Part shown: positions 1-38,988 of the stretch, piece after piece
How positions within the stretch are numbered: position 1 is the stretch's first letter
Layout: each line of letters opens with the position of its first letter
From: Methanobacteriota archaeon
GTDB taxonomy: Archaea; Thermoplasmatota; Poseidoniia; Poseidoniales; Poseidoniaceae
Direction: 5' to 3'
Length of the DNA stretch: 38,988 nucleotides
NCBI GenBank assembly: GCA_002722135.1
Contig: PBKJ01000012.1
Coordinates: forward strand, 39,902 to 78,889
Notes under the pieces: model-generated
Seen by the model: only the letters and a program-made list of their open reading frames with translations
The model's database searches: none
Told to the model about the DNA's origin: nothing
Position numbers and translations under genes: made by a program

Positions 1-408
1 GTCGAGGAACATCTCGCGCTCACGCAGCGCCCATGTCATGATGGTCAGGTTCCCGACGTCAGGACCGTAGGCACCGAGCCACATCAGGTGGCTCGCGATG
101 CGCTGGCACTCCGCGGAAATGCAGCGGATGTACTCCGCACGCTCGGGCACTTCGACCTCGAGCAGGTCCTCGGCCGCGTAGATGTACGAGTTCGACCAGG
201 TCATGGCCGACACGTAGCACAGGCGGTCGCAGTACGGCGTGACTTGGGTGAAATCGCGCGCTTCGGCGATCTTCTCGACGCCGCGGTGAATGTAGCCCAA
301 TTCTGCCTCGGCGTCGACGACGGTTTCACCGTCGACCTGGACGCGAAGCGTCCACAGACCGTGCGTCATGGGGTGCTGGGGGCCCATTGTGATCCACATC
401 TTTGCCAT
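1..408 (-). CDS. nuoD: NADH-quinone oxidoreductase subunit D, N-terminal part (cut by window edge)
   Basis: This is the 49-kDa-type subunit of complex I. In the peripheral arm it helps form the quinone-binding site with NuoB. Only the first 136 residues lie in the window, and the frame is still open at base 1; the family is usually near 400 residues. The translation begins MAKMWITMGPQHPMTHGLW and continues with an LGYIHRGVEKIAE stretch, matching the family's GPQHPSTHG and GYLHRGxEKLAE signatures. The HRG histidine and arginine and the GPQHP motif are intact. The start at 408 is supported by a GAGGAGG ribosome-binding site just upstream, which overlaps the end of nuoC; the gap between the genes is 12 nt. 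It is the fourth gene of a nuoABCD operon that runs out of the window. Confidence 0.95.
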   Translation of the reverse strand, partial: MAKMWITMGPQHPMTHGLWTLRVQVDGETVVDAEAELGYIHRGVEKIAEARDFTQVTPYCDRLCYVSAMTWSNSYIYAAEDLLEVEVPERAEYIRCISAECQRIASHLMWLGAYGPDVGNLTIMTWALREREMFLD

Positions 409-420
409 GATGATCCCTCC

Positions 421-1074
421 TCACTTGACCCGGCCCTCGTCGACCGGCTTGCGGACGAAGCCTTGGGCGTCGTCGTACATCTCGTTGAAATCGTGGTAGC
501 GAATCTTGTGCTGCTTCTGCAGCGGGTGGAAGCCTTCGGGGCTGTCGTGAGGGTTCAGCACGCGGAACATGTTCTCGTGGCCGTCGAACTTGATGCCCAC
601 GAGGTCCCACGTCTCCTTCTCGTTCCAATCCGCACCGCGCCAGACGGACTGAACGCTGGGCACGCGGGGGTCGTCACCTTGGGGCAGCGGAACGAGCATC
701 TCGATTTCCAGCGGCATGTCCATCCCCGACAGCTTGCCGGCGACGAGGACGTGCGAGGTGTTTGGCTCAGGGTTGCTGACCGGCATGCGCTGAAGGTGGT
801 AGGCGACTTCCCAGCCGCGGTTGTCGTCGCCTTCGGGGAAATGGGTGCCCGTCACCATGGAGCAGTAGTTGACGCCCATGTCGTGCTTGAGGCCCTTGGC
901 CACGGTGAGCACATGGGGCGCAGGCACGGTGAGGCGGAGGAAGGCGAAGCCGTGGCCTGCGGAGTGGTTGACCGCCTCGGCCACCACGCCGAGGGCCGAC
1001 CACGCCTCTTCGGCGGCGGTCACCGCAGCGGCTACCGCCGCAGCGTTTTGTTCGGCGCTGATGCTCATGCCCAT
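421..1074 (-). CDS. nuoC: NADH-quinone oxidoreductase subunit C (30-kDa subunit)
   Basis: This is a structural subunit of the complex I peripheral arm. The protein has 217 residues, a normal length for an unfused NuoC. The 30-kDa signature is at about residues 145-170 (VWRGADWNEKETWDLVGIKF, then DGH), matching the family pattern ExE-x2-D-x2-GIxFxGH. The first 35 residues are alanine-rich and variable. The chosen ATG lies 7 nt after a GGGGAGG site; a second in-frame ATG two codons downstream (1068) is also possible. The gene begins 2 nt after the nuoB stop and ends 12 nt before nuoD, so the genes are tightly coupled. It is separate from nuoD, unlike the fused NuoCD of Escherichia coli. Confidence 0.95.
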   Translation of the reverse strand: MGMSISAEQNAAAVAAAVTAAEEAWSALGVVAEAVNHSAGHGFAFLRLTVPAPHVLTVAKGLKHDMGVNYCSMVTGTHFPEGDDNRGWEVAYHLQRMPVSNPEPNTSHVLVAGKLSGMDMPLEIEMLVPLPQGDDPRVPSVQSVWRGADWNEKETWDLVGIKFDGHENMFRVLNPHDSPEGFHPLQKQHKIRYHDFNEMYDDAQGFVRKPVDEGRVK

Positions 1075-1076
1075 GC

Positions 1077-1670
1077 TCAGTCCTCCCCAACGATGAGTGG
1101 CTTCTCGCCGGCACGGCCGGCGTCGGGTGCGCCGCCAATGCGGATGATCTTCTCACGCAGCAGGCCGAAGCCGTCGATGAGTGCCTCGGGGCGGGGTGGG
1201 CATCCAGGAATGTAGACGTCGACCGGAATCACCGTGTCCACGCCTTCGAGGATGTTGTACGACTGGAAGTAGGGGCCGCCGGAAATGGCGCACTCGCCCA
1301 TCGCGATGCAGTACTTGGGCTCGGGCATCTGCTCCCACAGGCGGACGATGGGGTCGGCGAATTTCTTGGACACCGGTCCGTTGACCAGCAGCACGTCGCT
1401 TTGGCGAGGCGAGGAGCGGAAGATGACGCCAAAGCGCTCTGCGTCGAAGCGAGGAATGGCCGAAGCGGCCATCTCGATGGCGCAGCACTTGATGCCGAGG
1501 TGAAGGGTGAACAGCGACTTGCGGCCGGCCCAGTTGAAGAAGCGGCCCGCGAGGACCGACAAGAATTGCTTCAGGCGGGTGGCCTTCAGCGATTCATCGG
1601 TCACGTCGCCAACAAAGTCGAGCAGTGCCGAGCTGTTGAACGCGGCGTAGTTTTGTCCTGGTTCGCTCAT
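1077..1670 (-). CDS. nuoB: NADH-quinone oxidoreductase subunit B (N2 iron-sulfur subunit)
   Basis: NuoB carries the terminal [4Fe-4S] cluster N2, which passes electrons to quinone. The 197-residue protein has all four expected cluster cysteines: the tandem pair in KCCAIEM (C62, C63), C127 in MGECAISGG, and C157 in YIPGCPPRPEAL. The spacing agrees with the 20-kDa/PSST family. The N-terminal 40 residues form the usual variable extension. The start codon is preceded by GAGGTG, which overlaps the nuoA stop codon, and the genes are 9 nt apart. I see no missing key residue. It sits between nuoA and nuoC in the canonical order. Confidence 0.97.
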   Translation of the reverse strand: MSEPGQNYAAFNSSALLDFVGDVTDESLKATRLKQFLSVLAGRFFNWAGRKSLFTLHLGIKCCAIEMAASAIPRFDAERFGVIFRSSPRQSDVLLVNGPVSKKFADPIVRLWEQMPEPKYCIAMGECAISGGPYFQSYNILEGVDTVIPVDVYIPGCPPRPEALIDGFGLLREKIIRIGGAPDAGRAGEKPLIVGED

Positions 1671-1679
1671 GTCTTCACC

Positions 1680-2147
1680 TCAGATGTAGATCCGTCCGCG
1701 CTTGCGGAACACGTGCCAGACGCCGAGCGTCATGATGGAGAAGAAGGCCGCGAGCACGAGCAGGCGGCTGATGGCGGTGCTGAGGTCGCCGTCGGCAGTG
1801 GCCGTGGCGTCGTTGATGACGAAGCCGCCGAGCGCCATGAACATGAACGCGACGTCGAAGACGAGGAAGATCAACGCGTACCAGTAGTACTGGAAGTGGA
1901 ATTGAATCATGGCGTCGCCGACGGGTTCCGAGCCGCATTCGTACGTGGAGAGGCGTCGAGGGTAGAGGCTGTGGTCGGCCTCGTAGCCTTCCAACAGGTA
2001 CGAGGTGGTCTTGTGCGGCTGAGAGCGGTCCGTTCGCGGGCGAACGAAGTACGAGGTGAGGAAGGCGCCGAAGGGGACAAGGAAGCCAACCAGCGTCATC
2101 AGTCCGACCGCGAGATAGGCATCGGTCACCGTGGTCACGTCGGTCAT
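1680..2147 (-). CDS. nuoA: NADH-quinone oxidoreductase subunit A
   Basis: This is a small membrane subunit that links the peripheral and membrane arms of complex I. The 155-residue protein has three predicted membrane helices, at about residues 12-36, 87-110 and 124-146. It also carries the family hallmark loop YECGSEPVGDA followed by a FQYYWYALIFLVFDVAF helix. The cysteine in YECG and the acidic residue in the second helix are present. It is the first gene of the nuo operon, preceded by a 204-nt gap containing a perfect 18-bp palindrome (2229-2246). There is no obvious strong Shine-Dalgarno site at the ATG; GGGGTC lies close by. Confidence 0.95.
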   Translation of the reverse strand: MTDVTTVTDAYLAVGLMTLVGFLVPFGAFLTSYFVRPRTDRSQPHKTTSYLLEGYEADHSLYPRRLSTYECGSEPVGDAMIQFHFQYYWYALIFLVFDVAFMFMALGGFVINDATATADGDLSTAISRLLVLAAFFSIMTLGVWHVFRKRGRIYI

Positions 2148-2228
2148 TTTGAGACCCCAGAGGAACGCATACGCTCCCTTGATTTCTCCACCTGTGGTCC
2201 CACCATAAGCGTTCCCAATTTTCCAGAT

Positions 2229-2246
2229 TTTTAGGGGGCCCTAAAA
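2229..2246 (-). promoter_or_regulatory. Perfect 18-bp palindrome upstream of nuoA, probable operator
   Basis: TTTTAGGG and CCCTAAAA form 8-bp inverted arms around a 2-bp centre. The element lies 81 nt before the nuoA start. Read on the minus strand it fits TTTTAGGGNNNNC[G/T]AAA[A/T], the same pattern as the three conserved elements at 21816, 28355 and 28424. The TTAGG core resembles half-sites of DtxR/IdeR-family metal repressors. The regulatory role is inferred; a folded RNA hairpin is less likely because the element precedes rather than follows a gene. Confidence 0.55.
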
Positions 2247-2304
2247 GGGACACGTCGCCCCTGCCAAGAACGGGACAGGTGAATCGGAAGGCGGCCCGCA
2301 ATGG

Positions 2305-2350
2305 GTGAAAATTCTCCGCGTTCATATCAGGAAAATACGCGCCGAGAAAA
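2305..2350 (-). terminator. Possible T-run terminator after the surface-protein cluster
   Basis: Just downstream of the stop of the minus-strand gene at 2352, the transcribed strand would carry three TTTT runs (2350-2347, 2335-2332 and 2311-2308). Archaeal termination often uses short oligo-T runs without a hairpin. The signal is weak and is offered only because the next gene, nuoA, appears to have its own promoter. Confidence 0.25.
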
Positions 2351-2351
2351 C

Positions 2352-5300
2352 TCAGCCCTGTGCGTGGAAGAAGCGTGCCCACGAGGTTTGGAGGGAATCG
2401 TGGTGGCGGCCGCCCAACTTGTAGACGGTGTAGAGGATGGAAATCGGTCCGATGAGGGAGCCTGGCAACACGAAGAGCATCGCGAGGGCGCCTTCCCCGC
2501 CCGCGATCATGGCTCCACCGAGAGCGAGGCCAAATCCTGCACCGGGCACGACGATGAAACCGAGGAACATCCAGAGAAGGGTGCTGCCGATGCTTCTGTA
2601 CGCCGTTTGATGGCCGGTCATGTCCTCCAACGCGATGACGTCCTTGCGGAACATCATCATGCGATACAGGTTCAGGCCGGGCACCAGCATCATCACGAGG
2701 TGGCTCGTTCCACCCGGACCAAGCCCGGCGTGTTGCTTGAGCTCCTCCGCACGACGATGGATGTAGAAGAGCATGTAGATGCCAAGCGTGAACGGCGCGT
2801 AAAGGAAGAAAATCAGGCCCCAAGAGACGTCGGGCACCGGACTGTGCGCGGGCATCGGGATGATTTCGTCCGCATCCAGCGTCATCTCAGACGAGCCTCC
2901 CGGAGCTGCTGCTGCCGCCGCTTGCTCTCGACGGCGAACGTCTGCCGCAGCCTTTCGGGCGGCCAGCATCGGCCCGGAGGCGCGAGCCATGACGCCAAGA
3001 GCGACCACGGCGATGAAAATCACGCCAATGTTGGTGATGCTCTGGGCCGTCAAGCCGAGGCCCAAGAAGCCCTCATCCGGAATGCCGGTCACGGACAATT
3101 CCACGTTTTCGCGGGTGAAGACACCACCGTCTTTGGGCTCAACGGAGAGCGTGAATCGGAACTCGTCCTCGATGGTGGCCCCGTACGGCGGACGAACGTC
3201 CACCATGATCATCAGCACCTCACCAGGCTGCAAGAGGCACATCAGTTCGCCTTCCTCGATGCGGCAGTCGCCGCTGCCGTCGTCTTCAATGTCCACCGTC
3301 CAGCCGCGCTCGCCTGCAGAGGCGAAGATGCGTGCATCGGTGGGCACGTTTCCGTCGTTGACCACGCCGACTTCGAAGGTCGCTTTGTCGGGGAAGGTCA
3401 CGTTCTGCTCAGACGGCGTCATCGTCAGATCAAAACCGAGGTCTTCGATGATGCGGACGTCGAGCACCACGGAAATGCGCCCGTCTCGGTTCGCGGTGTT
3501 GTTTTCACTCAACACCGTGACGTCCAACGCCCCACCGTCACCGGTTTCTGCACCAGGGTTCACGGTCAAGACCAGCTCGACCAGCACCTCATAGGGACGA
3601 ATCTCGTAATTCTCGAGGTTCTCCGTCAGCCCTGCGTTCACCTGAGCCAGTTGAGCGGCTTCCTCGTTCCGCTCAACGATTGGCGCCCCAGCGTCGTCAA
3701 ACATGAAGCGGGATTCAGCCACGTTCCAGATGCCGTAGCCTTCAGGAATGTACAGTGGACCGGTCACGGGCAAGCCGTAGACCAAGACTTCGCGCGTGGC
3801 CAGACCTTCAAGGCCGCTGAAATCGAACACGGCCATGTCCATCGAGGCGTTGCCGGTGTTGCGCACCCACAATTCAACGCTCATCGAGCCGCCGGGGGGC
3901 AATTCGACGCGTTGGGTGTCGCCAGAGAAGGCATCCGCAAGCCGAACGTCCATGCTGTAGACCTTGTCGAAGCGCTCGGCAACGAAGCTGACCTCCTTTT
4001 GGTTGTCAGGGAGTCCATCGCCGTCATCGTCTTGGGCGCCGTTGTGGTCGAGGTTGACGACGCGCACCCTGATGTTCGTCGAGTCGCGTTCCTCAACACC
4101 TTCGACCTTGACCATGAGGGCGACATCGAGGCTTCCACGTGCGGGGACTTGAACCTCAATGATGGTTTGATCCTGGTCGTCAACAAAGCGTGTGGTCCAT
4201 TCACTCGGCGTTTGGTCCATGACCACGCAACGGAAGGTGGCGTCCACGTTCCCCTCGTTTTCGATGGTGATGGGGAAACGCAGCCAAGCGTTGACTTGGC
4301 CGCGCTGATTCGACACGGGTGCGTCGAGGTCCATGCCGTGCGATTCGGCCACCGTGGCCTGAACCGTGGCTTCATCGTACGTGGATCCACCTGAATTCGG
4401 CAGCACGCTGACAACAATTTCCACCTGCTCAGTGGCCAATGCATCCATCGGTACGGTGACCGTCATCGTCACATCAGCGCTTCGGTCCGAGGCGTGCTTT
4501 GAGCCGAGGGAGACGGTGCTGACGTCAAAGGACACGGTCCATCCACCAGGCGGCGCACTGGCGCTGATTCGGAAGCTGTCGGCACCGTTGCCGGTGTTGG
4601 TGACGCTGACCGTGGTCGTGCGGGAACTGCCCGGCTCGATGTTGGACATCATGCTCTGTGGAATGGACACCGAGGCGCCCTTGGTTTGTCCAAGGGTGAT
4701 GCGCAATTCTGCCTCGCAGGCCACCGTGCCGCCGTCTCGGCCTTGAACGATCACCGTGGACACAGAATCAGCGTCAAGGGAGTCGTCTGGCTGGATGTTG
4801 AGCGTAAAAGAGCGTTCATCGGAGGAGGTGTCGTAAGGAAGCAGCCCCGAGGAAGCCCCGTCGACGCTGACCCAGTTCGCCTTTGGGCCGGTCCGTGCGA
4901 CGTTGATGTCCCACTCGGCATTGCCGGTGTTGTCGAAGGTGACCTGAACCTGGCCCTGCTTGCCGGGATCCACACGGATGCTGGTCTTGGAGAGGCTGGC
5001 CTCACAGGTGCGGAGTTCCGGGACTTCCAGGGAAATTTCCTCCGTGTCGCTGGCGTTCTGCGAGGGGTCGTTCTGCACCGTCGCCGTGATGTCCCAGCAG
5101 AAGGTCTCTGCGTCTTGACCGTTGGGAACGGTGGTGGACACGACCACGGGCTCCGTCTCCTCACTGGCGACGCTGACCGATGAGGGGTCAAAGGAAATCG
5201 AGAAGTCGTCCACACCTGCACAACCGGGATCATCGCGCTCGCTGGCGGCGAACACGACCGTCGCTTCGGCGCGACCGGTGTTTTCGACTTCCATGTCCCA

Positions 5301-5870
5301 TTCGACCGGGTCCTCGCCTGCCCAGGTGATGTCAGCAGGGCCGTCCATGCGCAGGTCAACGCCGTACACGACACTGCCCGATCCATCCCCCGCTTCGGTG
5401 GTCACCGTCCGCTCTTCGTTGGCGGGTTGACCGGGCGGCTCGGGAGGTTCGGGCTGCTCTGTGGCGGCGGCGGCGATGGTGGTGTCACATTCTCCCTCAG
5501 CGGTCTGAGTGAGGGTGACGTTCATCGTCGTCTCCTCGTAACTGCCCGCATCAATGGGCCCAGGAATCTGTTGGATGACGGAAGAATACTGGCCGCATTC
5601 CTGGGTCTGGCCTTCGCTGGCCGAAAGCTGCACGGTGACCGGGTTCGAACCCGTGTTGTAGACGCGCACGGTGTATTCACCTGATTCGCCGGGATTGACG
5701 GTCAGGGTCGAGGGGGTCACGGTCAGGACAATGCTCGCGTCACGCCCGTCCGCTGCGACTGGCGCGAGCGTCGGCGCAAGGCTCAGGAGCATCAGGGAAA
5801 TCAGCAGCACGGCGCGGGCTTTCGTGCCGGTCGGCGTCCCGTGCATGCATCGTGGTGGAGCCCTTCCCAT
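2352..5870 (-). CDS. Large exported Ig-like repeat protein with DUF4234-like membrane tail
   Basis: A protein of about 1172 residues. An N-terminal signal sequence (ARAVLLISLMLLSLAPTLAPVAA) is followed by many beta-sandwich repeats of the NEW3/CARDB type. These carry recurring phrases such as VNPGESGEYTVRVYNTGSNP, NTGNAEWDI, NTGNGADSF and NEGNVDATF. A calcium-binding-like DDDGDGLPDNQKE loop sits near mid-protein. A membrane helix (NIGVIFIAVVALGVMAR) comes about 200 residues before the end. After it comes a cytoplasmic linker, then a hydrophobic domain with LGIYMLFYIHRRAEEL and two to three further helices that resembles DUF4234. The start at 5870 follows the protease stop by 26 nt; an ATG at 5846 is an alternative. 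It is probably a cell-surface adhesion or sensing protein anchored by its C-terminus. Ligand and function are unknown. Confidence 0.75.
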   Translation of the reverse strand: MGRAPPRCMHGTPTGTKARAVLLISLMLLSLAPTLAPVAADGRDASIVLTVTPSTLTVNPGESGEYTVRVYNTGSNPVTVQLSASEGQTQECGQYSSVIQQIPGPIDAGSYEETTMNVTLTQTAEGECDTTIAAAATEQPEPPEPPGQPANEERTVTTEAGDGSGSVVYGVDLRMDGPADITWAGEDPVEWDMEVENTGRAEATVVFAASERDDPGCAGVDDFSISFDPSSVSVASEETEPVVVSTTVPNGQDAETFCWDITATVQNDPSQNASDTEEISLEVPELRTCEASLSKTSIRVDPGKQGQVQVTFDNTGNAEWDINVARTGPKANWVSVDGASSGLLPYDTSSDERSFTLNIQPDDSLDADSVSTVIVQGRDGGTVACEAELRITLGQTKGASVSIPQSMMSNIEPGSSRTTTVSVTNTGNGADSFRISASAPPGGWTVSFDVSTVSLGSKHASDRSADVTMTVTVPMDALATEQVEIVVSVLPNSGGSTYDEATVQATVAESHGMDLDAPVSNQRGQVNAWLRFPITIENEGNVDATFRCVVMDQTPSEWTTRFVDDQDQTIIEVQVPARGSLDVALMVKVEGVEERDSTNIRVRVVNLDHNGAQDDDGDGLPDNQKEVSFVAERFDKVYSMDVRLADAFSGDTQRVELPPGGSMSVELWVRNTGNASMDMAVFDFSGLEGLATREVLVYGLPVTGPLYIPEGYGIWNVAESRFMFDDAGAPIVERNEEAAQLAQVNAGLTENLENYEIRPYEVLVELVLTVNPGAETGDGGALDVTVLSENNTANRDGRISVVLDVRIIEDLGFDLTMTPSEQNVTFPDKATFEVGVVNDGNVPTDARIFASAGERGWTVDIEDDGSGDCRIEEGELMCLLQPGEVLMIMVDVRPPYGATIEDEFRFTLSVEPKDGGVFTRENVELSVTGIPDEGFLGLGLTAQSITNIGVIFIAVVALGVMARASGPMLAARKAAADVRRREQAAAAAAPGGSSEMTLDADEIIPMPAHSPVPDVSWGLIFFLYAPFTLGIYMLFYIHRRAEELKQHAGLGPGGTSHLVMMLVPGLNLYRMMMFRKDVIALEDMTGHQTAYRSIGSTLLWMFLGFIVVPGAGFGLALGGAMIAGGEGALAMLFVLPGSLIGPISILYTVYKLGGRHHDSLQTSWARFFHAQG

Positions 5871-5896
5871 GAAAGACCTGCGCCTCGGCGCGTCCC

Positions 5897-8800
5897 TCAA
5901 GCGTTCAGGAATTGAGCCTTCGGTGTGCCGCATTTCGGGCATGTTTCGGGGAGGTGACAGCCTGGGGTTCCTGGCGGGTGGAAACGAGCACCGCAGGACG
6001 GGCAGCCAAGCATGGGGCCGCTGATCGTGCCACGGCATGCCCAGCAAGGCGCCGTCGTCACGGCTTGAGGTGCAGGCGAGGGTTGGACCGCCGGCGCGGG
6101 CGTGGGTGCAACCGCCACAGGAGCGGCAGCCATCGCAGGCATGGGAAGCGGCATCTTCGGCGCAGGAACCTCCTCCCTCTTGCTCCCAACCTGGCGCAGA
6201 ACCAGCACCCCCGCGACCACGAGCAGCAGGGCCGCAGCACCGACCACCGCAGTCAGAGCGCCCGCACCCTGGCCTTCATCGGTCACTGCGCGCGGCGAAA
6301 TCAGCGTGACCGTGGTCTCGCCTTCCAACATCACGTTGTTGACCTCGAGGGTAAGCGGGGCCTCTCCACCCAGCGTGCTGGTGTAGCTCACGCGAAGCAC
6401 CCGGGTTGCTCCGGGTTCCAGGGTGAGCGTCGAGGCGCCGTCGATGTCGACCTCCCAGCCCTTGACCGCGTCAAAGGCGAGACGTTCGTCGACGGCCACG
6501 TTGCCGGTGTTGGTCACGCTCCACGTGATCGTGCCCGCCTCCGAGGACGTTGCTTCCGTGATGCGATCAAGACGTGCATCGAGGCGTGGGTCCTCGGCGA
6601 CGAGCATGGTCACTTCATCACGCCGCTCGAAGCCCTCTCCGCTGAGGACGATGGAGAAGGACGGTTCGGTGTTGGCCGCGAGGGACGGCGGAAGCACCAC
6701 ATCGCAGCCGACGATGCGGAATTCCCCCTTCGGTACGTCACCCGGTGCTTCGCATGACCCAAACAGACCTGGGTCGAGGTCAAGCTGCACCGAGGGGGTC
6801 CAGGCGGCGTCACCGGCGTTGCCGACCAACCATTCGAACCGGAGGGTCTCACCGGTGGGATGGCTCCCTGATCCGAAGGGCGTCGTGTACTCAGAGCCGT
6901 CTTCGAGCAGCAGGCGATTGAAATCCAGCGTCGGATCGGGAAGTTGCTTGACCTCCAGCGGCGACGTCCAGGTGAACCGCCCTTGAGCATCGCTAAAGCG
7001 CACCTCAAGCGTTCCTGATTGGCCGCTTCCATCACCCACCAAGGTGTACACCACGTCGACGGTGTCCGTCCAACCAAGGCTGATCGGTTCAAGGGCATTC
7101 GAGACGCTCCATCCTGAAGGCAGCTGGAAGCTCGGCGTGAGGTCGAGGTCCACGTTGCCTCGATTTTCAAGGCTGAGGAAAAGGCCCACCGTCGCATCGG
7201 GTCGCAAGGTGGGGAGGCTCGAATCCAGGGTAATGCCGACGTCGCGAATCGACATGACCTGCATGGGGATGTCCAACGACGTGGACACAGCCGGGTCGGT
7301 CTGCGAGATGGCGATGAGGGTCACCGTTCGCTCGGCTCCGGCCACGGTTTTGACCGAAGGAGGCACCACCGTGACGTTGATCGCTCGTGCTGCGTGCTGG
7401 TCCATCAGTCCGGTGGAGCCTGAGGAAGCCCCAGGTTCCGAGCCGAGGTTGTCGAACCCTGCGGACCAACCGGTTGGAGATTCGAGGAAGAGGTCGTACC
7501 CGATCGGTCCATTTCCGTCGTTGGTCAGGGTGAACTCGAACGTGGTCGAATTGAGCGGGTGCACGGGGACGACGCTGTAATCCAGCGTGAACCGAGCTTC
7601 AGGGAGTGGGGGGACGACGAGGCTCAGGTTGTAGGGATACGAAACGCCGTTGTCAACATCAAGGCCGGTCAGCGGGATGAGGTATGTCCCCGGTTCAGGG
7701 CGTGCTTGATGGACCACAGTGACGGTCACGTAGTCTTCACCACGGCCTTCGAGGGTGAAATTCGCAAGCGTCAGACCGACGTACCAGCCTGGCGTGAAGC
7801 CGTCCGTTGTCCGAACGGGCACGCCGGCCGAGAGGGAGGCGTTGGTGCCCAACAGGGCCGTGTTGGTGAGGGTGATGTTCCACGACGACGTGGTTTGGGT
7901 GGAGGACGCCAGGCGAAGCTCAGGGTCGACGGCCGAGACCTTGACGCCCGGTGCGCTCACGTTGACTTGGGTGACCAAGTCGTTGTTGTTCTCCTGAACC
8001 TCGTCCACCGTGTCATCAGGATCAACGCGAATGATCACTTCGGACGTGCCGGCCACCGTTGGCGTCCACGTCCAAGGCAACGAACGGATGGAACCGGGGA
8101 ACAAATCCACCGTCGTTCGGTCCAACTCTGCGCCGTCAACCAAGAAGGCGACATCGATGGCTTCTGCCTTGACGTTGCCCATGTTCATCACCTCGGTGGT
8201 GATGGAGACAGGGTCTCCGACCTGCGGGATGCTGACGTCCATGGTGAAACTCGTTGGCACCATCAATGGGTCTGGACGCAGGTCGTTCACGCCTTGACCG
8301 GACACCGCGATGGAGTACGGCTGAGAACGGCTTCCAGCGTGGTTGGAATCCTTCACCTTGACCTCCCAAATGCCTTGCTGGGCCGCGTCGATGAGCACCA
8401 CTTCGACGTTGTTGAGCGTGTCTCGGGACCCGGCCTGGATGCTGCGGCCGTTGCTGAACACGTTCCCGAGGTAGGTGGTTCCGTCTGGGGAGGTGACCTC
8501 GAGGTCGAGGTCGTTGACCAGTTGGGTGCTTGAAAACCGCGAGCCGCGCTCGTCCGACCATGCCAAGACGACCTTGAACGGGCTGCTAGACGCGCTGACG
8601 TTGAACACGTAGGTCTTGCTTTGACCGGTGGAAGACAGCAGCGAGCGGTCGTCCACCCAAATGCCACGCCCACCGGTCGGCGCGAGGGTGTCACGCAGGT
8701 TCACGCGCCCCCAGCCCTCGTCGTCGTTGGGGATGTTTCGCGTCCCCATGTCCTGTGCGCCGAGGATGAGCAAGGCCTTGACGAGGGCCCCTTGGGGCTC

Positions 8801-10435
8801 AGGGCGCAGGGCGATCTCCACGAGGTATTCCCGCACGAGCGCCGCTGCTCCAGCAGCGTTGGGCGTGGCCATGGACGTCCCGGTGTATTCGAGATAGTAC
8901 TGGTTCGACCACGTGGCGCTGCCGGTGTCTCCAGCTTCCTGAGCACGGCAGGAGCGGACGTAACCTCCGGGAGCCACGACGTCCGGTTTGATTCGCCCGT
9001 CGTCGGTCGGACCACGAGACGAGCCCGACATCATCGTGTCCGGCGCACCGCTGTAGCGGTTCTGGTGGTTGCCGACCGTGAGCGTATTTTTGGCGGTCGA
9101 GGGTGCACCCACCGTTCCGGTTCCGGGCCCATCGTTGCCTGCGGCAAAGAGCACGAGGAGACCCTCTTGATTCGCATGCGTGCGGTCATAAGCCGCGGTA
9201 CGGTCGTCGATGTCCTCCGCGGAGGAGGTGTACTTGCCTTGGTCGCTGGCTTGGGAGGAGCCCCACGAATTGGTGTGAATGCGGGCTCCTTGGGAATAGG
9301 CTTGGTTCAGAATGTAGTTCAAACTGGGTGAGAGGAATTGCCCGTTGTTGTCGTTTTCCATGGCTTGGAAAATCAGTTCAGCTTGCGGGGCGACCCCTGC
9401 GTAACCGCCACGGCTGCCATCGCCGAGCACGGTGCACGCCACGTGTGTACCGTGTCCCGAGTGCCTGTCCGCGGTTGAGCCGTCACCGACCACGTCGGTG
9501 TTGGACAGCACGCGTGCACCGAAATCGCCGTGATCCGCGTCCAATCCGGAATCAGCCACGGCCACGATAACCCCCGAACCGTTGAGCGAGGTCGTGAAGC
9601 CGTTGGCGACGTTGCTCACCCGCATGTGTTGCCGAGCCTGATCGTTCGCGATGGCAAAGGTCGGCTCTGGACCGAGCCACATCACGGAAGGTTGCAGCGC
9701 CAGGGTGAGCAGGTCCGTGGTGGCGAGATCACCGCGCCAGCGGCCCACGTCCACCGCTTCTCTCCCTTCGAGGGCCACCTTGGCCACCTCGCCCAGATCT
9801 TGCTGAATGGCGTGCTGCCCATGATTCAGGTGGACCGCGGCGATGGGCCCGTCAACATCACGCCACCCCTCAAGGCGAACTTCGGTGCCTTGCAAAGCGG
9901 CCTCACCTCCGGTGAGGAGCAGCACGTCCAGCAAAGCATCGTCGAGGAACATGGCCGCAGGGACGGTGTGCACCGAGCGTACGGCGGTCATCCCGTCAAG
10001 GGCACCAAAAGCGGACGGAGGCGCTTGAAGGAGCAGGCCAGAGGGCGCGATGAACTCACGAACAACCATGCCCTGCACCGAAGCAAACTCCCCGCGAGCC
10101 ACGGTCAACGGCATCTCGAGGTCCACGACCACGAGGCGCAGGTCAGGCCGGGGGGTCAGCATGGACTCGGGCAAGGGGCGGTCGATGAGCAGGCCCTCGT
10201 CGCTGAATCGACCGAGCCGACTGTCGGCAAAGGGAGCGCGGTCGTCCAACACAGACGTCTCGTCATAGGTGCCCGCGAGGGAGCGGTAGGTGTCGGGCTG
10301 CACCTCGAAGAAGGTCGGCGTCCATTCGTCATCATCAGAGGGTTCGTCGCCCTGCGGAAGCGTCAACCCCGACCATGTTGAGAGGATGAGCAGGAGGACC
10401 AATGCGACCGGCCTGAGGGCACGGCTGCTGGTCAT
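5897..10435 (-). CDS. Surface-anchored subtilisin-like (S8) serine protease with CARDB repeats and zinc-ribbon tail
   Basis: A secreted protease of about 1512 residues. Counting from the ATG at 10435, it has a signal peptide (ALRPVALVLLLILSTWSGL) and a propeptide-like region to about residue 270. A complete S8 catalytic domain follows: D295 in VAVADSGLDADH, H328 in HSGHGTHVA, oxyanion N434 in AAGNDGPG, and S521 in GTSMATPNAAGAAAL. After a jelly-roll P-domain-like region come several CARDB/NEW3 Ig-like repeats. A C-terminal membrane helix (LTAVVGAAALLLVVAGVLVL) is followed by a proline/alanine linker. The final 50 residues hold paired zinc ribbons (CWAC, CPSCGARFH, CPKCG). The start is chosen because a TATA-like GATATAG lies 27 nt upstream, giving a leaderless mRNA; an upstream ATG at 10489 would bury the signal peptide. 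Confidence 0.9.
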   Translation of the reverse strand: MTSSRALRPVALVLLLILSTWSGLTLPQGDEPSDDDEWTPTFFEVQPDTYRSLAGTYDETSVLDDRAPFADSRLGRFSDEGLLIDRPLPESMLTPRPDLRLVVVDLEMPLTVARGEFASVQGMVVREFIAPSGLLLQAPPSAFGALDGMTAVRSVHTVPAAMFLDDALLDVLLLTGGEAALQGTEVRLEGWRDVDGPIAAVHLNHGQHAIQQDLGEVAKVALEGREAVDVGRWRGDLATTDLLTLALQPSVMWLGPEPTFAIANDQARQHMRVSNVANGFTTSLNGSGVIVAVADSGLDADHGDFGARVLSNTDVVGDGSTADRHSGHGTHVACTVLGDGSRGGYAGVAPQAELIFQAMENDNNGQFLSPSLNYILNQAYSQGARIHTNSWGSSQASDQGKYTSSAEDIDDRTAAYDRTHANQEGLLVLFAAGNDGPGTGTVGAPSTAKNTLTVGNHQNRYSGAPDTMMSGSSRGPTDDGRIKPDVVAPGGYVRSCRAQEAGDTGSATWSNQYYLEYTGTSMATPNAAGAAALVREYLVEIALRPEPQGALVKALLILGAQDMGTRNIPNDDEGWGRVNLRDTLAPTGGRGIWVDDRSLLSSTGQSKTYVFNVSASSSPFKVVLAWSDERGSRFSSTQLVNDLDLEVTSPDGTTYLGNVFSNGRSIQAGSRDTLNNVEVVLIDAAQQGIWEVKVKDSNHAGSRSQPYSIAVSGQGVNDLRPDPLMVPTSFTMDVSIPQVGDPVSITTEVMNMGNVKAEAIDVAFLVDGAELDRTTVDLFPGSIRSLPWTWTPTVAGTSEVIIRVDPDDTVDEVQENNNDLVTQVNVSAPGVKVSAVDPELRLASSTQTTSSWNITLTNTALLGTNASLSAGVPVRTTDGFTPGWYVGLTLANFTLEGRGEDYVTVTVVHQARPEPGTYLIPLTGLDVDNGVSYPYNLSLVVPPLPEARFTLDYSVVPVHPLNSTTFEFTLTNDGNGPIGYDLFLESPTGWSAGFDNLGSEPGASSGSTGLMDQHAARAINVTVVPPSVKTVAGAERTVTLIAISQTDPAVSTSLDIPMQVMSIRDVGITLDSSLPTLRPDATVGLFLSLENRGNVDLDLTPSFQLPSGWSVSNALEPISLGWTDTVDVVYTLVGDGSGQSGTLEVRFSDAQGRFTWTSPLEVKQLPDPTLDFNRLLLEDGSEYTTPFGSGSHPTGETLRFEWLVGNAGDAAWTPSVQLDLDPGLFGSCEAPGDVPKGEFRIVGCDVVLPPSLAANTEPSFSIVLSGEGFERRDEVTMLVAEDPRLDARLDRITEATSSEAGTITWSVTNTGNVAVDERLAFDAVKGWEVDIDGASTLTLEPGATRVLRVSYTSTLGGEAPLTLEVNNVMLEGETTVTLISPRAVTDEGQGAGALTAVVGAAALLLVVAGVLVLRQVGSKREEVPAPKMPLPMPAMAAAPVAVAPTPAPAVQPSPAPQAVTTAPCWACRGTISGPMLGCPSCGARFHPPGTPGCHLPETCPKCGTPKAQFLNA

Positions 10436-10458
10436 GTGACCAAGGCCTCGCGAGACCG

Positions 10459-10465
10459 CTATATC
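10459..10465 (-). promoter_or_regulatory. TATA-like box for the S8 protease gene
   Basis: GATATAG on the minus strand is centred about 27 nt before the ATG at 10435. In archaea transcription starts roughly 25 nt downstream of TATA, so the transcript would begin at or beside the start codon (leaderless). This supports 10435 over 10489 as the true start. Confidence 0.45.
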
Positions 10466-10492
10466 GCTTGGGGTAACCTGCACGGCCATGCA

Positions 10493-11116
10493 TCAGAAGG
10501 GCCACGTGCGTCGGTCCGTGCGGTCGGAAAATTCCTCTGAGGCCCATGTGCCAACGTCGTGACGCCACATTTCCTGATGGCTTGCACCGTCGTAGTCCGT
10601 CCACGAAACAGTCGTTTGCACGGTGTAATTCGCCCACACCGTGTGCCCCACGACCTTCATTTCCAAATCGTCGCCAGCCACGGAACTGTGGGCGGAGAGC
10701 ACGTCAAGAAACACCGACATGCGCCCCAATTCCTCCCCCGCTTCGTCCTCAAACGAAACGGTGACCTCGAGGTCGGTGACCGCCCTGCTGCCGGAATTGT
10801 GGATCTCGGACATGAGGATGTGCCCGCCGTTCTGGATGTAGACTGTATCGAGGGTCAAACCGTCACGGGGCAGCACCCAGTACCAGCCGCTCAACAGCAG
10901 ACCGAGCAACACAATCAGGCTGAGGCCAGCGAGGGCCACCTTCGCGGGCTCAACCTCGCGACGCAAGCGCTGTATCCGATCCGCTGCGTCTTGCGCGGCG
11001 CGGAGCACGTCCTCCTCGTCTGTCGAGCCGTCACCGTCCACCCGGTCTCGGAGGCGTTGCAGGATGCCCTCTTTGGTGGGCTCGGGATTGAACGGGACGT
11101 CCGCGCTCACGCTCAC
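10493..11116 (-). CDS. Small single-pass membrane protein coupled to the upstream giant surface protein
   Basis: I do not recognise a named family. The protein of about 207 residues has an acidic, helical N-terminal cytoplasmic part (about residues 1-55, including LRDRVDGDGSTDEEDVLRAAQDAADRIQRL). One membrane helix follows (VALAGLSLIVLLGLLLSGWYW). The outside domain, of about 120 residues, looks like a single beta-sandwich (ILMSEIHNSGSRAVTDLEVTVSFEDEAG) related to the FxLYD/DUF3426-like fold. The GTG start at 11116 overlaps the TGA stop of the previous gene in a GTGA quartet, which suggests translational coupling; TTG at 11125 is an alternative. Because the 1563-residue partner has no clear C-terminal anchor, this protein may hold it at the membrane. 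That is inference only. Confidence 0.7.
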   Translation of the reverse strand: MSVSADVPFNPEPTKEGILQRLRDRVDGDGSTDEEDVLRAAQDAADRIQRLRREVEPAKVALAGLSLIVLLGLLLSGWYWVLPRDGLTLDTVYIQNGGHILMSEIHNSGSRAVTDLEVTVSFEDEAGEELGRMSVFLDVLSAHSSVAGDDLEMKVVGHTVWANYTVQTTVSWTDYDGASHQEMWRHDVGTWASEEFSDRTDRRTWPF

Positions 11117-14100
11117 ACCACCCAAGCCAAGCCGGTGGCCACGGCAGAACTGATCGGCTCAACCACGAGCACGTGACGTGTTTCCACGGCCCCACCGGTC
11201 AGGGAACCGATCAACGACAAGTCGCTGGCCATGCCGTTGACCCCCACGCTTGAGGCGGTGGGCAGGATGCCCGTGAACTGGGTGTCGAGCAGCACGCCAC
11301 GGCCGTCAATCGCCAAATCGGACATGAATGGAACGCCCTCAAGGCGTGGCTCGCGGTCGGCCGGCGTCAATTCAGCGTTCGCCGTCGCGATGACGCGGCC
11401 GGTGGTGATGCCGTCGAGGATGATGATCGGGTACACGCCGCCCACGCGATGCATGTGGATGGTCGCGCCCTTGAGGTCCTCACCGACCACCTCCATCGAT
11501 TGCAGGGTCACACCGGGCGTGGAGGGCACGTCTGAAGCACGAAGGTACAGTTGACCGACACCCGAACCGCTTGACGCCACCTCGACGCCAAAGCGTTCCG
11601 TGGTCTTCAGTTGGAAGCGTGACGGCAAGTCTTCGGCGATCATCAGCACGTCGCCTTTGCTGTCGATGGCCTTGCCAAAGGCCTGAACGAAGAGGTCCAT
11701 GTCCTCGCCGTTGGAGGTGTAATCCATCGTAAACAGGCCTTGGAAGGACGTCTCTGCACGGATGTCGTACACTTCGGACGGTTCGGCGACGAGGTAGAGT
11801 TGCCCGGGGAGGTCCCGCATGAAGACGGTGGCCGGCCACCAGCGTCCGTCGACGAAGCGGTGCTGTTGGATCATCAGCGCCTCAGCCGATCTCCCGTCCA
11901 CCTGGAAGTCCTCGGGGACGGTGACGTTCAGGATCAGCTTGTCCCCAATGGTGGCCGACACGTCCGTGCTGCGAGGAACACCGAGAATGAGGGCTTCAGA
12001 ACGGGTTTGCGTGGTGTGGTCGATGAACACGGCGTGCGCCGAATCAAGCGGCACGCCCACGTCATAGCGCATGTCGAGGGTCAAGCGAGGGACGGTCAAA
12101 TTCCGCTCTTGGAAAAACACCGCGTCGAGCAGCACATCGTGGGCGTTCTCGGTATCGAATCCGGTCAACCGAAGGTCGACGTCCTGACCTGAAATGCCCT
12201 TGACGAGGATGGTCATGTCCTCATACAGCGGTTGCCATGAGGTGAACGCGAGGTCGAATTGGTAGGTGGGGACGCCCTCGACCATCCTGAAATCGTAATC
12301 CAAGTCGATGGCGCCCGCGGGCAGCGAAGGCAGCCACGTACGAACGTGCCATGCGCGTCGTTCGGTCAAGTCGATGCCCTGTTCGCTCCAGTTCTCGAGG
12401 TCATAGGTCGCTTTCTCGTCCTCGCTCAGGCGGCCGTCCGCCAGGACGGTCATGAGGTCTCGAGCGCCGACCATCCCCGCGGATTCGAGCACGAGCGCCC
12501 CCTGTTCCTGCTCATCTGCCGTCAAGCGAGCGTCCTCCCACGCGGTCTCGAGGGTGATGCGCCCAGAAAGGGTCAGCCGTTCCAACCGGCTCAAATTGAG
12601 GGCGACGTCCACCCGTTCGTCGGCCTCCGCGGAAATCCCGTGGACCCACGCCGGCTCAGGCGGTGTGGTGCCTTTTCGCATGTCGGCGGTCAGGTTGAAC
12701 GCTTCTCCCGTTTCAAGGTCCATGCCAAGGGCAAGGTCGCTCTCCGTGGTGACGGACCCACCAAGGTCCTTGGTCAACGCATGGATGAAGTCGTTCGCCA
12801 CGCGACCGAAGGCAACCAAGTCACCAAGGAAGAAGGACAGGCCCTCAACGCCTTCCTGATCACCGAAATCAGGGAGTTCGAGCCCATCGGAATCCACGCC
12901 GCCGGGCACGGCCACTTCGATCTCAGCCGGGAGCGGTTCGATCACGGCGCGACCGTTCAATCCAAGCAGAGGGTCGTTGTACGCCGTGGTGTCCTCAAAC
13001 AGCAGCCTGAGCGGTGCAGACGACGTCCGCTGCATCTCAACTCGGCTGTTGCCTTCAGGACCGAGCGCACCTTCCTCCAAAGGAGAGAGGCGGCGCATGC
13101 GAAGCACGTCAGAAATCTGCACAGAGAAGCTGGTTTCGTCACCGTCCACCGAGAAGCGAACGTGGTCACCGTCCATCGTCAGGGGCACCGTGGCGTTGCT
13201 GGACTGGATTTCAACCGATTGAATCGGCGTGCTGGCCACGTAGCCGACCTCAGAGCCAAGCACCAGTTCGAACTCGGAGGGGAGGCCCACCAAACGAAGC
13301 GCGTTGCGTTGGTCGCCGTCTTGTCCACCGTAGGTGATGGTCCCAATCGGTGCGCTGGCCTCGTAAATGAGGCGCTCTGGTTGCTGGACCAAACGAAGCT
13401 CATCGGGCCGATTGGAAATCATCGCGGCCTGCTTCTGAGCGGACGACATGTTCGGTCCATCGTGGGAGACGTGCCCGACGATGAGGGGTTCTGCGCTGGA
13501 TCCCTTCAGCTCGAGGATGCGTTCACTGGTCAGCGGATCAAAGGACTGGGTGACGCCAGAAACCCCGCTGACGCGGGCGCTCATCGCCACAGGCACGAGC
13601 GGGTCAACGGGTCCAGAACGGCCCTGCACCACGCCAATGGCGGCATCGCTGGAGAGGAGCAGGTGGTCGCTTTCTGGCAGCCATGGTTGGTCGCTGGACG
13701 ACAAGGCAAACCCGAGGGTCCCGACCTCTGCCGGTGTGCGCGCCTCTCCGGTGGACCATGCGGCCTTGACCTGCGTGTAGCACGCCACTTCGACGGTTCC
13801 GCCCGCGCTGCCGGCCGTGCCGACCACGGCACCTGGAATGCTGTTCACGATGGTGCCGAGATCGAGGATGATCTCGACCAATCCGAGCAGGGCGTTGTCC
13901 AGCACTTGGGAGATTGCGCTGAGGTCGCTGTTGTCCGGCCGTAACCGTTCAACACCGCTGGTTCCGAGTTCGAAACTGCCAGACACCACGATGACCGGAG
14001 GCAGGTCCTCGACCACCAAGGTCATCGACGAACGATCGGGCGCAAAGCCCCCTCGCTGGAAGCTTGAACCGAACTCGAGCTTTGGTATCCAATCCACAGC

Positions 14101-15804
14101 AGCGACCACGATGAGCGTGTTCGGCGGCGAGGCAGGGTTCACGGGGAGGGTGGGGTCGTTCACGTTGGTCGTCGCGTCGCCTGAGAAATTCTTGATGCCA
14201 ATGAACAAGGACAAGCGGTTCGGCACATCGCCGGGCAGGTTGATGCTCCCCGGAGCCTCACCGATCATCGTGAACAAGGCATTGATTTCTTCCTGCGGCA
14301 AGGAGCCTGAGGGCAAGCCACGAATCCAGATTCTGGCGTCGGAGATGTTGCCAAAGGCGGCGTCACCTTCAGGCATTTTTGAGCGGTCCTCGAAGTAGTG
14401 AACGTAGACGTCTGCGTCTCGGTCGCTGAACACCTCCACCGTATCGAAGGTGTTGTCCCCGAAGTTGTCGTTGCGCAAGGTCAGGTCAATTTCCGAGGGC
14501 AGGCGCCTGCCGGTGTCCTCCGGATGGAAGCCGGTGTCAATGTAGGCCAGTTCAAGCACATCGGGCACGCTCCCGTCGTTGCTGGCCACGTCGAAGTGAA
14601 CGAAACCGACGCCGACGCCGAAGGAACATCGGTCCTCGTGGCTGTTCACGCGCGGTTGGTTCTCGGGGTCGTACCAATCCTCGTCCGAACATTCCGTTTG
14701 CAGGCTGCCTCCGGGCGCGTCTGGGTTTTGGATGGTGATGGCGTAAGGTGCGGAAATGGAGGTCAGCGAGAGGGTGTCTGCACCGACGCCTCCACCGAGC
14801 AGATCCAACAGCAGCTGGCCCACGTCGGTGACGGTGTCCGCGATTTCGAAGGTGATGCGGTCCAAACCAACGCCAACGCGGAACTCGTGCGGAGGTTGGG
14901 TGAAGCGCGTGTCGATCACGATGGAGTAGGACTCGGATTCTTGCACCGCGAAATCGAACGCGAAGCCCTTGAGCAAACTGACCTCGAGGAAGGCCATGTC
15001 GTCCCAAAGCGGATCAGCGGCGTCGATTTGATGCACGCGCCACTGGAAAATGGGGCGGATCCACAGGGTTTCTGGAATCAGCCCTGGCAATGGCCCGACG
15101 CCGCCGCTCGTGGTGATGTCCCAACCCTGGCCGCGCTGAAGCAAACCTTGGACCGTCAATTCCACGATGACGTCGTCGGCTCCATCCCCGTCGATGTCGA
15201 TGTAATTGTCGAAGAGGTTGAGGTCCGCACCGACCGTGATGTCGCCGGTGAAGGTACCTGAGGTCCATGTTTCGTAGGACGGGCCGTCGTTCTTCGTGCT
15301 GAAGTTCAGGTAGATGGCGTAGGTGTTGATGCCGATCGCCAGCGGATCGGTGATCTCCCAATTCTCCACCGAAAACAAGGTTTGGAACAAGTTGTCCGGA
15401 AGGCCCGCTCCGCTGTGGTTTTCAGCATCCAGCAAGAATTCGTAGGCACGTGGATGATCGGGTTCGAACGGCGTCGAATCCCTCACCTCGAGACCGTCGA
15501 GGAAACGTTCTGCAGCGACGATGGCGTCCCCTTCCCTGACCTCGCGCGCGGCGGCGTCCACCGACGACAAGGTGCTGGACGCCATCTCTTCTGCAATCAG
15601 GTCCGAGCTGCTGACCGACCGATCTTCGAGCAATTCGTCCAGCGCATCGAGGATGCCAAAATCGTCCGTGGCCACCTCTGCGGTGGTCACGGGTTGGACG
15701 ATTGGGATGAGAAAAAGCAGCAACAGCACGACGGCGGGGGCTCGCCGTTGCACCTGACTCGGCCGAACTCCTGGATGGAGCAGCCTTGCGGCGTCCTGCT
15801 GCAT
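11113..15804 (-). CDS. Giant secreted protein of unknown function (1563 aa)
   Basis: No family is recognised. The ATG at 15804 gives a basic N-terminus and a signal sequence (APAVVLLLLFLIPIVQPVTTA). The mature protein is strongly acidic. The N-terminal third is rich in aspartate and contains DIDGDGADDVIVE, a calcium-binding loop like those in FG-GAP or VCBS repeats, and several cysteines (QTECSDEDWY, EDRCSFG). The middle and C-terminal parts are long beta-rich stretches such as LPSEFELVLGSEVGYVAS and ILDGITTGRVIATANAELT. Only a short hydrophobic tail (ISSAVATGLAWVV) is found at the end, with no charged stop-transfer. The coding frame is tightly linked to the following small membrane protein by a 4-nt overlap. 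Likely roles are a surface layer, adhesin or scaffold; none is shown by the sequence. Confidence 0.7.
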   Translation of the reverse strand: MQQDAARLLHPGVRPSQVQRRAPAVVLLLLFLIPIVQPVTTAEVATDDFGILDALDELLEDRSVSSSDLIAEEMASSTLSSVDAAAREVREGDAIVAAERFLDGLEVRDSTPFEPDHPRAYEFLLDAENHSGAGLPDNLFQTLFSVENWEITDPLAIGINTYAIYLNFSTKNDGPSYETWTSGTFTGDITVGADLNLFDNYIDIDGDGADDVIVELTVQGLLQRGQGWDITTSGGVGPLPGLIPETLWIRPIFQWRVHQIDAADPLWDDMAFLEVSLLKGFAFDFAVQESESYSIVIDTRFTQPPHEFRVGVGLDRITFEIADTVTDVGQLLLDLLGGGVGADTLSLTSISAPYAITIQNPDAPGGSLQTECSDEDWYDPENQPRVNSHEDRCSFGVGVGFVHFDVASNDGSVPDVLELAYIDTGFHPEDTGRRLPSEIDLTLRNDNFGDNTFDTVEVFSDRDADVYVHYFEDRSKMPEGDAAFGNISDARIWIRGLPSGSLPQEEINALFTMIGEAPGSINLPGDVPNRLSLFIGIKNFSGDATTNVNDPTLPVNPASPPNTLIVVAAVDWIPKLEFGSSFQRGGFAPDRSSMTLVVEDLPPVIVVSGSFELGTSGVERLRPDNSDLSAISQVLDNALLGLVEIILDLGTIVNSIPGAVVGTAGSAGGTVEVACYTQVKAAWSTGEARTPAEVGTLGFALSSSDQPWLPESDHLLLSSDAAIGVVQGRSGPVDPLVPVAMSARVSGVSGVTQSFDPLTSERILELKGSSAEPLIVGHVSHDGPNMSSAQKQAAMISNRPDELRLVQQPERLIYEASAPIGTITYGGQDGDQRNALRLVGLPSEFELVLGSEVGYVASTPIQSVEIQSSNATVPLTMDGDHVRFSVDGDETSFSVQISDVLRMRRLSPLEEGALGPEGNSRVEMQRTSSAPLRLLFEDTTAYNDPLLGLNGRAVIEPLPAEIEVAVPGGVDSDGLELPDFGDQEGVEGLSFFLGDLVAFGRVANDFIHALTKDLGGSVTTESDLALGMDLETGEAFNLTADMRKGTTPPEPAWVHGISAEADERVDVALNLSRLERLTLSGRITLETAWEDARLTADEQEQGALVLESAGMVGARDLMTVLADGRLSEDEKATYDLENWSEQGIDLTERRAWHVRTWLPSLPAGAIDLDYDFRMVEGVPTYQFDLAFTSWQPLYEDMTILVKGISGQDVDLRLTGFDTENAHDVLLDAVFFQERNLTVPRLTLDMRYDVGVPLDSAHAVFIDHTTQTRSEALILGVPRSTDVSATIGDKLILNVTVPEDFQVDGRSAEALMIQQHRFVDGRWWPATVFMRDLPGQLYLVAEPSEVYDIRAETSFQGLFTMDYTSNGEDMDLFVQAFGKAIDSKGDVLMIAEDLPSRFQLKTTERFGVEVASSGSGVGQLYLRASDVPSTPGVTLQSMEVVGEDLKGATIHMHRVGGVYPIIILDGITTGRVIATANAELTPADREPRLEGVPFMSDLAIDGRGVLLDTQFTGILPTASSVGVNGMASDLSLIGSLTGGAVETRHVLVVEPISSAVATGLAWVV

Positions 15805-15863
15805 GCCTTCAGGCAGGCTTCGACCGTTGTGAACCCTTCCCTGTCCTGCGTCGGCCTGAACGC

Positions 15864-18131
15864 TTACTGCGGCCCATCCGTTCGCTCTTCGAGCATGTCC
15901 ACAAGGCCAGCAGGCAATTCCAGCCGGCCCCCCGACGAAGCCGTGCTGGTCGCAGGCGCATCAGGCACGTCTGGTTCCTGCTGAGCCGCTGGAGCCTTCG
16001 TGGCCTCCTCGGGTTCGAACGCAGCCACGGGCTCTGGTTCCACTTCCTCCACCAAGGCCTCCAGCCCAGCCATGCTCGCGGCGTCCTGAGCGGCACGCTC
16101 GTCGAGGAGCGACTGGGCCATCGGATCCAACGCGGCTGCAGGTGCGGGTGACGCATACGCAGGGGTCATGACGGGCTGAACCGTCATGCTCTCCTGCTGT
16201 GCGGAGCCGTAGATGGAGGCCATTTCAGCCGCTTTGGCCTGCTCGGCCGATGCTTCAGCGGTCGGCACAGGCGTTGTGTTCTGTTCCAGCGGCGCGGTGC
16301 GACGCAGCCGAAGCACAACCACCGTCACAACCACCACGACAAGCAAACCCACGCCCGCAGCGATGAGGCCGCCCGAGCCTGACGTGGATTGAGCCGCGTT
16401 GACGTCGACGTTCCACACCGTGCGGTCGGTGTTGCCCGCAGGGTCGAACACGGTGATGACCACGGCACGTTCCCCAGCCGAGTCAAAGGTGAGTTGCACC
16501 TCTTCGCCAAGCAGGTCAGCATCGTCGTCCGGCACGCCGTTGCCGTCCGAATCAGAGAGCGGGTTGATGTCCCAATGCACGCGAAGCGTGTCGGCGGCAT
16601 CCACCGGGTCGTCCACGCTCACGCGAACCACCGTCGAAGCGCCCTCATCCACCGAAGCAGGCAACGCGCTGACCGAGGTGGCGGAGAGACGAGGCGCGGT
16701 TCGGTCGACGACCACCACACGGCGTTCGAGAACGTCGCTGTTCCCGCTCGGATCGGTGACCGTCAAGCGCACCGTGTGCTCGCCTGAGTCCGACCAAGAC
16801 GCCACCATGGTGGTGTTTTGGCCATTGGGTGCACCGTCGATGGCCCATGCGCAGACGTCCACGCGGTGGTCGTCGGTCGAGGGGGCACACGAAAGGCGAA
16901 GCACGGCCTCTGGGTCCAAACGGTACCCGTCGTCCACGGGCTGTTCCGCGCCCAAGGAGGAGATTTTCGCCGTTGGCGCCACCACGTCCGTCACGGACAC
17001 CTGATGCTGAGCCATGGCGGTTCGGCCGTCCACGTCCCTGACGTGGACGGTGACCGTGTAGGTTCCAGGTTGATTCCATGTTGCGGACGTGCTTTTCGCT
17101 GATGCCCATGCACCGTCGTTGGTGGCGTCACCGTCGTTGTCCTCGTCGATGTCCGCGTCCAAATCCCACAGCCAATCCACCAAGCGGTTGAGGCGATCAG
17201 GGGTTGATGATGCGTCCAAAAGGAGGGGCTGCAGCAGGGTGGTCGAGCCGTTGCCGTCGTCTTGAACGGTCGGATTCATCGGAGGATCGAGGGTCAGGCG
17301 TACCGTCGTGCGCAGGTCGTCAGGTGGTGCTCCTCCGATGATGGCGTCACCGCTGTCCAGCATGAGGTGCATCGGCACGCCGTCCAAGGACGGAGGCACC
17401 GTCCAGGTGAGCGTCGAAGAGGTGGACACATCGAGCAAAGCGGTGCCCGAATCAGGAGCGTGCTGTCCCTCAGATTCCCATGCTGCACGTTGCGCATCGG
17501 TCAGAAACGCGAGGTCGGCGGAGCCGTCCAAGGCCCAGGCCTCAACCTGAATCGATGTCCCTGCGTCCAGCACGAGCCCGTCGTCTTCGGTCAGCCACGT
17601 GCTGGTGTTGGCGAGCACGGCGTAGAGGTCGTGCACCACGGTGAGGGAACCGTCCTGCAACACGCTGACCTGAACGCTGATCTGAGCGCGAGCGCCTCCT
17701 TGATCGCCCTGTCCTTGGTCCCCGTCATGCGCGAGGTTGTCCATGACCATCGACCACGACTTCGCGTTGATGGAGGCGGGGACCATCCAATGGAACACCT
17801 GTTGCCCGAGCATCGACTCGGTGGACACCGGCGTGGTCATCGCGTTACGGTAACTCTGCCCAAGGTCGTACGGCGCCTTACCCGCGTCGTCGAAAATCAG
17901 CACGTCCACGGCGTCGTCCGCGACGAGGATGTCGAAGGCCAGCACGGTGCCAGGAGCGTGCACGCCGAGGTCGATGTCGAGGCATGACCCGCCATCGACG
18001 GCCACGGCACCGGAGACCTCGCTCAAGGCTGCCGAAGCGCAATCGGGGGCTGCTCGTCCTTCGGTGGCACCGGCCACGGGCATCGACGCGAGGAGCATCA
18101 GCACCAACAGGGCACCACGAAGGCGACGCAT
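15864..18131 (-). CDS. PKD/Ig-like cell-surface protein with C-terminal membrane anchor
   Basis: A 755-residue exported protein. The ATG at 18131 puts the signal sequence (LRGALLVLMLLASMPVAGA) at the N-terminus; a longer frame opening at 18230 would overlap RNase Z and is unlikely. A cysteine-containing domain (residues 1-270) is followed by at least three PKD or REJ-like repeats with the phrases WNQPGTYTVTVHVRDVDG, SDSGEHTVRLTVTDPSGNSD and FDSAGERAVVITVFDPAGNTD. Loops such as DSDGNGVPDDDADL suggest calcium binding. A single membrane helix (GLIAAGVGLLVVVVVTVVVL) precedes a basic stop-transfer and a cytoplasmic tail of about 150 residues rich in Ala, Glu and Pro. It is probably a surface-exposed binding protein. 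It lies in line with the other surface proteins, 25 nt after rnz and 59 nt before the 1563-residue protein. Confidence 0.8.
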   Translation of the reverse strand: MRRLRGALLVLMLLASMPVAGATEGRAAPDCASAALSEVSGAVAVDGGSCLDIDLGVHAPGTVLAFDILVADDAVDVLIFDDAGKAPYDLGQSYRNAMTTPVSTESMLGQQVFHWMVPASINAKSWSMVMDNLAHDGDQGQGDQGGARAQISVQVSVLQDGSLTVVHDLYAVLANTSTWLTEDDGLVLDAGTSIQVEAWALDGSADLAFLTDAQRAAWESEGQHAPDSGTALLDVSTSSTLTWTVPPSLDGVPMHLMLDSGDAIIGGAPPDDLRTTVRLTLDPPMNPTVQDDGNGSTTLLQPLLLDASSTPDRLNRLVDWLWDLDADIDEDNDGDATNDGAWASAKSTSATWNQPGTYTVTVHVRDVDGRTAMAQHQVSVTDVVAPTAKISSLGAEQPVDDGYRLDPEAVLRLSCAPSTDDHRVDVCAWAIDGAPNGQNTTMVASWSDSGEHTVRLTVTDPSGNSDVLERRVVVVDRTAPRLSATSVSALPASVDEGASTVVRVSVDDPVDAADTLRVHWDINPLSDSDGNGVPDDDADLLGEEVQLTFDSAGERAVVITVFDPAGNTDRTVWNVDVNAAQSTSGSGGLIAAGVGLLVVVVVTVVVLRLRRTAPLEQNTTPVPTAEASAEQAKAAEMASIYGSAQQESMTVQPVMTPAYASPAPAAALDPMAQSLLDERAAQDAASMAGLEALVEEVEPEPVAAFEPEEATKAPAAQQEPDVPDAPATSTASSGGRLELPAGLVDMLEERTDGPQ

Positions 18132-18156
18132 GAAACTCACATCGCTGCTGCGGCTT

Positions 18157-19161
18157 TCAACGTCTGCCTTCCACGAGCAACCGAGCGTCCCATCCCACGT
18201 CCTCCCGTGAAAGGTGGTGGACCGTCCCATCAGACTGGACGGTCAACCGGTCGCCGTCGTTCAGGGCCACGCATGGAACACCGCCGCCGAGCACAGCAGC
18301 AGCCTCGGCCACCGAAGGACCCACGTCGGCCAAGCGGGCGCTGAAGTGGGTCAATGCGAGCCCGCGCGCATCAAGATGCAAGGCCGTGCGAGCGGCCCCT
18401 GCCGCCGTGCTGTGAAGGTGGCCTTCCGCTCGGTCCGCGTGCTCCTCAAGGTAGGTGGCTTCGTGAACGAGGACATCGGGCCCGGGCAAATCGCTGTCCA
18501 GCCCGGGGGAAGCCGTATCGCCAGAAACGACGAGGGCCGTCGAAGGCCCGTCGATGCGCCACCCGCATGACGGAACGGAATGACGTGAGACGACGGGGGT
18601 CAGGCGGTGCTCGGCCCACCCTGCCGGCGACCAGACGGCCGTCGATTCCACCGTACCGGCGGCCGTCACGTCCATCCATCGGCCGGAAGCGACGTGACCA
18701 AGGCGCCACACGAGTGGGTAGCCGAGCAGCTCTTCCGTGGCCCCCAGGTCATGCCAAACGCGCATCTGGCGCCAGACGTCCGAGGCGGCCAAGCCTTCGG
18801 GAGGAAGGCTGTGGAATCCATGCTCGTGCAGATGATCGAAGGTCTGCGCATCGACCGGGCCGGCGACCACCAAGGGCTCCGTCCGGCCATCGAGTCCCGA
18901 GGTTTGCAACCAAGGCAGGAGGCCCCACGTGTGGTCGAGGTGCCCGTGGGTCAGCAGCACGGCAGCGACGCGGCGGCTGCGGAGCCGCGGCGTACCAGCT
19001 TCGGATTTCAAGTGACGACGTGCGACGGTGAACCGGTCCTGGAAGCCTTCCCCGGGGTCAATGATGACCAAGCCTTCCGGGCACGCCAACACCGATCCGC
19101 TGACCGCACGCTTGGTCGTCGGACGCGCTGAAGCGGTCCCGAGCACGTGCAGGTCCAGCAT
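18157..19161 (-). CDS. rnz: Ribonuclease Z (tRNA 3' endonuclease), metallo-beta-lactamase fold
   Basis: RNase Z removes the 3' trailer of pre-tRNAs in the cytoplasm. The 334-residue protein has the zinc motif THGHLDH (H72, H74, D76, H77), an early FLGTA-like strand (LHVLGTASARPT), the VVSGDT aspartate region, HEATYLEEHADRAEGHLHST with the family histidines, and the late ALTHFSAR histidine. The length fits the short ElaC form. A GAGGTG ribosome-binding site overlaps the stop of the PRC-barrel gene, so the two are probably co-transcribed. Other MBL-fold nucleases are possible, but the combination of HEATY and THFSAR is characteristic of RNase Z. Confidence 0.9.
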   Translation of the reverse strand: MLDLHVLGTASARPTTKRAVSGSVLACPEGLVIIDPGEGFQDRFTVARRHLKSEAGTPRLRSRRVAAVLLTHGHLDHTWGLLPWLQTSGLDGRTEPLVVAGPVDAQTFDHLHEHGFHSLPPEGLAASDVWRQMRVWHDLGATEELLGYPLVWRLGHVASGRWMDVTAAGTVESTAVWSPAGWAEHRLTPVVSRHSVPSCGWRIDGPSTALVVSGDTASPGLDSDLPGPDVLVHEATYLEEHADRAEGHLHSTAAGAARTALHLDARGLALTHFSARLADVGPSVAEAAAVLGGGVPCVALNDGDRLTVQSDGTVHHLSREDVGWDARLLVEGRR

Positions 19162-19170
19162 CGGGGCACC

Positions 19171-19413
19171 TCAGGGAAGCGGGATTGGCGTTTGCGGGAA
19201 CCAGCGCAAAACGACGACGTCCCCGACGCCGCGGATCCATCGCCACGGCACCGCGACGTCAATGCTCTGCTCGACCAGTTCTGCGGGCGTCTCGGTCACG
19301 AAGAGATGGGAACAGGCCATGCCTTCCAAATCGATGACCGCATCGTGGACGCGGCCCAAACGACGCCCATCGGGGAGGTAGACCTCCTTGCCACGCACTG
19401 CGGTGACGTCCAT
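19171..19413 (-). CDS. PRC-barrel domain protein
   Basis: An 80-residue protein made of a single PRC-barrel. The pattern begins VTAVRGKEVYLPDGRRLGRVHDAVIDLEG and ends with IDVAVPWRWIRGVGDVVVLR, the usual arrangement of a G-x-x-V-x-D loop and a final strand. Free-standing PRC-barrels of this size are common in Euryarchaeota and are thought to bind RNA or proteins. It has a strong GAGGGAGG site upstream. It lies between L15e and RNase Z on the same strand, which suggests an RNA-related role, but no function is established here. Confidence 0.8.
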   Translation of the reverse strand: MDVTAVRGKEVYLPDGRRLGRVHDAVIDLEGMACSHLFVTETPAELVEQSIDVAVPWRWIRGVGDVVVLRWFPQTPIPLP

Positions 19414-19475
19414 GACCCTCCCTCATCAACGAAGAAGGGGGTCCGACCTTGAACCCAACGTCGCAAGGACGGGGC

Positions 19476-20081
19476 TCACTTGCCGCGGTTGAGGTTCGCC
19501 TTGAGCGAGGGACGCAGCTTCTCAGCGCCCTTGCCCTTGCTGCGGGAGAGACCACGACCGCGCTTGCCGGCGGAGGTGAGGCCACGGGCCGCACGGCCGC
19601 GGTGGCTGTTGTGGCCGTTCGCCTGGGAGAACACGCCGAGCTGCTTGTCGGCGATGATCGCGGGGTGGTGCGTATCGATGAGGATGACCTCGTAGTACTT
19701 GTGCTTCCCATCTTGGCCGACCCAGTAAGAGTTCAGGACCTCGAGGTTGGGGTAGTGGCGGGCGCAGCGCTCTTCGGCGATGCGCTGGATGTTCTTGCCC
19801 ATGGTGATCTTGCGGACACCGGCCTTGGAGGGCTTGCGCTTCATGTGCACCTTGCCCTTGCGCAGGCCACCGCGGCGAACGCGGGTGCGGACGACGACGA
19901 CGCCCTGCTTGGCCTTGTAACCGAGGCGGCGCGCGGCGTCGATGCGGGTCGGCTTCTCGACGCGGTCAAAGACGGGGGCACGACGCCATTGCGCCATGCG
20001 GGCCTGCCGGTACATGTGCGGCAGGGCGGCCTTCGGCTGCTGCCAAGTCTCGCGGACGTGGTGGTAGAGTCCCTTCGTCAT
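19476..20081 (-). CDS. rpl15e: Large ribosomal subunit protein L15e (eL15)
   Basis: This 201-residue protein belongs to the archaeal/eukaryotic-only eL15 family of the 50S subunit. Hallmarks are the start TKGLYHHVRETWQQP, the RPTRIDAARRLGYKAKQG-like core (here KPTRIDAARRLGYKAKQG), VVVRTRVRRGGLRKG, and LNSYWVGQDGKHKYYEVIL. The C-terminus is very basic and glycine-rich (GLTSAGKRGRGLSRSKGKG). The ATG at 20081 follows a GAGGTG site by 5 nt. It is the clearest proof that the DNA is archaeal. It is followed on the same strand by the PRC-barrel gene after 62 nt. Confidence 0.98.
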   Translation of the reverse strand: MTKGLYHHVRETWQQPKAALPHMYRQARMAQWRRAPVFDRVEKPTRIDAARRLGYKAKQGVVVVRTRVRRGGLRKGKVHMKRKPSKAGVRKITMGKNIQRIAEERCARHYPNLEVLNSYWVGQDGKHKYYEVILIDTHHPAIIADKQLGVFSQANGHNSHRGRAARGLTSAGKRGRGLSRSKGKGAEKLRPSLKANLNRGK

Positions 20082-20086
20082 ATGGA

Positions 20087-20123
20087 CACCTCAGCGAGTT
20101 GCCGACCTTCCTCCCCTTTATCA
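20087..20123 (-). promoter_or_regulatory. Candidate promoter and ribosome-binding site for L15e
   Basis: On the minus strand TGATAAAG (20123-20116) could act as a TATA box, about 38 nt from the ATG. This gives a short leader that just contains the GAGGTG Shine-Dalgarno site (20092-20087), 5 nt from the start codon. The TATA match is moderate; the ribosome-binding site is clear. Confidence 0.4.
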
Positions 20124-20165
20124 GCCCTCCCCTGAGGGGCCGAGGCCTGCTTTCAGGGCTCAACC

Positions 20166-20627
20166 ATGGGATATGAGGCGAACAAAGCGGGCAGGTTGAT
20201 GAAGGGAACGTCCACCGAAACGGCGATGGAGATCACGCTGGTGGACATGGCTTGGCTCAAGCCCCACGAGGAGATCCAACCGGAGCGCGTCATGGAGCTG
20301 CAAGCCCAATTCGAGGCCAGCGGGCACGTGGATCTGCCGCTCTTGGTGGACCGCGTCACCGGCACCATCCTCGACGGACATCACCGCTTTTCCGTTGGAC
20401 AGGCCCTTGGCCTCGCCCGTATGCCTGCCCTGCTCTTCGATTACCTCGACGAGGCGCGAATCGCGGTCGACACCTGGCCGGGTTGCGGGCGGGAGAGCAT
20501 CACGAAAGAGGAGATCATCGAGATGGCCGCGCGAGGTGACCGCACGCCTCCAAAGACGAGCCGCCACCACATCGACGTGCCCATTCCAATGATCCAGGTC
20601 CCGCTCAGCGAACTCCGCTCATCCTGA
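20166..20627 (+). CDS. Compact SerK-like ParB-fold protein (possible free L-serine kinase)
   Basis: A 153-residue ParB/sulfiredoxin-fold protein. The motifs match, from memory, the ADP-dependent serine kinase SerK of Thermococcus: LKPHE with the catalytic-type glutamate (E35), ILDGHHRFSVGQALG (D70, H72, H73), FDYLDEARIAVDTW, and the C-terminal KEEIIEMAARGDRTPPKTSRHH. SerK makes O-phosphoserine from free serine. This copy is much shorter than the roughly 240-residue Thermococcus enzyme and lacks its central insert. DNA binding is unlikely, since no helix-turn-helix region follows the ParB-like part. The start could also be the ATG at 20199 or 20226. The gene ends base-to-base against the convergent rhodanese gene. 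Kinase activity is inferred from motif similarity only. Confidence 0.7.
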   Translation: MGYEANKAGRLMKGTSTETAMEITLVDMAWLKPHEEIQPERVMELQAQFEASGHVDLPLLVDRVTGTILDGHHRFSVGQALGLARMPALLFDYLDEARIAVDTWPGCGRESITKEEIIEMAARGDRTPPKTSRHHIDVPIPMIQVPLSELRSS

Positions 20628-21044
20628 TCAATCGGCCAACCCTGCGGCACGAATGGCCCGCCATCCACCCCACACCGACCACACGTCGACGTAGCCCATG
20701 TCCCGCAAGGACGCCCCGGCAATGGCGCTACGAAATCCCCCGCCGCAGTAGAGCACAACGCGCCGATTCACATCGGGCACCAAGGCCTCAATGTCCCGTT
20801 CCAGCACCCCTTTCGAGAGGTGGACGGCACCCGGAAGATGGCCGCGTTCAAACTCATGCACCTCCCGCACGTCAATGATGACGCCGGCGGCACCCTTGTT
20901 CAGCATGTCCGCAAGTGCAGGGCCATCGCACTCGCTCACCACAGCACGGCACGCCTCGACACGCGCCAAGAAGCGTGGTGGGTGCGCTTTCGCATGGGCG
21001 ATTCGGTCGGCGTCCATGCCGCGGGAGTGGAGCATCAGGCTCAT
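20628..21044 (-). CDS. Rhodanese-domain sulfurtransferase
   Basis: A 138-residue protein with one rhodanese domain. A short N-terminal helix (MDADRIAHAKAHPPRFLARV) precedes IIDVREVHEFERGHLPGAVHL, the CH2A motif. The active-site loop is YCGGGFRS with the catalytic C100, and WGGWRAIRAAGL ends the domain. Such proteins carry persulfide sulfur for cofactor or tRNA thiolation, or detoxify sulfur compounds. The active loop C-G-G-G-F-R fits a sulfurtransferase rather than an arsenate or phosphatase form. It is divergent from the SPOUT methyltransferase gene with only 23 nt between starts; later in-frame ATGs are possible. Confidence 0.85.
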   Translation of the reverse strand: MSLMLHSRGMDADRIAHAKAHPPRFLARVEACRAVVSECDGPALADMLNKGAAGVIIDVREVHEFERGHLPGAVHLSKGVLERDIEALVPDVNRRVVLYCGGGFRSAIAGASLRDMGYVDVWSVWGGWRAIRAAGLAD

Positions 21045-21067
21045 GACCGCTTCGACGATGGCCCCTC

Positions 21068-21781
21068 ATGCAGCGGCAAGGCATCGAGGCGGCGGAAGCG
21101 GCCTTGGCCGCCGGTGAAGCCGCGGCCATGTTGGTGCTCAAGGCCCACGATCAGCGCACGGCGGAACTGTGCAGCGCGGCGAAGGACGCTGGCATCCCCG
21201 TGCATGAGGTGACGGAACGTGACATGTGGCGCATGGCCTGGCCCGGAAGCGAGGCGCCCCCCACCGTGTTGACGTTGGTGGGCCGGAACCCGGAAGCACG
21301 GAACCTCGACGAGCTGACGGCCCGCGGTGGGTTGCTCCTCTGCCTTGATGGCGTGTCCTACGCAGGCAACATGGGCTTCTCTGTACGCACCGCGGAAGTT
21401 GCCGGTGCGACGGGTGTTATCCTCGCCACGCCAGCACCCATCCCGGGGCGAGCATGGAAGGATCTGCGTCACAGCAGCATGCAGGCCACGCGGTTCATCC
21501 CGGTCGTGGAAGCCAACATCGAGGAGGCCATCGCATCAGCCAAAACAGAAGGATTCCGCATCGTGGCGGTTGAAGACGTTGGTAGCCACGACCTGCCAGA
21601 CGTGGATTTGACTGGAGACGTGATGCTGATCATCGGCGCCGAAGCGGAAGGGGTCAGCCAAGCGGCGCTTGAGGCTGCAGATGCTGTCGTCCGCTTGCCC
21701 ATGCACGGCTTTGTTCCGTCCTACAACCTGCAGGTGGCGGTGGCCTGCGCTTGCGTGGAAGCCGCCCGTCAGCGGCGGTGA
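21068..21781 (+). CDS. SPOUT-family (TrmH/SpoU) RNA 2'-O-methyltransferase
   Basis: A 237-residue RNA methyltransferase that uses S-adenosylmethionine. The N-terminal 90 residues form a small substrate-binding domain. The SPOUT domain has motif 1 GVSYAGNMGFSVRTAEVAGATGVIL (N101 and catalytic-type R107), motif 2 LIIGAEAEGVSQAALEAAD, and motif 3 VRLPMHGFVPSYNLQVAVA, which forms the trefoil knot. The family modifies tRNA or rRNA riboses; the target position cannot be read from the sequence. Its stop lies 35 nt before the conserved operator of the next gene, so the ABC transporter genes are probably transcribed separately. No good ribosome-binding site is seen, consistent with a leaderless start. 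Confidence 0.88.
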   Translation: MQRQGIEAAEAALAAGEAAAMLVLKAHDQRTAELCSAAKDAGIPVHEVTERDMWRMAWPGSEAPPTVLTLVGRNPEARNLDELTARGGLLLCLDGVSYAGNMGFSVRTAEVAGATGVILATPAPIPGRAWKDLRHSSMQATRFIPVVEANIEEAIASAKTEGFRIVAVEDVGSHDLPDVDLTGDVMLIIGAEAEGVSQAALEAADAVVRLPMHGFVPSYNLQVAVACACVEAARQRR

Positions 21782-21815
21782 CGGCCAAACGCTTCTTTGG
21801 CTCCCGAGGAAGGAG

Positions 21816-21833
21816 TTTTAGGGAAGACGAAAT
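21816..21833 (+). promoter_or_regulatory. Conserved 18-bp element (copy 1), probable operator of the phnC-like operon
   Basis: TTTTAGGGAAGACGAAAT ends 25 nt before the ATG at 21859. It matches the other two full copies at all 14 non-spacer positions. The CGAAAT part lies about 28 nt before the start, where BRE/TATA would be expected, so a bound repressor would block the promoter. The transcript is probably leaderless. Confidence 0.65.
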
Positions 21834-21858
21834 CCGACAAAGCGTGGACATCGAAGCG

Positions 21859-22515
21859 ATGCTGTTCACCCGCGGGCTGTCCGTGGGATACGACCATGCG
21901 TTGGTATCGAACATTGACTTGGACGTCTTTCCGGGCGACATCATCGGAATCATCGGGGCTTCAGGAATCGGAAAAACCACGATTTTGAGGACCTTGGCCG
22001 GCTTGATCCCCCCGTTCCGAGGCAGCCTCGAGCACTCCCTTGTGAAAAACGGAGAATTGGGCTACATCCCTCAGCGGCTTGGCCTCGTTCGTCACGCTTC
22101 CGTTGAACACAACGTCGCCTTGGGAGCGCGGGCCACTGCACGCAAGCCGCCGGCAGGCACCTCGAATCGTCAATGGAAAGCAACGGTCACCCGCGAAGCG
22201 ATCAATGCGATGGGGTTGACCGAGAAAACCCGTGAACCGGTCCGGCGGCTCTCAGGTGGTCAACAACGCCGTACCGCCACCGCACGCACCCTTGCCCAGC
22301 GGCCTCGCATCATCCTCGCCGATGAATTTCTCAGTGAACTCGATGCAGAAAACGTCGAGATGGTGTTTGGCGCCATCCACCGGCTTGTGAAGGAAGACGG
22401 CTCTGCCTTGGTGGTGGTCGAGCACAACGTCGAGCGCGCGTTCCGGTATTGCACGCGGGTGCTTCGGGTTCGCGACGGTCGACTGCACCCAGTTCAAGGC
22501 GGTGAGAGCGAATGA
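21859..22515 (+). CDS. PhnC-like ABC transporter ATP-binding protein
   Basis: The cytoplasmic ATPase of an ABC importer, 218 residues from the ATG at 21859. An upstream reading frame exists but would place the 18-bp element inside the gene. Walker A is GASGIGKT (residues 33-40), the signature motif is LSGGQQRR (131-138), Walker B is IILADEF with D155 and E156, and the H-loop is VVVEHNVE. The overall length and the PhnE-type partner permease place it in the phosphonate/phosphite (PhnC) group. However, the helical region (residues 90-110, RKPPAGTSNRQWKATV) is unusual. It overlaps the permease start by 4 nt (ATGA). The binding-protein gene is not adjacent but lies 4.8 kb away at 27211. The true substrate is uncertain; see the findings on the shared operator. 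Confidence 0.88.
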   Translation: MLFTRGLSVGYDHALVSNIDLDVFPGDIIGIIGASGIGKTTILRTLAGLIPPFRGSLEHSLVKNGELGYIPQRLGLVRHASVEHNVALGARATARKPPAGTSNRQWKATVTREAINAMGLTEKTREPVRRLSGGQQRRTATARTLAQRPRIILADEFLSELDAENVEMVFGAIHRLVKEDGSALVVVEHNVERAFRYCTRVLRVRDGRLHPVQGGESE

Positions 22516-23420
22516 ACCGGGGCACCCTCAAGATAGGGCTGGTGACGTCCGGCCTGCTGCTGCTGACGGTGGTGGTCCTGAACGATTTGGCCGTGGGACA
22601 CTGGTCGCGCTTTGAGGGGGGATGGGACAACCTTCGTCGTCTGGTCACAGAAAGCCTCTGGCCACCGGATTGGACGGTCCTGAAGGCACGCAATTACCCG
22701 CCCTGTGAAGCTGCCTTTGGTTTCATGTGTTCCAAAGCCTACCTTGGGATGCTTGAGACCCTCAAAATGGCCTTCGTAGGAACCGTGATTGGTTTCCTTG
22801 GAGCCATCGTGTTGGCGCCTTTGGCAGCAAGCAACCTCGCGCCTTCATGGGTCGGAGGGCCTGCCCGCCTCCTTTTGGCCGGCATGCGCAGCCTTCCCAG
22901 CATCATTTGGGCCATCCTCTTCGTGGCCATCGTTGGCCTGGGGCCGCTCGCTGGCGTTCTCGCCATGGCCTTCTACACGGTGGGCTACCTCGGCAAACTC
23001 CAGTTTGAGTCCTTTGAAGGGCTGGCCAACGGCCCCATCGAAGCTGCCCGAGCCATGGGGATGAACCGAACGGAGACCTTCCTTTTCGTGGTCGTTCCTG
23101 AATCTGCGAACGGGTTGATCAGCCAACTGTTGTTCATGTTCGAATACAACGTCCGGCACGGCAGCGTGCTTGGGTTGGTGGGGGCAGGTGGCATTGGGTA
23201 CTACCTGTCGTATTACCTTGGATTCCTGCTCTATGACGCCGTGATGGCGCTCATTCTGGTCATTTTCGTGGTCGTGGTCGCCATTGAAGCCGTCTCACGA
23301 CGGCTTCGTTCCTTCCTCTCAGAATCCGATGACGTGCCCAAAGCCAGTTGGATCTCCGTCCTCATGAGCCCCGGCCGTGCCGCGGCGGCTGACGCCACGT
23401 CGACGGACGCTGAGGTATGA
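22512..23420 (+). CDS. PhnE-like ABC transporter permease
   Basis: An integral membrane permease of 302 residues with about six helices. The first is an N-terminal signal-anchor-like helix (LKIGLVTSGLLLLTVVVL). The core (LKMAFVGTVIGFLGAIVLAPLAASN, SLPSIIWAILFVAIVGLGPLAGVLAMAFYT) is that of the PhnE/BPD_transp_1 family. The EAA coupling loop is GPIEAARAMGMNRTETFLFVVVPES. RSLPSIIWAILF and VGAGGIG are strong PhnE-type signatures. The start overlaps the ATPase gene (ATGA), and the PIG-O-like gene follows after 9 nt, so all three form one operon. A cytoplasmic C-terminal tail of about 35 residues is present. Confidence 0.9.
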   Translation: MNRGTLKIGLVTSGLLLLTVVVLNDLAVGHWSRFEGGWDNLRRLVTESLWPPDWTVLKARNYPPCEAAFGFMCSKAYLGMLETLKMAFVGTVIGFLGAIVLAPLAASNLAPSWVGGPARLLLAGMRSLPSIIWAILFVAIVGLGPLAGVLAMAFYTVGYLGKLQFESFEGLANGPIEAARAMGMNRTETFLFVVVPESANGLISQLLFMFEYNVRHGSVLGLVGAGGIGYYLSYYLGFLLYDAVMALILVIFVVVVAIEAVSRRLRSFLSESDDVPKASWISVLMSPGRAAAADATSTDAEV

Positions 23421-23429
23421 GGTGGGAGG

Positions 23430-26018
23430 GTGAGCGAACGCGGCCTCACGGCCCTACTCATCGCCCTGATAACGGTGCCCCTGCTGGCCCACACGGCTCC
23501 CTACGTCTATGGCAATCCCAAGGAGCCGAGCACGGTCTTTGCTGCACCTGAAAACCACGAACCGCTCAGCGAAGGCGTGGTGTTGATCCTCCTCGATGGG
23601 GTGGGTGAAAGCATCATGCTTGACGAAGCCAAGATGCCCAAGTTGCACGACCGTTTGACCGGCAGCGCTGTGCTTTCCCTCACGACGGGACCCATCACCC
23701 TCTCGGCCACAGCGACGAGCGAGATGATGACGGGCGTTCCGAACGCGCCGGTTGATGGGTTCAGAAATTTCAGGTTGAGTCATCCAGGAGGCACCGACCC
23801 ATGGCTGAGTGCAGCGGAGGACCCGCGTTACTCCGTGGGCATGGTCGGCTCCTACGTCATGGGGAACCTCTACGACCCCTTCCCTGAGATCGAATTTGTC
23901 AACACGTTCGGCGGCAACGGCGACTACTACGAAGGGGACGCTGAAACGACGCGGCTGGGACTGGAATGGCTCGAAGAAAGACGGCACAACGTCATGGCTT
24001 TGCATTATTCTGGAACAGACAAAGTCGGGCACCATTGGGGCATTGAAACCGACATCTATCACGAAAAGTTGCTCGACGTTGACGGCCAAGTCGATGAGGT
24101 GCTCAACGCCCTGCCGTCGGGATGGACGGCCATCGTCACGGCCGACCACGGGATGACCTCAACCGGAAGCCACGGTTCGTCTGAGGCCGTGACGCGGGAA
24201 GTGGCCGCCGTGCTCATCGGCGCAGGGGTGCGTCAGGGCGTCACCCATGATGGGCACCAGCGCGACCTTGCCGCCCTTCTCCCAGCGTTGCTTGACCTGC
24301 CCTTCCCTGCCCAACTGCACGGTCAAATCCCGCTCGATGCGCTGGCCCTTCTTCCCGGGGAATCCGAACGGTTGGAGGCATGGAATTGGCAGGCGGCCGT
24401 CGAACGGGCCACCTTCCATCAGGTTCAGGACGGCGGTCCGCCGCTCAATACATCGACCATCGAATGGTCACGTGTCCAAGGCGATGAAGGCCTGAACAGG
24501 CCCACTGACGTGGCGCTTTCGGCCCTGACGTGGGCCGTGTTGCTCGGGCTTGCGGCCCGTTGGGCACATCGGCGATACGGCGGAGGCTGGTTTGGGCTGC
24601 TCGCGGGTGGTGCTGGATTGATCGTGCTCCTTTCCGCTCAAGCCTCCCTTGGTTGGTCTGCGATGGTCCCACGCGGCCTTGGAGCTGTGGCGGCTGCAGG
24701 GTTGACGCGTCTTGCGCTGGCGCCTGACGGAGCCTGGACGGAGGGGCATGCTCGTGCTGACCGCTGGGAGGTCGGTGGCCTGCTCGGACTGATGCTCCTC
24801 GTGCTCCTCTTTGGCGATGCGAGCCAAGCCATCGTGGTGGGGTGCATGGGAAGCGTGGGGGTGTTGGCGTTCAGGGCGGGGCAAAACCGGCCCTTGCCTT
24901 CGTGGAATGCTGCAGCGCCTGCCGTGGGGGCCGTGCTGGTGCTTCTTGCCGCATCCTATGGCAGCTTGAGGGTCTGGTTCGTGCTTCCGGTCTTGTTTGG
25001 ATGGGGCCTTGGCAGGGTTGTGGAACACCTACGAGAATCTCCATCGATTGGAGCCCTCGATTGGACCGCCGGCATGACCGCCATGGCTGCCCTCGGACTG
25101 CTGCTTCCTCATCGTCGAATCTTGGACGGAAACCTGTTGCTCGAGTTGGTACGGATGGATCCATTCGGAGACGCCGTTAGTGGAGTGTTCTCGTTGGGCA
25201 TCCTCGCCCTGACTGCTGGCGTTTGGACCTTGCACGTGCACGGGCGCATTCGCATGCGCCAAAATGCACTGATGCTCGGGATGTTGATCGCCGTCATGGC
25301 GGTTCGCTTTGCCAGGGCCACCCTCGTGGACTGGATGGCCTTGGCCGTGTTGCTGGTGGTGTACATCACGGCGGCCAGGGACGTGTTGGATGCGTCGTCT
25401 TCAGGGACGTTGCCCAGAGGCATGTTCGAGGCCGCGTTGACGGGCCACATGCTGTTGATTTGGGGGCCTTGGGCTGCCTTGAGCAGCCTGTGCGTGCTTG
25501 TCATCACCCCACGTTTGGTGAAGGCGATGGAGCGAAAGCAGGTCACACGGTACCTTTGGGTCACACACGCCGTGCTTCCGTGGGTGCTCGTGGCAACGTG
25601 GTGGACCATGCTCGGCCAGGTGGACGGCGTGCAAACGTGCCATGAGGGGTTATGCCCGTACCCCAGAGAACTCGATCCTGGAACCGTGGTGCTGAACGGG
25701 GGGTATGTGGGAGCCCGAGAGAATCCCTCCGACCAGTGGATTGGCATGATGGTGGTGACGCCGTTGCTGGCCGTCATTGGGTCCTTGTGCTGGGCGTTCA
25801 GCCACGCAGGTGTTGATCTGCGCCCTTACCTCACTTTGCAGGGGCTGCTCATGGTCGGCTGCTTGGCCACGTTGGCCTTTGCACCGTCCTATCCACGGTT
25901 GGTGTTTGCACTGTCCTACAACGCCCTCTTTGCCGCGTTGCAGGTGATGGTCGGCGCGGCAGTGGTCCTGCTGGTAATGCGGCAGGAACGAAGGCATCAG
26001 ATGGCGCTCACTGCGTAG
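23430..26018 (+). CDS. PIG-O-like phosphoethanolamine transferase / alkaline-phosphatase-fold phosphodiesterase with multi-helix membrane domain
   Basis: An 862-residue membrane enzyme with a GTG start 4-5 nt after GAGGTGG. An N-terminal helix leads to an outward alkaline-phosphatase-superfamily domain (about 45-340). Metal and nucleophile positions are visible: D56 in LILLDGVG, a Thr in GPITLSATATSEMMTG, D197 and H201 in SGTDKVGHHWG, D239 and H240 in TADHGMTSTGSHG, and H248. These closely follow the eukaryotic GPI ethanolamine-phosphate transferases PIG-O and PIG-G. Residues 360-855 form a long series of about 12 or more membrane helices, as in that family. Its reaction is probably transfer or removal of a phosphodiester head group outside the membrane. 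Co-transcription with PhnC/PhnE-like genes could mean it releases a phospho-compound or decorates a lipid or glycan. The substrate is unknown. Confidence 0.8.
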   Translation: MSERGLTALLIALITVPLLAHTAPYVYGNPKEPSTVFAAPENHEPLSEGVVLILLDGVGESIMLDEAKMPKLHDRLTGSAVLSLTTGPITLSATATSEMMTGVPNAPVDGFRNFRLSHPGGTDPWLSAAEDPRYSVGMVGSYVMGNLYDPFPEIEFVNTFGGNGDYYEGDAETTRLGLEWLEERRHNVMALHYSGTDKVGHHWGIETDIYHEKLLDVDGQVDEVLNALPSGWTAIVTADHGMTSTGSHGSSEAVTREVAAVLIGAGVRQGVTHDGHQRDLAALLPALLDLPFPAQLHGQIPLDALALLPGESERLEAWNWQAAVERATFHQVQDGGPPLNTSTIEWSRVQGDEGLNRPTDVALSALTWAVLLGLAARWAHRRYGGGWFGLLAGGAGLIVLLSAQASLGWSAMVPRGLGAVAAAGLTRLALAPDGAWTEGHARADRWEVGGLLGLMLLVLLFGDASQAIVVGCMGSVGVLAFRAGQNRPLPSWNAAAPAVGAVLVLLAASYGSLRVWFVLPVLFGWGLGRVVEHLRESPSIGALDWTAGMTAMAALGLLLPHRRILDGNLLLELVRMDPFGDAVSGVFSLGILALTAGVWTLHVHGRIRMRQNALMLGMLIAVMAVRFARATLVDWMALAVLLVVYITAARDVLDASSSGTLPRGMFEAALTGHMLLIWGPWAALSSLCVLVITPRLVKAMERKQVTRYLWVTHAVLPWVLVATWWTMLGQVDGVQTCHEGLCPYPRELDPGTVVLNGGYVGARENPSDQWIGMMVVTPLLAVIGSLCWAFSHAGVDLRPYLTLQGLLMVGCLATLAFAPSYPRLVFALSYNALFAALQVMVGAAVVLLVMRQERRHQMALTA

Positions 26019-27184
26019 ACGCCACCCGTCCAACTGGACACCAGAATGGCGCCGTCTTCCGCCACCGCCAAGCCCACGATGAACAGGTTCGTTGTGGCGA
26101 TAAGGGTGGATTCGATGCCCGAATCGCCGGGATGAGCCACCCAAACCTCGCCTGAGCAAAAGTCGCCGTAGAGGAACCCGCCGGTGGGCGCCAGCACGGA
26201 CGGCTCAAGCCATGGACCACCGAGAATGGAACAGCGGCCGTCCTCATGGCCGTAGGTCAAGACCGGGTCGACCAGACCCTCCTCTGGCTCAGTGAGCGGT
26301 GTGTCGCAGGGTGCGTCGGCCGAGAACGGCATGTGCCCTTCGCGTTCGTTCCATCCAAAATTGGTCGGATCATCCCACGACGGAATGTGGTTCACTTCCT
26401 CCCAACACCGTTGGCCAACGTCGGCGATCCACAATCCTCCGGTTGAATCTAGGGCCATGCGGAACGGATTGCGAAGACCATGGTGAAGCAGGAGCTCATC
26501 GTGGTCGCCGGAAACGTTGCTTGCGGGTACAACTGAACCGTTGTCGATGGAGAAGTGGAGGATGCCGCCAAGCAGCGAGGAGGTGTTTTGCCCGTGCCCG
26601 TAGGGGTCGTTGGAACCTCCACCATCGCCCACGGACAACAGGAAACTGCCGTCCGCCAACCTGATCAGGTCGGCTCCGTTGTGGTTGCGTTTGACCTGTG
26701 GAAGCCGCAGCACAACCTCTGGAACGGCGTCCAGACCTTGCTCAAGGTCGAGGACGGCCACCACCACATCCGACACGTGTGAAGGGTCGCAAGGGCCTGC
26801 CTCGACGTACACGATCAGGGCTTGATTGGTGCTTTCGTTGGCGTTCATGGCTTCGAAGGCAAGCAGGCCCTGTTCGTTGTGGCAGGTGCTCACCAATGAG
26901 GTCAGGTTGACCAAGATTTGTGCCTCGTTCTCTGCCCAACGAACGATGGTCCCGTCCAGCATGCTGACGATGACGTCGGCTCCAAGAGGAGCGATGTCAA
27001 TCACTGCAGCCGACGTCTCCAGACGCAGATCGCAGCTGAGGTTGTGTCCTGACGTGAGGTCACAACCGCTGATTGGCTCTGGCTCTGGCCACTCAAACGT
27101 TGGAGGAGATTCCTCCTCCGCAGGGCCGAGGCACCCGCTCAGCACGGGCAAGACCAGCATCAAGGCCAACACGAATGGGCGCAT
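25997..27184 (-). CDS. PQQ-type sugar dehydrogenase-like lipoprotein (GSDH/HHIP beta-propeller)
   Basis: A 395-residue exported lipoprotein. The signal peptide ends in a lipobox (LVLPVLSGC, C18). The body is a six-bladed propeller of the glucose/sorbosone dehydrogenase family, with segments DIAPLGADVIVSMLDGTIVRW, GDGGGSNDPYGHGQNTSSLLGGILHF, HGLRNPFRMALDSTGGLWIADVGQRCWEEVNHI, and TNFGWNEREGH. These match the PQQ- and calcium-binding GDGGxxxDPxxxxQ, RNPxG and NYGW patterns. Several family members do not oxidise sugars, so enzymatic activity is uncertain. It overlaps the PIG-O-like gene tail to tail by 22 nt. It shares the strand of the PhnD-like gene, 26 nt downstream, and is probably in the same transcript. 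Confidence 0.82.
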   Translation of the reverse strand: MRPFVLALMLVLPVLSGCLGPAEEESPPTFEWPEPEPISGCDLTSGHNLSCDLRLETSAAVIDIAPLGADVIVSMLDGTIVRWAENEAQILVNLTSLVSTCHNEQGLLAFEAMNANESTNQALIVYVEAGPCDPSHVSDVVVAVLDLEQGLDAVPEVVLRLPQVKRNHNGADLIRLADGSFLLSVGDGGGSNDPYGHGQNTSSLLGGILHFSIDNGSVVPASNVSGDHDELLLHHGLRNPFRMALDSTGGLWIADVGQRCWEEVNHIPSWDDPTNFGWNEREGHMPFSADAPCDTPLTEPEEGLVDPVLTYGHEDGRCSILGGPWLEPSVLAPTGGFLYGDFCSGEVWVAHPGDSGIESTLIATTNLFIVGLAVAEDGAILVSSWTGGVYAVSAI

Positions 27185-27210
27185 GACTCTCCCTCGCCGG
27201 GTGCGTCCGT

Positions 27211-28332
27211 TCAGTTGGCGATTTTCTCATTAAAGTAGGCTTCAATCCCAGGCACGTTCTCGATGGAGTCACCGTAGGTCCCGAGGTGGGACTCGGTGTC
27301 AATGATGGTGAACCCTGGCGTGCTGAAGACGGCATCGAGGACGTCAAGGTCCGCTTGGCTGCCGCCGTCGTTTGGCCCGAGGCTCATCGTGCGGAGGGCT
27401 TCCTGCAGTGCGGTCACCTGTGCCGCGTCCATGTAGGCTGGGTTGAACATGACAGGATGGCTGGGGGCTCGTCCGAATCCGTCACCGCCGTTGGCGCTGT
27501 AGTTCACGCCGTGGAAATCCGCGGTGCTGTCGAAGTCGCCTTCGAAGCACCAGTCCTCGGGCGTCTCACCGCAGTAATCGGGAACGGTGGGGTCCTTGGC
27601 GAAGGAGATGTAGTCGGTGGCATCGCCGGTGCTGTGTTCAGCCAAGCATCGGAGGGAGCCGATGTACTTGTGATAGCGCGTGCCGCTGGAGGGAATGGAC
27701 GAATCCTCTGAGAAGTGGTTGCGGACCGTGTCGGTCAAGGAATCAATCGTATCTGGGTCACCGACCACTTCGACATAGCCGTTGCTGATCATGAAACCCA
27801 TCGGAAGCAGCATTCCGGAGCTGCCCAGGGCAGAGGTATGGCACGAGACCTTGCCTTCCATGAGGGCGAAGGGATCGGTGTCAGGGTCATCGTCAAGATC
27901 GGCCTGAGCGATGTCCGAGTCCACGTGGACCCATGCAATCGCCTTGTAGAAGGGGCGACCGTCTGCCTTCTGTTCAGCAGCGAGAACTTCAAGCCCGTGG
28001 GTTTGCCAGCTGAGCCATGCAGCTCCGCCGTCCATGAAGCCAATGTCAGCGTGTCCGAACCGCAAGGCCTCAATGGCGCCTGCAGCGCTGGTCACGGGGT
28101 AAATCTCAACCTCCATGTCCAGAAGTTCAGCAAGTCGGTCGGCAAACTCCTGGGGGTTTTCCTCCGTGTTCTGATACTCTTCTTTGGTCTCGAAGGCGAT
28201 CGTCAAGCAGTTGTCTTGGTCTTCGCAGGTTGGGAAGCTCACCGAGCTGGAAAGGCAACCCGAGAGCCCTGCTGAAACCATGACGAGGCACATCAGAAGG
28301 GCGTGAACAGTGGGAAGGGCGGCGCGAATCAT
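27211..28332 (-). CDS. PhnD-like ABC transporter substrate-binding lipoprotein
   Basis: A 373-residue extracellular lipoprotein. The signal peptide ends LMVSAGLSGC-like (C26 in LSGC). The type II binding-protein fold of the PhnD (phosphate/phosphite/phosphonate) family is shown by EALRFGHADIGFMDGGAAW, PFYKAIAWVHVDSDI, LMEGKVSCHTSALGSSGMLLPMGFM and the C-terminal TALQEALRTMSLG. It has an extra insert with cysteines (YIGSLRCLAEHSTGDATDY, YCGETPEDWCFEGDF) not typical of phosphonate binders. The usual serine/threonine phosphate loop is present only as SALGSSGM. It is separate from its probable ATPase and permease at 21859-23420 but shares the 18-bp operator with them. The promoter overlaps copy 2 of the element, and the mRNA is probably leaderless. 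Confidence 0.85.
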   Translation of the reverse strand: MIRAALPTVHALLMCLVMVSAGLSGCLSSSVSFPTCEDQDNCLTIAFETKEEYQNTEENPQEFADRLAELLDMEVEIYPVTSAAGAIEALRFGHADIGFMDGGAAWLSWQTHGLEVLAAEQKADGRPFYKAIAWVHVDSDIAQADLDDDPDTDPFALMEGKVSCHTSALGSSGMLLPMGFMISNGYVEVVGDPDTIDSLTDTVRNHFSEDSSIPSSGTRYHKYIGSLRCLAEHSTGDATDYISFAKDPTVPDYCGETPEDWCFEGDFDSTADFHGVNYSANGGDGFGRAPSHPVMFNPAYMDAAQVTALQEALRTMSLGPNDGGSQADLDVLDAVFSTPGFTIIDTESHLGTYGDSIENVPGIEAYFNEKIAN

Positions 28333-28354
28333 GGGCTGTCCAGAGGAGGTCTCT

Positions 28355-28372
28355 TTTTAGGGATTGCGAAAT
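28355..28372 (+). promoter_or_regulatory. Conserved 18-bp element (copy 2), over the phnD-like promoter
   Basis: TTTTAGGGATTGCGAAAT lies in the 139-bp divergent region. Read on the minus strand, its CCCTAAAA end (TAAAAA at 28359-28354) is centred about 25 nt before the phnD-like ATG at 28332. It can therefore serve as that gene's TATA box while also being the operator. Confidence 0.65.
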
Positions 28373-28379
28373 ATCCTGA

Positions 28380-28397
28380 TTTTCGTTCACCCTCAAC
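28380..28397 (-). promoter_or_regulatory. Degenerate fourth copy of the 18-bp element
   Basis: On the minus strand GTTGAGGGTGAACGAAAA agrees with the consensus at 11 of 14 fixed positions. It lies between the two full copies, in the opposite orientation. It may be a weaker co-operative site, or chance. Confidence 0.35.
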
Positions 28398-28423
28398 CAA
28401 GTTGCTAAGATGTCTTTTCTCAT

Positions 28424-28441
28424 TTTTAGGGCAAACGAAAT
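28424..28441 (+). promoter_or_regulatory. Conserved 18-bp element (copy 3), operator of the FEA1-haem operon
   Basis: TTTTAGGGCAAACGAAAT ends 30 nt before the FEA1 ATG. Its CGAAA overlaps the BRE position just before TTATAT, so repressor binding would exclude the TFB/TBP complex. Confidence 0.7.
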
Positions 28442-28448
28442 CTTATAT
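28436..28448 (+). promoter_or_regulatory. BRE and TATA box of the FEA1-like gene
   Basis: CGAAA (28436-28440) is a canonical archaeal BRE, followed by TTATAT (28443-28448). The TATA centre is about 26 nt from the ATG at 28472, so transcription should start at or next to the start codon, giving a leaderless mRNA. Confidence 0.6.
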
Positions 28449-28471
28449 CCAAATGCTGTTTCGGCCCGACC

Positions 28472-29734
28472 ATGACGAAGACCCTTCGTGCACTTGCCCT
28501 GACCCTGACTTTGCTGCTGGCCTCCCTCGCGGGCTGTGTCGCAGAAGACGAAACGAACGACGAAACTCCTGTGGACGAGAAGCCTGCCTTCTTGGATGCA
28601 TCCGACGCAGGTTACACCTACGCGTCCGACGTGGACAACCACCGTTCGCTGATGCTGGACCTCTGCGACATCAAGACCGCGGCCAGCGAAAGCGACTGGG
28701 ACACCGCCACCCAGATTTACATGAACGGCAAGAACGCTCAGAAGGACGACGGATCCTACCGAACGCTGGCCGGATTCGCTGCCGCCTCCGGCAAGAACCA
28801 CAACTACGACGCCTACTATGGTGTGGACGGCGCCATCGGCGGCCACATCATGCAGGCGCTGAACGGCGACGGTGACTTCGCCGGCACCTCGGACACCGTC
28901 CGCTACCAAGGCATCGCAAAGCTGACCGCCAACATGGGCATGGTCGGCTACACCATCCACGAGCTCAACGCCGCGGTGGCCAAGGCCGACGCCGGCAACA
29001 TCGACGACGACACGGGCGCGCCCCACAACTGGGACGAAGGATGGGCTTTCTTCCACGGACCGGATGAGCACTACGGTTGCTCTCCTGCTAAGGTCATGGA
29101 AAAGCGAGCCGCTGATTTCGGCACGGCCGACGCCGACGGCGTTGCTGCGACCTTCAAGGCCGCCGAGCAAGCCATGGTTGACGGACTCGCCGCCCTCCAG
29201 GCGGGCGACGAAGCCGGCTACGACGCCGCCACCGAGACCGTGATCAAGAACATCATCATCACCTACTCCCAGGCGACGCTGAAGTACACCTCGAAGATGG
29301 ACAGCACCGACAGCGCCGAGAAGTACCAAGCCGAAGGCTACGCCTTCTGGAAGACCATCGAGGCCTATGCCGCCCCATACACCGACGGTTGCTACAACAT
29401 GGCCGTTCACAAGGTCTTCATGATGGGCGACATCGACGCCTCGGCTTGTGACGCCTTCATCTGGACCAACGGCTCCATGGACAGCACCGGTACCAACGAC
29501 ACCTGCTACAACACCGTGACGCACCAAGTGTCCACGGACGTCAGCAACGAAACCGAGTGCGACGGCTACGCAGCCATGTACTTCCAGGACAAGTATGGCG
29601 CCGAGAAGATCAACGAGATCGTCAACCTGCAGGATGCGACCAAGCTCGGTACGTCCTACGACGTTGCACCTCACCTCGCACAGGTCTGGGCGCACTACGG
29701 CATCACTGCCGCAGACATCGGCTCGATGAGCTGA
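28472..29734 (+). CDS. FEA1/phytotransferrin-like iron-assimilation lipoprotein
   Basis: A 420-residue exported lipoprotein (LLLASLAGC lipobox, C22) with an acidic spacer after the cysteine. The body resembles the low-iron-inducible periplasmic FEA1 family: DSDWDTATQIYMNGKNAQK-like start (ASESDWDTATQIYMNGKN), YDAYYGVDGAIGGHIMQALNG, the helical TVRYQGIAKLTANMGMVGYTIHEL, and HNWDEGWAFFHGPDEHYGCSP. The histidine-, tyrosine- and aspartate-rich segments could bind iron with carbonate, as reported for algal phytotransferrins. The C-terminal part has paired cysteines (TDGCYNMAVHKV, DASACDAF, NDTCYN, ETECDGY). It heads the operon of surface protein, FecBCD-type transporter and HugZ, 51-57 nt before the next gene. 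A conserved operator and BRE/TATA lie upstream. The assignment is from remembered family motifs. Confidence 0.78.
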   Translation: MTKTLRALALTLTLLLASLAGCVAEDETNDETPVDEKPAFLDASDAGYTYASDVDNHRSLMLDLCDIKTAASESDWDTATQIYMNGKNAQKDDGSYRTLAGFAAASGKNHNYDAYYGVDGAIGGHIMQALNGDGDFAGTSDTVRYQGIAKLTANMGMVGYTIHELNAAVAKADAGNIDDDTGAPHNWDEGWAFFHGPDEHYGCSPAKVMEKRAADFGTADADGVAATFKAAEQAMVDGLAALQAGDEAGYDAATETVIKNIIITYSQATLKYTSKMDSTDSAEKYQAEGYAFWKTIEAYAAPYTDGCYNMAVHKVFMMGDIDASACDAFIWTNGSMDSTGTNDTCYNTVTHQVSTDVSNETECDGYAAMYFQDKYGAEKINEIVNLQDATKLGTSYDVAPHLAQVWAHYGITAADIGSMS

Positions 29735-29791
29735 TCCCGGACGGAACGAGTCATTCAACGTGGTTCACGTCCCAACACGGAGGCCATGAGC

Positions 29792-32110
29792 ATGGAGCAA
29801 CGCGCCAAGCGCGCGCTCCTGCTCATGGTCGTCCTGCTGGGAGCAACACTCAGCGCGTCGGTTGCAGCAAGCGATGCTCCGGAGACCTACACCATCACAG
29901 GCCACGTCTTGCTCGAAAACGGGCAAGCCGCCGGCTCAAGCACGGTCCGTCTTGACGACCGCGGTTCGGTGATGACCGACCAAGGAACGTACGTCATCGA
30001 GGACGTCGCCCCGGGCCGGCATACGATCCGTGCATACTTCATGTCGGATGGACACGTTGCGATTTACCGAGAAATCATGGTCACAGGTGATGCATCGGTC
30101 GATTTCACCATCGGTCAAAACGTGGTGACAGCATCGGTTTCTGATCCTCAAGGAAATCCCTTGATCGGCGATCTTCGCACGCTTGGAGGCCCTTGGACGA
30201 GCGCTGATGGATGGACGGAGTTCGGACCGTTCCCAACCGGTACACTGGTCGAAGTCCAGGCATTGTTTGACGACGGTTCAACCGCCACCCATGCGGTCCG
30301 GTCCGACGGAGGGAAGATCGGTGAGCCCTCTCGAAACCACGTTCCTGTGACCCATGGGACCACAGGCGTCTACGGCTTTGTCCAGGATCAACTGGGGAAC
30401 CCTGTCGCAAACATCGACGTCACGACCGGGAGCCGCACGGCCACCACCCGAGACGATGGCATGTACAGCATGAATGGCCTCAGCACCACCGTGAACCACA
30501 CGTTCAGCTACACGCAACAGGGTCTGGAGGTGGCCGGAAACCAAAGTATCGTTCTCAATGGCACATCGGGATGGAAGAACCTCACGCTCGAACGGGCGTT
30601 GGTGCTTCCAGGAAACGTCTCTTTCACCACAGGAGCGAACGTGGTGTCCATGCAACCGTTCGTGATCGAGTGGACCACGGCCCAGCACGCCAACCGCTAC
30701 GTCCTCACGCTTGACGGGATTCCGATGTATGACGGCCCATCCACGGCCTTCACGTTCACGCCTCAAAGTGAGGGGGAACACCGATTTGGACTCGCGGCCT
30801 ACAACCCGAACGGTTCAACGGCAGCCTTCCAGGACCTGCTGATAATCGTCCTTCCCGAACAAGGCGAGAACGGGCATTGGACGGCTGGAATGCAGTGGAC
30901 CTACGATCAGACCTACACCCCTGCTGCTTCCGATGGCGTGCTTCGCCGAACCTACACCTGCCTCGGTACGGAAACCGTCTCGGACGCGTTCGGAGTCGAA
31001 CGTTCAACCTACCTTCTGGACGTCCATGACCCAAATTACCTGCCAGACGAACGATCCATGCGTTGGGTCGACGAAGAATCGCTCTTGGCCGTACGAAGCT
31101 ACTGGTCTGACGATCCTTCTTCATCGAATCAGTTCACCGATGCCAGCCTTGGCTGGACGTTCACCGACGAACAAGGCCAACCTTCCACCCTCATGAACGG
31201 ATCAACATCAGTATGGTTCAATCGGACCACAGTGATTGGTGTTCCTGGCCACCCAAACGGCTACGACGACACCAACAACACGATTTCCGTGGAAGAGGAT
31301 GTCTCCGTCACCACACCTGCAGGCTCTTTTTTGACCACGAAATACATCTTGACCGACGACGATGATGGTGTCGTCTCGTGGGAACTCTACTACAACGCCA
31401 CGGTCAGGAATTTCGTCAAGGTCGTTGACCGACTACCGGGTTCTCATTCTGACATGGTGGAGAAGGTGCTTGTCGCATTCGATGTGCCAACCGCTCCAGT
31501 CTTCATCATGGAATCCAGCCAAGTTTCGACACGGACCGTTGACCTTGAATGGGGTGCCTTCCCAGGCGCGGATCGGTATGTCGTCATCCATGACGGTGCC
31601 GAGATGTACAACGGCACCGCGACCAACCTGACCACCTCTGAGTTTGAAGACGGGACCTACACGTTCACCGTCGAGGCCATCATGGCCGACGGGCGACGAT
31701 TGGCCTCCGATGACCTGACGCTCGAAGTGACCTACGTCAGCCCAACCCCGACGTTTGATACGGGTCCAACCACGGCGGATGCAGAAGACGAAATTCAGCT
31801 GTCATGGTCGCACGATGCGGGGGTCACCTTCGTGCTTCTGCATGAGCGTCCTGACGGATCAATGGAGGAGGTGGAAGACCTCAACCTACGAACACACATG
31901 GCCGTCGTCGACGACGTCGGACGTCACCGGTTCCGCGTCAAAGCCATCGAAGCAGACGGGTCAACGTCTGAATGGTCAGAATCGGTCGTCGTGATGGTTG
32001 TAGAACCGAATGATGCCCCCGAACAAACCAACAACCCGTGGGTGATCATTGCCGGTGGACTGATCTTCTTGACCATCGGAATCCAACTGGTTAGGGGGCG
32101 CCCGTCATGA
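29792..32110 (+). CDS. Surface protein with carboxypeptidase-regulatory-like and FN3-like domains, C-terminal anchor
   Basis: About 772 residues from the ATG at 29792, which lies 8 nt after GGAGG; the ATG at 29786 is only 2 nt from that site. A signal peptide (ALLLMVVLLGATLSASVAA) is followed by carboxypeptidase-regulatory-like beta-sandwiches (YTITGHVLLENGQAAGSSTVRL near residue 30, VYGFVQDQLGNPVANIDVTT near residue 190). An FN3-like domain comes next, then a central unrecognised domain starting GHWTAGMQWTYDQTYTP (about 360-560). Two more FN3-like domains follow (VDLEWGAFPGADRYVVI, IQLSWSHDAGVTFVLL). The C-terminus has one membrane helix (WVIIAGGLIFLTIGIQLV). It overlaps the binding-protein gene by ATGA, so it belongs to the uptake operon. 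It may capture haem or an iron chelate at the cell surface; no binding motif proves that. Confidence 0.75.
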   Translation: MEQRAKRALLLMVVLLGATLSASVAASDAPETYTITGHVLLENGQAAGSSTVRLDDRGSVMTDQGTYVIEDVAPGRHTIRAYFMSDGHVAIYREIMVTGDASVDFTIGQNVVTASVSDPQGNPLIGDLRTLGGPWTSADGWTEFGPFPTGTLVEVQALFDDGSTATHAVRSDGGKIGEPSRNHVPVTHGTTGVYGFVQDQLGNPVANIDVTTGSRTATTRDDGMYSMNGLSTTVNHTFSYTQQGLEVAGNQSIVLNGTSGWKNLTLERALVLPGNVSFTTGANVVSMQPFVIEWTTAQHANRYVLTLDGIPMYDGPSTAFTFTPQSEGEHRFGLAAYNPNGSTAAFQDLLIIVLPEQGENGHWTAGMQWTYDQTYTPAASDGVLRRTYTCLGTETVSDAFGVERSTYLLDVHDPNYLPDERSMRWVDEESLLAVRSYWSDDPSSSNQFTDASLGWTFTDEQGQPSTLMNGSTSVWFNRTTVIGVPGHPNGYDDTNNTISVEEDVSVTTPAGSFLTTKYILTDDDDGVVSWELYYNATVRNFVKVVDRLPGSHSDMVEKVLVAFDVPTAPVFIMESSQVSTRTVDLEWGAFPGADRYVVIHDGAEMYNGTATNLTTSEFEDGTYTFTVEAIMADGRRLASDDLTLEVTYVSPTPTFDTGPTTADAEDEIQLSWSHDAGVTFVLLHERPDGSMEEVEDLNLRTHMAVVDDVGRHRFRVKAIEADGSTSEWSESVVVMVVEPNDAPEQTNNPWVIIAGGLIFLTIGIQLVRGRPS

Positions 32111-33210
32111 ACGAACCTCATCCAAGGAAGATGCTGGGTTCAGTCCAACTTGTGGCCATCCTGGTGCTTGCTTACGCGATGATTCACGTGGTCACGAACG
32201 AAACGGAACTTGCTGATGAGGGAGGCATCGCTGTCACCGACACCAGCGGTGAGGTGTTCACTTTTGATGCACCTCCTGACCGAATCGTGGTCTCGAACAC
32301 GTACGCCGCCACCGCCATGCGCATGCTCGACGCCGACATGGAATCGATCGTCGGGGTGAGTGGAGATTTCGAGGACAGCGAACTTTGGCCGGAACTCTCA
32401 GCTCGCCCTTGGGTGCAATTTTCTGCACATTCTGAAATTGACTATGAGGCCTTGCTGGACACGCGACCTGACGTGTACGTGGTCTTTGCCACCAACGGCA
32501 TGGTCGACACCGATGCCATCCGTGAGCGGTTGACTCCGCTGGGCATCGACGTGGTGGCGTTTGACTTCTACAAGTATGACGCCTTGCGCGAAGAGTTTCG
32601 GCAACTGGCCATCATGCTCGACCAAATGGAAGCCTATGATGCGCTGATGGGAGAATTCGACGCCATTGAAGCCACCATGAACGAGGCGCTTGGAGACCTT
32701 CGTGACGAGGACCGCCCCACCGTGATCATGGAACATCATGCTTCGCTCACCAGAGACCCTGTCGTGCTGACTGGAACCTCCCAATGGGACGACATCATCC
32801 GTATCGCAGGTGGAAGCAACGTCTTCAGCGATCTCCCCGGACACACCACGCACGTGGACATGGAAGCCATCCTGGATGCAGACCCGGACGTCATGATGTT
32901 TGACGGAATCACGTTCGAATTGGGTTACGGAAACAACGACCCAAACAGTGGCTGTCCAGAGCACTTTGATTTGATTGAGGGCCGCCCTGGATTCGATGCT
33001 CTTCAAGCCGTCAACAACGGTGAGTTGCATATTTTCTCAGGCGCGTTCGCCGGCCCGATGATGATTCATGGGCTTCCGTTCATCGCCGAACAATTCCACC
33101 CAGAACGCTTCGAAGAAGGCAGTGGTGAGGCCTCATTGGACGCATTTTTCGAAGACCACTTCGATCTACAGCGGACCGGCACCTTCCTGTGCACCGTTGG
33201 AGGCGAATGA
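32107..33210 (+). CDS. FecB/BtuF-type periplasmic-binding protein (haem, siderophore or cobalamin)
   Basis: A 367-residue binding protein of the type III (helical-backbone) class that serves FecCD/BtuCD permeases. The N-terminus has a hydrophobic helix (VQLVAILVLAYAMIHVV) without a lipobox, so it is probably a membrane-tethered form, unlike the lipoproteins elsewhere in the window. Family marks include PDRIVVSNTYAATAMRMLDA, VGVSGDFEDSELWPEL, IDYEALLDTRPDVYVVF, DDIIRIAGGSNVFSDLPGHTTHVDMEAILDADPDVMMF, and the C-terminal GLPFIAEQFHPERFEE. The substrate cannot be decided from sequence alone, but the HugZ gene in the operon favours haem or another iron compound. It overlaps the surface-protein gene (ATGA) and is followed by the permease after 1 nt. 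Confidence 0.88.
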   Translation: MNEPHPRKMLGSVQLVAILVLAYAMIHVVTNETELADEGGIAVTDTSGEVFTFDAPPDRIVVSNTYAATAMRMLDADMESIVGVSGDFEDSELWPELSARPWVQFSAHSEIDYEALLDTRPDVYVVFATNGMVDTDAIRERLTPLGIDVVAFDFYKYDALREEFRQLAIMLDQMEAYDALMGEFDAIEATMNEALGDLRDEDRPTVIMEHHASLTRDPVVLTGTSQWDDIIRIAGGSNVFSDLPGHTTHVDMEAILDADPDVMMFDGITFELGYGNNDPNSGCPEHFDLIEGRPGFDALQAVNNGELHIFSGAFAGPMMIHGLPFIAEQFHPERFEEGSGEASLDAFFEDHFDLQRTGTFLCTVGGE

Positions 33211-33211
33211 T

Positions 33212-34252
33212 GTGCCCGACGTGGTCGGTGCATACATCGAAGGTCAGCGAAAGCGCCTAGCCTCGCTCTTCATCGCCTCCGCTTTGACCCTCGTGGCCGC
33301 CCTTCTCTCAATGGGCTTCGGCTCTTCAGAAAGCCTGTCGATGGGCGCCACGCTCCGCCTCCTCTTCGGACTTCAGGCCTCAGAAGGGCTGCAACGAGAA
33401 ATCCTCCTCAACCTTCGCCTCCCGCGCGTGCTCGTGGCCCTCGCTGGAGGCGCTGCTCTCGCCATGGCCGGGACCATGATGCAAGGGGTGTTGGGAAACC
33501 CGCTGGTCTCCCCGTTGACGTTGGGCGTCGCCTCCGGCGCTGGGCTTGGGGCAGCCCTCGCCATCGTTCTCGACATCTCGGTGTTCGGGCAGGCAGAATT
33601 CGCCATCCTCGGAAATGCATTCCTCTTCGCCATGATGGTGGTTGCGATCATCATCAAACTCGGCGACATGTCCACAGTCACGGCAGAATCCTACATCCTC
33701 GTCGGGATCGCCATCACGTTCATCGCCGGCGCCATGGTCCAAACGATGCAATATTTTGCCACCGATGCGCAAATCTCTCAACTGACCCACTGGAGTTTCG
33801 GCAGTTTGTCCCGTCCGAGCCTCCAACACGCGTTGTGGATTTCGCTGTTCGTGGTGGTCATGCTTCCTTCGGGACTGGTCGCGGCTTGGGATTTGAACAC
33901 CCTCGCCGTCGGGGGTGACGATTTCGCGGCAGCGACAGGCGTCGATCCAAGGTCCACCCGACGGTCCGTGCTGATTCTTTCAGCAACGTTGACGGCGGTG
34001 GTCATTTCGTTCACCGGCATCATTGGTTTCCTGGGCCTCGTCGCACCACATGTGTCCCGTCTGCTGGTCGGCAACGATTACCGAACCTTGTTGCCGTTCT
34101 CTGCCGTCATGGGTGCAGCGGTCTTGCTTGTTGCCGACACCATCGGCCGGACCTTGTTTGCGCCCATTGTGCTCCCTGTTGGCGTCATGCTTTCGGTCAT
34201 CGGTGGACCGTTTTTCCTCTACCTCTTGCTGTCAAGGAGGGGCCGCGCATGA
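33212..34252 (+). CDS. FecCD/BtuC-type ABC transporter permease
   Basis: An integral membrane permease of 346 residues with about nine to ten helices. The GTG start at 33212 follows a GGAGG by 9 nt and begins PDVVGAYIEGQRKRLASLF; earlier in-frame starts would lie inside the binding-protein gene. Family motifs are NLRLPRVLVALAGGAALAMAGTMMQGVLGNPLVSPLTLGVASGAGLGA and GIIGFLGLVAPHVSRLLVGNDYRTLLPFSA, the classic FecCD signature, plus the late DTIGRT-like region (LVADTIGRTLFAPIVLPVGV). It would form a homodimer with two copies of the ATPase encoded next. It overlaps that gene by 4 nt. The substrate class includes haem, siderophores and cobalamin. Confidence 0.93.
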   Translation: MPDVVGAYIEGQRKRLASLFIASALTLVAALLSMGFGSSESLSMGATLRLLFGLQASEGLQREILLNLRLPRVLVALAGGAALAMAGTMMQGVLGNPLVSPLTLGVASGAGLGAALAIVLDISVFGQAEFAILGNAFLFAMMVVAIIIKLGDMSTVTAESYILVGIAITFIAGAMVQTMQYFATDAQISQLTHWSFGSLSRPSLQHALWISLFVVVMLPSGLVAAWDLNTLAVGGDDFAAATGVDPRSTRRSVLILSATLTAVVISFTGIIGFLGLVAPHVSRLLVGNDYRTLLPFSAVMGAAVLLVADTIGRTLFAPIVLPVGVMLSVIGGPFFLYLLLSRRGRA

Positions 34253-35076
34253 GCAACGTCTTGCTCAAAGCTGAGCGGCTGGAGTTCTCCTTTGGGGAAC
34301 GCTTGGTCCTCAATGGCGTTGATTTGACCGTGCAACCCGGTGAAGTGGTGGCCTTGCTCGGCCGAAATGGTGCAGGAAAGACGACGTTGCTGAAAATGCT
34401 GAACGGTTTGTTGACGCCTGCACGCGGAACCGTCATGCTTGGAAATCGAACGCTCGATGAACTCAGTTTGCCCGAACGTGCCAGACGTTCAGCCTACGTG
34501 CCTCAGAGCATCACAAGCGCCTTTCCAATGCGCGTCATCGATGTCGTGCTGCTCGGTCGTCGTCCATATGTCACATGGCGGCTCAGCAAGAACGACATCA
34601 AAATCGCGTCAGACACCCTGGCCACCTTGGGCTTGGACGCGTTCGCCTTCCGTCGGTTCACAGAACTGTCCGGTGGTGAACGTCAACAGGTGGTGATGGC
34701 CAAAGCGCTGGCTCAGGAAGCATCCTTGCTGTTGCTCGACGAACCCACAAGCGATTTGGATTTGAACAATCAAATCGGTGTGATGAAACGCATCCGAAGT
34801 GTGGTGGACGACATGGACCAGCGCGCCGCGGTCATTGTCATGCACGACCTCAACGCAGCGGCTGCATACGCCGACCGTGTGGTCCTGATGCATGAAGGGC
34901 GTGTTGAAGCGGTTGGCCGCCCTGAAGAGGTGCTGACCGAGGCCAATCTTGCCAAGGTGTTCATGGTGGAAGCCAGCATCGACGTGGCGCCGACTGACGG
35001 ACGCCTACGAATCCATGTGCACGACGAGGTCAGCGCCTCGGTCATGCACCATACAAAGCAAGGTGATGAACGATGA
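34249..35076 (+). CDS. FecE/BtuD-type ABC transporter ATP-binding protein
   Basis: The ATPase partner of the upstream FecCD permease, 275 residues. Walker A is GRNGAGKT (38-45, K44), the Q-loop is in YVPQSITSAFPM, the signature is LSGGERQQVVMAKAL (140-154), Walker B is LLLLDEPTSDLD (D164, E165), and the H-loop histidine is in VIVMHDLN. GRRPYVTW and the RAAVIVMHDLNAAAAYADRVVLM stretch are typical of iron-siderophore, haem and B12 importers. A strong AAGGAGGGG site precedes the ATG, which overlaps the permease stop. The C-terminal 30 residues (IDVAPTDGRLRIHVHDEVSAS) form the small extra strand segment seen in this group. Its stop overlaps the HugZ start. Confidence 0.94.
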   Translation: MSNVLLKAERLEFSFGERLVLNGVDLTVQPGEVVALLGRNGAGKTTLLKMLNGLLTPARGTVMLGNRTLDELSLPERARRSAYVPQSITSAFPMRVIDVVLLGRRPYVTWRLSKNDIKIASDTLATLGLDAFAFRRFTELSGGERQQVVMAKALAQEASLLLLDEPTSDLDLNNQIGVMKRIRSVVDDMDQRAAVIVMHDLNAAAAYADRVVLMHEGRVEAVGRPEEVLTEANLAKVFMVEASIDVAPTDGRLRIHVHDEVSASVMHHTKQGDER

Positions 35077-35927
35077 GCGACAGGACAACACAACAGGACA
35101 AGCGTGCTGAACAAGAGGCACACAAGGAAGCCCATGACGGTGAGGACCCCTCGACCAACGTTGCAGCTTGGCTGCATGAAACGCGAGCTGCGACCCTCTC
35201 AACGTTGGCCGTGAAGCCGGGCATCGAAGGATTCCCAATCGGATCGATTGTTCCGTTTGCCATCGATGAAACCGGCCGGCCGTTCATTTTGGTGGCGAGC
35301 ATCGCTGCGCACACACGCAACATCGACGCTGACCCACGGGCTTCCCTGTTCATTTCAGATCCTGAAGCCAAAGGCGACCCGCAATCAAGCTGGCGTGCGT
35401 CCTTGCTTGGCGAGATGCGGGTTGTGGCCGTGGAAGGTGAGGAGGTTGATGTGTCAGAAGAGCGAATCGACCGGGTCACAGCCGAAGAGCACGCTCATTT
35501 GTTGGCGCGGTACGTGGAACGGGTCCCTGCGGCTGAATCCTACGTGAAGGTGCACAACTTCAGTTTCTACCGAATGAGCACCATCGAACGCATCCGCTAC
35601 ATCGCGGGCTTTGGTCGCATTTGTTGGATCCCCGGTCGCCAATACATGGAAGCCGTCTCAGATGCTGAACTTGCAGAAGCAGCGCCCGGAGCCATCGAGC
35701 ACATGAACGACGACCATGTCGACGCCATGGTGACCATCGTCAAGGGCCATCGCGGCATTGACGTGGAGTCGGTGAACATGGTCGACCTCGACCCAAACGG
35801 CATGATGCTGGAAACGAACGAACCCCATCACCTGATGTACGTCTCGTTCGAGAACCGCATCACGGCTGATAGCATGCGGACAGAGATCATCAACAGCGTG
35901 GTCGCCGCCAGGAAGGCCATCGGTTGA
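35073..35927 (+). CDS. HugZ/HutZ-type haem-utilisation protein (PNPOx-like + DUF2470)
   Basis: A 284-residue cytoplasmic protein combining a split-barrel, pyridoxamine-oxidase-like domain (about residues 27-190) with a C-terminal DUF2470 domain (about 200-284). In HugZ and HutZ proteins this architecture binds haem and opens the ring to release iron. Visible marks are NVAAWLHETRAATLSTLAV, FPIGSIVPFAIDETGRPFILVASIAAHTRNI, ASLFISDP, GFGRICWIPG, and in the second domain EHMNDDHVDAMVTIVKGH, with histidines suited to haem ligation. An unusually charged 25-residue N-terminal tail precedes the barrel. It overlaps the ATPase gene (ATGA) and ends the operon, so imported haem would be degraded here. 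Other flavin or haem-binding roles of PNPOx-DUF2470 proteins are possible. Confidence 0.85.
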   Translation: MSDRTTQQDKRAEQEAHKEAHDGEDPSTNVAAWLHETRAATLSTLAVKPGIEGFPIGSIVPFAIDETGRPFILVASIAAHTRNIDADPRASLFISDPEAKGDPQSSWRASLLGEMRVVAVEGEEVDVSEERIDRVTAEEHAHLLARYVERVPAAESYVKVHNFSFYRMSTIERIRYIAGFGRICWIPGRQYMEAVSDAELAEAAPGAIEHMNDDHVDAMVTIVKGHRGIDVESVNMVDLDPNGMMLETNEPHHLMYVSFENRITADSMRTEIINSVVAARKAIG

Positions 35928-35965
35928 CGGTGAATGCGCCTTGCTCGAAGGGCATGGCGCTCGGT

Positions 35966-37186
35966 TCAGGCAAAGTCGAGGTCGATTTTCTTCGGTCCGC
36001 GGATGTTGAGGATCTTCACATCGATGGTCTTGCCCACGGCATAGAACATGTCGATGTGGTCCATGCTCATTCCGTCCATCTTCGAAATATGGACCATGCC
36101 TGTGACTTGACGCTCGACCAATGCGACCAGCAAGCCGTGGAAATCGTCCTTCTTCCGACCTTGGTGGTTGACCACCGTGCCGGTGTACGTTCCTCCGACC
36201 TCAAAAGCTGCAAGCGGATCGACGGCTTCCTGTCCGTCGCCCCCTTCAGGGCTTGGTGGAGGCACCACATCCTCCCAACTGAACGGAGCCGCGTTGCCGA
36301 AAATCACCTTGCGCACGTGCTCGATGGGATAGGTGCCCTTGCCGTCGATGCCCGATTCGTCCCAAGGTTGCGTGTGTCGAACCGTCAGGCCAGGCGCCAT
36401 GGTTTCGGTGGATTTTGTGCCGTCGCGAAGGTGGAAGGTGACGTTGAGGCGCGGCCCTCGAAGCAAGGTCGGGAACCAGCCTCCCTCCACCGCGACCTCG
36501 ATGGCCGTATGGTCAGCGCGGGCCCACCCCTCTGGAAGGTCGACGTCGATCAGGTCGCCCGTGTGGCGTTGTCCGCCGTCAAAGGTCAGCACATCCCACG
36601 TTCCAAAGCGTCGCAGCATGGCGTCCTGTCGAGCGATTTCCTCCTCACTTACGGGCTCACGCGTGGCCAGAAGGGCCTCGATTTTCGCAGGCAAATCCGC
36701 CACCGTTGAGACCTCGGGGTGCGCCAAGACCTCCTCACTCAGGTTGCCTTTGGGATTGGCCAGCACCACGATGGGCAGCACTTCGAGCATCTCGATCTGG
36801 TCGATGGACAAGGAACAGCGCTCCAGCATCCTGACTTTCGCCCGGAGTTTCTCGATGACGGGTTTGGGCGGCTCGCCTTTGTCGAGCAGGCGCTGTTGGA
36901 CGAGGTCGTTGTTCTGCAAAAGGACGTCTCCACCCCAATTTTTCACTTCGAGCAGGATGACGGCGCGATCGGTGATGGCGATGACGTCAACTTCACCTGA
37001 GCCTCGGGGTCGGTCCGGATCAGGAATGCGAATGGCCAGATGCACATGTTTGGTGTTGGCCACGCGCTTTGCTGCTGCGCCCACGGCATGCTCTGCCTTC
37101 CACGAACGCACCTCGCGTTGAGCCATCCGTTCGCGGCGCGCGACCTTGGTGGAACGCCACCAGCGGAGCCGCGCGATGGGTCCCAT
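35966..37186 (-). CDS. NERD nuclease-related domain protein fused to an S1-like RNA-binding domain
   Basis: A 406-residue soluble protein with a very basic N-terminus (RLRWWRSTKVARRERMAQ). The NERD domain (about 30-170) has GSGEVDVIAITDRAVILLEVKNWGG, a PD-(D/E)xK nuclease core with D67, E80 and K82 intact. A middle region (about 180-315) has two DVDLPEGWARADHT and GPRLNVTFHLRDGTK-like beta segments that I do not recognise. The last 80 residues look like an S1/OB fold (GGTYTGTVVNHQGRKKDDFHGLLVAL, then VTGMVHISKMDGM and YAVGKTIDVKILNI). This predicts a nuclease that acts on RNA or on RNA-protein complexes. It is convergent with the HugZ gene (38-nt gap) and lies 69 nt after the desaturase gene on the same strand. 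No partner in a defence system is nearby. Confidence 0.75.
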   Translation of the reverse strand: MGPIARLRWWRSTKVARRERMAQREVRSWKAEHAVGAAAKRVANTKHVHLAIRIPDPDRPRGSGEVDVIAITDRAVILLEVKNWGGDVLLQNNDLVQQRLLDKGEPPKPVIEKLRAKVRMLERCSLSIDQIEMLEVLPIVVLANPKGNLSEEVLAHPEVSTVADLPAKIEALLATREPVSEEEIARQDAMLRRFGTWDVLTFDGGQRHTGDLIDVDLPEGWARADHTAIEVAVEGGWFPTLLRGPRLNVTFHLRDGTKSTETMAPGLTVRHTQPWDESGIDGKGTYPIEHVRKVIFGNAAPFSWEDVVPPPSPEGGDGQEAVDPLAAFEVGGTYTGTVVNHQGRKKDDFHGLLVALVERQVTGMVHISKMDGMSMDHIDMFYAVGKTIDVKILNIRGPKKIDLDFA

Positions 37187-37218
37187 GGCCGGTCAAGGAG
37201 ACCACTCCATTTGAACCG

Positions 37219-37230
37219 CGTGCCGGCACG
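37219..37230. repeat. 12-bp perfect palindrome between desaturase and NERD genes
   Basis: CGTGCCGGCACG is a perfect palindrome in the 69-bp gap. It could be part of an operator or an RNA stem, or chance in GC-rich DNA. No T-run follows it, so it is not a convincing terminator. Confidence 0.25.
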
Positions 37231-37255
37231 TGTGGGACGATTAGAAGGTGCTGCA

Positions 37256-38083
37256 TCACGCTCTGCGGCGCTGCGTGATGGCCTCGCTGGACGGCAGGTA
37301 CAGGTCCGAAGCAAGCCCGATGGAAGCGAGCACGCGAAGCAGGATGAAGGACAGGTCCACCTGCCCTTTCAGCAAGCCGTGACGAGCGGACCGTGGGAAG
37401 GCGTGATGGCCAGAATGCCAGCCTTCCCCAAGCGAAACCAGCGCCACAAAGCGGCTGTTTCGAGCCTCGCAGGCGCCGTCAAAATCCTGCTTGCCCCAGA
37501 GGTGGCCGACCGAGTTGACCGCATCACCGGCGTTGTAGAACACGATGCCCGCCACCCAAGCGATGATCACCCCGTCCCACGCCATCAGCAGGTACGCCAG
37601 CACGAAGGGCAAGGCCTGCACCGTCGAGCCGACGAGGAAGCCAAAGCGCGTGGAAAGGAAGCGAAGGAAGCGGTCCTCGAGCACGTCTTTCGCCAAGGCG
37701 TCATGGCCACCAGGGCTCATCGGCCGCAACGCGATGTCGATCAAGTAGCGCAGCGGCCCGCCAAGCGCATAGAGCAAGCACAGGCCACGGTTCCTGATGC
37801 CGAGGTACCAGCCGCAATGCGCGTACCAAAAGCCGTCGTGCACCGGACTGTGCGGGTCGTTCGCCCCGTCTGAATCCGCATGATGACGTCGATGGTTGCC
37901 GACCCATTCCGCCGGAGGACCGGCGGGAAGACCGGCCAACACCAGGGCGTACAGCAGCGGCTTGCGGAGGTTGGCCGAGCGGTGGGTCAAGACGCGATGG
38001 TAGGCCACCGTGATGCCGAAGCCGACCGACAGGTACCAGACGAGGAGAAGGGCCCCCATCCACAGGAGCGTGGATGCGTCCAT
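37256..38083 (-). CDS. Membrane fatty-acid/acyl-lipid desaturase (delta-9 type)
   Basis: A 275-residue diiron membrane desaturase that introduces a cis double bond into acyl chains using oxygen. All three histidine boxes of the stearoyl-CoA/DesC class are present: HRVLTHRS (H29, H34), HRRHHADSDGANDPHSP (H64, H67, H68), and EGWHSGHHAFP (H223, H226, H227). GHLWG supplies the further histidine H194. Four membrane helices are predicted (for example LLWMGALLLVWYLSVGFGI, PLLYALVLAGLPAGPPA). It lacks a C-terminal cytochrome b5 domain, so electrons must come from another protein. The gene starts 2 nt after the unrecognised protein upstream, implying a shared operon. Archaeal membrane lipids are isoprenoid, so the substrate is puzzling and horizontal transfer from bacteria is likely. 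Confidence 0.92.
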   Translation of the reverse strand: MDASTLLWMGALLLVWYLSVGFGITVAYHRVLTHRSANLRKPLLYALVLAGLPAGPPAEWVGNHRRHHADSDGANDPHSPVHDGFWYAHCGWYLGIRNRGLCLLYALGGPLRYLIDIALRPMSPGGHDALAKDVLEDRFLRFLSTRFGFLVGSTVQALPFVLAYLLMAWDGVIIAWVAGIVFYNAGDAVNSVGHLWGKQDFDGACEARNSRFVALVSLGEGWHSGHHAFPRSARHGLLKGQVDLSFILLRVLASIGLASDLYLPSSEAITQRRRA

Positions 38084-38085
38084 CC

Positions 38086-38982
38086 TCAGTTCTCCAGACC
38101 AAGTTCAGCGCGCATGCGTTCGAGGTGGCCATGCGTGTGCTCAACAAAGAAGCCGTGCATGAGGAAGCGGTAGCTGAGGCCCGTCGGACCGACCAGGATC
38201 ATCGGGAAGCGGTTGTAGGCGATGTCAGCAAAGTGGCTCGCACCAACGATGTCGTCAATGAGCAAGCCAATGGAATGATCGAATTGGAAGGAGTTGATGG
38301 CCGCCTCGTATTCTGGCGCGGTCAGCCAGAAGCAAAAGGTCGTCTTGAACAGTTCGTGGGCGGTCTCGAAATCGAGGAACTGCGTCCACTTCTTTCGGTC
38401 CACGCCGTAATCGATGCGCACCGGTTTCCAGTTCTCCCAGGACAGTTCATCCTTTGGCACGGGCCAGCGTGAGCGGTCCGGCTCGGTCAAGTCGCGCATG
38501 GTCATCAGCACGCCTTGGTCATGGTGCACGAAGGTCTGGACCATCAGGTCCCGAATCATCTTCGGATGGATGAGGACCGGGTCGACTTCGTCTTGACCGG
38601 CGTTGTCGATAACGAAGTTGAGCAGGTTGGATTCCGCCCAGAAATGCCGCAAGATGAGGACGTTGGCTTCTGGCCGGACGAACCACTTCATGAAGAAGCA
38701 AATTTGCCATTGAAGGAAGCCGTGCGCTCGCCACTGAATGGGTGAGAGCCGCTTGAGGTAGTAGGTGATGTGCAGGGTGATGGTCAGGATGATCTTCAGC
38801 GTCGGGAGCACGATGCGGCGAAGCGGATTTTGAAGGTCTTTGGTCCAGTACTCTTTGGCGACAGGATCCAAAGGCATGGCCTCATCGCCAGCCATGGCAT
38901 CAAGGATGCTGGCCGGCATTTTGCCGTGATTTCTTGCCATGGCTTTCCGGCGCCGTCGGTCCATCCTCGCGGTGCTACTCAT
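38086..38982 (-). CDS. Unrecognised conserved-looking protein coupled to the desaturase
   Basis: I do not recognise this 298-residue protein. The first 45 residues are basic and polar. A hydrophobic segment follows (RRIVLPTLKIILTITLHITYYL), then an aromatic-rich helical part (QWQICFFMKWFVRPEANVLILRHFWAESNLLNFVIDNAG). The rest is rich in His, Asp and Glu in helical contexts, such as VQTFVHHDQGVLMTM, NSFQFDHSIGLLIDDIVGASHFADIA and LMHGFFVEHTHGHLERM. These could suit a helical metal-binding enzyme, but no family motif is clear. The start ATG is 6 nt from the window end, and ATGs further in (for example MARNHGKM) are possible. It ends 2 nt before the desaturase, so a role in the same lipid pathway is likely. 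Confidence 0.65.
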   Translation of the reverse strand: MSSTARMDRRRRKAMARNHGKMPASILDAMAGDEAMPLDPVAKEYWTKDLQNPLRRIVLPTLKIILTITLHITYYLKRLSPIQWRAHGFLQWQICFFMKWFVRPEANVLILRHFWAESNLLNFVIDNAGQDEVDPVLIHPKMIRDLMVQTFVHHDQGVLMTMRDLTEPDRSRWPVPKDELSWENWKPVRIDYGVDRKKWTQFLDFETAHELFKTTFCFWLTAPEYEAAINSFQFDHSIGLLIDDIVGASHFADIAYNRFPMILVGPTGLSYRFLMHGFFVEHTHGHLERMRAELGLEN

Positions 38983-38988
38983 CGTCCA

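Follow-up and report, generated by a model that had tools for sequence, protein, structure and literature searches.

The closest described systems are those of the DtxR/IdeR family. In Saccharopolyspora erythraea, the IdeR/DtxR site has been redefined as TTAGGNNNNCCTAA, a sequence to which one dimer binds (PMC8464063, Marcos-Torres et al.). The same work placed the first natural TTAGGNNNNCCTAA site in a nuo promoter, reported that IdeR no longer bound once T3 had been replaced by G3 in all repeats, identified Pro39 as one of the two IdeR residues touching T3, and called the function of one-dimer sites open (PMC8464063). For archaea, DtxR-family regulons have been described by Leyn and Rodionov (2015) and for Idr1/Idr2 of Halobacterium, as cited in PMC11349517. 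The Poseidoniales (Marine Group II) rank with the most abundant archaea of the surface ocean and have no cultured isolates (PMC6336850, PMC10160649), which makes iron sensing in the order hard to study.

The Poseidoniales element analyzed here has a core identical to that of the S. erythraea IdeR site and the same 4-bp spacing (PMC8464063; review PMC10317159), and the two systems have in common a natural nuo-promoter site and iron uptake, ferredoxin and Nuo targets. In contrast to the S. erythraea site, the Poseidoniales box is archaeal, lacks the four-repeat 19-bp form, carries extra T/A flanks (TTTAGG..CCTAAA), and in one genus has one half that reads NCGAAA. The Idr1/Idr2 systems likewise set archaeal DtxR proteins over iron genes, going by the account in the citing paper, a likeness of protein family and targets. 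A description of an iron box in the Poseidoniales was not found in the open-licence literature.

Copies of the element at promoters

The features of the window, the whole analyzed stretch of 38,988 nt, are as follows:

1680–2147, minus strand: nuoA, complex I chain 3 (PF00507, 3.4e-16), 3' of the palindromic box
2229–2246, no strand assigned: perfect palindromic candidate iron box TTTTAGGGGGCCCTAAAA preceding the complex I (nuo) operon; distance to the nuoA start (2147), 82 bp
21816–21833, plus strand: asymmetric candidate iron box TTTTAGGGAAGACGAAAT, phnC-like promoter (0 mismatches; kept in six genus genomes)
21844–22515, plus strand: phnC-like ABC ATPase (PF00005; NCBIfam phnC below cut-off)
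22512–23420, plus strand: PhnE-like ABC permease (TIGR01097 above cut-off)
27211–28332, minus strand: phnD-like lipoprotein, single transferrin-lobe homologue (Phosphonate-bd and Transferrin Pfam matches)
28355–28372, plus strand: asymmetric candidate iron box TTTTAGGGATTGCGAAAT, phnD/transferrin-like promoter (0 mismatches; kept in six genomes)
28380–28397, minus strand: degenerate site, TTTTCGTTCACCCTCAAC on the plus strand (3 mismatches; weak)
28424–28441, plus strand: asymmetric candidate iron box TTTTAGGGCAAACGAAAT, Fea1 operon (0 mismatches; kept in six genomes with NNTTATA)
28472–29734, plus strand: Fea1-related lipoprotein, first gene of its operon (PF07692; NF038033 above cut-off)
32107–35076, plus strand: siderophore/heme/B12-type ABC importer comprising a substrate-binding protein, FecCD permease and ATPase (PF01497, PF01032, PF00005)
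35073–35927, plus strand: HugZ/HutZ-like heme utilization protein (PF13883, PF10615; TIGR04109 at 4e-14, below cut-off)

A first-pass annotation of the window had reported three exact copies of an 18-bp intergenic element. Pattern search recovered all three copies of TTTTAGGGNNNNCGAAAT with 0 mismatches (21816–21833, 28355–28372 and 28424–28441), and pattern searches over the 1.94 Mb of the genome in 27 contigs gave no fourth copy at 0 mismatches; the assembly is 92.5% complete with 4.1% contamination, and nearly all of the compared genomes are likewise incomplete. At ≤3 mismatches, TTTTAGGGNNNNCGAAAT had six matches in the window against 1.09 expected, a number reached in 0 of 100 shuffles. 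The hexamer TTTAGG/CCTAAA is confined, within the 39 kb, to the three reported sites and the palindrome at 2229. Across the window and the own-genome loci L014–L018 and L020–L022 (162 kb), there is strong depletion of CTAG (11 vs. 100 expected), TTAG (24 vs. 83) and TTAA (17 vs. 66), which is why the TTTAGG sites stand out.

The flanking genes confirm the intergenic setting of each copy. The copy at 21816 lies between the end of a SpoU methylase gene (21781) and the phnC-like start (GTG 21844 or ATG 21859), in a stretch that is not coding since 1-nt indels flank the box among the six genus genomes; the other two lie between the divergent phnD-like (28332, minus strand) and Fea1 (28472) starts. 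The overlap with the core promoter reported in the first-pass annotation also stands, with distances to the start codon of about 10–30 nt. At phnC and phnD, TTTTAGG or its complement lies where a TATA box would be expected: ~26 nt 5' of GTG 21844 in the first case and, in the second, as CCTAAAAA on the minus strand, across the phnD/transferrin-like core promoter. At Fea1, the CGAAA of the right half is in the place of a B-recognition element (BRE), directly 5' of the TATA-like CTTATAT and ~24–30 nt before ATG 28472. The degenerate reverse copy at 28380 is present with its three mismatches and partly kept in relatives, as TTTCG-N6-CCTTAAC in the genus and GTTTAGGGCATCCTTAAC in two other genomes; it may be a third, weak site.

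The first-pass statement that no other full copy exists holds for exact copies across the whole genome, though it overlooked the perfect palindrome TTTTAGGGGGCCCTAAAA at 2229, which occupies the same place in four genus genomes. This palindrome and the reported element have TTTTAGGG....C.AAA in common, the 2229 site being the canonical form, and the sharing of the left half and of the right-half register pointed to a palindromic operator.

Conservation within the genus and across the order

Among nine genus genomes, TTTTAGGNNNNNCGAAA is present in exactly three copies in each of six and in 0 copies in the other three, while the reversed TTTTAGGNNNNNCGAAA control has 0 occurrences across all nine. 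All 18 copies are at orthologous promoters, one before the phnC-like gene and two in the divergent phnD/Fea1 interval, where the boxes are 69 bp apart in all six genomes, and the twelve fixed bases are unchanged at every site while the flanks have diverged. The occurrence of all three copies inside 6.6 kb could be taken as a sign of chance or of descent from a dispersed or mobile repeat, but the copies have only the short element in common, are absent elsewhere in the six genomes in which they hold orthologous positions, and have no counterpart in the reversed control; conservation rules out both origins, and the probability left to them is vanishingly small. Of the three box-less genus genomes (G016, G035 and G194), the Fea1 search covered G016 and G035, and both lack the gene.

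Across the order, the element takes the form of a palindrome, TTTAGG-N4-CCTAAA. At ≤1 mismatch, TTTTAGGGNNCCCTAAAA was present in 59 of 194 order genomes, from both families, against only a handful of matches to the reversed control. When public genomes were searched upstream of Fea1, the core TTTAGGNNNNCCTAAA matched without mismatch in 68 of 79 loci and at ≤2 mismatches in 78 (shuffles: 0 exact and 14/790 at ≤2 mismatches; coding DNA: 0/79 at ≤2), with two boxes in most of these promoters. The phnC orthologues of the sister family have a box at −43 to −59, while in several other genera the boxes lie 1.2–1.4 kb farther upstream of phnC, consistent with a phnD-phnC operon, and many phnC loci had no box inside the stretch examined. 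Both the order-wide box and the 2229 box contain the 14-bp core TTAGGNNNNCCTAA, which bears out the DtxR/IdeR-like half-site suggested in the first-pass annotation; each site has two repeats only and is not the classical 19-bp four-repeat box.

The right half reads NCGAAA rather than CCTAAA in 18/18 genus sites, so that none has both halves intact, and this conserved asymmetry is what is new. A reading in which the operator is TTTTAGG alone and CGAAA is the BRE of the promoter, making the asymmetric unit an operator half plus a core-promoter element, draws on the Fea1 promoter, where NNTTATA follows CGAAA in 6/6 genomes at the right place for a BRE. However, the unit with its fixed 5-bp spacing also occurs at phnC and, inverted, at phnD, where CGAAA is not followed by a TATA-like sequence of the gene concerned, and other genera have CCTAAA or CCGAAA in the corresponding right half, the palindrome partner. 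A BRE rule was sought from TATA-like sequences of the own genome and none was obtained, because such hexamers are nearly absent from this GC-rich DNA (four in 162 kb). We regard the split into half-operator and BRE as quite unlikely. A single TTTCGG half is found in 16 of 129 order sites, vs. 85 that are fully symmetric, and its recurrence across the order makes the genus NCGAAA the extreme of a recurrent variant. Judged by sequence, the three reported copies are an asymmetric, genus-specific variant of the predicted iron box.

Target genes of the boxes

The boxes are located at promoters of genes for iron uptake or use. Neighbors of symmetric boxes include flavodoxin, the FTR1 iron permease, SufC with a NifU-like protein, ferrochelatase, glutamyl-tRNA reductase (hemA), ferredoxin, PhnD/transferrin-like proteins and, in this genus, nuoA. 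Flavodoxin is boxed in six genomes, including the own genome, in which the box is 44 bp before the start and the gene was recognized by eye and by similarity to a Pfam-confirmed relative. An obvious iron role is lacking for some boxed genes, among them those for TSP3-repeat proteins, an M28 peptidase and, in one genome, a rhodopsin. The boxed gene set is probably a genome-wide iron regulon. The scan of related genomes and adjoining genes thus found boxes at orthologous promoters with iron-related targets rather than at random genic positions or before housekeeping genes in relatives, an outcome that favors the first-pass reading. The idea of a regulator dedicated to the three operons was dropped once the order-wide palindrome appeared, as the three sites are a lineage variant of a box with many other targets.

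In many genomes, a small cysteine-rich protein without a Pfam match is encoded 10–30 nt 3' of a symmetric box (L016:9509-9859 in the own genome, L055, L056, L057, L062, L066, L068, L073 and L080), and this protein is a conserved candidate member of the iron regulon. The rhodopsin case is a symmetric box 61 bp 5' of a bacteriorhodopsin-like gene in one relative (L117:2058-2075; G151:C81:5857), which hints that iron state and phototrophy may be connected. A ferritin-like gene of the own genome, and of no other, is preceded by TTTTCGGGAGGACGAAAT, a copy with one mismatch and with both halves TTTCG (L018:7537-7554; G000:C19:15536); this gene was not counted as an iron-storage target, the order having no close orthologues (best, ~30% identical).

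The boxed uptake operons

The conserved promoter boxes support the first-pass proposal that the phnC-like, phnD-like and Fea1 operons are controlled together, presumably by one regulator of iron genes. The phnD-like protein has a lactoferrin match in the PDB (8e-11), and one of its relatives matches human melanotransferrin (1.4e-38), while in predicted fold it resembles PtxB about as closely, by E-value, as it does transferrin lobes. Residues D101, Y129, Y223, H292 and T166 are invariant in nine sequences (relatives at L139:2096-3073, L058, L065, L131, L133 and L063); by alignment with transferrins, we take the Asp, the two Tyr and the His to be the transferrin iron ligands and Thr166 the anion contact. 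Iron-box control of the phnD-like gene and of phnCE suggests a transporter for ferric iron rather than phosphonate. Besides its FEA1-related lipoprotein, the Fea1 operon encodes a FecBCD-type importer and the HugZ/HutZ-like heme protein, and it may serve heme in addition to inorganic iron.

A candidate regulator

The first-pass annotation had proposed a search for a co-occurring DtxR/MntR/Fur-family gene, and the own genome encodes exactly one protein matching PF01325 (L014:8139-8789; G000:C4:46138-46785), a 216-aa DtxR homologue with both the winged-helix domain (PF01325, 9e-19) and the metal-binding/dimerization domain (PF02742, 3e-18). The homologue is present in 184 of 194 order genomes. 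Searches for Fur (PF01475) gave no match in the own genome or in 54 of 60 order genomes, with controls detected, and no box is located at the dtxR gene itself. The ligands H82, E86, H99, C103, E106 and H107 are conserved; of the iron-type primary ligands, Cys (at the DtxR C102 position), Glu and His are kept, while Met10 is replaced by Glu. Thermoplasma acidophilum belongs to the same phylum as the Poseidoniales, and its IdeR (4o5v, 4o6j), of DtxR-type fold, is a Foldseek match with 20% identity when structurally aligned and a weak sequence match (2.9e-4). The best PDB fold match to the predicted model is IdeR. As for the C-terminal SH3-like domain, the model is beta-rich in that part and gives full-length Foldseek alignments, but with a high rmsd over the whole length.

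The box might instead be read by a regulator other than the DtxR homologue, such as an unrecognized winged-helix protein, with the DtxR homologue acting as an MntR-type manganese sensor. In favor of this reading, the curated models nearest to the protein, and one of its close structural matches, are manganese regulators (MntR, DR2539), and six Fea1-bearing MAGs, all incomplete, had no PF01325 match. Against this reading stand the match of the box to the single-dimer IdeR/DtxR consensus, the iron genes among the targets, the Cys at the C102 position, the lack of Fur in the own genome, and a recognition helix that is altered where genus members have lost the box, in two cases only: VSPASATEM in the box-bearing genomes and VSAAAASEM in the two members (G016 and G035) that keep a homologue but have no box and no Fea1, a suggestive change. 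On balance, a different reader of the box is rather unlikely. The closest curated MntR model (NF047407) scored 100 bits vs. a cut-off of 350, and because the curated models are nearer MntR yet far below cut-off, the metal is deduced from the targets as iron. Given those MntR models, manganese could conceivably be the sensed metal.

Proposed mechanism

The whole is best explained, and probably correctly so, by an operator of the DtxR/IdeR family governing Poseidoniales iron homeostasis. Very probably, a DtxR/IdeR-type iron-sensing repressor uses the box across the order, with iron-uptake genes turned on at scarcity, and at the uptake genes, where the box overlies the core promoter, it most likely serves as the operator of a repressor. 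We infer binding by the DtxR homologue, Fe(II) as the metal and repression at the uptake genes. One dimer of the 216-aa protein, activated by Fe(II) inside the cell, would bind TTTAGG-N4-CCTAAA or TTTAGG-N5-CGAAA; the bound box at the uptake genes would cover BRE/TATA and block TBP/TFB, keeping the phnC-like, phnD/transferrin-like and Fea1 operons repressed while iron is sufficient, and exhaustion of iron would release the protein and turn these operons on. A different regulatory mode is possible at nuoA, where the box is farther upstream.

The asymmetric half in the genus carries the same T3 to G3 change that abolished IdeR binding when present in all repeats, which counts against this mechanism. 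In our alignment, the Poseidoniales homologue has Ala and Glu at the positions of IdeR Pro39 and Gln43, and Ala in place of the T3-contacting Pro39 makes it plausible that the protein would tolerate G in the asymmetric half. That the conserved T-to-G half creates a second operator affinity class, controlling a combined transferrin-type and FEA1-type ferric uptake system and grading the iron-starvation response, is a tentative and somewhat doubtful proposal; more speculatively, the altered half would lower affinity, so that the uptake operons would be derepressed earlier than flavodoxin.

Implications for the Poseidoniales

Iron is a limiting nutrient, and a simple sequence rule now flags the likely Poseidoniales iron regulon in any metagenome-assembled genome. 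In field data, transcripts of the boxed genes can serve as markers of iron stress, and the box points a 'phosphonate' transporter toward iron. The Poseidoniales boxes are candidate natural one-dimer sites, the kind with a function left open in S. erythraea (PMC8464063), and an archaeal ABC importer of transferrin type with an iron box at its promoter is worth separate study.

Follow-up and report, generated by a model that had tools for sequence, protein, structure and literature searches.

In PMC6461757, Marine Group II (MGII) are described as outnumbering all other planktonic archaea in the surface ocean. The main texts of the MGII genome papers searched offer little on how these archaea take up iron, apart from mention of fragmented iron ABC transporters. 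The systems described elsewhere fall into separate groups. Animal transferrins (serum transferrin, lactoferrin and ovotransferrin; PF00405) are soluble proteins, and monolobal forms occur in fish too (PMC3125230). Diatom phytotransferrin, of the ISIP2a/FEA1 family, acts via endocytosis, and a protein of CREG fold, pTF.CREG1, is another product of its gene cluster (PMC7972479). Transferrin and ISIP2a are reported to share an origin among phosphonate-binding proteins (McQuaid et al. 2018, summarised in PMC7676907). Among haem-related proteins, a split barrel followed by DUF2470 is the HOZ/GBP domain order (PMC11014987). Phosphonates are imported by PhnCDE (TIGR02315/TIGR03431/TIGR01097), and phosphonate transport has been published as core MGII metabolism (PMC6336850).

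The locus compared here with these systems comes from a Methanobacteriota archaeon of the Poseidoniales (MGII) with a genome of 1.94 Mb (GCA_002722135.1, contig PBKJ01000012.1, positions 39,902-78,889 of the forward strand). Within the window, the whole 38,988-nt stretch of DNA that was analysed, positions 21859-35927 form a 14-kb island (Table 1). Its best reading is an island for ferric-iron acquisition, combining a transferrin-type ABC importer, FEA1 capture, a Fec importer and a HOZ/HugZ-type haem protein. Profile searches recovered, position for position, every gene listed in a preliminary description of the island. That description had named an unconserved gene neighbourhood as one outcome that would count against its reading. 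The neighbourhood proved to be conserved among relatives, its order held across different genera and two families, so that outcome did not appear. The GC content of the island (59.4%; flanks 63.1% and 60.8%) is not decisive on horizontal transfer.

Table 1. Genes and operator sites of the island and of its putative regulon, in window positions.
Feature	Position	Strand	Evidence or remark
Canonical palindrome TTTAGGGGGCCCTAAA	2230..2245	.	upstream of nuoA, same putative regulon
Operator TTTAGGGAAGACGAAA	21817..21832	.	upstream of phnC
PhnC-type ATPase of transferrin-type importer	21859..22515	+	TIGR02315 126.7 bits, below equivalog cut-off 266.1; operon conserved
PhnE-type permease of transferrin-type importer	22512..23420	+	TIGR01097 236.7 bits, above equivalog cut-off 216.7
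PIG-O-like membrane phosphodiesterase	23430..26018	+	PF01676, PF01663; alkaline-phosphatase-type motifs
GSDH/PQQ-type propeller lipoprotein	25997..27184	-	PF07995 1.7e-15
Single-lobed transferrin homologue (annotated type: PhnD)	27211..28332	-	lipobox LSGC; ligands D101, Y129, Y223, H292
Operator TTTAGGGATTGCGAAA	28356..28371	.	between transferrin and FEA1 genes
Operator TTTAGGGCAAACGAAA	28425..28440	.	between transferrin and FEA1 genes
FEA1-related lipoprotein, two inserted CYN-x3-H-x-V modules	28472..29734	+	NF038033 and PF07692 over cut-off
Large surface protein, CarboxypepD_reg domains and C-terminal membrane anchor	29786..32110	+	conserved between FEA1 and fecB
FecB-type binding protein	32107..33210	+	PF01497 4.7e-23; PDB 6b2x 6.4e-16
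FecCD-type permease	33212..34252	+	PF01032 1.5e-78; start uncertain, open frame from 33068
FecE/HmuV-type ATPase	34249..35076	+	NF010068 249.1 bits, cut-off 261
HOZ/HugZ-type protein, split barrel and DUF2470	35073..35927	+	CREG_beta-barrel 1.3e-19; DUF2470 2.5e-9

The binding protein previously called PhnD-like is in fact a transferrin homologue. It matches the Pfam family Transferrin at 32.2 bits (E 8.4e-8; curated cut-off 20.3), a two-lobed relative does so at 1.4e-25, and a profile match to ovotransferrin reaches 1e-47. Homology to the animal family is detectable over most of the lobe, and among solved structures lactoferrin (8e-11) is matched far better than PhnD (2.5e-3). Of 293 Thermoplasmatota genomes searched, 74 carry the family, and none of 14 controls does. 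All four Fe(III) ligands, the Asp/Tyr/Tyr/His set, are present in the window protein at the aligned transferrin positions, D101, Y129, Y223 and H292 aligning with what we take to be D60, Y92, Y192 and H253 of lactoferrin. Across 78 sequences, mostly single lobes, the Asp is kept in 68, the two Tyr in 71 and 64 and the His in 63, and the losses fall mostly within one FEA1-linked two-lobed subfamily. The SCHT anion-site motif is also common to the archaeal and animal proteins, its Thr being kept in 78/78 sequences. Unlike in animal transferrins, however, the position of the anion-site arginine (R121 in lactoferrin) is taken by Gly in the window protein and by Lys in 63/78, so that anion use may differ from that of transferrin.

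One- and two-lobed forms occur on both sides: the window protein is one lobe of 373 aa, and many relatives are two-lobed, at about 700 aa. The single lobe is not decisive against membership of the family, given the monolobal fish transferrins, and in the archaea the second lobe goes back to a separate duplication, apart from the animal one. An AlphaFold model of the lobe (25 sequences, pLDDT 58.6) is too weak to judge sites; a Foldseek search with it ranks transferrins first (E 9e-8), but with a TM-score of about 0.3, so that the support is weak. No description of an archaeal transferrin was found in the literature searched, which covered few subscription papers.

What sets the archaeal protein apart from its soluble animal relatives is that it is probably the lipid-anchored substrate-binding part of an ABC importer. 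The preliminary description had called the Phn-like transporter split. The split is real here, but it is a local feature, since transferrin, phnC and phnE form one contiguous operon in most of about 120 loci. This operon, with a single- or two-lobed binding protein, is present through most of the Poseidoniales. FEA1 and transferrin are both missing from two members of the genus to which the window belongs, which means that this genus can do without the system. A related operon in Natronococcus adjoins the gene for a metal-dependent regulator, and Natronococcus gave the only match in a plasmid search. The profile scan of genome contigs rests on the best 80 of 287 places. Two loci labelled bacterial (L157 and L197) may be mis-binned.

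The preliminary claim that the operons of the island share one operator was borne out: TTTAGG-N5-CGAAA occurs three times in the genome, every copy inside the island, and the reversed pattern, taken as a control, occurs once. The island operator (TTTAGGG-N4-CGAAA) is a diverged version of a palindrome, TTTAGG-N4-CCTAAA, used across the order. In the 200 nt upstream of the gene, this palindrome is found for 103/119 transferrin-like and 19/20 FEA1 genes, against 2.2% of random windows. The window genome has copies before flavodoxin and nuoA as well, which points to an iron regulon. The genome encodes one DtxR-family regulator (216 aa, L210:1300-1950), likely the sole one. With a palindromic operator common to iron genes and such a regulator in the same genome, the genes would make up a putative DtxR-type regulon, and as in DtxR/IdeR regulons iron-sparing flavodoxin is grouped with iron uptake. 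A TTAGG...CCTAA-type operator is one we take to resemble the DtxR consensus; unlike in DtxR/IdeR regulons, the palindrome is shorter, and in the window genus its right half has diverged (CGAAA). Gene order, the palindrome, the restriction of FecCD described below and the flavodoxin and nuoA sites together give good support to an island for iron acquisition with a single regulator.

Next to the transferrin gene lies that of the FEA1-related protein, with 304.9 bits against a cut-off of 250 for NF038033 and 83.6 against 25 for PF07692, and with a lipobox (LAGC) visible in the translation. FEA1 adjoins transferrin genes in two arrangements, the linkage being seen in both families. A sequence relative of FEA1 was not found in the PDB, and its AlphaFold model (2 sequences, pLDDT 41.4) is too weak to judge sites. 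The FEA1 domain is shared with diatom phytotransferrin; unlike there, two ABC importers would stand in for endocytosis. The diatom pTF.CREG1 has a parallel in the CREG-barrel protein of the window, which may be coincidental because the window protein has a DUF2470 domain too and is closer to HOZ/HugZ.

Could the PhnD-like protein, PhnC and PhnE form a conventional importer of phosphonate or phosphite whose place in an iron island is due to chance? Permease and ATPase do have the architecture of PhnCDE, PhnE passes its equivalog cut-off, the binding protein also matches Pfam Phosphonate-bd, and the published core metabolism (PMC6336850) would agree. But the binding protein stays far under the PhnD equivalog cut-off (TIGR03431, 42.9 against 261.1 bits), is nearer to transferrins than to PhnD and conserves the transferrin ligand set; the palindrome upstream is of the iron type; and a search for two routes of phosphonate breakdown, C-P lyase and phosphonatase, found PhnJ in 0/79 genomes from the order, with E. 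coli as a positive control, and no phosphonatase match over the cut-off. On sequence, operator and the absence of PhnJ, phosphonate import was dropped as the leading idea, and we consider it very unlikely. The earlier option of a phosphorus compound as cargo of the Phn-like arm has likewise become unlikely, given a binding protein homologous to transferrin and the lack of PhnJ from all 79 genomes, and the 'phosphonate transport' of published MGII metabolism is probably iron import. It is also unlikely that the cargo of the transferrin-type importer is another hard trivalent or divalent metal, such as Mn, or that it is a metal bound to an anion in some complex different from ferric carbonate. 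The Lys or Gly in place of the anion-site Arg would fit such a cargo, and DtxR-family regulators control manganese uptake too; however, two Tyr with Asp and His make up the set by which transferrins bind ferric iron, and both the FEA1 neighbours and the flavodoxin gene under the same palindrome speak for iron.

A further reading takes the island to be mainly for haem acquisition, with Fec and the HugZ-like protein importing and degrading haem, while FEA1 and the transferrin lobe would play an accessory part. The best model for the ATPase is indeed HmuV-type, and its equivalog (NF010068) is narrowly missed. The HugZ-like gene comes after fecE in 4/4 f1 loci that have Fec genes, and its product shares with HugZ/HOZ and DUF2470 (DRI) haem proteins the split barrel, DUF2470 and a conserved HMN-x-DH, and counts haem proteins among its PDB relatives. 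Its iron-gene neighbours match those described for the family (PMC11014987). The HugZ equivalog is not reached, however (TIGR04109, 52.6 against 240 bits), and the barrel is N-terminal and DUF2470 C-terminal, which is the order of HOZ/GBP and not of HugZ, so that a haem role is putative. The closest solved relatives of FecB are siderophore-type, and transferrin-phnCE is common in genomes without Fec genes. We regard a haem island as rather doubtful. Of the iron-capture and haem-import model put forward earlier, iron acquisition stands, and haem as the Fec substrate and its breakdown by HugZ stay hypothetical, as no haem-specific equivalog cut-off is reached. That genome streamlining merely brought together genes with no joint function is hardly credible: no role in iron use is evident for the PIG-O-like and PQQ-type genes, but gene order persists across different genera and in two families, the palindrome is common to the operons, and within the order the FecCD permease occurs only in FEA1-bearing genomes (11/11; Fisher p = 8e-8).

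We return to ferric-iron acquisition, for which a full model, drawn from homology, ligand residues, gene order, conserved operators and co-occurrence, seems likely to hold. Iron would be captured at the cell surface by FEA1, a relative of algal phytotransferrin, and by the large surface protein, with a possible hand-over from FEA1 to the transferrin lobe. The lipid-anchored lobe would use its Asp/Tyr/Tyr/His ligands to bind Fe(III), probably together with carbonate, and would pass it to the PhnE-PhnC permease-ATPase. The FecBCE importer may take up iron in another form, as siderophore or haem, and haem would be handled in the cytoplasm by the HOZ/HugZ-type protein. When iron is replete, the DtxR-family regulator would repress the operons at the TTTAGG-N4-CCTAAA palindromes.

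Taken jointly, the comparisons favour, with some reservation, a broader reading: transferrins extend beyond eukaryotes; the transferrin-type ABC importer is both the main iron uptake of MGII and the published core 'phosphonate transport'; the two-lobed form has an origin independent of the duplication in animals; and a two-lobed copy that lost its iron ligands became a partner of FEA1 in those Thalassarchaeaceae that carry FEA1. If true, the importer would give MGII a testable route for ferric iron. This route may depend on carbonate, like that of diatom phytotransferrin, and ocean acidification could then affect it. The importer would also correct the MGII phosphonate-transport annotation, and with it inferences on marine phosphorus cycling, and would give transferrin a prokaryotic transport context, in agreement with the reported common origin of transferrin and ISIP2a (PMC7676907).

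The PIG-O-like and PQQ-type proteins are conserved neighbours in the island. The PIG-O-like gene adjoins FEA1 in two other loci (L044 and L046), and in FEA1-bearing genomes the GSDH/PQQ-type propeller gene comes after the solo transferrin gene.

All the genes named in the preliminary description were recovered at their positions (Table), and one of them is reassigned here: the protein it had called PhnD-like is a transferrin homologue. Pfam assigns it to Phosphonate-bd (8.5e-22) and, above cut-off, to Transferrin (8.4e-8). In the PDB its top matches are lactoferrins and transferrins (8e-11), whereas phosphite- and phosphonate-binding proteins match more weakly (8e-5 to 2.5e-3), and a profile built from 22 archaeal relatives matched ovotransferrin at 1e-47 over both lobes. 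A shared origin of transferrin and ISIP2a among phosphonate-binding proteins is already published, according to a summarising passage in PMC7676907. No description of an archaeal transferrin-type ABC importer was found in the literature open to search.

Across 78 archaeal sequences, single lobes for the most part, the counts at the four iron-ligand positions are Asp 68, Tyr 71, Tyr 64 and His 63. Thr at the anion site is invariant (78/78); the neighbouring Arg of transferrins is replaced by Lys in 63 sequences and by Gly in the window protein. Here the corresponding residues are D101, Y129, Y223 and H292, which from established lactoferrin knowledge we take to be the transferrin ligands, together with T166 and G170. 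Such a protein would be expected to bind iron. PhnJ was found in none of the 79 genomes of the order (the E. coli control was positive), and the search for phosphonatase gave no match above cut-off. The analysis suggests that the phosphonate transport reported among the core functions of Marine Group II (PMC6336850) was probably the transferrin-type importer. The sequence homology, ligands, operon layout, operator and co-occurrence computed here are mutually consistent, and the window's transferrin-type importer would bind and take up iron.

A search for the transferrin family PF00405 was positive for 74 of the 293 Thermoplasmatota genomes and for 0 of 14 control genomes; a count made from the genome table gives 39/43 in the window's family (f1, probably Poseidoniaceae), 29 of about 40 in a second (f2, probably Thalassarchaeaceae), three in a third (MGIII by title) and three elsewhere. 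Most loci have phnC and phnE after this gene, in that order. Two-lobed copies of ~700 aa are numerous, and their form has an origin separate from the animal one, because the four animal lobes make up one group (support 100/100) while the archaeal N- and C-lobes fall among archaeal sequences, in a tree whose archaeal N and C groups are modestly supported (56/89, 64/99) and whose eukaryotic rows are incomplete. The window copy groups (100/96) with f2 solo copies, which mostly have a PQQ-type gene beside them, and also with two solo copies from FEA1-bearing f1 genomes. Close relatives of the operon also occur in records titled Deltaproteobacteria (L157, isolate AH-558-G13) and Flavobacteriaceae (L197, a MAG), which may be due to mis-binning or to transfer. 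A plasmid of the haloarchaeon Natronococcus occultus carries an unlisted distant relative, apparently frameshifted, which has the gene of a metal-dependent regulator on one side and an ATPase-PhnE pair on the other.

Conservation of the island's neighbourhood across Poseidoniales was borne out, in two arrangements. In f1 the genes run contiguously at three loci (L043, L047, L049) as FEA1, surface protein, FecB, FecC, FecE, HugZ, phnC, phnE, and this order is kept from FEA1 as far as HugZ at L045; in f2 FEA1 is followed by a two-lobed transferrin, phnC and phnE, usually with solo transferrin and PQQ genes nearby. This two-lobed protein has lost most iron ligands, worst in the C-lobe, which suggests, at the level of residues, a changed function. 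The conserved neighbours in the island also include the PIG-O-like and PQQ-type proteins. Two congeners (G067, G124) have neither FEA1 nor transferrin, and the island is therefore accessory within the genus. FecCD scores above cut-off in 11 of the order's 79 genomes, every one of which carries FEA1 or a fragment, found in 22 overall (Fisher p = 8e-8, or 2e-6 with G057, whose FEA1 is a fragment at a contig end, scored as FEA1-less; kinship among the genomes means that both values overstate independence).

The window FEA1 exceeds both Pfam and NCBIfam cut-offs. Like the transferrin-like (LSGC) and PQQ-type (LSGC) proteins it carries an N-terminal hydrophobic signal and a lipobox (LAGC), and because of these all three are probably lipid-anchored on the outside of the membrane. 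FEA1 proteins (L032-L051) contain a variable number of inserted modules of ~35 aa, CYN-x3-H-x-V...C, two in the window protein (residues ~306-363) and several in L043 and L032; the C-lobe of the FEA1-linked two-lobed transferrin contains a similar CYN-type module. The modules may be extra metal sites. In G092 a second FEA1 copy is bordered by genes for a NikR-like ribbon-helix-helix protein and for a large ZnuA/EF-hand protein; the PIG-O-like gene lies on the opposite side. FecB is nearest to iron/siderophore-type binding proteins and FecE to a haem ATPase model, slightly under cut-off. The HugZ-like protein has the domain order of HOZ and GBP, barrel then DUF2470, keeps its HMN-x-DH motif in 5/5 sequences compared, and counts the haem proteins MSMEG_6519 and PtHOZ1 among its PDB relatives. 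Diatom phytotransferrin has a CREG-fold partner, pTF.CREG1, encoded in an iron-sensitive gene cluster (PMC7972479), an intriguing if unproven parallel to the FEA1 and HugZ-like pair.

The operator said to be shared by the island operons is present there in three copies, and a related palindrome, TTTAGG-N4-CCTAAA, recurs order-wide: it lies no more than 200 nt upstream of 103/119 transferrin-like genes, with one mismatch or none, and of 19/20 FEA1 genes, whereas stretches drawn at random from the same loci have it in 2.2% of cases. The island copies have diverged to TTTAGGG-N4-CGAAA, which occurs three times in the 1.94-Mb window genome, always within the island. Exact canonical palindromes number four in the genome, as many as the hits of a reversed-pattern control with one mismatch allowed, so the number of sites is not by itself used as evidence. 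Flavodoxin, one of the genes so preceded, is a classic iron-starvation gene. One DtxR-family protein is detectable in the window genome, and we infer that iron regulates the island operons.

Table. Positions of genes and palindromes
Feature	Location	Remark
phnC	window 21859-22515 +	
phnE	window 22512-23420 +	
PIG-O-like	window 23430-26018 +	
PQQ-type propeller	window 25997-27184 -	
Transferrin-like	window 27211-28332 -	
FEA1	window 28472-29734 +	
Surface protein	window 29786-32110 +	
FecB	window 32107-33210 +	
FecCD permease	window 33212-34252 +	start uncertain
FecE	window 34249-35076 +	
HugZ-like	window 35073-35927 +	
FEA1-linked two-lobed transferrin (f2)	L034:5638-7827	ligands mostly lost
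FEA1-linked two-lobed transferrin (f2)	L036:10659-12794	ligands mostly lost
FEA1-linked two-lobed transferrin (f2)	L041:10768-13068	ligands mostly lost
Second FEA1 copy with flanking genes, G092	L044:9432-14733	
Natronococcus occultus relative	L202:3803-5030	
Canonical palindrome	L206	upstream of flavodoxin
Canonical palindrome	window 2230-2245	exact, upstream of nuoA (complex I gene)
Canonical palindrome	L208 near 1501	upstream of thrombospondin-repeat surface protein
Canonical palindrome	L209 near 1501	near small Cys-rich or unassigned genes

Follow-up and report, generated by a model that had tools for sequence, protein, structure and literature searches.

The window analysed here is a 38,988-nucleotide stretch of contig PBKJ01000012.1 from the genome of a Candidatus Poseidoniaceae archaeon (Marine Group II). 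Positions 23430–26018 of its + strand hold an open reading frame with a GTG start that encodes an enzyme of 862 aa, assigned to subfamily A of a Poseidoniales enzyme family that we call EPT-like. We found a single intact full-length copy of the enzyme in its own genome, and intact homologues with 36–90% identity were present in other Poseidoniaceae. Residues D56, T90, D197, H201, D239, H240 and H248 were invariant in an alignment of the family (n=54) and again in an alignment of 21 homologues. The intact genomic copy, the intact homologues and the invariant active-site residues demonstrate that the reading frame is a genuine gene and not a chance ORF. The frame and the two catalytic motifs quoted in the original prediction were found exactly as given, with SGTDKVGHHWG at residues 194–204 and TADHGMTSTGSHG at residues 237–249.

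The encoded protein was predicted to consist of three parts, all on the + strand: an N-terminal signal-anchor helix (residues 3–27; 23436–23510), recognized in the AlphaFold2 model and by hydropathy; a catalytic domain of the alkaline phosphatase superfamily (about residues 41–312; 23550–24365), assigned by VIA-align Z scores of 24–27 to PafA, NPP and ENPP structures and by profile matches to PIG-O, PIG-G and PIG-N; and a conserved multi-helix membrane domain (about residues 358–861; 24501–26012). Pfam recognized general families only, PF01663 and PF01676, both above cut-off. The two-metal site was complete, comprising the DG motif at D56-G57 (23595–23600), D197 and H201 in DKVGH (24018–24032) and D239, H240 and H248 in DHGMTSTGSH (24144–24173). 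T90 (23697–23699), which aligned to the first Thr of PIG-O PPTTT, is the predicted nucleophile for the phospho-head group. Downstream of it are the motif TGVPNAPVDGFRNF (residues 101–114; 23730–23771), which is common to PIG-O as TGSLPTFIDAGSNF and contains the invariant N113, and GSYVMGNLY (residues 140–148; 23847–23873), which reads GDYVWKDLY in subfamily B and there resembles GDDTWKDLF of PIG-O. The AlphaFold2 model of the full enzyme (pLDDT 85.6, pTM 0.83) showed the N-terminal helix, a phosphatase-fold domain and then many membrane helices, in agreement with the architecture that had been proposed, and the membrane domain modelled alone was also confident (pLDDT 86.6). This domain contained a conserved loop, WWTxLGQVxGxQxCxEGxCPxPRELDPG..GGYxG, at about residues 724–762. 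With its metal site, its Thr nucleophile and a fold Z score of up to 26.9, the enzyme is a membrane-embedded, zinc-type member of the alkaline phosphatase superfamily, and we infer that its catalytic domain faces the cell exterior. PIG-N, PIG-O and PIG-G are likewise considered to be zinc enzymes, with active sites of the alkaline phosphatase type (PMC9168625).

The enzyme gene is the third of an apparent operon. The first gene encodes a PhnC-type ABC ATPase (21751–22515, +; NCBIfam TIGR02315, 1.8e-36, below its cut-off) and the second a PhnE-type permease (22512–23420, +; TIGR01097, above cut-off) that stops 9 bp short of the enzyme gene. A GSDH-type beta-propeller lipoprotein gene (25997–27184, −; PF07995, 1.7e-15) is the convergent neighbour and its linkage is conserved. 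Beyond it are genes for a PhnD-type binding lipoprotein with transferrin-like sequence (27211–28332, −; PF12974, 8.5e-22; PF00405, 8.4e-8), an FEA1-related iron-assimilation lipoprotein (28472–29734, +; NF038033, 7e-91, above cut-off), a FecB/FecCD/ATPase-type iron-complex ABC transporter (32107–35076, +; PF01497, PF01032 and PF00005) and a HugZ-like protein with a CREG beta-barrel and DUF2470 (35073–35927, +). When the binding protein was compared with the PDB, lactoferrin was matched at 8e-11, and phosphite and phosphonate binding proteins at 8e-5 and 0.0025. Since it is nearer to lactoferrin and also passes the Pfam Transferrin cut-off, the island around the enzyme looks like a locus for iron acquisition. 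The original prediction had read the neighbouring genes as a Phn-like importer; on the strength of the lactoferrin match the phosphonate reading was dropped in favour of iron, in keeping with the FEA1, FecBCD-type and HugZ-like genes of the island.

The same neighbours, namely the PhnD-type binding protein, the GSDH-type protein, PhnC/PhnE, FEA1, FecB/FecCD/ATPase and the HugZ-like protein, accompanied subfamily A in many genera in varying order; these are iron genes, and neither lipid nor glycan genes. Furthermore, among 96 genomes a close form of the transferrin-like binding protein was present in all 20 that carry subfamily A (in one as a fragment only) compared to 1 of the 76 others (Fisher p ~1e-19, a value that overstates independence because the genomes are related). 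In genome G047 the two genes lie far apart, indicating that the co-occurrence goes beyond mere linkage.

A phylum-wide search of 389 genomes revealed that the EPT-like family is nearly confined to Poseidoniales, with two weaker matches in another family of the phylum. Homologues were found in about half of the 96 sampled genomes, which belong to the same family as the window, and the named relatives in public records come from Candidatus Poseidoniales (Marine Group II) MAGs, mostly Poseidoniaceae. By sequence, the EPT-like proteins make up an archaeal family of their own, divided into two or more subfamilies. Identity is about 33% or higher in subfamily A, to which the window enzyme belongs, and about 26% in subfamily B; a member of either was present in only a subset of the genomes, and a deeper member occurs in the sister family (L145). 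We found no description of the family in the literature searched, whose coverage mostly excluded subscription journals, and a plasmid search gave no match.

The surroundings of subfamily B pointed to lipid synthesis. In about a dozen loci a CDP-alcohol phosphatidyltransferase gene directly follows subfamily B on the opposite strand, and its product scored best, under the curated cut-offs, with archaetidylserine and phosphatidylserine synthases. This pair was kept in L097 and L103 while the remaining neighbours differ; in another lineage subfamily B lies between SpoU and rhodanese genes. Matches to phosphatidylserine decarboxylase (Psd) were obtained in 78 of the 96 family genomes, which makes phosphatidylethanolamine-type lipids plausible in the family. 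The Psd homologue in the genus and genome of the window lacked both the self-cleavage motif LGS and the conserved His. A first screen had scored Psd as absent from this genus, a result that was dropped when a second search gave the divergent, probably inactive homologue. Because of this degenerate Psd, a donor other than phosphatidylethanolamine has to be considered there.

We then compared the catalytic domain with the GPI ethanolamine-phosphate transferases. The comparison used manually entered sequences of human PIG-O, PIG-G and PIG-N and of Mcd4 and Las21 from yeast, which were vetted by length and by Pfam (PF19316, PF04987); their fidelity was judged good, although PIG-O scored 19.4 bits to PF19316, under the cut-off. 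With a profile of the family catalytic domain, these sequences scored 74.6 (PIG-O), 73.9 (PIG-G), 64.9 (PIG-N), 60.8 (Mcd4) and 58.5 bits (Las21), whereas generic archaeal PF01663 proteins from the same phylum (L146–L175) did not exceed 27 bits. Outside this generic set, one subtilase fusion reached 50 bits and two archaeal f43 proteins 78.5 and 87.5 bits (L142, L143; membrane alkaline-phosphatase-superfamily proteins of 566–609 aa from another Thermoplasmatota family). The A1 profile gave 67.3 bits for PIG-G and 65.1 bits for PIG-O versus 42.3 bits for the best solved structure in the PDB, ENPP7. HHalign aligned the archaeal and GPI-enzyme catalytic domains at 99.8% over 258–269 columns. The family is thus nearer to PIG-N, PIG-O and PIG-G than to other members of the superfamily, with the f43 proteins scoring about equally. 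The common motifs go beyond the superfamily residues: TGxxPxxxDxxxNF follows the nucleophile, and subfamily B also has GDxxWKDL[YF]P.

The likeness to PIG-O and PIG-G (yeast Gpi13 and Las21) extends to a colinear catalytic domain of about 260–270 columns, which also contains DHGMTxxGxHG, and to a single anchor helix before this domain and numerous membrane helices after it. However, the archaeal proteins form a separate clade, the window enzyme has 862 aa compared to 1089 and 983, and the archaeal genes sit with iron uptake or serine-lipid synthesis without a detected GPI transamidase. PIG-N and Mcd4 share the type of catalytic domain (60.8–64.9 bits) and a similar architecture, but score under PIG-O and PIG-G and are without the GDxxW and TGxxP..NF motifs. 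The f43 proteins fall in the same tree branch, although their membrane part is shorter and they carry the motif variants GCPDWWLLL and SDHGHRDVGGHGG. ENPP/NPP enzymes and PafA share the fold and the metal-site residues (VIA-align Z 24–27), whereas their profile scores do not exceed 42.3 bits and they have no multi-helix membrane domain. EptA, LtaS and YejM/PbgA resemble the archaeal enzyme in superfamily, membrane anchoring and an outward catalytic domain, and YejM was matched by Foldseek with a moderate TM-score of about 0.5 to its domain. In enzymes of this type, unlike the archaeal enzyme, five membrane helices are located before the catalytic domain.

A tree was calculated with generic archaeal phosphodiesterases as the outgroup and without ENPP, iPGM or bacterial EptA-type sequences. 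The archaeal family grouped with the five eukaryotic enzymes and both f43 proteins, and a branch supported at 100/100 (95/81 in an earlier tree) separated this group from the outgroup. Hence the enzyme does not group with generic nucleotide pyrophosphatases, as PIG-O and PIG-G outscored the ENPPs in the profile comparison and the generic archaeal PF01663 proteins lay outside the branch of the family and the GPI enzymes in this ENPP-free tree. The Marine Group II proteins formed one clade apart from all five eukaryotic sequences (99/98). When two long branches were omitted, neither a clade of the family with all eukaryotic enzymes (p-AU 0.10) nor eukaryotic monophyly (p-AU 0.34) was rejected, and the same held for a clade of the family with PIG-O and PIG-G alone (p-AU 0.11 and 0.19). 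An exclusive clade of the family with the GPI enzymes had earlier been rejected at p 0.01, with the long branches in the tree, a result that fell away with this omission. The tree therefore does not settle the branching order within the group of family, GPI enzymes and f43 proteins (p-AU 0.10–0.34). The suggested phylogeny of PIG-N, PIG-O and PIG-G with archaeal homologues thus bore out a joint branch against generic phosphodiesterases, but fixed neither an affiliation to PIG-O nor the inner order. Likewise, of the PIG-O-like identity originally predicted, the catalytic part stands by profile and tree, and the orthology does not follow from an enzyme that forms its own clade with f43 proteins about as close. 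Taken together, the sequences indicate an enzyme whose catalytic domain is clearly PIG-O-like and closely related to those of the GPI enzymes, but which is not a demonstrated PIG-O orthologue.

The membrane domain did not add to this relationship in the comparisons performed. PF19316 (PIGO_PIGG) and PF04987 (PigN) did not match it, in a weak test given that human PIG-O itself was under the PF19316 cut-off; one of 21 family members matched PF04987 at E 0.77. Profile searches with reversed controls and HHalign against the human and yeast GPI enzymes gave nothing above background for the membrane domain, and the positive control of PIG-O/G against PIG-N failed likewise. In a Foldseek search of the PDB with the membrane domain alone no hit fell below E 0.11 and Z reached 6.7 at best, and PIG-O and PIG-N queries found no such chain there either.

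A canonical GPI pathway, which had not been expected in this archaeon, was not supported by the genome screen. None of 38 Poseidoniaceae genomes had a C13 transamidase (PIG-K/Gpi8, PF01650) above cut-off, and the control Caulobacter gave matches. The screen for GPI-like mannosyltransferases, proposed together with that for PIG-K, was less telling: PIG-M-type enzymes (PF05007) gave no match, but the control genomes gave none either. The exosortase family was also without a match above cut-off in the 38 family genomes.

On balance of this analysis, the enzyme may be a transferase of phospho-head groups from lipid to surface, a reading to which we give about an even chance. A membrane phospholipid would sit in the membrane domain and have its phosphodiester attacked by Thr90, which, by the known mechanism of the superfamily, would then carry the phospho-head group covalently. 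The group would next be passed to a hydroxyl on a lipid, glycan or lipoprotein of the surface. This transfer would, in subfamily A, serve the co-inherited iron-uptake machinery of the outer surface, and subfamily B would be tied to the synthesis of phosphatidylserine-type lipids. The head group might be ethanolamine phosphate where an intact Psd exists and would be something else in the genus of the window, where the degenerate Psd homologue speaks against a phosphatidylethanolamine donor. The transferase reading draws on the profile scores, the common motifs and the 100/100 branch, on the serine-lipid synthase beside subfamily B and the Psd matches, and on the co-occurrence of subfamily A with the transferrin-like protein; weighing against it are the iron rather than lipid or glycan neighbours of subfamily A and the membrane-domain comparisons, which did not reveal a relationship to the GPI enzymes.

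Hydrolysis in place of transfer is the main rival, since the same fold and metal site also serve hydrolases such as NPP and PafA. The enzyme could be an ecto-phosphodiesterase or phosphatase that hydrolyses nucleotides, phospholipid head groups or organically bound iron–phosphate complexes, with the products or freed iron taken up by the adjacent ABC transporters. Its closest structural neighbours, NPP/ENPP hydrolases and the phosphatase PafA, are consistent with this, as are the transporter genes that end 9 bp upstream, the linkage to importers in many genomes, and the invariant N113, which we take to correspond to the substrate Asn of NPPs. We nevertheless consider it the less probable reading, a possibility of perhaps one in three at best, because by sequence the GPI transferases are nearer than NPP, PafA or iPGM, because such hydrolases are mostly soluble or have one anchor helix and here a membrane domain of about 500 residues is conserved, and because the links of subfamily B are to lipid synthesis rather than uptake.

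Alternatively, the enzyme might help in lipid anchoring by making an ethanolamine-bearing lipid or glycan to which the surface proteins of the island are attached, comparable to haloarchaeal archaeosortase anchoring, for which archaetidylethanolamine has been proposed as the anchor nucleophile in Haloferax (PMC7157517). The abundance of surface proteins in the island and the serine-lipid synthase linked to subfamily B would fit; however, the missing exosortase matches, the degenerate Psd and the resemblance of the island surface proteins to Cys-lipobox lipoproteins, for which such an anchor is needless, make this unlikely. Less probable still is a true PIG-O/PIG-G orthologue that was transferred between a eukaryote and these archaea and acts on a GPI-like glycolipid: its colinear catalytic domain, its similar overall architecture, the GDxxWKDL[YF]P pattern of subfamily B identical to PIG-O and the unrejected clade with PIG-O/G alone are outweighed by the separate Marine Group II clade, the about equally close profile scores of L142 and L143, the PIG-type membrane domain not detected in a low-power test, and the lack of a C13 transamidase above cut-off in the 38 genomes.

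To our knowledge, the enzymes of GPI anchoring, a hallmark of eukaryotes, have few known relatives in prokaryotes. With its catalytic domain beside PIG-O, PIG-G and PIG-N, this widespread archaeal family offers a concrete point of comparison from prokaryotes for how that GPI step arose, together with a testable enzyme, and could help to trace the prokaryotic relatives of GPI-anchor enzymes. Such relatives have precedent in the archaetidylethanolamine proposal mentioned above and in the reported Asgard relatives of the GPI-remodelling protein Cwh43 (PMC10704324). Going beyond the transferase reading itself, we tentatively suggest that the family might be previously undescribed archaeal lipid-to-surface phospho-head-group transferases placed near the root of the GPI ethanolamine-phosphate transferases on the prokaryotic side, and that one branch of this archaeal family was recruited to a transferrin/FEA1-type iron-uptake surface complex, although we regard this wider picture as rather doubtful. 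The finding also bears on membrane lipids and iron acquisition in Marine Group II, which is among the most abundant planktonic archaea. These archaea are reported to be without G1P dehydrogenase and possibly to make mixed membranes (PMC6962369; PMC6461757), and we found GpsA (G3P dehydrogenase) near subfamily A in 16 of the loci.

The PhnD-type binding lipoprotein encoded at 27211-28332 on the minus strand was compared with PDB and Pfam entries. We found that its better PDB match was lactoferrin (45 bits, 8e-11) rather than PhnD or PtxB, and that it exceeded the Pfam Transferrin cut-off. On these matches the product is classed as an archaeal transferrin-like protein, accompanied by the PhnC/PhnE transporter genes. 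More distant versions were present in many other Poseidoniaceae, where the domain is often duplicated in tandem in a protein of ~700 aa.

An iron-uptake island spans 21751-35927, comprising genes for an FEA1-related lipoprotein, FecB/FecCD/ATPase and a HugZ-like protein. Linkage of these genes was kept across Poseidoniaceae genera, with their order shuffled. Immediately upstream of the subfamily A island lies a rhodanese-L15e-MBL-PKD block (15864-21781). In other genomes this same block and SpoU flank the sister subfamily B (loci L070-L076, L086, L087, L090 and L098), indicating that the two paralogues occupy one neighbourhood in different lineages. Another Poseidoniales subfamily B locus, L095, was found on a contig labelled as the Deltaproteobacteria single cell AH-558-G13; this single-cell genome is probably mixed or mislabelled.

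Two further observations concerned lipid enzymes. A gene for a GpsA-type glycerol-3-phosphate dehydrogenase, which in Marine Group II is the unusual enzyme for the lipid backbone, adjoined or was near subfamily A at 16 loci (within L038-L069). In the window's genus, the phosphatidylserine decarboxylase homologue (L179; G000:C9:96422-97222) has lost the LGS self-cleavage motif, with RLAFMSTTP there, as well as the conserved His (DLQVHRAP in place of DVHVNRSP).
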